The notes under the pieces: model-generated
Database searches by the model: none
The model's input: the letters and a program-made list of their open reading frames with translations, nothing else
What the model was told of the DNA's origin: nothing
Made by a program: the position numbers and the translations under genes
NCBI GenBank assembly: GCA_023374045.1
Contig: CM041781.1
Span: forward strand, 144,576,982 to 144,640,981
Direction: 5' to 3'
DNA length: 64,000 nucleotides
Source of the DNA: Limonium bicolor
Lineage: Eukaryota; Streptophyta; Magnoliopsida; Caryophyllales; Plumbaginaceae
In this document: one piece after another, positions 1 to 64,000 of the stretch
Layout: every line of letters starts with the position of its first letter
Numbering within the stretch: position 1 is the first letter of the stretch

Positions 1-3000
1 TTACATATACATTGTATCGGTCTGATGGAGTAGATTCCCGAGCGACTACACATTACTATCCCTTTCCATTACCAACAACCAACATAACCTTCCAACTGTA
101 CCGAGTATTTACAAACTAATGCCGATAACAATTTCGGTCTTACTACACCTACTGTACATATACAACTTAAATGGCTCCCATGTACAAACGACTACCCCGT
201 CATACTCTCGAACGGCTTCCAGCTCCTTGTACCTGAAATAGAATTGGAAAAAAAGGGTGGGCCCCAAGGGGCTTAGCACCTTTGCTGGTATGGTAATCCC
301 GCAGCCCGCATGCTACCGGGCCATGCACAACTATTTGTCGTCTTGGCATGCGGTTGATTATATTTAATTCATGCAGGTACACCAATAACACAAAATACTG
401 TACAATCCACAACAGTGGTCACGACAAATACAGACAACACATCCACACCTAATAAATCACTCTTTGTGTTCTTTGACCCTAGAGTGTTTCTCCTCTAATG
501 GAGCTATTTCCTCAATAGACGACACTTACCCATTAATCGGGTTATCCATAAACGCCTCTTACTATAAACTGGGATTCGTATCCATGATCCACATACTCCA
601 CATTTTAACAACATATATCATCACATCACAATAAGCATTGCAGTACATCAATAACACATAACATAACGGGTACGGATCTCTTTAGGAACCACCCCAAACA
701 TAGTTAGTTCACTGGGAGAGCCTAGAGGATGCTGTCAAACTCTTGCTAAGCTCGTTTACATAACTCGTTACCGTCCTATTAGACGAACGGATAACTTAAC
801 ATAAAGATGGATCGGATATAGTGATCCGAACACAACATACATAATCCCCAACATACGTGAGTCCAGAGCCTTGGTTAAGCTCAGGGGTGATCGAAGACCA
901 ATGAAGGAAGACAACCAACAGAGAGGAAGCTGAAGAAACTGTATACCACAGCTCCCAAACAATGCGCGACCAGAAATACCGGATTCCTCACCCCCCCATA
1001 ATATATATATTCACAGATAAAGACTCCGCTGTGGAACCTATCACATCAGCACACAACACAGTATTACAACTGAGTTAATCACACAAAGGAGGGTCATACA
1101 TTTACAGCAACATCACACACAACATCACACAACTAACTCACAAATAGCCGTGGTTAGAACGTTCCTTAGGTTGGAAACGTTATTACCGGATACCGTTCTC
1201 TTACGTTTACCTAATAATGGTTAACTAGACCTTTCATACGCATTCGAGGTTACCGGTATCGGTACGCAAACACACAGCAACAATAACGACTGTAAACTCG
1301 TTTCATGAATTATCTTATAACGTGGCAAACATACAGAAAACAAATTGGCATACAAGCCGGTGTAATCCGGTAGGACACAGGTTACAAGAAAACCACACCT
1401 GTCACCGGGGTCCACTCTATCATGTCGACTTATGTTCCTCGAACAATTCTCGAACAACTGGTAACATTAAAGTTGCTTTCATTAACATTGGGGGTAACAT
1501 GTTTGTGTAACGTTGAACGACCATGGTTAACACCGTTAACTAGTTAAATCACTTCACATTTTTAACTTGTTTTACTCTCACATTTTACTACAACTTTTCA
1601 CCCACCTAATTGTCCTTATAACTCACCTAACATGTCCTTAACAACTTTATAACATCATTACTTATCAATCCCCATCATTTAACATCATTATTTAACCTTA
1701 AACTCAACTTTTAAAGTGGTCCGGGTCTTGGTCCCCAACTAAGGTCCCGGACCTTGTCATTGTAAAATCCTCAGGCTGTTTTCATGGGGTGGTCCGGGAC
1801 TTCATACAGGTCCTAGGTCCCGGACCAATGTAGGCAAATTCTCTCGGGGGTAAAACAGGGGGTGGTCCGGAACTTCTTACAAAACTTAAGTCCCGGAACA
1901 ATGTAGGCAAATTCTCTCGGCCCCTTTTTTGATGCATGGTCCGGGACATTACCCAAGACCTAGGTCCCTGACCACTGCTACAGATTTGCATTTTTAACAT
2001 TTTCTAAGTCTTGTTGTAATGGTTCTCCTTACCCATTATATGTATAGACTTCCCAAATGATCTTAGGTATATTTTAATGCCAAAATATCATCTTAAACAC
2101 ACCTAGTTCCTTGTCTAACTTGTTACACAATTTTCTCATAAAATTCACCAACATTTATAACATTTCTTACAAGGTTTCTAAATGGTGTTTCTCACCTATG
2201 ATAACCACTATCCCAAAATGCCTTCTCCTCACCATAACATCATCTCCCAAGCATCTTTTCTTACCAACCTAAACTCCTAGCTGATGTCTAAGTCCTTTTT
2301 GTTTCCTAGAACACCTTAAGACATGTTTTCCTCTCTAGTAAAACACTTGTTCATTTCTAACACTTCCTAGTTCACCAAAACTCATTTAAAATACTTAGAA
2401 CTTCTTATACATTTTCCAAATTTTGCCATGGGATCTCCTAGCACATAAACACTCCAAACACATAGTTTTCACCATTAAACATTCAAGAACACCTAAATCC
2501 ATCAAGAGCTTCCTCACACACAAAACTTCACCAAATTTACACCACATCACAATATAATGTACAATTTAATTGCTTGGCACTTAGGCCCTTAAATTGCCTA
2601 AACCTTAAGCACTGAATTTCCCACATAAATAATGCCTTTGACCTACAATTACATACAACAACACATATGTCCTTTAATAGTTTCCTTGAGAGCATTTTAC
2701 TAGGTCATTCACCATTGGCTCCTTAGGTATTTTATTAAGCAAATCAAGCTCACTTTTCCTAAGGAATTTTAAACTACATTGAGATAGTTTGTTTACCTCT
2801 TTTCCTCTCAAACTTCTTTCTTGTTTCCTTGAACCGAAAATCAGCAAGGAGTTTGATCACTTGTCAACTTTCTAATCAATATACATATAAGGGTAATGAG
2901 CTTAAGAATTCATACTTAAACTCATATACAAACCCTAGTTTAACATAAGTGTTTTAATACACTAAAACGATATTTACCTTTGAATTTGAAAGAGAACTTG

Positions 3001-4702
3001 AATATGTAACAAAAGAGGTTCCCACCAAGCCCTTGAATGATTGGAATGAGCTATGAATGAGCAAAAGAAAACACCATGAAGAAGGTGATTTCGGTCACTT
3101 ATGAAAACAAAAGGAAATGAAGTTTTTCTTTGAGTTTCCTTACCTTGAAGCAAAGGAGAACAACAAGGTGTGAAAAGATGAGCTCAAGCTTCTTCAATGG
3201 TGAATCTCCATGGAACCGAAATGAAGCTTTTGAAGATTTGAAAAGATAGAATTGAAGAGCTTGGCAAGACTAAGAGAATGGTGGTCTTGGTATTTGATTT
3301 GGCAAAGGGAGCTAGGAGATATAGGCTATGGAAGTTGAGAAATGGTGAAGTTGCTGTAGCATAACCGATGGAGATGGAAGGAGAAGATTGGAGACCGTGG
3401 GAAATGAAGAGGGAAAGGAGAGAATAAGAAGGAAACTTGCTTTTGGAGATATTTAAGTTAAAAGCAAATAGTGACTTTTGCTTTATCATTTACTTAACTT
3501 ATTTATTTGTTTAGGTGTGGTGAGTCACTCATGAAAACCGGCCCCTTTAGTGTTTTAGGCTAAGTCATGGTCTTTGTTGACCAACAAGACAACTGATATT
3601 GACTTATATTGTAAACTTGCTTATTTTTGTTACTATTCACGAACTAAGGCACATATTTGTGAAATTTTTTATTTCTCATTGATTTAGACTTCCTAATGTG
3701 ATACTAAGTAGTACATATATTAATTAAAGAGTAATAATGGTCATTTAGTGAAACATTCTACTGCATCCTAATACAATCCGATCTGATTTACTATCCTACA
3801 TTACCTGGTCTTGATTACAGAAGCTCGTGAGAGTAGAGAGAGAGAGAGAGAAATCCTTTAGTTGGAATCTAGTGTAAGTTTGATTGCCAAATGTTGCGTA
3901 TCTTATTTCGTGGGGGTACACCCCTATTTATAGTATTTTGGGCCTGGTTTCATGGTGCCAGCCTGTACCTTACATGTATAAGTACAGTTTTACCCTCTCC
4001 TAGTATCTTTGGCCGACCACTGACGGTCGGTTGTGCCATATTTTGTCTTGCCTAAGTCCTATTTTCATCCGGCTGGGTACGACCGGATGCCCTATGTGTT
4101 TCTACTTCCATCCGGCTAGAGCGGCCGGATGCTCTATGTATCTCTATTCTCATCCAGCTAGAGCGGCTGGAAGTTCTACGTGTCTTGTTTTGGCTTGATA
4201 CCATTTCTTCCCTTCTCATTTAGCCACTCAAAACTCATTTACAAGACAATTTTTCAAAAATGTGCTTTAAGTCTCCTTAACCTGTTTTCAAGCTTGGTTT
4301 TCTTGGGTAATTGATTTAACATGTCCATTAGCATGTTTATAAGGTCTGGGAATGACCTTTAGGTATTATACGAGGTTACACCAAGTCTAGAGCAAGTATT
4401 TGCCTAAATTGACTTTAAGGTGTTTTCTTGTGTTTTGTTTGGTTTAATTGTCTACAAAGGTTTCCTAAGGACTTAATTAGCCTTATAAAATCATAATTGA
4501 ATGTTATTAAGTCTTGGTAGGCTCATTGGGTCCTAACGAAGTTCACTCCGAGCTTAGAGCATATTATTGCCCAAATTGTCTTTTAGTGCTTTACTGTTTT
4601 TACTATGGTTTAAATTGTACACTGACGTTTCTAAGGCACTTTTTAACCTTTAAATATCATAGTTTAGTATTTAAACAATATATCAAGGTTTGGGGTATTT
4701 CA
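1..4702 (-). repeat. 3' LTR of element B (left end cut)
   Basis: Its inner edge is the LTR start TGAAATACCCC (minus strand) touching the polypurine tract at 4703. Bases 1-1000 match 9741-10620, the paired LTR. Short reading frames in it (for example 3184-3489 minus) recur at the same place in the other LTRs and coincide with a pyrimidine-rich leader-like stretch. I do not call them genes. A GA-rich microsatellite lies at about 3831-3851. Confidence 0.85.
1718..1973. repeat. LTR array of GGTCCGGGAC...GTCCCGGACC hairpin units (B)
   Basis: Four degenerate units start near 1718, 1791, 1864 and 1938, a period of about 73 bp. Each unit is an imperfect inverted repeat of GGTCCGGGAC and its complement about 30 bp apart, followed by a CCGAGAG-type spacer seen here as its complement CTCTCGG. 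The same array lies at the same place in the LTRs of A and C. Confidence 0.85.
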
Positions 4703-4719
4703 ATCTACCCCCCTTAAAA
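4703..4719 (-). other. Polypurine tract of element B
   Basis: On the minus strand the purine run CTTTTAAGGGGGGTAGAT directly precedes the 3' LTR start. This is the expected primer site for plus-strand DNA synthesis. Confidence 0.85.
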
Positions 4720-4739
4720 GAACTTCGTCCTCGAAGTTC
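4720..4739 (-). other. PPT-adjacent hairpin of element B
   Basis: Perfect 8 bp stem GAACTTCG/CGAAGTTC with a 4 nt loop, ending one base from the polypurine tract. The same structure sits at the same place in A, C and, in altered form, E. Confidence 0.75.
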
Positions 4740-4814
4740 ACACTTCCCACACATCATTGGATTAGAATACGGGGATTACTTGTAAAATAAAACTTCCATA
4801 ACCAAACATACTTT

Positions 4815-5096
4815 ACATCACAACCTCGGACTTAACGGTCCGGGGTCATATACACATCCATACATAACATAACATACTTACATGATAACCTCGGACTCAA
4901 CGATCCGGGTATCTTAACAACATTGTACTTGCATAACAACCCTTAGACTCTCCGGTCTGGGTAACATAACAACATTTAGAAACATAGGTCTAGGTAGCAT
5001 AACAACATTTAGAGACATAGGTCTAGGTAACATAACAACATTTAGACACATAGGTCTAGGTAACATAACAACTTTCAGAACTCATCCACATTAGGA
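4815..5096. repeat. Degenerate tandem repeats upstream of the PPT (B)
   Basis: A series of related units ending in variants of GGTCTAGGTAACATAACAAC. A clean 33 bp repeat starts at 4965, 4998, 5031 and 5064. Longer and older units with CGGACT...GGTCCGGG cores lie to the left. Equivalent arrays precede the PPT in A, C and E. Confidence 0.8.
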
Positions 5097-8000
5097 CTCA
5101 AGGTCAAAATAATATATATTACACATACCACATAACATGTCATAGCATGTATAACAATAAAAAATATCTTTGATATACACTGTGATCCCGAAGAACCCGG
5201 TCGCGATGGACACCTTATGTCCCCGTTCCTTTGGGAGATCAAACATTCACTTAAATTTAAGAAATTTCTTTATTTAAAGTATCTATCGAAGGTTTTTTTA
5301 AAAAAACCAATTGAAAATCCTTTTGAAAACGCATACAACTCCAAGTCCAACTTATGCTCTTTGCTTCTTTTCTTAGCGTGGTTAATTGTGACCACTTATA
5401 GGGAGCTTCAAGAGTCATCCAACCCTGATGTGATCAGCATCAGTGTTGAACTATCCTTCCAACCCAAATGTGTATTCGGCTTCCCTTGATCGCATGCAAA
5501 TCAAGTTCCCCCTCCCACTTCATTTTCAAGCATCAAATAATACACTCATTTCCAATTTTCTATCTTTTAGTCTTTCTAGTCATAATCATTACATCTCCAA
5601 GGATAGAACTCCGTCTATCAGTTATCTCCATTCACTTTAATCCGGTTACCTAGGGAATCTTATTCTCACTAGGTTCTATGTCGGTTTCATACCCTTTCAT
5701 GAATCACTATATTACATATATACATATATTTTATCAAAATACAACACACGGTTTTACATTTAGCATTATACGAACACATACTGTAGGGGTTTTAGCACCC
5801 CGAGAGTTTCTCTACTCCCAAATACTTGTACTAACACACAACAACTAACTAAGTAGTCACACTTATCACAATCACAATGGTATTTCGCATCTTCTGTGCG
5901 CAATTACCACAATTAAACCATGAATGAATGCGTATGTTTATGTTACGCACACACCAATCATCCCAAACAAATTATTTTGTGCTATGCACAACATAGTTCA
6001 CGTACGCTTGAACGGTAAAACACACTAAGCGGTTTTGTGCTCTACCCCCCTTAAAAGGGATTACGCCCACGTAATCAACCACTGAACATTGGTTTAAAAT
6101 GTTCTACCGTCGTGAAGTGTTTTAACTTCCACGTGGTCTGTTATACAATGTGTTCTGTTTAGAGGATCTTAACCATATTGGCGGTTTAGTCCGTATACCA
6201 AGAATTCTCATTGGAGTTTGCTATAACTCTTAACTGGTTTCGGTTCTGGCCTGTGAGGCTTCTAGGCATTAATAATTAGCCATTCACTCCTGTTCACTAT
6301 GCACATTCAACACTTGAATCGCTGGCTCACTAGTTTCTGCTACGCAACTCTTATAACTGTAGAGCTTAGTTTGCCCCATTCTTTATTCTTAATGTATTGT
6401 ACATCTCTAATTATCACCTTTATCTTGGTAATAACGGTTTCTCAACCAATGTGTGGTATCTCTGACCGTGCGCGAATTCGATGAGTTGTAAACTTCTATC
6501 CACTTCCATGATAAAATTACTGTGTACAGTACTATGTAATTCACAATGATTGACTTGATTCCTTCCGACTTACTGTCGGTTTAGGTTGAGCTACTACCCA
6601 ATGTGTAGTGCTCTCTCGGTTATTTCCCCCACTTGAGGTATATTCCATACCGATATTTGGTATCCCGTGTTACTACAGTCACTTATTGCTAATCACACCT
6701 CCATATTTGATTCTGTACAAGTATCATTTCATTGGTATGACATTGCATTTCCTATGCATCGGTCATTATAGCGTTATAAGTCTCTTTCTACTTCCACCAC
6801 CATTAACATTTCCCAAGTCCTAGCTATCCTACTCGATCATTACTGCACAAATGCAATACCAAAACACTCAGTCATACAGAGTGCAAAGGCGTAAACTCTT
6901 GGCAGTAAATCTCTTATGCGATTGCAATAGAAATTTACACTGTGTTTCACTAAGATTCTTATCTCATAATACTGGCTACTGGCTTACTGCATAGTTTATT
7001 GCTATCACTTACCGTTGTATCTCCACTGAGCCTAACTCATAACTGTGCTTAGTTGCCATATTATCGTTTAACGATACTTATACAACGGTCGCTTGCTGCG
7101 CACCGTGCTCTTACTGTCACATTAACTTCCACACACATACTTACATCATTAGTATTTTGGTTTGTCGTTCATTTGGATGACTACTGAATGCTCCTTGAGT
7201 GTTGATCACTCGGGTTACAAGCTGGCGTTATCCAGCCCAGTGCTTCACTTTATACACACATGCTACCAAACTAACTGTTCTCTCGCAATGACAACATGGT
7301 CAATCCTTAACATATTTCTTGAACTTGGTTAACACAACTACCGCTCTAGCGGTTTCACAGTATCGAGAGGTATCCCCACTCGTAAAGCAGTGGTTCGTTC
7401 TCCGCTCTATTTACCTGTACAACCTAGACTTCTACAATTGATTCAAATTTACATAACACATTTGCTTGTGGCTTAGTAGCCCTACTGCCTCGAGCTCTGG
7501 TCATTGTAGGCTGTCCACACACATTTACTTCTCTGTACAACATTACATGGTTAGAGGTTGTTTTGGGCTCCATGACAGGGTCGTTGCATAACGTTTCCTT
7601 TCATGGGATGCCCCTTAGGATTGTCAGTCCGTCTCCTGACAACTTATGTCTAAACTGGGTGTTAGTTTCAACCCTTGTGTTTCAGTCACGTAATTTCGTT
7701 CGACTATCGTTGATGCGAACACCCTTCAAGGATTGCTCCTGGGTGTTGCTAAGTTGTGCCATTACATCTGGTTCGCACTTATTGGCATATTCAGTTAGCC
7801 ACGCCGTTTTGCGTTCTTAACTGGCTTATTATCTTCTTCTGTGAAGATCAACATTTCCTGGTAGTGTAGGTACTCATTCTGGGAGTTTCATCCTGTTCAT
7901 TGCACATTAATGTGTCCACATTAGGCTTCTGCCTCGTCATGTATAGGCTGGGTCACCATTTCAGCCATCATGTTTATCCATCGAGGTTCTTAAGGCATAC

Positions 8001-8766
8001 GCTATGTCTTTACATAACAGTTAGTGCACTTCACACCTCCTGACTCTTAAACATTTCCTTGAAATGAATTCACTAATTCCTTTAGTCTCGTTAACTTAAC
8101 TGAGTTCCTTTACTTTAACCATTCTTGGTAATTCGTTGCTCTTGTTTGACTTTAACTGCTGTCCGTAGTACGGAGTCGACTACCTCCCGTTTTCCGGACT
8201 CTACTCGTATACATATGTGGGGTACCATACTGATACATTGCTACTTACCCGACTAACCCATAGGTAGGTCTGTCAAGCCCACAAGCTCTTATCGGAGTGC
8301 GGTCGTCCCACATTACAGTTGGTACACTCGTAGTGTCCGTCACACGCCTAGGTGAAGTATTCTGTTGTCAACTCCCATATATTGTCCTGTGACAATATGC
8401 ATTTTGTGCTTCCCGAACTTAATTATGGGAAGGTTTATCCACTGTTGTATCCTTATCAACTACTCTTGGGTTTACCGGTTTGGTTTTAAAAGAAGGTTAG
8501 AAAGAAGTATTGGTTTGAAAGAAACTTGGTTTTGAAAGAAAAGAGTTTGAAATAAATCTGAGTTTAAAAGAAAAAAAAATTTCATGGTTTCACAACGCCT
8601 TCTTGCCTTAACCAAGTCTAGCTTCTTGCTGACTGGTTTATTCCCACATACATTGGTTAGGCTGTTAAGCCCTTCCACGGTTATGATGATCTCCTTTAAC
8701 TTCATGTTACTTCACTAAGTACTTTGTATTTGCTAAAAATTCTCCTGAACAGCCCTGTTGTAGCAG

Positions 8767-8784
8767 CACTTGCCATGGCAAGTG
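8767..8784. other. 18 bp perfect palindrome in the interior of B
   Basis: CACTTGCCATGGCAAGTG lies about 835 bp inside the PBS end. The same palindrome is in A at 16375, and versions with changed centres are in C (39132) and D (11291). Confidence 0.8.
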
Positions 8785-9601
8785 CGCCATGGTAACTGGC
8801 TATCGGTTAAACACACACACCGGTTGCGGTATCATTTTTACCCGCACTGTCAGCAGTGGCCTTGTTGGCCCTCACTTGATCTTACTGTCTTGATAATAAT
8901 TCCTCTGGGTGACTTCTCGCTGTCTTCACATGATAATCATTAACTGGGGTGTTCCCCATTCTTGGAGTCCCCTTTTACTTAGTATTGTATTCTCCTCGTA
9001 GCCCATTCCACGCATTTGTCGTGGTTACTGAGACTTGTATCTTGTTTGGGTACTACGTTGTAGTTCATTAGTCGGTTGGTATACCGCCATTGTATTATTT
9101 ACCAACTGTGGTCCCGTAGACACTCGTCCCGGGTTCCATTATCTCACTTCTTGCCTGTTGCACGGTTGGTGCGTTGCAAGCTGGTTATCCTTGACTGCTC
9201 GGCATGTCGACCCAGGTTGTCGGAAATTCCATTCTCATATACACAAAATTCTTCATTCTTCGCTATTAATGCGGTTAACATTGTTTAGGTAGAAACCGTC
9301 TCCGGGAATCCCACTCTTCGGGATCTACCGTATGACTGGTTCTCCGTTGTCACAGAAGTACTTAATAACAGCCAGATCGGGTATTCCCGAGTATGAGAGG
9401 ACTTTCATCTCTCTGGCGTTGTTTCCCAAGTTATAAACAGGGATTGTGGAGGGCGGAAAGGATATTGTAGGTTTCCAGTACACACTGGTAATTCCTAACT
9501 AGCATATCTCTCACGCTATCACTCAACCCTTAACCCAAAGTACTAAAATCCTAACTCGGTACTTCCTAAGCTCGGTAATTCAGTCATCAGAGCGATACTT
9601 C

Positions 9602-9613
9602 GCTCTGATACCA
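9602..9613 (-). other. Primer binding site of B (initiator Met tRNA)
   Basis: Minus-strand TGGTATCAGAGC, complementary to the 3' end of plant initiator tRNA-Met, starts 5 bp from the LTR. It is one half of an inverted repeat (9586-9609) with 10 bp arms ATCAGAGCGA and TCGCTCTGAT. Confidence 0.88.
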
Positions 9614-9618
9614 CTTTT

Positions 9619-10620
9619 TGTAACACCCCAACTAACAACAACACACTTAACAACAAACTGCAGCGGAAAACATACTTCATCACATTACTTAACTCGTTGG
9701 TGTTACACGCCGATAACCACCCACAAGGCTAACAAGGCTATTACATATACATTGTATCGGTCTGATGGACTAGATTCCCGAGCGACTACACATTACTATC
9801 CCGTTCCATTACCAACAACCAACATACATAACCTTCCAACTGTACCGAATATTTACAAACTAATGCCGATAACAATTTCGGTCTTACTACACCTACTGTA
9901 CATATACAACTTAAATGGCTCCCATGTAGAAACGACTACCCCGTCCTACTCTCGAACGGCTTCCAGCTCCTTGTACCTGAAATAGAATTAGAAAAAAAGG
10001 GTGGCCCCCAAGGGGCTCAGCACCTTTGCTGGTATGGTAATCCCGCAGCCCGCATGCTACCGGGCCACACACAACTATTTGTCGTCCTGGCATGCGGTTG
10101 ATTATATTTAATTCATGCAGGTACACTAATAACACAAAACACCGTACAATCCACAACAGTGGTCACGACAAATACAGACAACACATCCACACCTAATAAA
10201 TCACTCTTTGTGTTCTTTGACCCTTGAGTGTTTCTCCTCTAATGGAGCTATTTCCTCAATAGACGACACTTACCCACTAATCCGGTTATCCATAAACGCC
10301 TCTTACTATAAACTGGGATTCGTATCCATGATCCACAACTCCACATTTTAACAACATATATATCACATCACAATAAGCATTGCAGTACATCAATAAACAC
10401 ATAACATAACGGGTACAGATCTCTTTAGGAACCGCCCCAAAACATAGTTAGTTCACTGGGAGAGCCTAGAGGATGCTGTCAAACTCTTGCTAAGCTCGTT
10501 TACATAACTCGTTATCGTCCTGTTAGACGAACGGATAACTTAACATAAAGATGGATCGGATATAGTGATCCGAACACAACATACATAATCCCCAACAGAC
10601 GTGAGTCAAGAGCCTTGGTT
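9619..10620 (-). repeat. 5' LTR of element B, cut by the gap
   Basis: Starts with the LTR terminus TGTAACACCCC (plus-strand view) and matches the left LTR from base 1 onward. It stops where the run of N begins. Confidence 0.85.
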
Positions 10621-11120
10621 NNNNNNNNNNNNNNNNNNNNNNNNNNNNNNNNNNNNNNNNNNNNNNNNNNNNNNNNNNNNNNNNNNNNNNNNNNNNNNNN
10701 NNNNNNNNNNNNNNNNNNNNNNNNNNNNNNNNNNNNNNNNNNNNNNNNNNNNNNNNNNNNNNNNNNNNNNNNNNNNNNNNNNNNNNNNNNNNNNNNNNNN
10801 NNNNNNNNNNNNNNNNNNNNNNNNNNNNNNNNNNNNNNNNNNNNNNNNNNNNNNNNNNNNNNNNNNNNNNNNNNNNNNNNNNNNNNNNNNNNNNNNNNNN
10901 NNNNNNNNNNNNNNNNNNNNNNNNNNNNNNNNNNNNNNNNNNNNNNNNNNNNNNNNNNNNNNNNNNNNNNNNNNNNNNNNNNNNNNNNNNNNNNNNNNNN
11001 NNNNNNNNNNNNNNNNNNNNNNNNNNNNNNNNNNNNNNNNNNNNNNNNNNNNNNNNNNNNNNNNNNNNNNNNNNNNNNNNNNNNNNNNNNNNNNNNNNNN
11101 NNNNNNNNNNNNNNNNNNNN
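10621..11120. other. Scaffold gap, 500 N
   Basis: Exactly 500 undetermined bases, which suggests a placeholder of unknown real size. The left side is in B's 5' LTR and the right side is the interior of a different element (D). Confidence 0.98.
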
Positions 11121-11739
11121 TGCCTTAACTCATGCATTCGTCCTTTAAGCGTTATTAGGGTTATGCTGTCTTTATTTGACTCTAGGTATTTTTTTATCGC
11201 CGGCATGGAAGGTATGATCCGACGTCCTTGTAGTTATCCACAGCTTGTAGGTCTTTACGGTATCCACCTTTATTCAGGTAACTGAAGCAGCACTTGTTGT
11301 AGCAAGTGCGCCATGCAGGTCGGATCATCATACAGTGTATGTTTATTGCGACAGAGTTTTACTCCTTCAACATTGTATACTTAGCGGTATTGTCTACCTC
11401 TCTTGTTGTCATTGGTATGGCGTCACTATCTTTCTTCGTCATCTTCCCGTGTTAGCAATGGTTGGTGTCGTGCGGTCTTTAAACAACCTCATCGAATATT
11501 TCAAGTGGACTTAACTGCTTACGTTAATTAATGTATTCCACTTCATGACATCTGCTCGTTATTTAGGCAGGTCATAATTTGTAGTTATTGTATGTTTTGG
11601 ACAGTTGTTAACGCCCTTCGGCGGACTAAGTAAAAACTAACTTACTACTCCTCACTGTACTATCTCACACCCTGTAACCCAAGGTTAATTTCGGTTGTAT
11701 TCAGTTCTCAAAGCGTAACTACGCTCTGATACCACTTTT
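11121..11739 (-). mobile_element. Element D interior fragment (5' part, minus strand)
   Basis: The region just inside the PBS of a minus-strand LTR element. Minus-strand sequence after the PBS resembles E's leader (the GCGTAGTTACGCT turn and a GAGAGATAGTA-like stretch) more than A, B or C. The palindrome-like CACTTG...CAAGTG is at 11291-11308. No coding sequence is recognised. The rest of D is lost beyond the gap. Confidence 0.7.
11723..11734 (-). other. Primer binding site of element D
   Basis: Minus-strand TGGTATCAGAGC, 5 bp inside the LTR boundary at 11740. It is part of an imperfect hairpin at 11707-11730. Confidence 0.85.
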
Positions 11740-11938
11740 TGTAACACCCCAACCTGAAACTCCACATCCTGAACGATGATAGCTCCCAACTTCAACTGGA
11801 TATGCAGCGGAATAAATACATAAAAATGGGTGGAGCTACAACGCCGTTAGTCACCCATGTGACTAATAAGGCTAACTCTAATTCAATTTACAACGATACG
11901 GTCTGAGCCCTGAATACAAACAGCTTAAAATATACAAT
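11740..11938 (-). repeat. Element D 5' LTR, part 1
   Basis: Begins TGTAACACCCC, 5 bp beyond the PBS. Element A interrupts it at 11939, and it resumes at 24258 after the ACAAT duplication. Confidence 0.8.
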
Positions 11939-12870
11939 TGAAATACCCCAAACCTTAATAAGTTGTTTAAACATTAAATAATAAATTATTAAGACTAAAA
12001 AGAGTCTCCGAAACATTAGTAAACAATTTGATAAATAGTAAATACAATTAATTGCCTAAAAGGCAATAAGGACAAAGTATGCTCTAAGCTTGGGATAATT
12101 TTGATTAAGGCTTGATGAACTTACCAAGACCTTACTTATATATTAATGAGCCTATTAAATAAATTATCAAAGAAAACCGAGCTTGGAAACAAGTTAAAAC
12201 ACAAAATGTGCTTTAAGGAGTCTTAAAGCACGTTTTTGAAAAATTGTCTTGTAAATGGGTTTTGAATGGCTAAATGTCCATCATTACTCTTTAATTAATA
12301 TGTGTACTACTTAGTATCACATTTGGAAGTTTAAATCAATGGGAAATCAAAAATCTCACTTTTATGTGCCTTGTTAGAATAGTAACTAAATGAGCTAGTT
12401 TGTAACATATGTTAACATGAGTAATTTAATTGAGCAATAAAGACTAAGTAACCCCTTATGTTAAATGGGGGCCGGTTTTGCATGAGGTGAGTCACCACCC
12501 TTGCTAACTGATTGAGTAAATAAGTAAGTAATCAAAAGCACTATTTGCTTACGTAAACAATTAATTCTTCAAAAGCATTTTGCAATCAGTGAATCCTCTT
12601 CATTCCTTCATTTGCTCAATTTCAACGTATCCCATCTTCCTCTTTCTCTCTTTCACGGTTGAACACACACCACCAACGTACATTCAAATCCTTGTAACTC
12701 CTGGCTCACTTGTCCAAATCAAAAACTAAGACCACCAATCTCTTAGTCTCGTCAACTCTTCAACTTGGTCCTTTCAAATCTTCAAGAGCTCCATTTTAGT
12801 GCCAGAGGAATCTCCATGGAAGGAGCTTGAGTTCATCTTTTCGTATATTATTGTGCTCCTTTGCTTCAAG

Positions 12871-15249
12871 GTAAGGAAACTCAAAGAAAAATGATGTTTC
12901 CTTCATGTTTTATGTTGTTCGAAAATTTGCCTTAAATGGTGTCCTTACGTGCCTTGTTTTAGCTTCATTCCAACCTTTCAAGACGGGTGGAGTCCTCTCT
13001 TGACACATTTCCAAACTCTCTTCAAGTTCTAAGTTGACAAGCAGCAAATATCCTTACCGATTTCTGAAACAAGAAAGAACTTGTGAGGAAAGGAGTAATT
13101 ATGCTAACCAAAATAGCTTATAATTCCTTTGGAAAATGAACTCACGTTGTCTATTGAAACTACCTAAGAGCCAATGGTAAAGACTTAGAAAATGTTCTCA
13201 AAGAGACTAGTAAGGACATACGTATTGTTGTTGTATTGCAGGTCAAAGGCAAATATATTGTGGGAAATTCAGTGTTTAAGATTTATGCATTCTAAGAGCC
13301 TAAGTCTATGCATTAAATTTGCACTATGTTGTAATGTGTGTATTTGGTGAATTTTTAAGTAAAGATGTACCTAAGATCATTGGAAAGTTTATACATATGA
13401 TGGGTGTAAGGAACTTACGCAGCAGGACTTGAAAATGCAAGTACGTCAATTCTGTAGCTTCGGTCCGGGACTTGGGATTTGGATGACATCCCGGACCATA
13501 TATCACAAAGTGCCGAGTTCACATAGTTTTAGGTCCGGGACTTGGGTCTTGTACAAGGACCCGGACCACCCTCCTTAAATCACCCGAGAGTTTTTTTGCC
13601 TAGACTGGTCCGGGACTTAGGACCTGTATGAAGTCCCGGACCACCCTGTTAAATGTAGCCGAGAGTACAAGACTGTCTTGGTCCGGGACTTAGGTGAGTA
13701 CAAGGTCCCGGACCACCCTATCAAAACATACCGTGAGTTGTGTAAGTGTTGATCCGGGACTTAAGGTAGGACCAAGTCCCGGACCACTCTAAAGATGTTG
13801 TTTAAGGTATAAAAGATGTGTAGATGGGGATTGATAAGTAATGATGTTGTAAGGATGTTAAGGACATGTTAGATGTGATATAAAGACAACCAAGTGGGTG
13901 GAAAGTTGTAATAAAATGTGAAAGTAAAACAAGTTAAAAATGTCAAGTTGTTTAACTAGTTAACGAGGGTAAGTTATGAGCGTTAGACTTTAACAAACAT
14001 GTTACCCCGATGTTGATAAAAGTAAATGTAATGTTGCCAGTTGTTCGAGAATTGCTCGAGGAACATAAATGGACATGATAAAGTGGACTCCGGTGACAGG
14101 TATGGTTTTCTTGCAACCTGTGTTCCGGATTACACCGGTTGTATGCCAATGTGTTTTCCTGTATGTTTGCCACGTTGTAAGATAAAACATGTAATGAGTT
14201 TCAGTATTCATATATGTGGCGTGTTTAGTTCCGATACCATCTAACCTCGAAAGTGTTAACCTTAGCTAACTGAGTCTAGGATCACAGAGAGTTTGGTATT
14301 CGGATTAAACGACCCGAACCATGGGGCGTTCTAACCACGGCTATGCGTGAGTTAAATGTGTGGTATGTGTATGTGAGTGTAGGGATCTCCCTTGTGTGTT
14401 TAACCCAGTTGTAATACTGTATGGTGTGTAGATATGATAGACTCCATAGTGGGGTTCTAACTATATTCTAAGTAAGTATGTACTAACAGTAGTGAGGAAT
14501 CCGGTTTGGCGGTCGCGCGTTGTTTGGGAGTGGGTATCCTTTTTAGCTTTACCCTTCTCTCTGTTATGGTTGTTTCCCTCACGGGTTATGATCTCCCATT
14601 AGCTTATCCCAAAGCTTAGCTATTCCGACTTACGATCGGTTTAGGGGGAAATGTGTTTGTGTGGTTGTTCGGGTCACTAAATCCGATCCATCTTTAGGTA
14701 AGTTACTCGTCCGACTATTAGGGCGGTAATGAGTTTTGTTATAACGAGCTTAACATGGGGTGATATCATTCCCTAGGCTCACCAGTGTATTAACTATGTT
14801 TGGGCCGGTTCCTAAGAGATCCGTACCCGTTATGTATGTGTTATTTGTATGTTGCAAAGTTATTGTGATGTGATGTTATATGTCGCTTAGAAGTGAAATA
14901 TGAGGATCATGGTATGATTCCTAGTAATAAAAGACGTTTGTGGAAACCCGATAGTGGGTAAGTGTCGTCTATTGAGGAAATAGCTCCGTTAGGGGGGAAA
15001 TACTATAGGGTGGAAGAACTCAAAGAGTGATTGGTTAAGTATGGATGAGTTATTTTTGTTAAGCCCATTGGGGTGAAATATATTGTGTCGTGAGTTTATG
15101 TTTCACATGCTCGATTTAAATGTAATCAACTGCATGCTAAGACGACAAATAGTTGTGCGTGGCCCGGTAGCATGTGGGCTGCGGGATTACCATACCAGCA
15201 AGGTGCTGAGCCCCTGGGGGGCCACCCTTTCTTTCCTTTTCTATTTCAG
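12871..15249 (+). promoter_or_regulatory. Possible leader intron inside the LTR (5' copy of A)
   Basis: CTTCAAG|GTAAGG at 12871 looks like a splice donor and follows a pyrimidine-rich leader-like stretch. TATTTCAG|GTAC at 15249 looks like an acceptor. Both signals recur at matching places in other LTRs of the family, and E has an acceptor-like CAG|GTAC in the matching block. This is inference only, since no transcript is available. Confidence 0.3.
13462..13785. repeat. LTR hairpin array of A (5' copy)
   Basis: Five units of GGTCCGGGAC...GTCCCGGACC with a CCGAGAG-like spacer, the same as the 3' copy at 22109-22435. Confidence 0.88.
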
Positions 15250-15606
15250 GTACAAGGAGCTGGAGCCGTTCGAGAGTAGGACGGGGTAGTTGTTGCGTAC
15301 GGGTAATTGATGTAGTCACTTGTAACCTGTAGGTGTAGTAAGACCGAAATTGTTCTCGGCATTAGTTGTAAATACTCGGTACAGTTGGAAAGTGTTTGTA
15401 TAATGAATGTTGGTAGTAATAAAAGACGGTATTGTATAGTTGCTCGGGATCTAGTCCATCAGACCGATACAGTTGTGTAAATGTTTGCCTTGTTAGCCAC
15501 GTGGTGGTTAACGGCGGTAACACCGATGAGTTAGTTATGTGATGATGTGTATTTTCCGCTGCAGTTTAATGTAAAGTATGTTGTTGTGTTGGGGTGTTAC
15601 AAAAAG

Positions 15607-15618
15607 TGGTATCAGAGC
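15607..15618 (+). other. Primer binding site of element A
   Basis: TGGTATCAGAGC, 5 bp after the LTR end, complementary to initiator tRNA-Met. It overlaps an inverted repeat with perfect 10 bp arms at 15611-15620 and 15625-15634. Confidence 0.92.
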
Positions 15619-16374
15619 GAAGTATCGCTCTGATGACTGAATTAGTGAGCTTAGGAAGTACCGAGTTAGGATTTCAGTATATGTGGGTTAGGGGATGAGT
15701 GATAGCGTGAGAGATACGCTAGTTGGAGACCGTGAATATTGGAAACCTACCATATACATCCCACCCTCCACAATCCCTGGTTATAACCTGGGAAGGAACG
15801 CCAGAGAGATGAAAGTCCCCTCGTACTCGGGAATACTCGACCTGGCTGCATTTAAATGTCCTTATAAGTACGGAGAGCCTGTCATACGGTAGATTCCGAA
15901 AGGTGTGAATCGCGAAGACAGTTCCCATTTTAACAATGTCTGTCGCATAAGGTAGCGAAAAGTGAAGAATCATGCACATAAGAGAATAGAATTTCCAGCA
16001 ACCTGGATCAACATGCCGAGCAGTCGAGAAAAACCAGCTTGCAACGCACAGCGTGCAACAGGCAAGAAGTGAGGTAATGAAACCCGAGACAAGTGTCCAC
16101 GGGACTACAATGTTAACTAATACAACCAATGGTATACCGACCGATTAAGGAACTACAACGTAGTATGAGGAGGATGTAATCTAAGAAAGGGGTCTCCCAG
16201 AAGGGGAACACCCTAGTTAATGGTCACCATGTGAAAATAGTGAGAAAAAAAAACCCAGAGATTGATTGTTAAGACTGTGAGATCAAGTAAGGGCAGCAAG
16301 GCCACTAATGTCAGAGTAAGCGGAAACAATACCGCAACCAATGCTTATTGGACCAGTAGCCAGTTAGCATGGCG

Positions 16375-16392
16375 CACTTGCCATGGCAAGTG
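16375..16392. other. 18 bp perfect palindrome in the interior of A
   Basis: CACTTGCCATGGCAAGTG, about 775 bp after the PBS, identical to the copy in B. Confidence 0.8.
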
Positions 16393-19300
16393 CCGCTATA
16401 ACAAGGTTGTACGGAAACTTAAAACAACTACAGGTACTTAGTAAAGTATCGTGAAGTTAAGTGAGACCAGCATAGTTGTGGAAAGGCTTAGCAGCCCGAC
16501 CTCTGCAATTGGAAGTACACCAGTCAGCAAGAAGCTAGACTGGCTAACAGGAAAAGTTGTGAAGCCACGAATAATCTTTTAGACTTAAATTCATCTTCAA
16601 AACCTTTTTCAAACCAAATTTTCTTTCAAACCATTTATTTCCAACCTTCCTTGAAACCAGACCAGGAGACCCCACCGGCCTCAGTGCCACGTGGTAGGTA
16701 AGTTATACCCAGTGACCTTTAAATAACCGGATGGAACCGGTAAACCAAGGGTAGCAACCCGAGGGAATGGATAGAGACCATAAAAAAACACATAGTGGAT
16801 AAACCTTCCCTTGATTAAGATCGGGAAGCACGGAATGCATATTATCACAGGATAATATAAGGGAGTTGACAACAGAATACTTCACCTAGGCGCGTGACGG
16901 ACACTACGAGTGTACCACTGAATTGTGGGACACCGCACTCCGATAGGAGCTTGTGGCCTGGCAGACCTTCTTATAGTTAACCGGTAGTAGCAATGTATCA
17001 CAGGATACCCCACATATGTATACGAGTGGAATCTGAAACACGGAAGTATCGACTCCATACTACGGACCGAAGTAAAAGTCAGACCAAGTAAAAATTACCA
17101 AGAATGGTAGAAAGAAACCAGTAAGGTCAATAAGACTACAAGAATCAGTGAATTTATTTTAAGGAAATGTCTAAAGGTGAACAAGTGCGAAGTGCACTAG
17201 TTGATAAATAAGAACATGGAATATGTCTTAAGAATCCTGAGGGATGAATGTAATAGCTGGAGAGTACCCGACCTAAATATGGTGAGGCAGATGCCTATTA
17301 TGGATATGTTAATGCGCAATGATCGGGATGAGACTCCCGAGATGATCACTAGAGATATCAATCTCACTAAAGGGAATATTTTACCCAGTCAAGAACGCAA
17401 GGAAAAGCAGTTAATTAAATGTACTCATAATGGAAAGCCAGATGTAATGGCATAACCTAGTAACACCCAGGAGCTATCCTGAAAGGGGTGTTTGGATCAA
17501 CAGTGGTTGAACGGAATAACGTGACAGAAACGCAAGGGTTGAAACTAACACCCAGTTTAACCTTAAGGCGTCAGGAGGAACTCTGACATCCTTGAAGGGA
17601 CATCCCATGAAAGGAATAACGACCTTGTCATGGAGCCCAATACAACCTATAAACCGTGTAATGTTGTTCGTAGAAGTAAATGAATGTGAACAGCCTATAA
17701 TGAGTGGAGCTCGAGGCAATAGGGCTTATAAGCCACAAGTAAAATGTCATAAGTGAATTTTGTCGACTACGAAAGTTTATGGTATATAAGTAATAAAAGC
17801 GGATAACGAACCACTATCTAAAGAGTGGGGATACCTCTTAGTATTGTGAAACCGCCAGAACGGTAGTAATGAGTAGGAATATGTCTAGAGAATATGTTAA
17901 GGGTTGACCATATTGTTAATATCCAGGAATGATGTGAGTAGAAATAATTCGAAAATAACTGTTTGTACCAGTTGTGGAGACCGAAGGGTAATAAGTCTAA
18001 TAGCAACCACCAGAGGTGTGTGATGCTAAATGTGTAATGAGCAACGCTCAAGGAGCATATAGACCCGAAGAATAGAGTACCCAGTAATCAGCCAAATAAA
18101 TGGCGAAACACAGTGTAATGGCGAAAGCTAATATAATAGCTGATGCAGTGTGAATTGATGTTATACAGTGAGTAACCGCACGATGCGCAGTAAGCGACCG
18201 TTGCATGAGTATTATTAAATAATAAAATGGCCAACAAGCACAGTTATGAATTAGACACAATGAACATGTAAGATAAGTGATGACATACAGACTGGGCAGC
18301 AAGCCAGTACTTGATACTATGTGATAAGGAATACAGTGTGAATCCCTTGCAAACGCATAAGAGATTTACTGTCAAGAGTTTACACCTCTGCACTTTGTAT
18401 GACTGAGTGTTTTGGTATTGCTCTTGTGCAATAATGATCGAGAGGGATAGTTAGAAATTCGGGAAATGTCAATTGTGGTAGAAGTATAAAGAGAATTATA
18501 ACAGGATAAAGACCGAAGCATAGGAAATGCAAGGTCGTATCAATGAAAGGATACTTGATTCACAATAAGTGACTATAGTTACACAGTGTGTTAAATATTG
18601 GTATGGAATATACCACAGCTGTTGGAAATGACTGAAAGTATACTACACATTAGGTAGTAGTTCAAATTCAACCGATAGTGAGTCGGAAGAAATCAGGCGA
18701 ATTATGGTGGAATACAATAAGTCATCATGAGATGCATAGAAAGTTGAAACTCACCGAGTTCGCTCGTGGTAAGAAATACCACGCGTCGGTTGAGAAACCG
18801 TTATTACCTAGATAAGGGTGATAATAGGGAATGTACAATACAGTAGGAATAATGTATGAACAACTAAGTTCTAGATTATCAGGAATCGCATAGCAGAAAC
18901 TAGTGAGCCAGCGATCCAAGTGTTGGATGTGCGTTGTGAATATGAGTGAATGGCTAATTAGTAACGCCTAGAAGTTTCACAGGCCAGAATCGAAACTGGT
19001 TATGAATTAAATAAACTCTAAAGAGAACTCTTGGTTAGGGACTAAACCGCCAATATGGCTAAGATCCTCAAACCAGAACACATTGTATAATAAACCGTGT
19101 GGAGATTAAACACTTCACGACGGTGGAATGTTATAGCACAGTGAGTAAGTGATTGATTACGTGGGCGTAATCCCTTTTAAGGGGGGTAGAGCGCAAAACC
19201 ACTTAGTGTCTATTACCGTACAAGTGAACGTGAACTATGGTGTGCATAGCACAAAATAATTTGTTTTGATGAGTGGTGTGTGTGTTACATAAACATACAC

Positions 19301-20169
19301 ATTCATTCATGGTTTAATTGTGGTAATTACGCACAGAAGATGCGAATACCATTGTGATGAATGTGTACCATTGTGATGAATGTGTTCATTTTGGCAACAG
19401 TTGTGTGTGGAGTACAAGTGTGGGAGTAAAGAAACTCCCGGGGAACTAAACCCCGACAGTATATGTTTATATGATACTAAATGTTAAACTGTATGTTGTA
19501 TTTTGATAAAATATGTGTATGTGTACAATATAGTGATATGAAAGGTATGAAACCGACATAGAACCTAGTGAGAATAAGATTCCCTAGGTAACTGGATTAA
19601 AGTGAATGGAGATAACTGATGACGAGTTCTATCCTTGGAGATGTATGACTATGACTAGAAAAACTAAAAGATAGAAAATGAAATGAAATGAGTGTATTAG
19701 TTGATGTTTGAAAATGAAGTGGGAGGTGGAACTTGATTTGCATGCGATCAAGGGAAGCCGAACACAAATTGGGGTGGAAGGATAGTTCAACATTGATGCT
19801 GATCACATCAGGGTTGGATGATTCTTGAAGCTCCCTACAAGTGGTCACAAATAACCACGCTGGAAAAAAAGGGAATAAAGAGCATAAGTTGGACTTGGAG
19901 TTGTATGTGTTTTCAAAAGGGTTTTGAACCGGTATTTATAAAACGTCGATAGATACCTTACATAGCTAAGTTCACTTACTTAACCTCATAAGGAAATTTT
20001 AAATTTAAGTGATTGTTTTGACCTCCCAAAGGAACGGGGACAATATGTGTCCATCGCGACCGGGTTCTGCGGGAGCACAGTGTATACAAAAGAAATTTTT
20101 GGTTGCTATACGTGCTAAGACATGCTGTGTGGAATGTGTAAAAAAAAAATTTAATTGGACCTTGAGTCC

Positions 20170-20450
20170 TAACGTGGTTAAGTCCGAAGTGTTATGTTAT
20201 CAAGACCTATGAGTCTAAATGATGTTGTGTTACCTAGACCTATGTGTCTAAAGGATGTTATGTTATCAGGACCTATGGGTCTAAATGTTGTTATGTTGCC
20301 CAGACAAGAGAGTCTAAGGGTTGTTATGTATGTGCAAATGTTGTTAAGGTACCCGGACCATTAAGTCCGAGGTTACTATGTAAGTATGTTATGTTATGTA
20401 TGGATGTGGATATGTTACTCGGACCGCTAAGTCCGGGACTGTGATGTAAA
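20170..20450 (+). repeat. Degenerate tandem repeats upstream of the PPT (A)
   Basis: Repeated variants of TTATGTTACC(C/T)GGACC...AAGTC(C/T) and related short units. They correspond to the arrays before the PPT in B and C. Confidence 0.7.
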
Positions 20451-20524
20451 GTATGTTTGGTTATGGAAGTGTTTTATTATACAAGTAATTCCCGTATTCT
20501 AACCCAATGATATGTGGGAAGTGT

Positions 20525-20544
20525 GAACTTCGGGGACGAAGTTC
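20525..20544 (+). other. PPT-adjacent hairpin of A
   Basis: Perfect 8 bp stem GAACTTCG/CGAAGTTC with loop GGGA, immediately before the polypurine tract. Confidence 0.75.
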
Positions 20545-20561
20545 TTTTAAGGGGGGTAGAT
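20545..20561 (+). other. Polypurine tract of A
   Basis: TTTTAAGGGGGGTAGAT directly before the 3' LTR start at 20562. Confidence 0.88.
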
Positions 20562-23500
20562 TGAAATACCCCAAACCTTAATAAGTTGTTTAAACATTAA
20601 ATAATAAATTATTAAGACTAAAAAGAGTCTCCGAAACATTAGTAAACAATTTAATAAATAGTAAATACAATTAATTGCCTAAAAGGCAATAAGGACAAAG
20701 TATGCTCTAAGCTTGGGATAATTTTGATTAAGGCTTGATGAACTTACCAAGACCTTACTTATATATTAATGAGCCTATTAAATCAATTATCAAAGAAAAC
20801 CGAGCTTGGAAACAAGTTAAAACACAAAATGTGCTTTAAGGAGTCTTAAAGCACGTTTTTGAAAAAATTGTCTTGTAAATGGGTTTTGAATGGCTAAATG
20901 TCCATCATTACTCTTTAATTAATATGTGTACTACTTAGTATCACATTTGGAAGTTTAAATCAATGGGAAATCAAAAATCTCACTTTTATGTGCCTTGTTA
21001 TTATGAATAGTAACTAAATGAGCTAGTTTGTAACATATGTTAACATGAGTAATTTAATTGAGCAATAAAGACTAAGTAACCCCTTATGTTAAATGGGGGC
21101 CGGTTTTGCATGAGGTGAGTCACCACCCTTGCTAACTGATTGAGTAAATAAGTAAGTAATCAAAAAGCACTATTTGCTTTACGTAAACAATTAATATCTT
21201 CAAAAGCATTTGCAATCAGTGAATCCTCTTCATTCCTTCATTTGCTCAATTTCAACGTATCCCATCTTCCTCCTTTCTCTCTTTCACGGTTGAACCAGCA
21301 CACACCAACGTACAACTTCAAATCCTTGTAACTCCTAGCTCACTTGTCCAAATCAAAAACTAAGACCCAATCTCTTATCTCGTCAAGCTCTTCAACTTGG
21401 TCCTTTCAAATCTTCAAGAGCTCCATTTTAGTGCCAAGAGGAATCTCCATGGAAGGAGCTTGAGTTCATCTTTTCGTATATTATTGTGCTCCTTTGCTTC
21501 AAGGTAAGGAAACTCAAAGAAAAATGATGTTTCCTCCATGTTTTGTTGTTCGAAAATTGCCTTAAATGGTGTCCTTACGTTGCCTTGTTTTAGCTTCATT
21601 CCAACCTTTCAAGGACTGGGTGGAGTCCTCTCTTGACACATTTCCAAACTCTCTTCAAGTTCTAAGTTGACAAGCAAGCAAATATCCTTACCGATTTCTG
21701 AAACAAGAAAGAACTTGTGAGGAAAGGAGGTAATTATGCTAACCAAAAATAGCTTATAATTCCTTTGGAAAATGAAACGTTGTCTATTGAAACTACCTAA
21801 AGAGCCAATGGTAAATGACTTAGAAAAATGTTCTCAAAGAGACTAGTAAAGGACATACGTATTGTTGTGTGTATTTGCAGGTCAAAGGCAAATATATTGT
21901 GGGAAATTCAGTGTTTAAGATTTATGCATTTAAGAGCCTAAGTGCTATGCAATTTAAATTGTGCACTATGTTGTAATGTGGTGTATATTTGGTGAAGTTT
22001 TGAGTATAAGAGTGTACCTAAGATCATTGGAAGTTTATACATATGATGGGTGTAAAGAACTTACGCAGCAGGACTTGAAAAATGCAAGTACGTCAATTCT
22101 GTAGCTTCGGTCCGGGACTTGGGATTTGGATGACATCCCGGACCAGTATATCAAAAAGGCCGAGAGTTATACATAGTTTAGGTCCGGGACTTGGGTCTTG
22201 TACAAGGACCCGGACCACCCTCCTTAAATCACCCGAGAGTTTTTGCCTAGACTGGTCCGGGACTTAGGACCTGTATGAAGTCCCGGACCACCCTGTTAAA
22301 TGTAGCCGAGAGTACAAGACTGTCTTGGTCCGGGACTTAGGGTGAGTACAAGGTCCCGGACCACCCTATCAAAACATACCGTGAGTTTGTGTAAGTGTTG
22401 ATCCGGGACTTAAGGTAAGGACCAAGTCCCGGACCACTCTAAAGATGTTGTTTAAGGTATAAAAATGATGTGTAAAGATGGGGATTGATAAGTAATGATG
22501 TTAAGGACATGTTAGATGTGATATAAAGACAACCAAGTGGGTGGAAAGTTGTAATAAAATGTGAAAGTAAAACAAGTTAAAAATGTCAAGTTGTTTAACT
22601 AGTTAACGAGGGTAAGTTATGAGCGTTAGACTTTAAACAAACATGTTACCCCGATGTTGATAAAAGTAAATGTAATGTTGCCAGTTGTTCGAGAATTGCT
22701 CGAGGAACATAAATGGACATGATAAAGTGGACTCCGGTGACAGGTATGGTTTTCTTGCAACCTGTGTCCTACCGGATTACACCGGCTTGTATGCCAATGT
22801 GTTTTCCTGTATGTTTGCCACGTTGTAAGATAAAACATGTAATGAGTTTACAGTAATTCATATGTGGCGTTTAGTTCCGATACCATCTAACCTCGAAAGT
22901 GTTAAACCTTAGCTAACTGAGTCTAGGATCACAGGAGAGTTTGGTATTCGGATTAAACGACCCGAACCATGGGGCGTTCTAACCACGGCTATGCGTGAGT
23001 TAAATGTGTGGTATGTGTATGTGAGTGTAGGTATCTCCCTTGTGTGTTTAACCCAGAGTAATACTGTATGGTGTGTAGTACGATAGACTCCATAGTGGGG
23101 TTCTAACTAATATTAAAGTAAGTATGTACTAACAGTAGTGAGGAATCCGGTTTGGGGTCGCGCGTTGTTTGGGAGTGGGTATCCTTTTTAGCTTTACCCT
23201 TCTCTCTGTTATGGTTGTTTCCCTCACGGGTTATGATCTCCCATTAGCTTATCCCAAAGCTTAGCTATTCTGACTTACGATCGGTTTAGGGGGAACATGT
23301 GTTTGTGTGGTGTGTTCGGGTCACTAAATCCGATCCATCTTTAGGTAAGTTACTCGTCCGACTATTAGGGCGGTAATGAGTTTTGTTATAACGAGCTTAA
23401 CATGGGGTGATATCATTCCCTAGGCTCACCAGTGTATTAACTATGTTTGGGCCGGTTCCTAAGAGATCCGTACCCGTTATGTATGTGTTATTTGTATGTT

Positions 23501-24257
23501 GCAAAGTTATTGTGATGTGATGTTATATGTCGCTTAGAAGTGAAATATGAGGATCATGGATATGATTCCTAGTATGTAAAAGAGACGTTTGTGGAAACCC
23601 GATAGTGGGTAAGTGTCGTCTATTGAGGAAATAGCTCCGTTAGGGGAGAAATACTATAGGGTGGAAGAACTCAAAGAGTGATTGGTTAAGTATGGATGAG
23701 TTATTTTTGTTAAGCCCATTGGGGTGAAATATATTGTGTCGTGAGTTTATGTTTCACATGCGATTTAAATGTAATCAACTGCATGCTAAGACGACAAATA
23801 GTTGTGCGTGGCCCGGTAGCATGTGGGCTGCGGGATTACCATACCAGCAAAGGTGCTGAGCCCCTGGGGGGCCACCCTTTCTTTCCTTTTCTATTTCAGG
23901 TACAAGGAGCTGGAGCCGTTCGAGAGTAGGACGGGGTAGTTGTTGCGTACGGGTAATTGATGTAGTCACTTGTAACCTGTAGGTGTAGTAAGACCGAAAT
24001 TGTTCTCGGCATTAGTTGTAAATACTCGGTACAGTTGGAAAGTGTTTGTATAATGAATGTTGGTAGTAATAAAGGAGACGGTATTGTATAGTTGCTCGGG
24101 GATCTAGTCCATCAGACCGATACAGTTGTGTAAATGTTAGCCTTGTTAGCCACGTGGGTGGTTAACGGCGTGTAACACCGATGAGTTAAGTTATGTGATG
24201 ATGTGTATTTTCCGCTGCAGTTTAATGTAAAGTATGTTGTTGTGTTGGGGTGTTACA
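20562..24257 (+). repeat. 3' LTR of element A
   Basis: 3696 bp, TG...CA, followed by the target duplication ACAAT. It is about 33 bp longer than the 5' LTR because of scattered one- to few-base indels. Confidence 0.92.
22109..22435. repeat. LTR hairpin array of A (3' copy)
   Basis: Units start at 22109, 22181, 22254, 22327 and 22400, a period of 72-73 bp. Each has inverted GGTCCGGGAC/GTCCCGGACC arms and a short central loop. Confidence 0.9.
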
Positions 24258-24795
24258 ACAATACTGTAAAATGATACAGATAGTAATAATCCCATATCTT
24301 AACATCTACCCCGCCTACGCTCGGTCGGGTAAGCTAGCAGGCCGCACAAGCTATTTTGTCGAATACATGCAGTTCATTTTTATTATACAACAGTAAACAC
24401 ACAACATGCAATATTCGCGACAAGCAGTCATAGCAAGGACAATAATGTCACACAGAACAAGACTCCAGAAGGTCTAGTTAGATGTTCTGTTATTGATTGA
24501 TAGTAGTCATGCCCACACAAGGGACCAACAATAGCACAAAGGTACTAGAATATAAGGGAGGTATAGTGACCTCGTTAACCTCTATCTTCATAGAGTAAAT
24601 TGATCGGGTATGATAAACCCTTAGACGAGATGGGACTCTCGTATAAGTAGGTGGGTAAAGTTCCCTCAAGAGAGAACGTAGTCAACTCCTGTACTTAAAA
24701 GATGTGGGAAAGGTATGAATAAAATCTTTAGGCGAGAATGGGACTCTCGCGAATTTTCATGGGGAACCGGGAATCGGTCCCACCGAGATTAATGT
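24258..24795 (-). repeat. Element D 5' LTR, part 2
   Basis: Continuation of the LTR interrupted by A. The first 5 bp are the ACAAT duplicate. On the minus strand it carries GAACTGCATGTATTCGACAA, close to a sequence in E's LTR near 51525-51545, which places D nearer to E. Element C begins at 24796 and the rest of D is not seen. Confidence 0.65.
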
Positions 24796-27700
24796 TGTAA
24801 CACCCCAACCACCACCGTACACTTAACATCAATCTGCAGCGGAAATCTCAACTCATCACATTACTTAATTCAATGGTGTTACACGCCGTTAACCACCCAC
24901 GTGGCTAACAAGGCTAATACATATACATTTGTATCGGTCTGATGGACTGGATTCCCGAGCAACTACACAATACAATCCTCATTCCATTTTCAACATTTAT
25001 TATATACATACATTCCCACTGTACCGAGTATTTACAAACTAATGCCGATAACAATTTCGGTCTTACTACGCTTACAATGCTTACGCCATTTAAATGGCTA
25101 CCCATGTATAAACATCTACCCCGTCCTACTCTCGAACGGCTTCCAGCTCCTTGTACCTGAAATAGAAAAGGAGAGAAAGGGTGGCCCCCAAGGGGCTCAG
25201 CACCTTTGCTGGTATGGTAATCCCGCAGCCCACATGCTACCGGGCCACGCACAACTAATTGTCGTCTTAGCATGCAGTTGATTATATTTAAATCATGCAT
25301 ACAAGCCATAAACATACAACACATAACATTTCGCCTCAATGGGCTCAACCTATAACCAACACATCCACACTTAACCAACCATTCAATGATTCCTTAAACC
25401 CTAGAGTGGCTCTCCTCTAAAACGGAGCTACTTCCTTAACGAACGACATGTACCCATTAATCGGGTTATCCTTAAACGCCTCTTGTCACAAACTGGGATT
25501 CATTTCCATGATCCACACATCCCATATCCTACAACATAACTCATTCCACACATAACAAACCATAACAAAACCTTTCTTGTTTCGACGTACACATGACAAC
25601 CACCATCATTCTAAACACCTAACGTATACTTATCGTAGCATAGCAAGGGAATTTGCATAGCACAACACCAATACATAACACCGTAAATCGGTTCTCACAA
25701 GGAACCTTCCACCATAGTTAGTATTCATAGTGAGCCTAGAGATTATTACCAATCCCATGTTAAGCTCGTTACCAACCTCGTTACCGTCCGGTTATATAGA
25801 ACGGTTAACTTATACCCAAGGTGTGTCGGATATAGTAATCCCAAGCACACCGAAATAACATTCGTATGCCCCTGTGGCCCGACGTGAGTCAGTAACTAGC
25901 TTTGGATAAGCTAAGGGAAGGTAGAAACCAAATTGGAATACCACCTATACATACACCAAGAGAGCCGAACCGGATATGACATCGACTCCCGTCCATCACA
26001 CGCGTGGCCGGAACAACCGGACTCCTCACCCCCATTAGTATATATATACTTATAAATAAGTAGTTAGAGATCCATTATGGAGCCTACTACATCCACACAC
26101 CATACGGTATCATGACCGAGTTAAGCACACAAGGGAGGTTCACACACTTGCATATAACAACAATGTCCAACTAACTCACACATAGCCGTGGTTAGCACGT
26201 TCCCAAGGTTTGGGCCGTCAACTCCGAATACCGATCACTCATGTGTATCTAGATTTGGTTAGCTAAGGTTTAACACATATTTGAGGTTAAACGGTATCGG
26301 AGACCAGATGCGCCACATAAATGAATTACTATAAACTCATTACATGTTTTAATCTTACAAGGTGGCAACACTCATAAAAACATATTGGCATACAAGCCGG
26401 TGTAATCCGGTAGGACACAGGTTGCAAGAAAACCATACCTGTCGCCACGGTCCACTATATCATGTCCTTTTAGGTTCCTCGAACAAATCCCGTACAACTG
26501 GTAACATCACAATTACTTTTATTAATATTGGGGTAACATGTTTGCTTAACGTTTAAAGCGCCCATAGTTTACCCCGTCATTCCCGTTACACTTAACTTAC
26601 TCTTGTGATATTAAGTTTACAACTCTCACATCAAACCCAACACTTGTTTACACATTTTAAGGCCTTTATATGCCACCAAACAAGGCCTAAACATCACCTA
26701 AAACCATTACCATTCAATTCCCCATGATTAGAAGCCTTTAAAACAGATTTTGCAACACTTTTGACCTGGTCCGGGACTTGGTCCGGACCCAAGGTCCCGG
26801 ACCACTTGTAGAATGTTCTCTCGGCCTTATTTTACCCTTGGTCCGGGTCTTGGTCCTGGACTAAGGACCCGGACCACTTCTAAACTTCACTCTCGTCTGG
26901 CTCTTTTAAGGGGTGGTCCGGGTACCTATGCAAGGGCTAGGTCCCGGACCATGTTATTAACTTGTCAAAACATCATTTTTAAACCCCTAAACCAACCTTA
27001 AACCTTACCTAATCATTCCATAAACTTTCCACATGTTTCCTACATGTTTAAACACCTTAAAACAAGCACTAAACTTTCCTAAATCATCACTAACTGGTTA
27101 CTCAATCCCTTACAACAATTCCTAGCACTTATAACATTTTTCTTAGATTTCTAAGTGGTATATCATGCCTACTACCTTAACTAACCAAAGTGTTGTCTCA
27201 CAAACTTTACCACCACTCCAAAAGCATTATTTCTCACACACACCTCCTTTGCACAATTGCTTCTAATTTCCACAAGTTTTCACTTAGACCTTCACTAGGC
27301 ATTTCTTTTCCTTTGTTTACCAAATCTTGAACAAGACTTAACACTTCACATAACAATTCCTTAGTGTGTTCAAAACACCCATTTGAGTTCTAAATCCTCC
27401 AAGACAATGCCCATGGCACTTTAACACCTAAGAACACCATGATTCACCTTCTTCCTCCATCTTAACACTTAACAAGTTCCTAGTACCTTCTAGGTCTTAA
27501 AATCTCATTTCATCACATAAACTCCTTTGTTTATCAACTAAATTTTGCCATAGCTTCTCTTGTAAACCCTCACACCCAAACACTTAGGTTCTCACCTTTA
27601 GACAACCAAGAACACTTAATCACTTAATACACTTCCTTACACACAAACATATTGTTTTTCATCCTTTAACCATTCAAGACATTCATCTTTACAAGAAATG

Positions 27701-29449
27701 CCCTCTACACACAACAACTAGCCTTTAACTACACTACATCACAATATAGTGCATAACTTAAATTGCTTGGCTCTTAGGCCCTTAAATGCATGGCTCTTAG
27801 GCCCTTAAATTGCATAAATCTTAAACACTGAATTTCCCACATAAGTATGCCTTTGACCTGCAATTACACACACCAAGACATATGTTCCTTTACTAGTCTC
27901 CTTGAGAACACCTTACTAAGTCATTCACCATTTGCTCTTTAGGTAGTTTTTAACAAGCATTATAAGCTCATTTCTCCTAAGGCATTAAACCACATTGAGA
28001 TAGCATATTTACCTCTTTTCCTCCCAAATTTCTTTCGTTTCCTTAAAAACCGGTAAGGCATTTGGTTCCTTTGCCAACTACTAAACATTATACAAACAAC
28101 ATAATGAGTATTCAAGCTTTAAGCTCCATCTCATTGTAAACCCTAGGTTTACATTATTTCAAAACATTAATGTAGTTGTTTTACCTTAATCTTTGAAGGG
28201 TGTTTGAATATCTATGAAGAGAGGATCCACTAGTCCTTGAAAGATTCAAATGGAGCTAGAACAAAGCAACACAAGGAGCTCCATCAATGAATATTTTCGG
28301 TCACACAAAAACATGGAGGAAACTTGATTTTTCTTTGAGATTCCTTACCTAGAAGCAAAAGAGAGTAATAATGTGTAGAAACACAAGCTCAAGCTCCATC
28401 AATGGTGATTCTCCATGGCACCAAAATTGAGCTCTTGGAGATTTGAAAAGGGTAGAAGTGTAGAGCTTGACCTAACTAAGACAAATATGGTCTTAGAATT
28501 TGATTTGGAGCATGGAGTTGGATTTGGCAAGGAAATGAAGATGGAGAAGAGAGGAGCTGTAGCAAGTCGTAAATGGGGAAGGGAGGAGATGAAGAAACCG
28601 TGTGAAATGAGAGAAGAGAAGGAAATGAGAAAGTAAGTTTGCTTTTGGAGATATTTATGTTATAAAGCAAAATAGTACTTTACTTAGTCATTCTTTCTTT
28701 TCTTAGTAAACTAACAAGGGTGGTGAGTCACCACACCTTAAAAACCGGCCCCAAATAGTACCTAGGGGTATTTTAGACTTTATTAATCAATTGTCTCACT
28801 TATAGTAACATATGTTACAAACTAGCTTATAAAAATCACTATTCACCAAAAACAAGGCACATAGAAGTGAAATTTTTTATTTCCCATTGATACAGCCACC
28901 CAAATGTGATACTATATAGTACACATGTTAATTAAAGAGTAATGATGGACATTTAGCCATTCAAACCTCATTTACAAGACAATTTTTCAAAAACGTGCTT
29001 TAAGACTCCTTAAAGCACATTTTGTGTTTTAACTTGTTTTAAAGCTTGGTTTTCTTTGGTAAATGATTTAATATGTTCATTAACATATTATAAGGTATAG
29101 GTATGACCATTAGGTCTTTTACAAATTTATCCCAAGCTTAGAGCACATTTTTGCTCTTATTGACTTTAAGGTATTTATTTGTGTTTGTTTGGTTTCATTG
29201 TCTACCAAAGTTTCCTAAGGACTTAATTAGCCTTATAAAGTCATAATTAAATATTATCAAGTTGGTGCTCTTTGAGTCCTAGCCAAGTTCACTCCAACCT
29301 TAGAGCATGTTTTTGCTCAAACCGTGTCTTAATGTTTTATTGCGCTTTACTATGGTTTAAATTGTACATTTATTGTTTCTAAGGCACTTTTTAGCCTTTA
29401 AATACCATAGTTTAACATTTACACAACATACCAAGGTTTAGGGATTTCA
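24796..29449 (-). repeat. Left LTR of C (3' LTR of unit 1)
   Basis: 4654 bp, starts TGTAACACCCC in the plus-strand view and ends TTTCA before the PPT. One difference is a 2 bp loss at the inner terminus (GGGATTTCA against GGGGTATTTCA). Reading frames such as 24914-25378 (minus, 154 codons) are identical in the other LTR but match no known domain, and I treat them as chance frames. Confidence 0.88.
26768..26950. repeat. LTR hairpin array of C (left copy)
   Basis: Three units starting at 26768, 26840 and 26915 with GGTCCGGG...CCCGGACC arms. Confidence 0.85.
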
Positions 29450-29466
29450 ATCTACCCCCCTTAAAA
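29450..29466 (-). other. Polypurine tract of C unit 1
   Basis: Minus-strand CTTTTAAGGGGGGTAGA next to the LTR. The hairpin GAACTTCG/CGAAGTTC follows at 29467-29486. Confidence 0.85.
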
Positions 29467-29569
29467 GAACTTCGTCCTCGAAGTTCACCTTTCCTCGCAT
29501 CATTGGATTAGAATACGGGAATTACTATAGCCATAAAACTTCCATTACCAACCACCCTTTACATCAAAA

Positions 29570-29781
29570 CCTCGGACTTAATGGTCCGGGCAACATATCC
29601 ACATTATACATAAAATATCATACTCACATGGTAACCTCGGACTTAATGGTCCGGGTACCTTCACCACACTCGCACTTATACAATATCCCTCAGACTCTTA
29701 GGTCTGGGTGACATAACCACATTTGGACTCGTAGGCCCGGGTAACACAACACATTTAGACTCATAGGTCTTGATAGCATAC
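29570..29781. repeat. Degenerate tandem repeats upstream of the PPT (C unit 1)
   Basis: Repeated CTCGGACTTAATGGTCCGGG and weaker variants, matching 44762-44975 in unit 2. The CACTA element is inserted at the end of this array. Confidence 0.75.
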
Positions 29782-29796
29782 CACTACTAGAAAAAC

Positions 29797-29884
29797 GGCA
29801 TTAGCGACGGACAATTCCGTCTCTAATCCGTCGCTAAACGATATTAGCGACGGATTAGAGACGGAATTGTCCGTCGCTAATGCC
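29797..29884. repeat. Perfect 41 bp inverted repeat in the CACTA left subterminal region
   Basis: Arms 29797-29837 and 29844-29884 are exact complements with a 6 bp loop. Each arm contains two copies of the GCGACGG motif. Confidence 0.9.
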
Positions 29885-30329
29885 ATCGTCGCTAATGCCA
29901 AAGTCGCGTCGGAAGCCGTCATCCGTCGCCAAATAGCGACGGATTAGAGACGGAACTGTCCGTCGCTAATCGCCAAATAGCGACGGATTAGAGACGGAAC
30001 TGTCCGTCGCTAATCTGGCGACGGAAATTTACATTTTTCTTATTTATTTGTTAGCGACGGAATGGCCGTCGCTATTCCGTCGCTAATCAGTTTTAATTTT
30101 AAAAAAAATATTTAATATTTTGATTCGTAGCCATATTTTCACCTGTAAATGTGGACATATAACACATTTTATTCATATCCACCTTTAATATGCAATACCA
30201 TAAACAGTTGTACTCATTAATCTCACAAGCAGACCAAAAATAAATGTTCAGTCAACACAACCATGAAATAGTGCAGTCGAATTTGATACAGACATAGTTC
30301 AAGCTAATAAAGTCAAATATCATATCTAT

Positions 30330-32225
30330 CTAATACCCCCCCCCCCAACCATGTCCATCCCCTGGACGATATCCCATATGATCACCCGGACCACCCGAAC
30401 CACCTGAGCCATCACGTGGATCTCTAGGCCACTGACCCCATCCACCCGTACTAGAGCCAGCACCAGGATCACCGTACGGTCGACTCTGCTGAGAGGGAAA
30501 CATTTGGGAGATCTGCGCTCGTATCATCCTCTGCATCTCCTCGCCATATATCTCCTGGCGCATCGCTTCCCTCTCCTCAATACGAACCTGCCGCCTGTAA
30601 TTTTCATCGAACCTCTGAGTCAGATCCTGCTCAATCTCCATCTTCATGGACTCGTATGTGGTATGGTCTTTGCCGGAAGCACGTGAGCTAGTGCCGGTGG
30701 AGTGAAATGAATCAGGGAAGTACGCCGGTGCTAGCTCCCCCACACCATAGACCCTCTGCTTTCTGGATTTCCCTTCAACAGCCTTATAAAAAATTTCATT
30801 AGGGTCTACTGGTGTGGCTTGCAGAGATGGATCATCAGGAGTGGTTGACTCCTGAGTGGCAGCATCTAACAGCTCTTCGTATTTATGCTTCATAATCATA
30901 ACACAATGATATATATAATTAGTACTCATCGCTAATGAATAAATTTCAATAATGTAATCAACTTAAATAAGTTAATTAAAACACTTACCAGTTTCCTCGA
31001 CCTTGGGGCATACAGGCACACTGTTTCCATGCTCATCCTTGCTCGAATGAGTGTATGAACAATGTGTAAGCATCCGGTTTGTACCGTATTTCTTAGTCTA
31101 CAAAAAAACACTTGATTAAATTAGAGCAAGCCTTTAAAAAATTTGACAGAACCTCCCCGTTTTTTTACATTTCCCACACATAAAAACCAGGATTGTTCAG
31201 TCAGAATCAGATAATATTGATTAATCAATCAAGGCTTAAAAAAATCTGACATAACCTCCCCTGTTCTTATGCATTTGCCCACACATATACAATCCAATAT
31301 TGCACATATCAGCATCTGATAACAATCACAACTCACATAATGCATTCAAAGTTGCATTATCACATTCACATTCACATTCACATTCACATTCACATTCACA
31401 TTCACATTCACACGTACTTGCATCCATTTTCATATACACTTACATAACAAAAAAAACTCACCAGAACCCTCTGATGCTCCTTTATCGAGCGAGAACCGCA
31501 TGCATGAGTAGATAGACCACCGCCAGGTGTATGCTCAGTCCGCCGGTTGCGAGAGTTAATCTCGCTGATCTTCTTACGCTTCTCATTCGCCCATTCGTGT
31601 TCCCAAGCCTGCCAGATTTCATCGCTGACTTTTCTCCTCATTCTCTTAGCCTTCATCTTGTATAGTGTGTCTGAATAACGTTTTCTGGCCAAGGCGCAGA
31701 ATATCTCATAGACAACACTCTCAATGGCAGGATCCCAACGGAAGCGCTTCTGCATAAATTAGTAAGTGTAAGCATAACATATACAAAAAAAGAAGTTAAA
31801 TATCAAGAATGGTTAAATACCTTGAATTCATTGAAATAGAATCTATGCCCGTCCTGGCCCAAACCCTCCCAATTATAACCCTCTGGAAACCACCTCGTCT
31901 CAAGCAAGGAAGAAAAGAACGAGCAACCTTGTTTGCAGGTAGTAGCTCCCTATAATTATATAATGCGTCACAATTGACAATTAGCATATATATTTAAAAC
32001 AAAGTTTATTGAGAATTGTTTTTTACTTACATAGTACTTACCTATCAGAGATAGTAATGACCACGCGGGGATCAACACCACCACCGTGTGTAGGGTGTGA
32101 AGCGTCTGAGGTATGCGGTGCTTCGTCAGATGGTGGTGAATCATCATGTAGTGAAGGAGTAGACTGATGTGGAGGAGTAGGCTGACGTGGAGGAGTAGGC
32201 TGCCGTGGAGGTGGAGGAGTAGACT
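30330..32225 (-). CDS. CACTA second gene, Transposase_24-like (Ptta/En/Spm) protein, multi-exon
   Basis: I read five exons on the minus strand, all with GT-AG borders: about 32225-32042, 31949-31821, 31749-31462, 31097-30989 and one ending at 30330. The third exon encodes FRWDPAIESVVYEIF, then a run rich in K and R, then NRR...GG...ST and H. This order fits the plant En/Spm family domain Transposase_24. The last exon has a charged helical stretch (DLTQRFDENYRRQVRIEERE) and a Gly/Pro-rich tail. The second exon has a WFPEGYNWEGLGQDG segment. In En/Spm the second product binds subterminal repeats. One phase mismatch between the first two exons could be a real break or an assembly indel. The first exon lies just after the deletion junction. 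Confidence 0.65.
31361..31412. repeat. (CACATT)n microsatellite in a CACTA intron
   Basis: About 8.7 copies of a 6 bp unit, within the third intron of the second CACTA gene. Confidence 0.95.
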
Positions 32226-32229
32226 GTCG

Positions 32230-33119
32230 ACGTAGAGGTAGCCGTTGCAGGAGAAGCGTAAAGCCTTTTCAGCCTTGGAATGAGAGGGAAGTACTGCATC
32301 TTCTTGAAAGGTACCTTACTTTTTCTCCTTTTTGTCCCCTCTTTGATGGGCTTGTATCTGGGACGAGTGCAAAACTTGCATACATCCAGATCTTTATCTT
32401 CTCTCCAGAAAATCATACATAGTTCGGAACAACAATCGATTTCTTCATAAGGTAACCCAAGACCACGTATGATTTTCTTTGCTTCGTAGAAGTTTTTTGG
32501 AATGTCAGTGTTTTCTGGACGGAGCTCGCAGTAGGTTTTGCAAACTCGATCAATCAATGCCTGAGGTGCTTGGTAGTCATTCTTAATGGACATTAATTCA
32601 GTGGCGATAGATAGTACACTATGATGCGTGCCACTGAATAACTTTCTTTTAGCATGTTCCATCAACTCATAAAATTTTTAGCATCAGGATTTGGAGTATC
32701 CTCTAGATCCTCTTCAACCTCCTCCATAAAATTAATTGTATCCCCGAATTCTTCTGGAACCTCACCAACAGCATGTGCAATCATTTGCTCTAACATTTCA
32801 ACATGTGGAACCTCATTAGGCGTAGTGCTTCTCGAGGTAGATTGTACGGGTGTGTTATCTTCTCCATGGAATATCCAATCAAGTAACCGTACATAAAACC
32901 TTTCTGTGCTAAATGAACCTTAACAACATCAGGCTTGAGATACTGTCTGTTTCTACACCTTGTCATGTCGCAAGGGCACTTAATTTTACCATCTTCCATA
33001 CATTCAGGGTGTTGTAGTGCAAAAGCGACAAACTCTTCCATCTTCCTCAGCCATTCGGCAGAGATTCTACCTCTCTCAAAGGTTCTCTCATCGTACATCC
33101 ACAATCTAGCGGGTCTCAT
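32230..33119 (-). pseudogene. CACTA TNP2-type transposase, N-terminal remnant
   Basis: The minus-strand frame 33119-32790 has the Transposase-associated domain: a W-MY start, then FV..A......DGKIKCPCDMTRC and a zinc-type Cys pattern, then GF..GY. A frameshift near 32670 leads to 32665-32144, which continues the family pattern LP.NFYEAKKI, a Cys-rich knuckle (C..LC....W......C.FC) and YFPLIPRLKRLYAS. Here the full-length protein should enter the catalytic TNP2 core (several hundred residues). Instead the sequence turns into Ser/Thr-rich low-complexity residues that are a shifted frame of the next gene. The catalytic core is therefore deleted. The upstream leader is a TTC-rich tract. Confidence 0.8.
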
Positions 33120-33213
33120 GCCTATCGGGTTGATGACGAGGTCTCATACCTATCGGGTTGATGACGATTCACATTCATCAATCGAAGAACGAATTGGACT
33201 GGAGAAAGACACA

Positions 33214-33335
33214 ACAAGAAGAAGAAGAAGAAAAGAGAAGAAGAAGAAGAAGAAGAACGAATTGGACTGGAGAAAGGCAAAAAGAAGAAGAAGAAGAAGA
33301 AGAGGAAGAACAATAAGAAGAAGAAGAAGAAGAAG
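33214..33335. repeat. GAA-rich tract, partly duplicated
   Basis: Long (GAA)n runs interrupted by two copies of CGAATTGGACTGGAGAAAG (about 33190 and 33258). On the minus strand this is the pyrimidine-rich leader of the transposase gene. Confidence 0.9.
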
Positions 33336-33721
33336 ATAGATGGTGGTGTCCGGTGTGTGCGGTGGTGCTGGGGGTGTTGTGCCATGCGACTACGCCTGAG
33401 GGAGGAGACCAACCGAAATATAAAATACGGTGATTATCAACACTACTTTAGTTCAAACTAATAAAATTTAAAAAAAATTCGACATAGTCTCCCCTATTTT
33501 TTTACTTTTCCGCTTATTTCTAAGCATCCCACAAGGACGATTCACAAATACCAACAGTTATCAACAAAACCCAACAGATTGTCCACACAATATCTACAAC
33601 ACATCAACAGATCCAACCACTTGATTCATCGACGCAAATTAAGTAACTAACAAAACACACACACAAAAGTAACTAACAAGCAATGGATATTTAAGCTCAA
33701 ACAAATATCATATTATACTTT

Positions 33722-34476
33722 ATTTTTACCTAGTACGTACTATATATATTAAATAAGAAATAATATATCCTAATATAAACTCAAGTTTAAAATATATATT
33801 AACTTAATTGATTTTATCAACTTAATTATACAATTAAATTATCAACTAAATTATTTAATAAGAAACAATATATATTAAAAAATATACAGTTAAATTATGT
33901 ATATATTCTAATATAAAATCAAGTTAAAATCACGAACTGTCACTTAACTTATAAATTTCAGTTCGAAACGTTCTCATTATGTTAATTCACCAAATCAATT
34001 TTCGGTTTCACAATATTATAACCCTAGGTCTACTACAATAAAAAAAATCTACAACTAACATTCATAATTACCAAACAACATCAACAAATTTGTATACTAA
34101 CAATTTTTGATGTAGTACGTGCATTTTTACCTAGTACGTACTATATATATTAAATAAGAAATAATATATCCTAATATAAACTCAAGTTTAAAATATATAT
34201 TAACTTAATTGATTTTATCAACTTAATTATACATTAAATTATCAACTGAATTATTTAATAAGAAACAATATATATTAAAAATATACAGTTAAATTATGTA
34301 TATATTCTAATATAAAATCAAGTTAAAATCACGAACTGTCACTTAACTTATAAATTTCAGTTCGAAACGTTCTCATTATGTTAATTCACCAAATCAATTT
34401 TCGGTTTCACAATATTATAACCCTAGGTCTACTACAATAAAAAAATCTACAACTAACATTCATAATTACCAAACAA
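33722..34476. repeat. Direct duplication of about 355 bp inside CACTA
   Basis: 33722-34078 is repeated almost exactly at 34123-34476, separated by 44 bp. The sequence is AT-rich and non-coding. A 21 bp unit (ATTACCAAACAAAACTGAAAA) is then repeated three times at 34465-34527. Confidence 0.9.
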
Positions 34477-34935
34477 AACTGAAAAATTACCAAACAAAAC
34501 TGAAAAATTACCAAACAAAACTGAAAAATTCGGTTATATATATATGTAACACTAAAATTAGTGAAAAATTAAACAAAACAGAAAAATTAGCAACTATAAT
34601 ACTCACAAACCAACAACACACCAATAACCACCAGTTCATAGCACCAAATAACAAACAATAACTCACAAATTTACAAATCTTTAACACAATTTTCGTAACC
34701 CTAGAATTGGCTGAAACTAACCAAATTTGACGCAGTGAAGTTGCAGGAGTATGCAGAGGTTGTCTGGGACGTTTCGGTGGCCGGAAAACTAGCTAATGGC
34801 GGCGACGGAGCCTGAATCTGGCCGGAATGGTGGTCTGGTGCGCGCAGGAGAAGAGAGGCAGAGGAGAGGGAAGCAGCGACCGATTTGCGCGAGGGAGGAA
34901 GAAGAAGAAATACGCGTCGGATTTATCTAAAAGAA

Positions 34936-35328
34936 TTAGCGACGGACTGATTCCGTCGCGAATCCGTCGCTAAAGATAAGTGAAACGGCGTCGTTTTAAT
35001 TAGTAACATAACTCTCGCGGCGATAACACAGTGGATCAAAACGACGTCGTCCCTTTAGCGACGGATACGTGTCCGTCGCTAATATTTTTTGTATTTTTTT
35101 TAATTTAAAAAAAGATAGCGACGGAAAACCCGTCGCCAGTCCGTCGCTAAAACAGGCGCCAAGACCGGAAATTTTGGCGCTATCGGACCCGCCCAAATAC
35201 CGTCGCTATTCCCTCGCCGTTCCGTCGCAGAAGTATCCGTCGCCAATCCGACGCTAGTCCGTCGCTAAATAGCGACGGATTTTTGTCCGTCGCCAATTCC
35301 GTCGCTATTTACGTGCTTTCTAGTAGTG
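34936..35328. repeat. CACTA right terminal and subterminal repeats
   Basis: Multiple TAGCGACGG/CCGTCGCTA motifs in both directions, ending in CTTTCTAGTAGTG. This is the 5' side of the transposase gene, so it probably also holds its promoter. Confidence 0.85.
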
Positions 35329-38300
35329 ACACTTTAGGAGATCAAGGTCAAAATAACCTTTATCACACATACCAAACAACATGTCATAGCATGTATATCA
35401 AACAGAAATACCTTTTCCATCTCTCCATGGGTTCGAATCCCACGTTGAGTACATATACACTGTGATCCCGCAACCCGGTCGCGATGGACACCTTCTGGTC
35501 CCCGTTCCTTTGGGAGATCAAAACATTCACTTAATTTTTAACATATGTACTTCTCATGTCACCGGTCCGAAGACAAAGGCTCATACGTCCTCAGCTCGTG
35601 AGCAAGTACTACAAAAATATTCTTTACTAGGTTAGTATAAGAAGGTCTTTTATTCAAAATATTAATCGATTGTTTGAAAACACCAATTGAAAATCCTTTT
35701 AAAAACACCACACAACTCCAAGTCCGATTTATGCTCTTTGTATCTTTCTTAACATAGTTATTTATGACCACTTATAGGGAGCTTCAAGAGTCATCCAACC
35801 CTGATGTGATCAGCATCAGTGTTGAACTATCTTTCCACCCCAATTTGTGTTCGGCTTCCCTTGATCTCATGATAATCAAGTTTCACCTCCCACTTCATTT
35901 TCAAGCATCGTATAAATCACTCATTTCCAATTTTCTATCTTTTAAATCATTCTAATCATGATCATAACATCTCCAAGGGATAGAACTCCGTCTATCAATC
36001 ATCACCCAAATCCAACTTAATTCAAGTTACCTAGGGAATTTAATTCTCACTAGGTTCTATGTCGGTCTCATAACCCTTCATAAATCACAACATTGTATAT
36101 ATATACATATTTTTTTATCAAAATACAATACATGGTTTACATTTATGCACCGTCGGGGTTTTAGTTCCCCGGGAGTTTCTTTACTCCCTTCCACTTGTAC
36201 TCTCACACACCACTATTAACAAAATAAACACACTTCCCACAATGGTATTCGCATCTTCTGTGCGCAATTACCACAATTTAACCACAAATAAATGCGTATG
36301 TTTATATAACACACGCACCAACCATCATAACAAATCATTTTGTGCTATGCACAACCCAGTTCACGTACACTTGTACGGTTGGTTTTGCGCTCTACCCCCC
36401 TTAAAAGGGATTACGCCCACGTAATCAATCACTAAACCTTGGCTTAAAATGTTCTGCCGTCGTGAAGTGTTTTGACTTCCACGCGGTCTATTACACAATG
36501 GATTCTGATTAGAGGATCTTAACCATATTGGCGGTTTAGTCCCTAAACCAAGAATTCGTATTGGAGTTGTAACTCATAACCGGTTCCGGTCCTGGCCTGT
36601 GGGGCTTTTAGGCATTGTTAACTAGCCATTTATTCATATTCACCATGTATATTCAGTATCTAGTGCATGGGCTCTCTGGCCCCTGTTGCGCAACTCTGAT
36701 AGTTGTAGAGCTAGTTTGCCCCACTCGTTACTGTTGTTGTATTGTACATCTCCAATGTATTACCCTTATCTAGGTAACAATGGTTTCTCAACCGACGCAT
36801 GGTATCTCTTACCCTGAGCGAATTCGGTGAGTTCCAAAACTTTCCATCCACTTCTCCAATAGCTTACTACGTAAACTGCACAATGTTTGACTTGCTTCTA
36901 CCGACTTATTGTCGGTTGAGATTGAGCTACTACCTAATGTGTAGTGCTCTCTCGGTTATTTCCCACACCTGAGGTATATTTCATACCGACATTTGGTATT
37001 CATTGCCACTGTTATCACTTATTCTTAATCATACCTCCTATCTGGTTTCGTACAAGTACTCTTCCATTGGTATGACCTTGCATTTCCTATGCATTGATCA
37101 TTATAGTACCATAGGTTTCTTTCTACATCCACCACAATTAACATTTCCCAAATCCTAGCTATCCCACTCGATCATTACTGCGCAAATGCAATACCAAAAC
37201 ACTCAGTCATACAGAGTGCAGAGGCGTAAACTCTTGACAGTAAATCTCTTATGCGATTGCAATAGGAGTTTACACTGTGTTTACTGGAATTCTTATCACA
37301 TATCACTTGCTTCCGGCTTACTGCTCGGTTCCTTTGCTATTACTTACCGTTGTACCTCCACTGGGGTTAACTCATAACTCTGCTCACTCACCATTTTATC
37401 ATCTAACTATACTCACACAACGGTCGCTTATTGCGCACCATATCCTTACTCATTATACAACATCAACTTATACTGCATCCGCTATTATATTAGCTTCCGC
37501 TATTACGCTGGGTTTATCTGGCCATTTATTTGGCTGATTTTTTTTGAATATACTACTATATTTTTTTGAGTCTTTATGTTCTTTGAGCGTTGTTCGTTAC
37601 TCATTTAGCATCACACACCTATGGTGGTCGCTATCAACTTATCTTTCTTCCTTTCTACACAACTGGTATAAGCACTTCTTTTCGTGTTACTTTATTCAAA
37701 TCACCCTGGGGTAATAACAACGTGGTCCATCCTCCACATATTTCTTGAACTTGATTCACATATCTACCGCTTCTGCGGTCTCACAATATCGAGAGGCATC
37801 CCCACTCTTAATGCAGTGGGTCGCTTACCACTTTATCCACTTATACAACATAAACTTCTACAATCAATCAAATTTATATAACATATCTTGATTATGGCTT
37901 ATAAGCCTTATTTGCCTTGAGCTGGGCTCATTGTAGGCTGTCCACACATATGTACTTCTCTGTACAACATTACATGTTTAGAGGTTGTAGTGGGCTCCAT
38001 GACAAGGTTGTTGCATTCCGTTTCCTTTCATGGGATGCCCCTTAGGTTTGTCAGTCCGTCTCCTGACAACTTATGTCTAAACTGGGTGTTAATTTCAACC
38101 CTTGTGTTTCTGTCATGTCATTTTGTGCAACAATTATTGATGTGAACACCCTTTAAGGATTGCTCCTGGGTGTTGCTACTGGTATATTCAGTTAGCCACG
38201 CCGTTTGCGTTCTTCACTGGTTATTATTTTCTTCTGTGAAGGTCGTCATTTCCTAATAATGTAGGTACTCATTCTGGGAATTTCATCCCGTTCATTGCAC

Positions 38301-39131
38301 ATTAATGTGTCCACATTAGGCTGGGTCACCATTCCAGCTATCACGTTTATCCCTGAGGATCCTTAAGTCATATAAGATGTCTTTACATTCAGTTAGTGTA
38401 CTTCGCACCTCCTGACTCTTAAACATTTCCTTGAAAGGAATTCACTAATTCCTTTAGTCTCGTTAACTTAACTGAGTTCCTTAACTTCAACCATTCCTTG
38501 TAATCTCTAGCTCTCGTTTGATTTATACTGCTGACCGTAGACGGAGTCGACTACTTCCCGTGTTTCGGACTCCACTCGTATACATATGTGGGGTACCATA
38601 ATGATACATTGCTACCTACCCAACTAACCCATAAGTAGGTCTGTCAGGCCCACAAGCTCCTATCGGAGTGCGGTCGTCCCACAACACAGTTGGTACACTC
38701 GTAGTGTCCGTCACACGCCTAGGTGAAGTATTCTGTTGTCAACTCCCTTATATTGTCCCGTGACAATATTCATTCTTTGCTTCCCGAACTTAATCGAGGG
38801 AAAGTTCATCCACTGTTGTATCCTTGTCAATTGCCCCCGGTTTCACTGGTTTGGTTTAAAAGAAGGTTGGAAAGAAGTGTTGGTTTGAAAGAAAATCTGG
38901 TTTTGAAAAGAAAGGGTTTGAATAAATTTGGGTTTGAAAGAAAATTTTCATGGTTTCACAACATCTTCTTACCTTAGCCAAGTCTAGCTTCTTGCTGACT
39001 GGTGTGTTTCCAATTGCAGAGGTTAGGCTAACAGGCCCTTCCACTGTTATGACGATCACACTTAACTTTATGGTACTTTACCAAGTACTTTGCATTTGTT
39101 TAAATTTCCTCAAGCAGCCCTGTTATAGCAG

Positions 39132-39149
39132 CACTTGCTATGGCAAGTG
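39132..39149. other. Palindrome-like motif in the interior of C
   Basis: CACTTGCTATGGCAAGTG. The arms CACTTG/CAAGTG are kept, with one change in the centre compared with A and B. Confidence 0.75.
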
Positions 39150-39964
39150 CGCCATGCTAACTGGCTATCGGTTTAACACATACCGGTTGTGGTATTTTTT
39201 TTTCTCACACTGTCATCAGTGGCCTTGTTGGCCCTCACTGATCTTACTGTCTTGATAATAACTCCTCTAGGTGACTTCTCATTGTTTCCACATGATAATC
39301 ATTAACTAGGGTGTTTCCCATTCTGGGAGGCCCCTTTTTCTTAGTATTGTATCCTCTTCGTAGCCCATTCCACGCATTTATCATGGTTACTGAGGCTTGT
39401 CTCTTATTTGGGCACTACGTTATAGTTCCCTTGTCGGTTGATATACCGTTGGTGTATTATTTATCAACTGTGGTCCCGTAGACATTCGTCTCGGGTTTCA
39501 CTAATCCACTTCTTGCTTGTTGCACGGTCAGTGCGTTGCAAGCTGGTTATTCTCGACTGCTCTGCATGTCGACCCAGGTTGCCGGAAATTCTATTCTTCT
39601 GTACACTGATTCTTCGCTCTTCGCTATGAAATGCAGTTAACACTGTTTAGATGGGAACCGTCTCCGGGATTCCCAGTTTTCGGGATCTACCGTATGACAG
39701 GTTCTCCGTACCTTTAGATGTGTTTAATAACAGCCAGATCGGGTATTCCCGAGTAAGAGTGGACTTCCATCTCTCTGGCGTTGTTTCCCAAGTTATATAA
39801 TAGGGATTGTGGAGGGCGGGAAGGATATAGTAGGTTTCCAGTACTCACTGGTAGTTCCTTACTAGCGTATCTCTCACGCTATCACTCAACCCTTAACCCA
39901 AAGTACTTAAATCCTAACTCGGTATTCCCTAAGCTCGGTAATTCAGTCATCAGAGCGATACTTC

Positions 39965-39976
39965 ACTCTGATACCA
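39965..39976 (-). other. Primer binding site of C unit 1
   Basis: Minus-strand TGGTATCAGAGT, 5 bp from the LTR. The last base differs from the canonical TGGTATCAGAGC, which also weakens the overlapping hairpin (39949-39972). Confidence 0.85.
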
Positions 39977-39981
39977 CTTTT

Positions 39982-42900
39982 TGTAACACCCCAACCACCA
40001 CCGTACACTTAACATCAATCTGCAGCGGAAATCTCAACTCATCACATTACTTAATTCAATGGTGTTACACGCCGTTAACCACCCACGTGGCTAACAAGGC
40101 TAATACATATACATTTGTATCGGTCTGATGGACTGGATTCCCGAGCAACTACACAATACAATCCTCATTCCATTTTCAACATTTATTATATACATACATT
40201 CCCACTGTACCGAGTATTTACAAACTAATGCCGATAACAATTTCGGTCTTACTACGCTTACAATGCTTACGCCATTTAAATGGCTACCCATGTATAAACA
40301 TCTACCCCGTCCTACTCTCGAACGGCTTCCAGCTCCTTGTACCTGAAATAGAAAAGGAGAGAAAGGGTGGCCCCCAAGGGGCTCAGCACCTTTGCTGGTA
40401 TGGTAATCCCGCAGCCCACATGCTACCGGGCCACGCACAACTAATTGTCGTCTTAGCATGCAGTTGATTATATTTAAATCATGCATACAAGCCATAAACA
40501 TACAACACATAACATTTCGCCTCAATGGGCTCAACCTATAACCAACACATCCACACTTAACCAACCATTCAATGATTCCTTAAACCCTAGAGTGGCTCTC
40601 CTCTAAAACGGAGCTACTTCCTTAACGAACGACATGTACCCATTAATCGGGTTATCCTTAAACGCCTCTTGTCACAAACTGGGATTCATTTCCATGATCC
40701 ACACATCCCATATCCTACAACATAACTCATTCCACACATAACAAACCATAACAAAACCTTTCTTGTTTCGACGTACACATGACAACATCACCATCATTCT
40801 AAACACCTAACGTATACTTATCGTAGCATAGCAAGGGAATTTGCATAGCACAACACCAATACATAACACCGTAAATCGGTTCTCACAAGGAACCTTCCAC
40901 CATAGTTAGTATTCATAGTGAGCCTAGAGATTATTACCAATCCCATGTTAAGCTCGTTACCAACCTCGTTACCGTCCGGTTATATAGAACGGTTAACTTA
41001 TACCCAAGGTGTGTCGGATATAGTAATCCCAAGCACACCGAAATAACATTCGTATGCCCCTGTGGCCCGACGTGAGTCAGTAACTAGCTTTGGATAAGCT
41101 AAGGGAAGGTAGAAACCAAATTGGAATACCACCTATACATACACCAAGAGAGCCGAACCGGATATGACATCGACTCCCGTCCATCACACGCGTGGCCGGA
41201 ACAACCGGACTCCTCACCCCCATTAGTATATATACTTATAAATAAGTAGTTAGAGATCCATTATGGAGCCTACCACATCCACACACCATACGGTATCATG
41301 ACCGAGTTAAGCACACAAGGGAGGTTCACACACTTGCATATAACAACAATGTCCAACTAACTCACACATAGCCGTGGTTAGCACGTTCCCAAGGTTTGGG
41401 CCGTCAACTCCCCGAATACCGATCACTCATGTGTATCTAGATTTGGTTAGCTAAGGTTTAACACATATTTGAGGTTAAACGGTATCGGAGACCAGATGCG
41501 CCACATAAATGAATTACTATAAACTCATTACATGTTTTAATCTTACAAGGTGGCAACACTCATAAAAACACATTGGCATACAAGCCGGTGTAATCCGGTA
41601 GGACACAGGTTGCAAGAAAACCATACCTGTCGCCACGGTCCACTATATCATGTCCTTTTAGGTTCCTCGAACAAATCCCGTACAACTGGTAACATCACAA
41701 TTACTTTTATTAATATTGGGGTAACATGTTTGCTTAACGTTTAAAGCGCCACAGTTTACCCCGTCATTCCCGTTACACTTAACTTACTCTTGTGATATTA
41801 AGTTTACAACTCTCACATCAAACCCAACACTTGTTTACACATTTTAAGGCCTTTATATGCCACCAAACAAGGCCTAAACATCACCTAAAACCATTACCAT
41901 TCAATTCCCCATGATTAGAAGCCTTTAAAACAGATTTTGCAACACTTTTGACCTGGTCCGGGACTTGGTCCGGACCCAAGGTCCCGGACCACTTGTAGAA
42001 TGTTCTCTCGGCCTTATTTTACCCTTGGTCCGGGTCTTGGTCCTGGACTAAGGACCCGGACCACTTCTAAACTTCACTCTCGGCTCTTTTTAAGGGGTGG
42101 TCCGGGTACCTATGCAAGGGCTAGGTCCCGGACCATGTTATTAACTTGTCAAAACATCATTTTTAAACCCCTAAACCAACCTTAAACCTTACCTAATCAT
42201 TCCATAAACTTTCCACATGTTTCCTACATGTTTAAACACCTTAAAACAAGCACTAAACTTTCCTAAATCATCACTAACTGGTTACTCAATCCCTTACAAC
42301 AATTCCTAGCACTTATAACATTTTTCTTAGATTTCTAAGTGGTATATCATGCCTACTACCTTAACTAACCAAAGTGTTGTCTCACAAACTTTACCACCAC
42401 TCCAAAAGCATTATTTCTCACACACACCTCCTTTGCACAATTGCTTCTAATTTCCACAAGTTTTCACTTAGACCTTCACTAGGCATTTCTTTTCCTTTGT
42501 TTACCAAATCTTGAACAAGACTTAACACTTCACATAACAATTCCTTAGTGTGTTCAAAACACCCATTTGAGTTCTAAATCCTCCAAGACAATGCCCATGG
42601 CACTTTAACACCTAAGAACACCATGATTCACCTTCTTCCTCCATCTTAACACTTAACAAGTTCCTAGTACCTTCTAGGTCTTAAAATCTCATTTCATCAC
42701 ATAAACTCCTTTGTTTATCAACTAAATTTTGCCATAGCTTCTCTTGTAAACCCTCACACCCAAACACTTAGGTTTTCACCTTTAGACAACCAAGAACACT
42801 TAATCACTTAATACACATTCCTTACACACAAACATATTGTTTTTCATCCTTTAACCATTCAAGACATTCATCTTTACAAGAAATGCCCTCTACACACAAC

Positions 42901-44645
42901 TAAGCCTTTAACTACACTACATCACAATATAGTGCATAACTTAAATTGCTTGGCTCTTAGGCCCTTAAATGCATGGCTCTTAGGCCCTTAAATTGCATAA
43001 ATCTTAAACACTGAATTTCCCACATAAGTAATGCCTTTGACCTGCAATTACACACACCAAGACATATGTTCCTTTACTAGTCTCCTTGAGAACACCTTAC
43101 TAAGTCATTCACCATTTGCTCTTTAGGTAGTTTTTAACAAGCATTATAAGCTCATTTCTCCTAAGGCATTAAACCACATTGAGATAGCATATTTACCTCT
43201 TTTCCTCCCAAATTTCTTTCTTGTTTCCTTACAAAACCGGTAAGGCATTTGGTTCCTTGCCAACTACTAAACATTATACAAACAACATAATGAGTATTCA
43301 AGCTTTAAGCTCCATCTCATTGTAAACCCTAGGTTTACATTATTTCAAAACATTAATGTAGTTGTTTTACCTTAATCTTTGAAGGGTGTTTGAATATCTA
43401 TGAAGAGAGGACTCCACCTAGTCCTTGAAAGATTCAAATGGAGCTAGAACAAAGCAACACAAGGAGCTCCATCAATGAATATTTTCGGTCACACACAAAA
43501 CATGGAGGAAACTTGATTTTTCTTTGAGATTCCTTACCTAGAAGCAAAGGAGAGTAATAATGTGTAGAAACACAAGCTCAAGCTCCATCAATGGTGATTC
43601 TCCATGGCACCAAAATTGAGCTCTTGGAGATTTGAAAAGGTAGAAGTGTAGAGCTTGACCTAACTAAGACAAATATGGTCTTAGAATTTGATTTGGAGCA
43701 TGGAGTTGGATTTGGCAAGGAAATGAAGATGGAGAAGAGAGGAGCTGTAGCAAGTCGTAAATGGAGGAAGGGAGGAGATGAAGAAACCGTGTGAAATGAG
43801 AGAAGAGAAGGAAATGAGAAAGTAAGTTTGCTTTTGGAGATATTTATGTTATAAAGCAAAATAGTACTTTACTTAGTCATTCTTTCTTTTCTTAGTAAAC
43901 TAACAAGGGTGGTGAGTCACCACACCTTAAAAACCGGCCCCAAATAGTACCTAGGGGTATTTTAGACTTTATTAATCAATTGTCTCACTTATAGTAACAT
44001 ATGTTACAAACTAGCTTATAAAAATCACTATTCACCAAAAACAAGGCACATAGAAGTGAAATTTTTTATTTCCCATTGATACAGCCACCCAAATGTGATA
44101 CTATATAGTACACATGTTAATTAAAGAGTAATGATGGACATTTAGCCATTCAAACCTCATTTACAAGACAATTTTTCAAAAACGTGCTTTAAGACTCCTT
44201 AAAGCACATTTTGTGTTTTAACTTGTTTTAAAGCTTGGTTTTCTTTGGTAAATGATTTAATATGTTCATTAACATATTTATAAGGTATAGGTATGACCAT
44301 TAGGTCTTTTACAAATTTATCCCAAGCTTAGAGCACATTTTTGCTCTTATTGACTTTAAGGTATTTATTTGTGTTTTGTTTGGTTTCATTGTCTACCAAA
44401 GTTTCCTAAGGACTTAATTAGCCTTATAAAGTCATAATTAAATATTATCAAGTCTTGGTAGGCTCTTTGAGTCCTAGCCAAGTTCACTCCAACCTTAGAG
44501 CATGTTTTTGCTCAAACCGTGTCTTAATGTTTTATTGCGCTTTACTATGGTTTAAATTGTACATTTATTGTTTCTAAGGCACTTTTTAGCCTTTAAATAC
44601 CATAGTTTAACATTTACACAACATACCAAGGTTTGGGGTATTTCA
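39982..44645 (-). repeat. Middle LTR of C
   Basis: 4664 bp. It has PBS-side interior on its left and a PPT on its right, so it serves as 5' LTR of unit 1 and 3' LTR of unit 2. Confidence 0.88.
41955..42134. repeat. LTR hairpin array of C (middle copy)
   Basis: Three units matching 26768-26950. Confidence 0.85.
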
Positions 44646-47095
44646 ATCTACCCCCCTTAAAAGAACTTCGTCCTCGAAGTTCACCTTTCCTCGCATCATT
44701 GGATTAGAATACGGGAATTACTTATAGCCATAAAACTTCCATTACCAACCACCCTTTACATCAAACCTCGGACTTAATGGTCCGGGCAACATATCCACAT
44801 TATACATAAAATATCATACTCACATGGTAACCTCGGACTTAATGGTCCGGGTACCTTCACCACACTCGCACCTATACAATATCCCTCAGACTCTTAGGTC
44901 TGGGTGACATAACCACATTTGGACTCGTAGGCCCGGGTAACACAACACATTTAGACTCATAGGTCTTGATAGCATACACTTTAGGAGATCAAGGTCAAAA
45001 TAACCTTTATCACACATACCAAACAACATGTCATAGCATGTATATCAAACAGAAATACCTTTTCCATCTCTCCATGGGTTCGAATCCCACGTTGAGTACA
45101 TATACACTGTGATCCCGCAGAACCCGGTCGCGATGGACACCTTCTGGTCCCCGTTCCTTTGGGAGATCAAAACATTCACTTAATTTTTAACATATGTACT
45201 TCTCATGTCACCGGTCCGAAGACAAAGGCTCATACGTCCTCAGCTCGTGAGCAAGTACTACAAAAATATTCTTTACTAGGTTAAGTATAAGAAGGTCTTT
45301 TATTCAAAATATTAATCGATTGTTTGAAAACACCAATTGAAAATCCTTTTAAAAACACCACACAACTCCAAGTCCGATTTATGCTCTTTGTATCTTTCTT
45401 AACATAGTTATTTATGACCACTTATAGGGAGCTTCAAGAGTCATCCAACCCTGATGTGATCAGCATCAGTGTTGAACTATCTTTCCACCCCAATTTGTGT
45501 TCGGCTTCCCTTGATCTCATGATAATCAAGTTTCACCTCCCACTTCATTTTCAAGCATCGTATAAATCACTCATTTCCAATTTTCTATCTTTTAAATCAT
45601 TCTAATCATGATCATAACATCTCCAAGGGATAGAACTCCGTCTATCAATCATCACCCAAATCCAACTTAATTCAAGTTACCTAGGGAATTTAATTCTCAC
45701 GAGGTTCTATGTCGGTCTCATAACCCTTCATAAATCACAACATTGTATATATATACATATATTTTTTATCAAAATACAATACATGGTTTACATTTATGCA
45801 CCGTCGGGGTTTTAGTTCCCCGGGAGTTTCTTTACTCCCTTCCACTTGTACTCTCACACACTACTATTAACAAAATAAACACACTTCCCACAATGGTATT
45901 CGCATCTTCTGTGCGCAATTACCACAATTTAACCACAAATAAATGCGTATGTTTATATAACACACGCACCAACCATCATAACAAATCATTTTGTGCTATG
46001 CACAACCCAGTTCACGTACACTTGTACGGTTGGTTTTGCGCTCTACCCCCCTTAAAAGGGATTACGCCCACGTAATCAATCACTAAACCTTGGCTTAAAA
46101 TGTTCTGCCGTCGTGAAGTGTTTTGACTTCCACGCGGTCTATTACACAATGGATTCTGATTAGAGGATCTTAACCATATTGGCGGTTAGTCCCTAAACCA
46201 AGAATTCGTATTGGAGTTGTAACTCATAACCGGTTCCGGTCCTGGCCTGTGGGGCTTTTAGGCATTGTTAACTAGCCATTTATTCATATTCACCATGTAT
46301 ATTCAGTATCTAGTGCATGGGCTCTCTGGCCCCTGTTGCGCAACTCTGATAGTTGTAGAGCTAGTTTGCCCCACTCGTTACTGTTGTTGTATTGTACATC
46401 TCCAATGTATTACCCTTATCTAGGTAACAATGGTTTCTCAACCGACGCATGGTATCTCTTACCCTGAGCGAATTCGGTGAGTTCCAAAACTTTCCATCCA
46501 CTTCTCCAATAGCTTACTACGTAAACTGCACAATGTTTGACTTGCTTCTACCGACTTATTGTCGGTTGAGATTGAGCTACTACCTAATGTGTAGTGCTCT
46601 CTCGGTTATTTCCCACACCTGAGGTATATTTCATACCGACATTTGGTATTCATTGCCACTGTTATCACTTATTCTTAATCATACCTCCATATCTGGTTTC
46701 GTACAAGTACTCTTCCATTGGTATGACCTTGCATTTCCTATGCATTGATCATTATAGTACCATAGGTTTCTTTCTACATCCACCACAATTAACATTTCCC
46801 AAATCCTAGCTATCCCACTCGATCATTACTGCGCAAATGCAATACCAAAACACTCAGTCATACAGAGTGCAGAGGCGTAAACTCTTGACAGTAAATCTCT
46901 TATGCGATTGCAATAGGAGTTTACACTGTGTTTACTGGAATTCTTATCACATATCACTTGCTTCCGGCTTACTGCTCGGTTCCTTTACTATTACTTACCG
47001 TTGTACCTCCACTGGGGTTAACTCATAACTCTGCTCACTCACCATTTTATCATCTAACTATACTCACACAACGGTCGCTTATTGCGCACCATATC
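44646..47095 (-). other. Interior of C unit 2, truncated by element E
   Basis: PPT at 44646-44662, hairpin at 44663-44682, tandem repeats at 44762-44975, then the uninterrupted CACTA target at about 44973. It follows unit 1 closely until 47095, where E's LTR begins. The last 5 bp (ATATC) are E's expected target duplication. Confidence 0.85.
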
Positions 47096-50000
47096 TGAAA
47101 TACCCCAAATCTAAATAATATTATTAAATCATTATTTATTGGAATATAATCCAAACATAAATCAGTTCACGTACGCATGCAAACCCATGCATGAAAACGT
47201 TACGTAAAAATAGTCGTTTCACCATAAACGCTAAAACGCCTTAGAAACATGTGATCAAGCATGACCTTGTATGACCTTCTAAAACTCAAACCAAATGGTC
47301 ATACACTCATCATATGAATATATAAATATATTCCCTAAGCTATATTCAGTCAAATACGCAAAACGCTCGGGAGTGCTCACGCGCGCCCCTTAAAGCAAGA
47401 AAAGCTCGGAGGAGTGCCGAGGTGGCACGAACTCCTATAAAATTAATTCCTAGAGTTCCTAATATCATTATTTACCATTCTAAAGATAACCCACGAAGTG
47501 GTTCATCAAAATTCAACAAAAACCACAGGAGGATTTCTTAACGCTCCTTTTTGCCCGGGTGTGTCCCGATGGCCCGTAAATTATGTCATGGGTTGATATA
47601 ACCTCATATAACCCAATGTAACATCTTAATATATGTTTAATTACTATAATAAGTGTTTACAAACACTTGGAACTCATAAAAACAATTTGTTTCCCAAAAT
47701 TTCCTTAGAGCACAAAAACACACCTTCGGGTGTCACGAAAACGCGTTTTACGCAATTGCCTTGTAGTTTTTGACATACCACGAATTGGTAATATTAAAAA
47801 GGGTTAAAATGACCTTCTAAATCAGTTGGTGTGACTAGTCAACAAGACTCTCTATAGGGGCCGATTTTGAGAGCAAAAACTAGTATAAAAATTGCATTAA
47901 AAGTTTATAAAAAGCATAGAACATGGTGACTCACCTTCCCATGTGTTATATTACTTAATGTCTAAGTATGTAGGTCTCATTTGACCAGCAAGCTGTCGAA
48001 ATTAGGCCATGGAATAAGGCCATGTGAGCTAGAACAAAAACAAATGAGAAAAAGTAAAAGTGGATCTAGAATTCACTTTTCTAGATTCCTTCTTTTCCAT
48101 GTGACCTAACATGCTTGTCCTTGGCTCTTCAATGTCAATTAAGACACCCCATTTGACCCTTGAATTCGTGACTCTACAAGGGAGGAAGAAGACAAGCCTA
48201 ACTTAGAAAAATCAAAAGAATAACTTACCTAAATTACCTTGTCTTCTAGCTCACAATCATCTTCTTTCCAACTCTTGCCTTGTCACACACCACATGTCCG
48301 AAATTATTCAGAGAACATGGGCATTTATTGAGCCAATAAACCATGTAATAAACTAAGGAAAAAGTATAGTCATTTGACATTAAAAATTAACAAAACAAAA
48401 ATCAAATTCTAAGGCACTCTCTTACCTTATACGTAAGTTTAGTGTCATTTCCCCTCTTGCACTCCACACCTACGAATTTGGTAAGCTCTCTCCTCTCTCT
48501 TCTAAGCTTCATCTTCTTCCTTTGAAGCTCTTAAGTCCATTAATGGAGATGTAACTTCTATCTTCATCTTTAAGGTAATTTCTTAGCAATTCTTGTCAAG
48601 CCTTGAAGCAAAACTCTTCCTAGCTTAACAACAAGTGTTCGACATCAATTAGTTCTCCAAGGAGGTTGTCCAAACCAACATTAAACCAAGGAGCATCTCA
48701 AGGTTATCTTAAGGTAGTTTTAATGCTTGTAAATCCTTAAAGCACATTTTTATGTGTAACCAAGTTCTACTTCTTCTAAGGTTCTTTCCTTCTTCATTTT
48801 CATGAAGGAAACCTTGTTCTTCATCAACCTTAGGAGTGCCGAATTCATAAGGAGAAAAGTCTAAGGTAAACTCTTGTAAAAATACTTACAAATCTACTTA
48901 AGATCTTTATTCAAGATCTAACTCCTAAAACTCCTTCACCACTTGCATAACCGAAGTGGAGCATCTATATTACCTTGGAGAAAGCTTGGAGATTCAAGAA
49001 GAAGTTCAAGCACTTAACCACCTTGTTAAGAAGTAAGTTTACTATATAAATCTTTATATTATAAGCTTTGTTAAGCTTCTAAAAATTGTACAAAAATTAT
49101 GTACACCTCCTAGGTTTATTAATACCGAAATTATATGGTTTTATATGCCAAAAATATAAACTATAACATATATAGAAAATATTTACCTTAAGACACATTT
49201 TTGTGTCACAAAATTCATTTATGTTACAAATAAATTTAGGCCGAAAAGTCTTAGGCAAAAATGCTTTATTTTGAGCTTAGAATTTATATAAGACATTACA
49301 ATAATTTATACATGAGTTATATGACTCCTATGAATTTATTTATAATTACTTAGACATATAAATCCACTTTTATATAACATAAGGTCTCATTTAAATTATG
49401 GCCGAATGTTCTACTTGATAAATAAGTTTTAATGGGCTACTTAGGTATATAAATTTATATCATAAAGTTTGGTGAGTTAAAAATATTCTTTTAGTGTCTA
49501 AATGACTAATTAATTAAGTTATGTGGATTAAATGTAATTTTTACAAAGTTTAGTGTACTTATATTAAAAACCGAGAGCTAAAGGGCTGTTTGGTGTAATT
49601 ATAATATAATATAAGGTTAGGAATTAAGTTTAAGAATTTTAGATAATTTAAACAAGCTTTGAAATAACTTTTTATAAAGTTTTGGGCTATTATGTAATTT
49701 ATAAAAGTTGTTATGAAAGTTTATAATTTATTAGTGGGCGAATTCATAATTAAGAGAATTATTAGGTTCACTTTCGAAATTTTAAGGGATTAAATATTTA
49801 GACTATAGTTTATAAGTTATTAAGTAACTAATAGAAAGTTTTGGGGTGAAAATGTAATTAATGGAAAGTTCAAGACCAAAGCCGAATTCTTTGGGGTTAG
49901 TTTGGTAATTTAGGAATTTATAAATATATATTCGGCATTTATGGAGAATTAAAATTAAAACTATAGTTTACATGACATTGTGAAAAAAATTATAAGATTT

Positions 50001-51939
50001 TGTGGTTAGATTGTAATTATAAGAAATAAATTATTAAAGCCGAGAATTTAAGGGGCTAAGTTGTAATTTTTGAGAGTTATAATATTTAAAAGCTATATAC
50101 CAAAATATTAGGGATGGCTTTGCAATTTAGCTAAATAAGAAGTTAAAACTCTATAATATAAAGAGATTAGAATTTAAGAGTAAAGTTTATGAATTAATGT
50201 GGTTGTTTTGTAAATAACCGAAATACAAGTTTAAGAATTTAGATTTAAATAAATATAGATCCTATAAGGATATTTGGAGGATTTAGAAGAAAGAATTTTG
50301 ATTAAAGGAATTATGGAATTAAAACTATGGCTTACATGGTTATAAGGAATTAAAAGATAAACAATAAATATTATTTATGGTTAAAAAGGAGAATAATAAA
50401 ACTATAAGAATTTTATGTCTATGTATGACATATAAATATAGTTAAGAAATTATAAGTGGTTATGTCACCTAGACAAATAAAATAAACAACAAATGCAATA
50501 AACACATATATGTGCATTAAAGGATTTATAAATCAAAAGGAATAACAAATAAGTTATACATTAAATCATGAGGTAATTAAAAGAAATAAACCTCACATGA
50601 AATAACAAATACGAGATTTGTTGAAAGATCCAATAAGATCATTATATAAGGGTAACAAAAATTAACCCTCTCAGTTAATCCTATTCTAGGACTTTGTTTG
50701 ACCAGACGTTGACCGGGAATTAAACGAGTACAGTCTACGGTGAACGGTATGGGATTCTTGCAACCTGTTTTCTAACGGATTACACCGGCTTGTGTGCTAT
50801 CTGTTGTTTGAAATAACGACCAAGATAATTAATGTAAAATGTGTTTTACTTGTGCACTGTTGTATTATTTCATGTGCGTGATTGTTGCTGACTACAACGG
50901 TATGCCCACGCATACAAAAAACTACTATACAGTGGATTAAATACCTGCGTTTCAGTTTATACCGAGGACTTGTACTCAAGTCTCTCACTAACTTCACTTT
51001 ATAACAAACGTCATTATCCTAAACGTGATAATTGACAATACACATTGTGTTTTGTTTAACGTCTTTATATGACACTTAACAATATATACTTCGAGAATGA
51101 GGAGCCCAGTTGGATCTGGCCATGCATGCTACGGGAGTTGTACCTGTCTCAGGTCGTCTCCTACTACGTCGCGACGGAACATTCAGTTGGGAGGAAGACT
51201 ATTCCTTCCGGGATTCAAATGCCCTTCAGTTCGAGGAAGACTTTATTCCTCTAGTGGGTTCTTATTTCCCACGCCATTCAGTTCAGGGTTTAACTACGTT
51301 ATCTCCTGGGGTTTTTATACCCAACCTTTCTATAACGAGGTCACTATACCTCCACTATTTCAGATATTCAGTTATAACGTCAGTCCCATTGTGTGGACCG
51401 ACTATCAGTAAAGAATTTCAGTTCAGCTAACTCGACCTTCTGTGTCTTGTTCTATGTGACATTATTGTCCTTGTATGGATACTTGTTATTATCAGACTAT
51501 GCTTGTTTACAGCTTTATAAAAATGAACTGCATGTGTTCGACAAAGTAGTTGGTGTGGCCCGGTAGACGATGGGCTGCACGTTTTCCATACCAGCATTGT
51601 TTGCTGAGCCCCTTTGGGGGCACCCCCATTTTTCAGGTACCTGAAGTTGAGAGATCACCACACTGAGTGTAGGTGGGGTAGACCAAGCTTTGGGAGTCTA
51701 CTATTAGTTAATTGTTTATTTCAGTATTTACTTTGAGTTTGATTCCTAGTATCTCGGGTTGTATCTGTATTCCAGACCGTGACATTTGAGGATTGTATTT
51801 GGACTTAGCCTTGTTGGTCACAAGGGTGGCCAACGGCATTGTAATACCGCCCGGTTGTTGTATTTATTTCCGCTGCAGTTGTATTTTATTTGGGAGTGAT
51901 CGCCGTTCAGTTTATTGGATTTCGGGTTGGGGTATTACA
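47096..51939 (+). repeat. 5' LTR of element E
   Basis: Starts TGAAATACCCC and ends GGGTATTACA. 49000-50650 is AT-rich with no feature I can name. The blocks at 50741-50800 and 51550-51645 match LTR blocks of A, B and C. Overlapping short frames at 51069-51430 show no domain and I do not call them. Confidence 0.92.
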
Positions 51940-51943
51940 AAAA

Positions 51944-51955
51944 TGGTATCAGAGC
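51944..51955 (+). other. Primer binding site of element E
   Basis: TGGTATCAGAGC, 4 bp after the LTR. It overlaps a hairpin with perfect 9 bp arms CAGAGCGTA and TACGCTCTG (51950-51969, loop GT). Confidence 0.92.
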
Positions 51956-52116
51956 GTAGTTACGCTCTGGATACAAGGATACACCGAGATTAGGATATCT
52001 AAGACTTAGGTTAAGGGTTGAGAGATAGTATTGAAAGGAGTTTAAGTTAGTTTTACTTAGACTACTATCCAAGACCAATTTGACCACAGTGCCTAATATA
52101 CCTCAACATCCTGCAG

Positions 52117-52812
52117 ATGTCAGGAAGAGGAGGACGACGTGGACAGGCTGATGAGGAGCCAAACATCAGGCTGGCAGACATTGCCACCTTAATTGCTCAG
52201 GCATTTGCACAGGCGGGGGTTGCACAGCAGCAGCAGTACCTCCACCACCACCACCCAGGGAGAGACTGGGTGAAGAGTTTGGCTGATCTGAGGCCACTGC
52301 ATTCAAGGGGCAGACTGACCCTGCTCACTTAGAACCTACATCATGGAGATGGAGACAGCGTTCGAGACGCTTGCAGTCCCAGCTAGGGAAAAAGTAAGAC
52401 TTGCTGCCTTTTATCTGAAGGATGCAGCTAGAGATTGGTGGAACATGGTGAAAGCCGACCACCTGGATGACCCAGCTTTTACTTGGGGACATTACACTGC
52501 ATACTTAGGGGCAAATACTACCCGGCCCACACCAGGATGGTGAAGACTCGGGAGTTTGACGCCTTGGAGCAGACGGGGAAGATGTCAGTGGATGAGTACT
52601 ATGCGAAGTTCACTTCGCTACTCAGACTATTACCCGGCATAGGATACTCGGACCAGGTGTTGGTCGACCGATTCTACGGGGGACTGAGCCCTCGACTTCA
52701 GTTTGGGATGGGACCAATCATCCCCACCAGTTTGCAGGTAAAACAGGAGGACATAAATCAGTTGGAAATCTTATTACATACTATACCCCATCATGGGAGA
52801 TTTGGAGATTAA
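52117..52812 (+). pseudogene. gag: Gag, matrix/capsid part (frameshifted)
   Basis: The ATG at 52117 opens a frame with a basic start and Gln and His runs, which stops at 52332. The capsid domain continues in another frame from 52343 (AAFYLKDAARDWW, the Retrotrans_gag hallmark) and returns to the first frame by about 52507, ending at 52812 after VDEYYAKFTSLLRLLPG. Two single-base shifts therefore split a domain that is otherwise well kept. Gag forms the virus-like particle that packages element RNA. Because the LTRs are nearly identical, the shifts may be assembly errors. Confidence 0.82.
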
Positions 52813-52830
52813 TATCTTGAGATTTCAGGA

Positions 52831-53109
52831 ATGCTACCATGCTGCTCCGTAGTGGAGATCACTTGTAAGAGAAGGGATGCTTTGAGCTCCCAAAAGAGGA
52901 AGGACGGACCTGGTGGCGAAGATGCCAAGCAGGGGAACTCCAACAAAAGAAACAAACCCTATCAGAAAGGACAGGGGTCCTATCAAGGGAAAGGGAACCA
53001 AACTACTGGGAACCCCCAGTCAGGAACCTACGGAGTGCAACTTCACAGAAAACCTACCCACCTAAGGGTAGGCACTCTAATCAAACAGTTAAATTTGAGA
53101 CTTTTGTGA
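52831..53109 (+). pseudogene. Gag linker, Lys/Gly/Gln-rich
   Basis: Basic low-complexity frame (KRKDGPGGEDAKQG and similar) typical of the Gag stretch between capsid and zinc knuckles. It ends at a stop before the nucleocapsid frame. Confidence 0.6.
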
Positions 53110-53136
53110 TTACTTCAGCACCGTTAGAATGAATAA

Positions 53137-53538
53137 TTGACCTTGATTGTATTAGGTTCTGGATCTGGCTCAAACACGGGCCAGAAGTATATCCGTTTCA
53201 ACTGTAAACAGTGCGGGAAGGATCACCCCGGCGTGGACTGCCAGGGGGAGAAAGTCATGTGCCGCTACTGTCAGATACTCGGGCATCGTGCCTTCGAGTG
53301 TATCCGAAACCCGGAGAGCAGGAACTACCGCCCGGGAGCAAAGCCAAACCCAGGCCAAAAGAATGGAGCTAGCGATACTCGCCCTCCACCAACAAACCAA
53401 ACTCAGGGGTACAAGGGCAAAGGCCCAGCATCGGGACCCGCCCTGCATGTCATGGACCGCTCAGATGAGGCTGGTCCTTCTACTAACCCAGGTATTTCTA
53501 AACCGTGTGAACCTATTATCGAGCAATGGATGATGTGA
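53137..53538 (+). CDS. Gag nucleocapsid, two zinc knuckles
   Basis: Contains C23-x2-C26-x3-H30-x4-C35 and C42-x2-C45-x4-H50-x4-C55, counted from the ATG at 53137. The second is the canonical CX2CX4HX4C knuckle, and the first is one residue short. These bind nucleic acid during packaging. The knuckles are followed by a Gly/Pro/Lys-rich stretch. The frame runs through a possible splice donor at 53491/53492 and stops at 53538, so unspliced RNA would give Gag ending here. The real Gag start is upstream, and the ATG at 53137 is only a frame landmark. Confidence 0.85.
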   Translation: MTLIVLGSGSGSNTGQKYIRFNCKQCGKDHPGVDCQGEKVMCRYCQILGHRAFECIRNPESRNYRPGAKPNPGQKNGASDTRPPPTNQTQGYKGKGPASGPALHVMDRSDEAGPSTNPGISKPCEPIIEQWMM

Positions 53539-54470
53539 ATGAGTGCTTGCATGCCTTGATTGCCTAATTGAGTAGGAGAATTAGTAAGACTCACTAGTAA
53601 AATTTAAACCACGTAGGAAGCTATAAGATATGCTTTCCTATCCCCTCACCGCCCGCCCTCCCTGGAAGAAAACATTATCAAATACAAGAACCAGGGAACG
53701 AACAATGTAAGGTTATCCAACCAGGTTGATACTACTCAAAGGATACCTAACACCGGAGACACAAATTGCAATCATCAGAAATGTCAAGAATTGGGAGCAG
53801 GACCAGGAGGGTTCTACACTCCAGAATTTCCAGGAGGATCAAAAATGAAGCTGAAAATGATGTGCTTAGGAAAGGATTGGAATCCTTACACAAAAACCTA
53901 CCAAGATACAAGAAATGGAGATGGAGCACAAGTACCAAAAATCCCAGAAGAATTTTTACCAATTGTGGAACAAGCAGTTAATACAGCTCAACAGCTAGAA
54001 GAATCCAGTTCCCAATCTAAGGGCTGATCTAATCATCAACTTCTATGAAGAAGGAGGCCGTTTAGGACTACACCAGGACAATGATGAAACAAAAGGGTCC
54101 CTTGAACAGGGAATACCAGTATTATCTTTGTCAATTGGAGATGACGCAGAGTTCCTTTATGGCGAGCAGAAGCGTGTGGACCTTGCAAAGAAAATCATAT
54201 TGAGTTCAGGAGATGTTTTAATAATGGGTGGAAAGTCAAGGTTGCTATACCATGGAATTAAAAGGATTAAGCTAAACACAGCACCTTCGACAGTGATAAA
54301 CACCACTCACATGAGACCAGGAAGATTAAGTTTGACTTTAGAAAGTATAGTGTTGTAATTGTTTTGGACTTCAGAAAGGAGATCATCTCATCAATGAAGC
54401 ATTATTGTTGAAAGTGAATGTCTTTAGACCCCATCATGTATCAAAGTACTTACTCAGATTCTGTTATTAG
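53492..54470 (+). other. GT-AG segment between gag and protease (possible intron)
   Basis: 979 bp from CCCAG|GTATTT to CTGTTATTAG|GT. Removing it joins the Gag nucleocapsid codon CCA-G to GT-TGT-GCT, the open frame of the protease, with no stop in between. The segment includes the Gag stop and the whole AlkB-like region. Seen: the borders and the phase. Inferred: that splicing happens. In the related Ogre elements an intron between protease and RT is known to be spliced, so the idea has a precedent. Confidence 0.55.
53617..54411 (+). pseudogene. AlkB-like Fe(II)/2-oxoglutarate dioxygenase carried by the retrotransposon
   Basis: Open frame 53617-54027 includes GPGGFYTP and MMCLGKDWNP, typical of the AlkB/ALKBH1 branch. 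One base shift near 54020 leads to frame 54026-54358 with INFYEEGGRLGLHQDND (metal ligands H at 54071 and D at 54077), GDVLIMGGKSRLLYHG (second His at 54251) and RPGRLSLT (Arg at 54323). One missing base at about 54337 hides the final conserved Phe-Arg. The domain spans its usual length and has no introns. AlkB enzymes remove methyl groups from DNA or RNA bases. A 2-oxoglutarate-contacting Asn in the usual RxNLTFR is Ser here. It lies in sense between gag and protease. Family membership is secure. Activity is unknown. Confidence 0.85.
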
Positions 54471-54472
54471 GT

Positions 54473-55195
54473 TGTGCTAAGGAGACGGAAGGTGCCTTAA
54501 GTATACTTACTGAGGAGGAGGCCAGCAAGGGCGGCGCGATCCTCACTGGTACCTTTCCGGTTAATGGAGTGGATGCATTAGTACTGTTCGACTCCGGAGC
54601 CTCACATACTTTCGTTTCGCCTACGCTTGCGGGGAAGTTGGGGCTAGACGCAGTAGAGTTACCTGATTTTAAGGTGGCACTCCCGTCTAAGGAGAAGATC
54701 AGTTGCACTCGTCTTTATAGGGGAGCCACTATCAGTATTAAGGAGGAGGAATTTCCTATTGACCTTATTGAGTTCAGAGGTCTAGGATTCGACGTTATAG
54801 CCGGGATGGACTGGCTGGGGCGGCACAGAGGCCGCATTCTTTGTGCAGAGCGCAGACTGTTGCTTAAGAGCCCATCAGGAGTGACAGTATCTTACCGTCA
54901 GAGCCCTAGGGCACCATCGATAAAAGTTATATCTGCTATGTCCATGTACAAGCACGTCAGGAAGCAGAAGGAGGTATATCTATGTTATGTTCAGAATGTA
55001 GAGCATGACCCTGATTTTGATCCAGCTATGCCAGTGGTGTCGGAATTTCCAGATATTTTTCCAAAGGAACTTCCAGGCTTACCGCCATCCAGAGAGGTAG
55101 AGTTCTCCATCGAATTACTACCAGGTACCGGTCCCATAGCTAAGGCACCGTACCGTATGGCACCAGCAGAGATGGCTGAGTTGAAAGAGCAGTGA
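54473..55195 (+). CDS. Aspartic protease and start of reverse transcriptase
   Basis: The frame is open from the possible splice acceptor at 54470. The protease active site is [10 protein letters not shown] (near 54584), followed by [11 protein letters not shown], the usual second landmark of Ty3/gypsy proteases. A linker leads to [14 protein letters not shown] and [14 protein letters not shown], the entry to RT. The frame then breaks at 55195. The protease cuts the Gag-Pol polyprotein in the particle. No nearby ATG fits, which is expected if it is made only as a fusion with Gag. Confidence 0.88.
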
Positions 55196-55749
55196 AAGAT
55201 TTATTGACAAGGGATACATACGACCTAGCGTATCTCCTTGGGGAGCACCAGTGCTTTTTGTGAAAAAGAAGGATGGAAGCCTTCGTTTTGCATCGATTAC
55301 AGAGAGCTTAATGCAGTGTCGGTGAAGAACAAATATCCACTACCACGGATTGATGATTTGTTTGATCAGTTGAGAGGAGCAAAAGTGTTTTCGAAGATCG
55401 ATTTGAGATCAGGCTACCATCAGATACCCATCAGGGAGCAAGACATAGAAAAGACAGCCTTCAGAACACGGTATGGCCACTATGAGTTTACGTTATGCCT
55501 TTTGGCTTGTCAAATGCACCTGCAGTCTTCATGGATTTGATGAACAGATTATTCAGAGAGCAGTTGGATAAGACCGTGGTTGTATTCATCGATGACATCC
55601 TATCTATCAAAGTCTAAAGAAGCATGAGAGTCACCTCCGACATTACTTGAGATCTAAGGGAGAACCAGCTTTATGCTAAGTTCTCCAAATGTGAGTTTTG
55701 GTTACAGAGTTTCCTTTCTAGGACATGTTTCTCAGATGCTGGGATCGCA
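55196..55749 (+). pseudogene. Reverse transcriptase core (several frameshifts)
   Basis: [19 protein letters not shown] and [12 protein letters not shown] are clear RT motifs in the frame 55238-55540. After a shift near 55495 another frame reads [12 protein letters not shown] and VVVFIDDI (55582-55599), the catalytic double Asp in the F-I-D-D form common in this clade. Further breaks occur between about 55600 and 55745. At least four shifts lie in 550 bp, making this the most damaged part of E. RT copies element RNA to DNA inside the particle. Confidence 0.85.
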
Positions 55750-56892
55750 GTGGATCCAGCAAAGATAGAAGCAGTTCGCACTTGGCCTAGGCCAAAGACA
55801 GTTACGGACATCAGGAGTTTCCTTGGTTTAGCAGGATACTACAGAAGGTTTGTCAGAGACTTCTCCAAAATAGCCAAACCTATGACCAGCTTAATGAAGA
55901 AGGACGCACCTTTCACATGGACTACTGAATGTGAGACCTCATTCGAGCTTCTGAAGAATGCCTTGACATCAGCACCAGTTTTGACTATACCTGAAGGCAC
56001 AGAGGGTTATGAAGTTTACTGTGATGCATCAGGTAGGGGATTAGGGTGTGTACTCATGCAGAATGGGAAGGTAGTCGCCTACGCTTCCCGACAGTTGAAG
56101 AAACATGAGGAAAACTATCCCACACATGACTTGGAGCTTGGAGCTATTGTTTTTGCCTTGAAGATCTGGCGCCACTACCTGTATGGTGTCCAGATGACCG
56201 TATATTCGGATCATAAGAGTTTGAAATATGTATTCACCCAGAAGGAGTTAAACATGAGACAAAGAAGATGGGTTGAATTTCTTAAGGATTATGACATTGA
56301 TTTGCAGTACAAGGAAGGGAAAGCTAATGTTTTAGCAGACGCATTGAGTCGACGAGCGTATTCTCTTAATGCCATTGTGGCTAGCTCGAGTCTTATGGAC
56401 GACATACGCAGAGCACAACAGAGTGATCAGCGAATAATGGAGATCAGTCAGAAGTTGACTGACGGTACATTTGAGGGTGGAAAGTATGAGTTCCAGTTAC
56501 ATGATGATGGACTCATCAGATTGAAGGGAAGATTGTGTATTCCCAGAGACAGCACAGATATAAAGGAGCATATTCTTCGAGAGTCCCACACTTCTACCAC
56601 ATCTGTCCATCCAGGAGCTTCTAAGATGTACAAAGATCTAAAGAGGTATTTCTGGTGGAGTGGTATGAAGGGCGACGTGACAGAGTATGTGATTCGATGT
56701 CTCACTTGTCAGAAAGTGAAATTCGAACATAGACGACCTGGAGGTATGGTACAGTCTATGCCAGTTCCAGAGTGGAAGTTTTATGATATCTCCATGGACT
56801 TCGTGGTGGGACTACCACCTACGAGAGGAGGCCTAAACATGATTTGGGTTGTTGTTGACCGACTGACTAAGTTGCTAGGTTTATTCCGATGA
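55750..56892 (+). CDS. RT end, RNase H and integrase N-terminal part
   Basis: 380 codons. Residues 1-60 are the RT thumb-side segment ([17 protein letters not shown]). RNase H spans about 85-205 with acidic residues D92 (YCDASG), E129 (THDLEL), D154 (SDHKSL) and D197 (ADALSR). The integrase zinc motif is H280, H287, C317, C320. The first catalytic Asp of integrase is D350 (DISMDF). A one-base shift near 56875 ends the frame, and integrase continues at 56889. The ATG at 55750 is only a frame landmark, because the protein is part of Gag-Pol. Confidence 0.93.
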
Positions 56893-57836
56893 AGGATACT
56901 TGGAAAGTGCCAAAGTTAGCAGAGCTATTTGAGAAAGAGATTATCAGACATCATGGAGTTCCAAAGACTATTGTTTCAGATCGAGATACTAGATTTCTCT
57001 CACGATACTGGCGAGCTACTCGCGAGGCACTTGGCACTGAGTTGAAGCTTAGCACAGCATTTCATCCTCAGACAGATGGTCAGTCAGAGAGGACTATTCA
57101 GACCTTAGAGGACATGCTACGAGCATGTGCCTTGGATTTTCAGGGCAGCTGGATAGATAGATTACATCTCATCGAGTTTGCTTACAATAACAGCTATCAC
57201 GCCTCTATACAGATGTCACCTTTTCAGGCTTTATATGGCAGACCATGCCGCACACCTTTATGCTGGGACGAGTCTAGTGAGACCGTCATCATTGGGCCTG
57301 AGTACTTGGAGCAAGTCCAGGCAGAAGTTCAGCAGATCAGAAACAATATGAAAGCAGCACAGGACAGACAGAAATCATATGCTGATGAGAGGCGACGAGA
57401 CCTTGAGTTCGCAGTTGGCGACCAGGTATTTCTACGAGTTTCACCCATGAAGGGTGTATTCAGATTTGGTCAGAAGGGCAAGCTAAGCCCGAAATTTGTA
57501 GGACCCTACGCTATCATAGAGCGGGTGGGCCTAGTGGCATATCGACTTGATTTGCCAGCCGAGTTGGGCAAAGTACACAATGTTTTTCACGTGTCTCAGC
57601 TTAAGAAATACATGCCTCATCCTTCTCATGTTCTACAACCAGAGACACTCTCTTTAGAACCAACAATGCGGTATGTGGAAACACCGCAAAGAATCTTAGA
57701 TAGGAAGACACGAGAGACTCGAAACAAGTCTGTGAGCCTCGTGAAGGTTCTTTGGTCGAACCACGATGTGGAAGAGGCCACATGGGAACTCGAAGCTGAT
57801 ATGCGAGCGAAGTTTCCCTCATTATTTACCGACTAG
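56889..57836 (+). CDS. Integrase catalytic core, GPY motif and chromodomain-like tail
   Basis: 315 codons. Catalytic D31 (IVSDRD) and E67 ([12 protein letters not shown]) complete the DDE triad with D350 of the preceding frame. GPY is at 205-207. The tail at about 266-313 ([16 protein letters not shown]) matches the degenerate chromodomain of Tekay/Del chromoviruses, thought to steer insertion to heterochromatin by reading histone marks. This agrees with E lying inside other repeats. The frame ends at 57836, before the 3' repeats. Confidence 0.93.
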
Positions 57837-57933
57837 GCACTTTAGTCTAGGGTACGGGGGCGTACCCCTTCTTTTTGGGGGGTAGAGCCTTTTTCATTTT
57901 TGAGTTTAGTGTGCACTTTGTTGCATTTGTTGC

Positions 57934-58068
57934 TTTTGTGCATTTCAGTTGTTGCACTTTTGTGCATTTCAGTTGTTGCACTTTTGTGCATTTCAGTTGT
58001 TGCACTTTTGTGCATTTCAGTTGTTGCACTTTTGTGCATTTCAGTTGTTGCACTTTTGTGCATTTCAG
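57934..58068 (+). repeat. 24 bp tandem repeat in the 3' untranslated part of E
   Basis: Five full units and a partial sixth, starting 57934, 57958, 57982, 58006, 58030 and 58054. Each unit holds TGCACTTTTGTGCA, a small palindrome, across its boundary. Because 24 is a multiple of 3, all frames stay open, which explains the repetitive reading frames on both strands. Confidence 0.95.
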
Positions 58069-58392
58069 TGACACCTTGTCTTGTATGTGTTCTTGTGTAA
58101 CACTGTGTTTGAATGTACCTTGTACTTCTACTTGATTGTGTGTACTTCATTACACTACAATGGAAATATTATATGCACTACGTTGCACCATTTGAAATGA
58201 AAAGTGATTGTGTTCACTGCCTTGCTTTACACTGCAAGTATATGTTATGACATTCCAAGTATTTCTGTTGTACTCGATATACACTATGAACTTAGGGATA
58301 TAGAGACTTGGGACTTGATCCCTAAAAATTAGATTGAGTTGTGGATACTTAGTGGAACTTGATTCCCCCACAACCTTATACTTTAAATATGA

Positions 58393-58409
58393 GACTTCGG
58401 GGCGAAGTC
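58393..58409 (+). other. PPT-adjacent hairpin of E
   Basis: Stem GACTTCG/CGAAGTC with loop GGG. Relative to A, B and C one base is lost from each arm at paired positions, so pairing is kept. Confidence 0.75.
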
Positions 58410-58410
58410 C

Positions 58411-58429
58411 TTTTTTAAGGGGGGTAGAT
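58411..58429 (+). other. Polypurine tract of E
   Basis: TTTTTTAAGGGGGGTAGAT ends at the 3' LTR start (58430). Confidence 0.9.
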
Positions 58430-59492
58430 TGAAATACCCCAAATCTAAATAATATTATTAAATCATTATTTATTGGAATATAATCCAAACATAAATCAGT
58501 TCACGTACGCATGCAAACCCATGCATGAAAACGTTACGTAAAAATAGTCGTTTCACCATAAACGCTAAAACGCCTTAGAAACATGTGATCAAGCATGACC
58601 TTGTATGACCTTCTAAAACTCAAACCAAATGGTCATACACTCATCATATGAATATATAAATATATTCCCTAAGCTATATTCAGTCAAATACGCAAAACGC
58701 TCGGGAGTGCTCACGCGCGCCCCTTAAAGCAAGAAAAGCTCGGAGGAGTGCCGAGGTGGCACGAACTCCTATAAAATTAATTCCTAGAGTTCCTAATATC
58801 ATTATTTACCATTCTAAAGATAACCCACGAAGTGGTTCATCAAAATTCAACAAAAACCACAGGAGGATTTCTTACGCTCCTTTTTGCCCGGGTGTGTCCC
58901 GATGGCCCGTAAATTATGTCATGGGTTGATATAACCTCATATAACCCAATGTAACATCTTAATATATGTTTAATTACTATAATAAGTGTTTACAAACACT
59001 TGGAACTCATAAAAACAATTTGTTTCCCAAAATTTCCTTAGAGCACAAAAACACACCTTCGGGTGTCACGAAAACGTGTTTTACGCAATTGCCTTGTAGT
59101 TTTTGACATACCACGAATTGGTAATATTAAAAAGGGTTAAAATGACCTTCTAAATCAGTTGGTGTGACTAGTCAACAAGACTCTCTATAGGGGCCGATTT
59201 TGAGAGCAAAAACTAGTATAAAAATTGCATTAAAAGTTTATAAAAAGCATAGAACATGGTGACTCACCTTCCCATGTGTTATATTACTTAATGTCTAAGT
59301 ATGTAGGTCTCATTTGACCAGCAAGCTGTCGAAATTAGGCCATGGAATAAGGCCATGTGAGCTAGAACAAAAACAAATGAGAAAAAGTAAAAAGTGGATC
59401 TAGAATTCACTTTTCTAGATTCCTTCTTTTCCATGTGACCTAACATGCTTGTCCTTGGCTCTTCAATGTCAATTAAGACACCCCATTTGACC
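58430..59492 (+). repeat. 3' LTR of E, cut by the gap
   Basis: The first 1063 bp match 47096 onward almost exactly. The remaining 3.8 kb is missing. Confidence 0.92.
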
Positions 59493-59992
59493 NNNNNNNN
59501 NNNNNNNNNNNNNNNNNNNNNNNNNNNNNNNNNNNNNNNNNNNNNNNNNNNNNNNNNNNNNNNNNNNNNNNNNNNNNNNNNNNNNNNNNNNNNNNNNNNN
59601 NNNNNNNNNNNNNNNNNNNNNNNNNNNNNNNNNNNNNNNNNNNNNNNNNNNNNNNNNNNNNNNNNNNNNNNNNNNNNNNNNNNNNNNNNNNNNNNNNNNN
59701 NNNNNNNNNNNNNNNNNNNNNNNNNNNNNNNNNNNNNNNNNNNNNNNNNNNNNNNNNNNNNNNNNNNNNNNNNNNNNNNNNNNNNNNNNNNNNNNNNNNN
59801 NNNNNNNNNNNNNNNNNNNNNNNNNNNNNNNNNNNNNNNNNNNNNNNNNNNNNNNNNNNNNNNNNNNNNNNNNNNNNNNNNNNNNNNNNNNNNNNNNNNN
59901 NNNNNNNNNNNNNNNNNNNNNNNNNNNNNNNNNNNNNNNNNNNNNNNNNNNNNNNNNNNNNNNNNNNNNNNNNNNNNNNNNNNNNNNNNNNN
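59493..59992. other. Scaffold gap, 500 N
   Basis: Exactly 500 N. Sequence on the right is not the continuation of E's LTR nor of C unit 2, so an unknown length is missing or the join is wrong. Confidence 0.98.
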
Positions 59993-60896
59993 CCTTAAAA
60001 ACATTAGGAAACAATTTAAACCGAAGAAAACACAAGGAAACACCATAAGAGCAATTTAGGCAAAAATGTGCTCTAAGCTTGGAGTAACTTGGGTTAGCAC
60101 CCAAATATCATTCTTAGACCTTATTAACATCCTAATGGTCATGTTAAATCAATTACCAAAGAAAACCAAGCTCAAAAACAAGTTAAAACACAAATTGTGC
60201 TTTAAGGACTTTTAAAGCACATTTTTGAAAAATTGTCTTAGAAAGGGGTTTTAAGTGGCTAAATGCCCATGATTACTCCTTAATCAACTTGTGTACTACT
60301 CAGTATCACATTAGGAAGTCTAAATCAATGGGAAATCAAAAATTGCACAAATATGTGCACTAGTTTGTGAATAGTAACCAAATAGTGCCAAGTTTAGTCT
60401 TTAGTCAACTAAGTTAAATTAAATGGTCAAACAAGACCATGACTAGCCTTAATTATAAGGGGGCCGGTTTTCTAAGAGGGTGAGTCACCACATGGATAAG
60501 TAAGTTAGTAAAATAAGAGGGGAAAAGTAACAAGTTACTATTTGCTTTTGAAACAAATATCTAATTTAAACTACCTCTCTCCTCCTTTCTTCATTCTCTC
60601 TTCTTCCACACCGATTTCTTCTGCTCTCTTTCTTCTTCATTCACGTAGAAGACAGCTCCATGCTAGCTCCACCTTCACTTGCTTGCTAAACATTCATCTT
60701 AGCTCTAAAATCAAAACCAAGCACATATTCCTCTTAGTTAGCTCAAGCTCTTTCTTCCTATCCTTTCAAATCTCCAAGAGCTTCAATTTGGTGCCAAGCC
60801 AAACCGCCATTAGAGGAGGAAACACAAGCTTGAGGAGTCCATTAGCTTCTCCATTCTCCTAAGGTAAAGAATATGTAAGAAAAACTAGGTTTCAAT
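59993..60896 (+). repeat. Plus-strand LTR fragment of the A/B/C superfamily
   Basis: Matches, with divergence, the first kilobase of the A LTR (TGCTCTAAGCTTGG, the GGGGCCGGTTTT...GTGAGTCACCAC block, the CT-rich leader and AAGGTAA). The left end is cut by the gap and the right end by a CACTA-like terminus at 60897. The frame 60542-60862 lies in the leader-like stretch and I do not count it as a gene. Confidence 0.75.
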
Positions 60897-61606
60897 CACT
60901 AAAAAAGGAATAAACAACGTTTTTATTTGTCTTGTGGAAAGTTTTATAACCGTTTTTTATGCCGGCGACGCAAATGGTCGAGCCTCTTAAAGAACGCGTT
61001 GTAAGCGTTATATACATTAATTTTAAAAATGCTTATCCCTAAAGTTTTTTTTTAAGTGGGTAAGGGGGCGGGAATCTACGAGGCATAAAGAACGCTTTCA
61101 CCTTGAAGCATTCTTTATGTCCCGACTATAAAAAATGCTTGTTTATTATAAACATTATTTATGAATATTTATAAAAAACGCTTATCAATATAAGCGTTCT
61201 TTATGTCATTTGGCGTGAGAGTATAAGAAACGCTTATACATATAAGCGTTTCTTATATGGTCCTTTTTTATATTTTTATTTTTTATACAATTTATTACCT
61301 TGCGCATAACACAAAATTAAAATCACAAAATCATTCAAAACCTGTTTGTATTGAATATACCATATCAACCAAACTGGAGAATTTTAATTAATAGATCAAC
61401 AGCATTAGTACTTTGTTTGCAATATAGCGCACATACGCTTAAGTGTATATAGTATCGATCAACTACAACATTTGTAACTAGCTAGTTAACAAAAATACTA
61501 AAAATGGTTCAAGTATTTCGATCATAACATGTACAATACCAACATTTGAAAAAAGAAAAGATATATAGATCATGACTCATGACTTCTTCTGATCAATTTA
61601 GTGTAT

Positions 61607-62060
61607 TCAAACACATGCGTGCGCCCTCTCCTTATTGACAAACTTCAGATCGATCGGCTTGTGAATAAGTATTGAGAAGAAATCAACAAGCTGCACAACA
61701 GAATTATAAAAGCAATTAAGTACACCATTTAAACTTATCCCAACATGCACAAATAATTAAAATCACCAATTCAAACACAAAAGTACTTATAATACGTACC
61801 TGTGAAGAAATTTCCAATTCGCTAAGACAGTTGTTACCTCTGTTGAAGATGAAAGTACCGACGATCATGATGATTCTTCTGCTGATACAAAAAGTGACAG
61901 AAGAAGAAAAATATGGGACAAAAGAGACAGAGGCAGATACAGATGAAAGGATGAATGAGAACTCAGGAACAGAGAGGTTGAAGAAATTGGCTAAATAGTT
62001 AAGTGAGGCTTCCACGAAGTAGAGTCCGGTGGTGATTAACGAATTACCGGCATACTTCAT
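61607..62060 (-). CDS. Small two-exon gene, function unknown
   Basis: Minus strand: exon 1 62060-61800 (87 codons from ATG), intron 61799-61691 (109 bp, CAG|GTACGT to TTGTGCAG), exon 2 61690-61607 (27 codons and stop). The intron is phase 0 and the frame continues to a stop, giving 114 residues. The protein is hydrophobic and Ser-rich, with a likely membrane segment around residues 60-73 after an Arg pair. I do not recognise the family firmly. A faint resemblance to small plant DUF4408/DUF761 proteins is unverified. It may be a gene fragment captured by the neighbouring CACTA-like element. Confidence 0.45.
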
Positions 62061-62416
62061 GACCTTGAATGAAGAAAACAGTTTTCTAGAGTAGTTGTAT
62101 CAGAAGGATAAGAGGAACCTTAGTCGATTATATGGTGGCATGGGGGACTATATGAAGATAAAGTGGAACCAGATCGCCCGGTTGATGAGTTTCATGACTT
62201 ATGGATGGAAACGAAAGTGGAGAAGGTAGACACTTCTCCATCTTCAGTTTGGATTGGATTCGCATCTTCTTTCAGTTTTGACCATCGATAGGTCGGAGAA
62301 TCTTCAAACACTTGGACATGAATGTCTGTAGATTGCATGCAGTCAATTGGAATACTAGCCACACATTGTTGATGTGGGGTGCATCATACCTTTTAAAAGA
62401 AACTAGATGAAAAACT
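62061..62416. other. Unassigned interval
   Basis: About 355 bp between the small gene and the foldback element. It could be the promoter and 5' leader of the minus-strand gene. I see no repeat, domain or terminus in it. Confidence 0.4.
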
Positions 62417-62742
62417 CTTGGCAATTAAAAAGATTGAGAGATTCCCCCTAAGTATGATTCCCCCTAAGTTTGCATGTTAAGCGACTTTAACAAATGATAG
62501 CAATAAGTGATAGTTTTTATGCACAATAAGTGACAGCTTCTATACACAATAAATGACAGCTTTTATGTTATACTATAACCATAGTAGAAAGTTATCTACT
62601 AAGGTTATAGTATAACATAAAAGCAGTCACTTATTGTGCATAAAAACTATCACTTATTGCTATCATTTCTTAAAGTCGCTTAACATGCAACTCAGGGGGA
62701 ATCATACTTAGGGGGAATCTCTCAATCGTTTTAATTGCCAAG
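62417..62742. mobile_element. Foldback (MITE-like) element, 326 bp
   Basis: Left arm 62417-62580 and right arm 62603-62742 are near-perfect complements from CTTGGCAATTAAAA to TTTTAATTGCCAAG. The left arm is longer by a 23 bp duplication of the CAATAA(G/A)TGACAGC unit, which occurs about three times. No coding capacity. I cannot see a clear target duplication, so the superfamily is open. Confidence 0.8.
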
Positions 62743-62747
62743 ATTTT

Positions 62748-64000
62748 TGAAATACCCCAAACCTTGATATGTGGTTTAAATATCAAATTATGGTATGTAA
62801 AGGCTAAAAAGTGCCTTAGTAACATCAGTGAACAATTTAAACCTAATAAATACAATAAAATAAAGCATTAAGACACAGTTTGAGCAAAACATGCTCTAAG
62901 CTATGAGTGAACTTGGTTAGGACCCAAAGAGCCTACCAAGACTTGATAACATTTAATTATGATTTATTAAGGCTAATAAGTCCTTAAGAAACTTGGTAGA
63001 CAATGAAACCAAACAAAACACAAGGTAATACCTTAAAGTCATATGAGGAAAATGTGCTCTAAGCTTGGTATAAATGTGTAAAAGACTAATGGTCATACCT
63101 ATACCTTATTATATGTTAATGAACATATTAAATCAATTACTAAAGAAAACCAAGCTTGAAAACAAGTTAAAACACAAAATGTGCTTTAAGGAGTCTTAAA
63201 GCACGTTTTTGAAAAAATTGTCTTGTAAATGAGTTTGAATGGCTAAATGACCATCATTACTCTTTAATTAACATGTGTACTATATAGTATCACATTTGGG
63301 TGGCCATATTAGTGGGAAATCAAAATTTCACTTCTATGTGCCTTGTTATAGGTGAATAGTGATTTTTATAACTAGTTTGTAACATATAATGTTATAAGTG
63401 ATTAAGTTGGTCAACAAAGACCAAAACACCCTTCTATTAAAATGGGGGCCGTTTTCTAAGGTGTGACTCACCACATTTGAACAAATAAGTAAGTTAAGTA
63501 ATGACAAAGCAAAAGTACTATTTGCTTTAGCTTAAATATCTCCAAAAGCAATTGTTATCTTCATTCTCTCATTCCTTCCTTCATTTCCCACGATGGCCTT
63601 CTTCTTCCTCCTCTCTCCATCGGTTTCCAACAGCCCACACTCATTCTTCATCTTCTTTCACTTGTAACTTGTGATTCCCTTGGCCAAATCAATTCCAAGA
63701 CCACATTTGTCTTAGTTAGGTCAAGCTCTACACTTCTACCTTTTCAAATCTTCAAGAACTCCATTTTGGTGCCATGAAGATTCACCATTGAAGGAGCTTG
63801 AGCTCACCTTTTCACATATTCATGCTCTCCTTTGCTTCAAGGTAAGGAACTCAAAGAAATCCATGTTTCCTCCATGTTTCATGTTGTCCTAAAAATTCAC
63901 CTCACAATGGTGTATTTATTATCTGTTTGTTTTAGCTTCATTTGATCTTCCAAGGGCTAGGAGGAGTCTCTTATACTTATTCAAGTTCTCTTCCAATTCC
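62748..64000 (+). repeat. Element F: start of another plus-strand LTR
   Basis: Starts TGAAATACCCCAAACC and follows the C LTR (opposite strand) closely, including the leader-like stretch and CTTCAAG|GTAAGG near 63841. No polypurine tract precedes it, so it is a 5' LTR or a solo LTR. It runs off the window. The upstream flank ATTTT (62743-62747) would be its target duplication. Confidence 0.82.

Follow-up and report, generated by a model that had tools for sequence, protein, structure and literature searches.

Results

A Ty3/gypsy element with an AlkB segment between gag and protease

The window, by which we mean the whole 64-kb stretch of DNA analysed, contains a single Ty3/gypsy element of the AlkB-bearing kind on the plus strand; every gag, AlkB and pol query led to this one locus. 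The element has an LTR pair, a primer binding site, a polypurine tract and the order gag-protease-RT-RNase H-integrase, with the primer binding site and polypurine tract identified by eye and the 3′ LTR partly visible. Its features are as follows.

47096-51939, plus strand: 5′ LTR, 4844 bp, TGAAATACCCC...GGGGTATTACA
51944-51955, plus strand: primer binding site TGGTATCAGAGC, shortly 3′ of the 5′ LTR
52319-53535, plus strand: gag (by Pfam), the capsid part in two frames and then an ORF with a CCHC zinc knuckle
53492-54470, plus strand: inserted cassette and candidate GT-AG intron, 979 nt, placed by splice-site scores, frame and GC content
53601-54358, plus strand: predicted AlkB (ALKBH1-type) coding sequence, with four frame changes as assembled
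54471-55195, plus strand: aspartic protease and start of the RT region (pol), Pfam RVP_2 E = 9.2e-26
55196-57836, plus strand: RT, RNase H, integrase and C-terminal chromodomain, holding most of the approximately eight frame changes of pol
58417-58429, plus strand: polypurine tract, by eye, adjoining the 3′ LTR
58430-59492, plus strand: 3′ LTR, first 1063 bp, ended by an N gap (59493-59992)

Within gag, Pfam returned a Retrotrans_gag match at 52471-52809 (E = 4.1e-10) and a second at 52319-52543 that was below the cut-off (1.3e-3), together with a zf-CCHC match, also below the cut-off (0.026), in the zinc-knuckle ORF at 53137-53535. The protease ORF spans 54428-55192, and pol further matched RVT_1 (4.4e-10), RT_RNaseH (1.2e-34) and Integrase_H2C2 (1.2e-17). 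At the C-terminal end of the integrase, a Chromo match (E = 2.1e-5) reached 24.8 bits, marginally below the cut-off of 25.1. Judged by its sequence, the element is probably a chromodomain Ty3/gypsy of the Tekay/Del-like kind; the Tekay label is one that we assume from motif likeness, and the primer binding site is presumably of the tRNA-Met type. When the integrase was searched against 8000 scored candidates, the nearest among the best 120 was P0080 (89%), and the readable names among these 120 were eudicots, a hint of a eudicot host.

The preliminary description placed LTR sequence on both sides of the element, and this is what is found, at 47096-51939 and again from 58430 up to the N gap. 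Over 1063 bp the LTR pair differs by one mismatch and two single-base indels. An empty site is also present: a near-identical duplicate without the element lies at 35329-37444, and the match stops at 37444 and 47095. The insertion of the element is recent. The gap that cuts the 3′ LTR consists of 500 Ns (59493-59992); beyond it come matches to other repeats in the window, with at most short matches to the remaining LTR. A tandem array with a 24-bp unit (57909-58093) separates the integrase stop from the 3′ LTR.

The AlkB segment resembles plant ALKBH1

The AlkB segment is in sense orientation, flanked by the gag zinc-knuckle ORF on its 5′ side and the protease ORF on its 3′ side. Homology extends from approximately 53601 (weakly from 53544) to approximately 54345, and PF13532 was matched by two pieces, at 53617-54024 (E = 2.8e-6; 28.1 bits, under the 31.2 cut-off) and at 53999-54355 (the C piece; E = 7.3e-30). 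The best solved relative of both pieces was 5xeg (E = 3.8e-22, and 1.1e-37 for the C piece), named a 2OG-Fe oxygenase in the search answer and which we take to be rice ALKBH1. For the C piece it was followed by E. coli AlkB (1.9e-16) and then by human ALKBH1 (from 1.6e-10), and no chain named ALKBH5 was present among the 21 sequences matched. Database relatives of the segment include rows named ALKBH1C/1D-like, and by its structure matches and named relatives the domain is classified as ALKBH1-type. Against the NCBIfam cut-offs for bacterial AlkB equivalogs, 267 and 231 bits, the C piece scored far lower, at 82.1 and 79.3 bits respectively.

These PF13532 and 5xeg matches, with the order of the ORFs, agree with the earlier claim of AlkB homology in sense between gag and protease, and the search against AlkB families that had been suggested there returned the same two matches, with the ALKBH1 type given by the named relatives. 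The limits first proposed, 53617-54411, are the ends of frame-1 ORFs and not of the domain. Nor is there one intact domain ORF: as assembled, the homology switches frame four times, near 53726, 53779, 54001 and 54340 (our own reading of the translations).

The window copy retains the Asn, Tyr, HxD, second His and first 2OG Arg. Of the residues listed in the preliminary description, HxD and the second His are upheld, and the first Arg of RxxxxxR is in frame. The last Arg of this motif falls outside the main C-terminal frame. The neighbouring frame at this position reads FRKY, the same as in relatives. Among the six closest relatives (described below), the first Arg is present in five (P0004 ends earlier) and the second, by eye, in four (P0002 and P0004 end earlier). 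An AlphaFold model of one of them, P0201, gave a pLDDT of 85.2 and a pTM of 0.82.

Frame breaks in the element and indels in the window

Frame changes are not confined to AlkB. By eye, pol has approximately eight in 3366 nt and gag has at least one more, and the density in AlkB (4 in 758 nt) does not significantly exceed the pol value (p = 0.25, from hand counts). Across four duplicated pairs in the window, 33 indel events were counted versus 19 mismatches, which suggests residual indel errors of the assembly. Because this excess resembles that of a noisy long-read assembly, the frame breaks cannot be read as decay; those in AlkB may be assembly noise or may be natural indels. The same excess calls for cautious reading of frame breaks anywhere in the window.

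Taken at face value, frame changes in both AlkB and pol alongside near-identical LTRs would imply recent movement of a defective copy, helped in trans. This would fit a capture that was family-wide but no longer works, with AlkB having spread as a passenger whose protein is not made. We consider this improbable, since the breaks may be unreal given the 33 indels against 19 mismatches, and since the constraint test reported below argues against it.

The insert limits lie near candidate splice sites

Within a search zone of 52319-55195, a low-GC block was placed at 53494-54480 with a gain of 14.9 log units, compared to at most 8.8 in 20 block shuffles (run on a coarser grid); its limits are wide (start 53440-53839, end 54411-54534). 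The GC content of 53492-54470 is 0.396, versus 0.558 before it and 0.497 after it. The inserted segment is better given as approximately 53492-54470 than as 53617-54411.

Splice-site scores, calculated with assumed weights, single out sites close to these limits. The donor CAG|GTATTT at 53492, located at the left limit of the block, is the strongest of 20 in 53137-53540 and in the top 0.43% of the 3511 plus-strand GTs. The acceptor TTATTAG at 54470 is in the top 4.25% of 3294 AGs; it is the strongest of 13 AGs in the zone of the pol frame (54428-54570) and the second of 21 in 54359-54600, where the AG at 54374 outscores it (2.81 vs 1.74). Removing the candidate intron 53492-54470 places gag and pol in the same frame. 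By itself this says little, because 78 of 260 donor-acceptor pairs tested are frame-compatible; what carries weight is that score, frame and GC limits agree with one another. In unspliced RNA, pol would be hard to reach, because gag ends at 53538 and the pol frame has no ATG between 54428 and the protease.

These features are consistent with a cassette that is perhaps alternatively spliced. The donor at 53492 and the acceptor at 54470 would bound the insert as usable splice sites, such that spliced RNA would encode a Gag-Pol fusion, while in RNA that retains the intron Gag would stop at 53538 and the AlkB reading frame would be present. A splice from gag to AlkB at the acceptor 53616 (frame-compatible, score 0.31) is also possible on sequence grounds; two other compatible acceptors score higher (0.99 and 1.68) but lie within the AlkB homology. 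Stop readthrough from AlkB into pol is ruled out by three stops in the shared frame (54356-54427).

The manner of insertion bears on a second alternative, in which the mRNA of a host ALKBH1-type gene of divergent lineage was copied once into a single copy of the element and survives as a pseudogene. One copy in the window and four frame changes are what such a one-off retrocopy would leave. However, the segment ends close to splice sites that preserve the gag-pol frame, which is against it, as is the frame-change density, which does not stand out from that of pol. No A-run of 6 or more was found in 53490-54560, and no flanking repeat exceeded the shuffle level (the longest shared word was 7, a length attained or exceeded in 444 of 500 shuffles); both results count against a retrocopy, and a LINE-made processed pseudogene is not favoured by them. 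We regard the retrocopy as unlikely, and return to it with the tree.

That AlkB and the element were wrongly joined in assembly is very improbable. The assembly does show signs of noise and the window has N gaps at 10621-11120 and 59493-59992, but the nearer gap is 5 kb off, AlkB is in sense within a continuous element, and its limits are near sites that keep gag and pol in frame.

Relatives form a separate clade

Of 115 candidates in a search with the C piece, 79 had E values of 1e-10 or lower; the best four (P0001-P0004) showed 65-73% identity and the remaining 75 showed 37-61%. In a profile search, 8000 candidates were scored and 3608 passed; the top six among the best 120 of these 3608 were P0003, P0200, P0201, P0004, P0001 and P0002. 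The six relatives used here are the four from the C-piece search and two (P0200, P0201) from the profile search, on contigs of 0.8-26.6 kb, with P0004, P0001 and P0002 being partial. Scans of viral contigs with three queries (AlkB C piece, protease region, integrase) yielded no relative.

The tree comprised 123 rows, made up of the window C piece, 11 of the 79 C-piece hits and 111 new rows from the profile search. The window C piece and the six relatives grouped as one clade versus the 116 other rows (SH-aLRT 100, stem 0.84), in what is a quick tree where the window row covers 37% of columns and the long stem is possibly misplaced. The named members of the other 116 rows are flowering plants, with no named fern or conifer row among them.

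All six clade relatives read through the sequence GLH-QD. Among the 79 C-piece hits, 32 start or lose homology just before QD, 20 read through (P0001-P0004 included; two of the 20 were re-read by eye) and 27 have no pattern match. We read the break before QD as a host intron at this point; breaks in 32 of 79 hits, with a clade that reads through, fit an intron-free origin. Because annotated proteins and transcripts read through too, the argument rests on P0002, P0004, P0200 and P0201, whose contigs are 10-27 kb. The homology of P0201 to the window extends to 53544, six bases beyond the gag stop, in a weak stretch (40 bits) that contains stops. The clade relatives are presumably element-borne, and they may instead be host retrogenes.

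To look for constraint on protein changes, the window was compared with the residue on which P0200 and P0004 agree (or that of P0200 where it alone is present), with columns counted as conserved at a level of at least 90% in 109 host rows. The window differs at 5 of 69 conserved columns versus 26 of 83 others (Fisher p = 2.2e-4), and at 3 of 67 versus 24 of 81 once the out-of-frame tail is removed by hand (p = 7e-5). Five pairs of relatives lean the same way, with p from 0.02 to 7e-11. This pattern suggests that selection acted on the AlkB protein for much of the time that it has evolved separately, whether within the element or as a host gene.

For the retrocopy, these results cut both ways. 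Constraint would also be expected of a sequence that had long been a host gene, and the end branch of the window copy is long (0.51); against this, intron-free relatives exist, at 61-78% identity to P0004. Neutral decay in a single copy had been named in the preliminary description as a contrary outcome: one copy is indeed all that the window holds, but the clade of relatives and the constraint on the protein speak against a mere decayed passenger.

Discussion

Taken together, we think it probable that a chromodomain Ty3/gypsy element acquired an intron-free coding sequence of ALKBH1 type, placed between gag and protease, and has retained it as an accessory gene. We count against this explanation the single AlkB copy in the window, the four breaks, relatives that are perhaps host retrogenes, and NCBIfam scores far below their cut-offs. 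By inference, the cassette would be spliced and translated, and the enzyme would be active and of benefit to the element. Such an enzyme would demethylate single-stranded nucleic acid, at adenine or at other bases and in either the element or the host, its likeliest targets being single-stranded cDNA, R-loop DNA and genomic RNA, and in this way might protect the RNA or cDNA of the element. We put forward a more specific version only with reserve, and hold it to be doubtful: that the enzyme is a DNA-preferring adenine demethylase of ALKBH1 type in a chromovirus gag-pol intron, where splice choice sets the dose of Pol and demethylase, and that it protects single-stranded cDNA or R-loop DNA.

Plant ALKBH1 is the best sequence match to the window AlkB and has the same catalytic residues, whereas the window AlkB belongs to a separate long-stem clade, lies inside a retrotransposon, and has relatives that read through the presumed host intron point. 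Rice ALKBH1 demethylates 6mA in single-stranded or R-loop DNA, according to the part of that report available to us (PMC10469495).

Capture, as already advanced in the preliminary description, is the best reading of an intron-free ALKBH1-type sequence in a Ty3/gypsy element. The window element appears to combine a chromodomain, a primer binding site presumably of the tRNA-Met type, and an ALKBH1-type AlkB placed between gag and protease. Capture as such has an orchid precedent from 2022, and the comparisons that follow draw on the accessible part of that paper (PMC9289625). In 121 angiosperm genomes, Alvarado-Marchena and colleagues report a 2-ODD/AlkB domain only in Phalaenopsis elements (Gypsy_Pa_2799), which group next to Ogre and whose ALKBH5-like ORF2 has m6A demethylase activity in vitro (PMC9289625). 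Both cases unite a plant Ty3/gypsy element with a domain of the AlkB superfamily (PF13532), and use of the demethylase by the element is proposed in both (PMC9289625). In contrast, the orchid elements are of the Ogre/Tat type, with a tRNA-Arg primer binding site, dual RNase H, gag-pol in one ORF and a separate, ALKBH5-like ORF2 (PMC9289625). By its chromodomain, ALKBH1-type match and AlkB placement, the window element falls outside the orchid AlkB-Ogre group. We read it as a second, separate AlkB capture, apparently differing from the first in element lineage, AlkB branch and position. Among the literature matches listed, judged by titles and the openings of abstracts, no other AlkB-bearing LTR retrotransposon was found beyond this paper and those citing it. 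A 2025 review, in its available part, covers the orchid case and the link between ALKBH9B and ONSEN (PMC12786077). AlkB domains also occur in plant RNA viruses, likened here by description (PMC9289625, in part) and likewise selfish genomes that replicate through RNA.

The splicing that we propose has parallels. Splicing of a putative gag-pol intron in Ogre is thought to set Gag versus Pol (PMC9289625), and spliced Gag RNA does so for the output of BARE (PMC3735527). A coding cassette inside the intron is particular to our proposal; none is described for either element in the accessible parts of these two papers (PMC9289625, PMC3735527).

If true, two separate captures of different AlkB branches by different element lineages would suggest that plant retrotransposons repeatedly come under pressure from nucleic-acid methylation. 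An enzyme of the ALKBH1 type would direct attention to adenine methylation of DNA, or to cDNA, beyond the RNA m6A of the orchid case, and it would be uncommon for an accessory gene to be expressed from a coding cassette within a gag-pol intron.

Surroundings of the element

Upstream, the window contains a direct duplicate of approximately 7.1 kb at 99.2-99.6% identity (24795-29785 and 35329-37444 versus 39981-47095), the first copy of which is interrupted by 5.5 kb. The duplicate resembles a pair of LTRs from another large element, into which the AlkB element would have inserted. Inside the 5.5-kb interruption lie two minus-strand ORFs (199 and 173 aa; 30330-32665) that, on visual inspection, resemble those of a CACTA-type DNA transposon.
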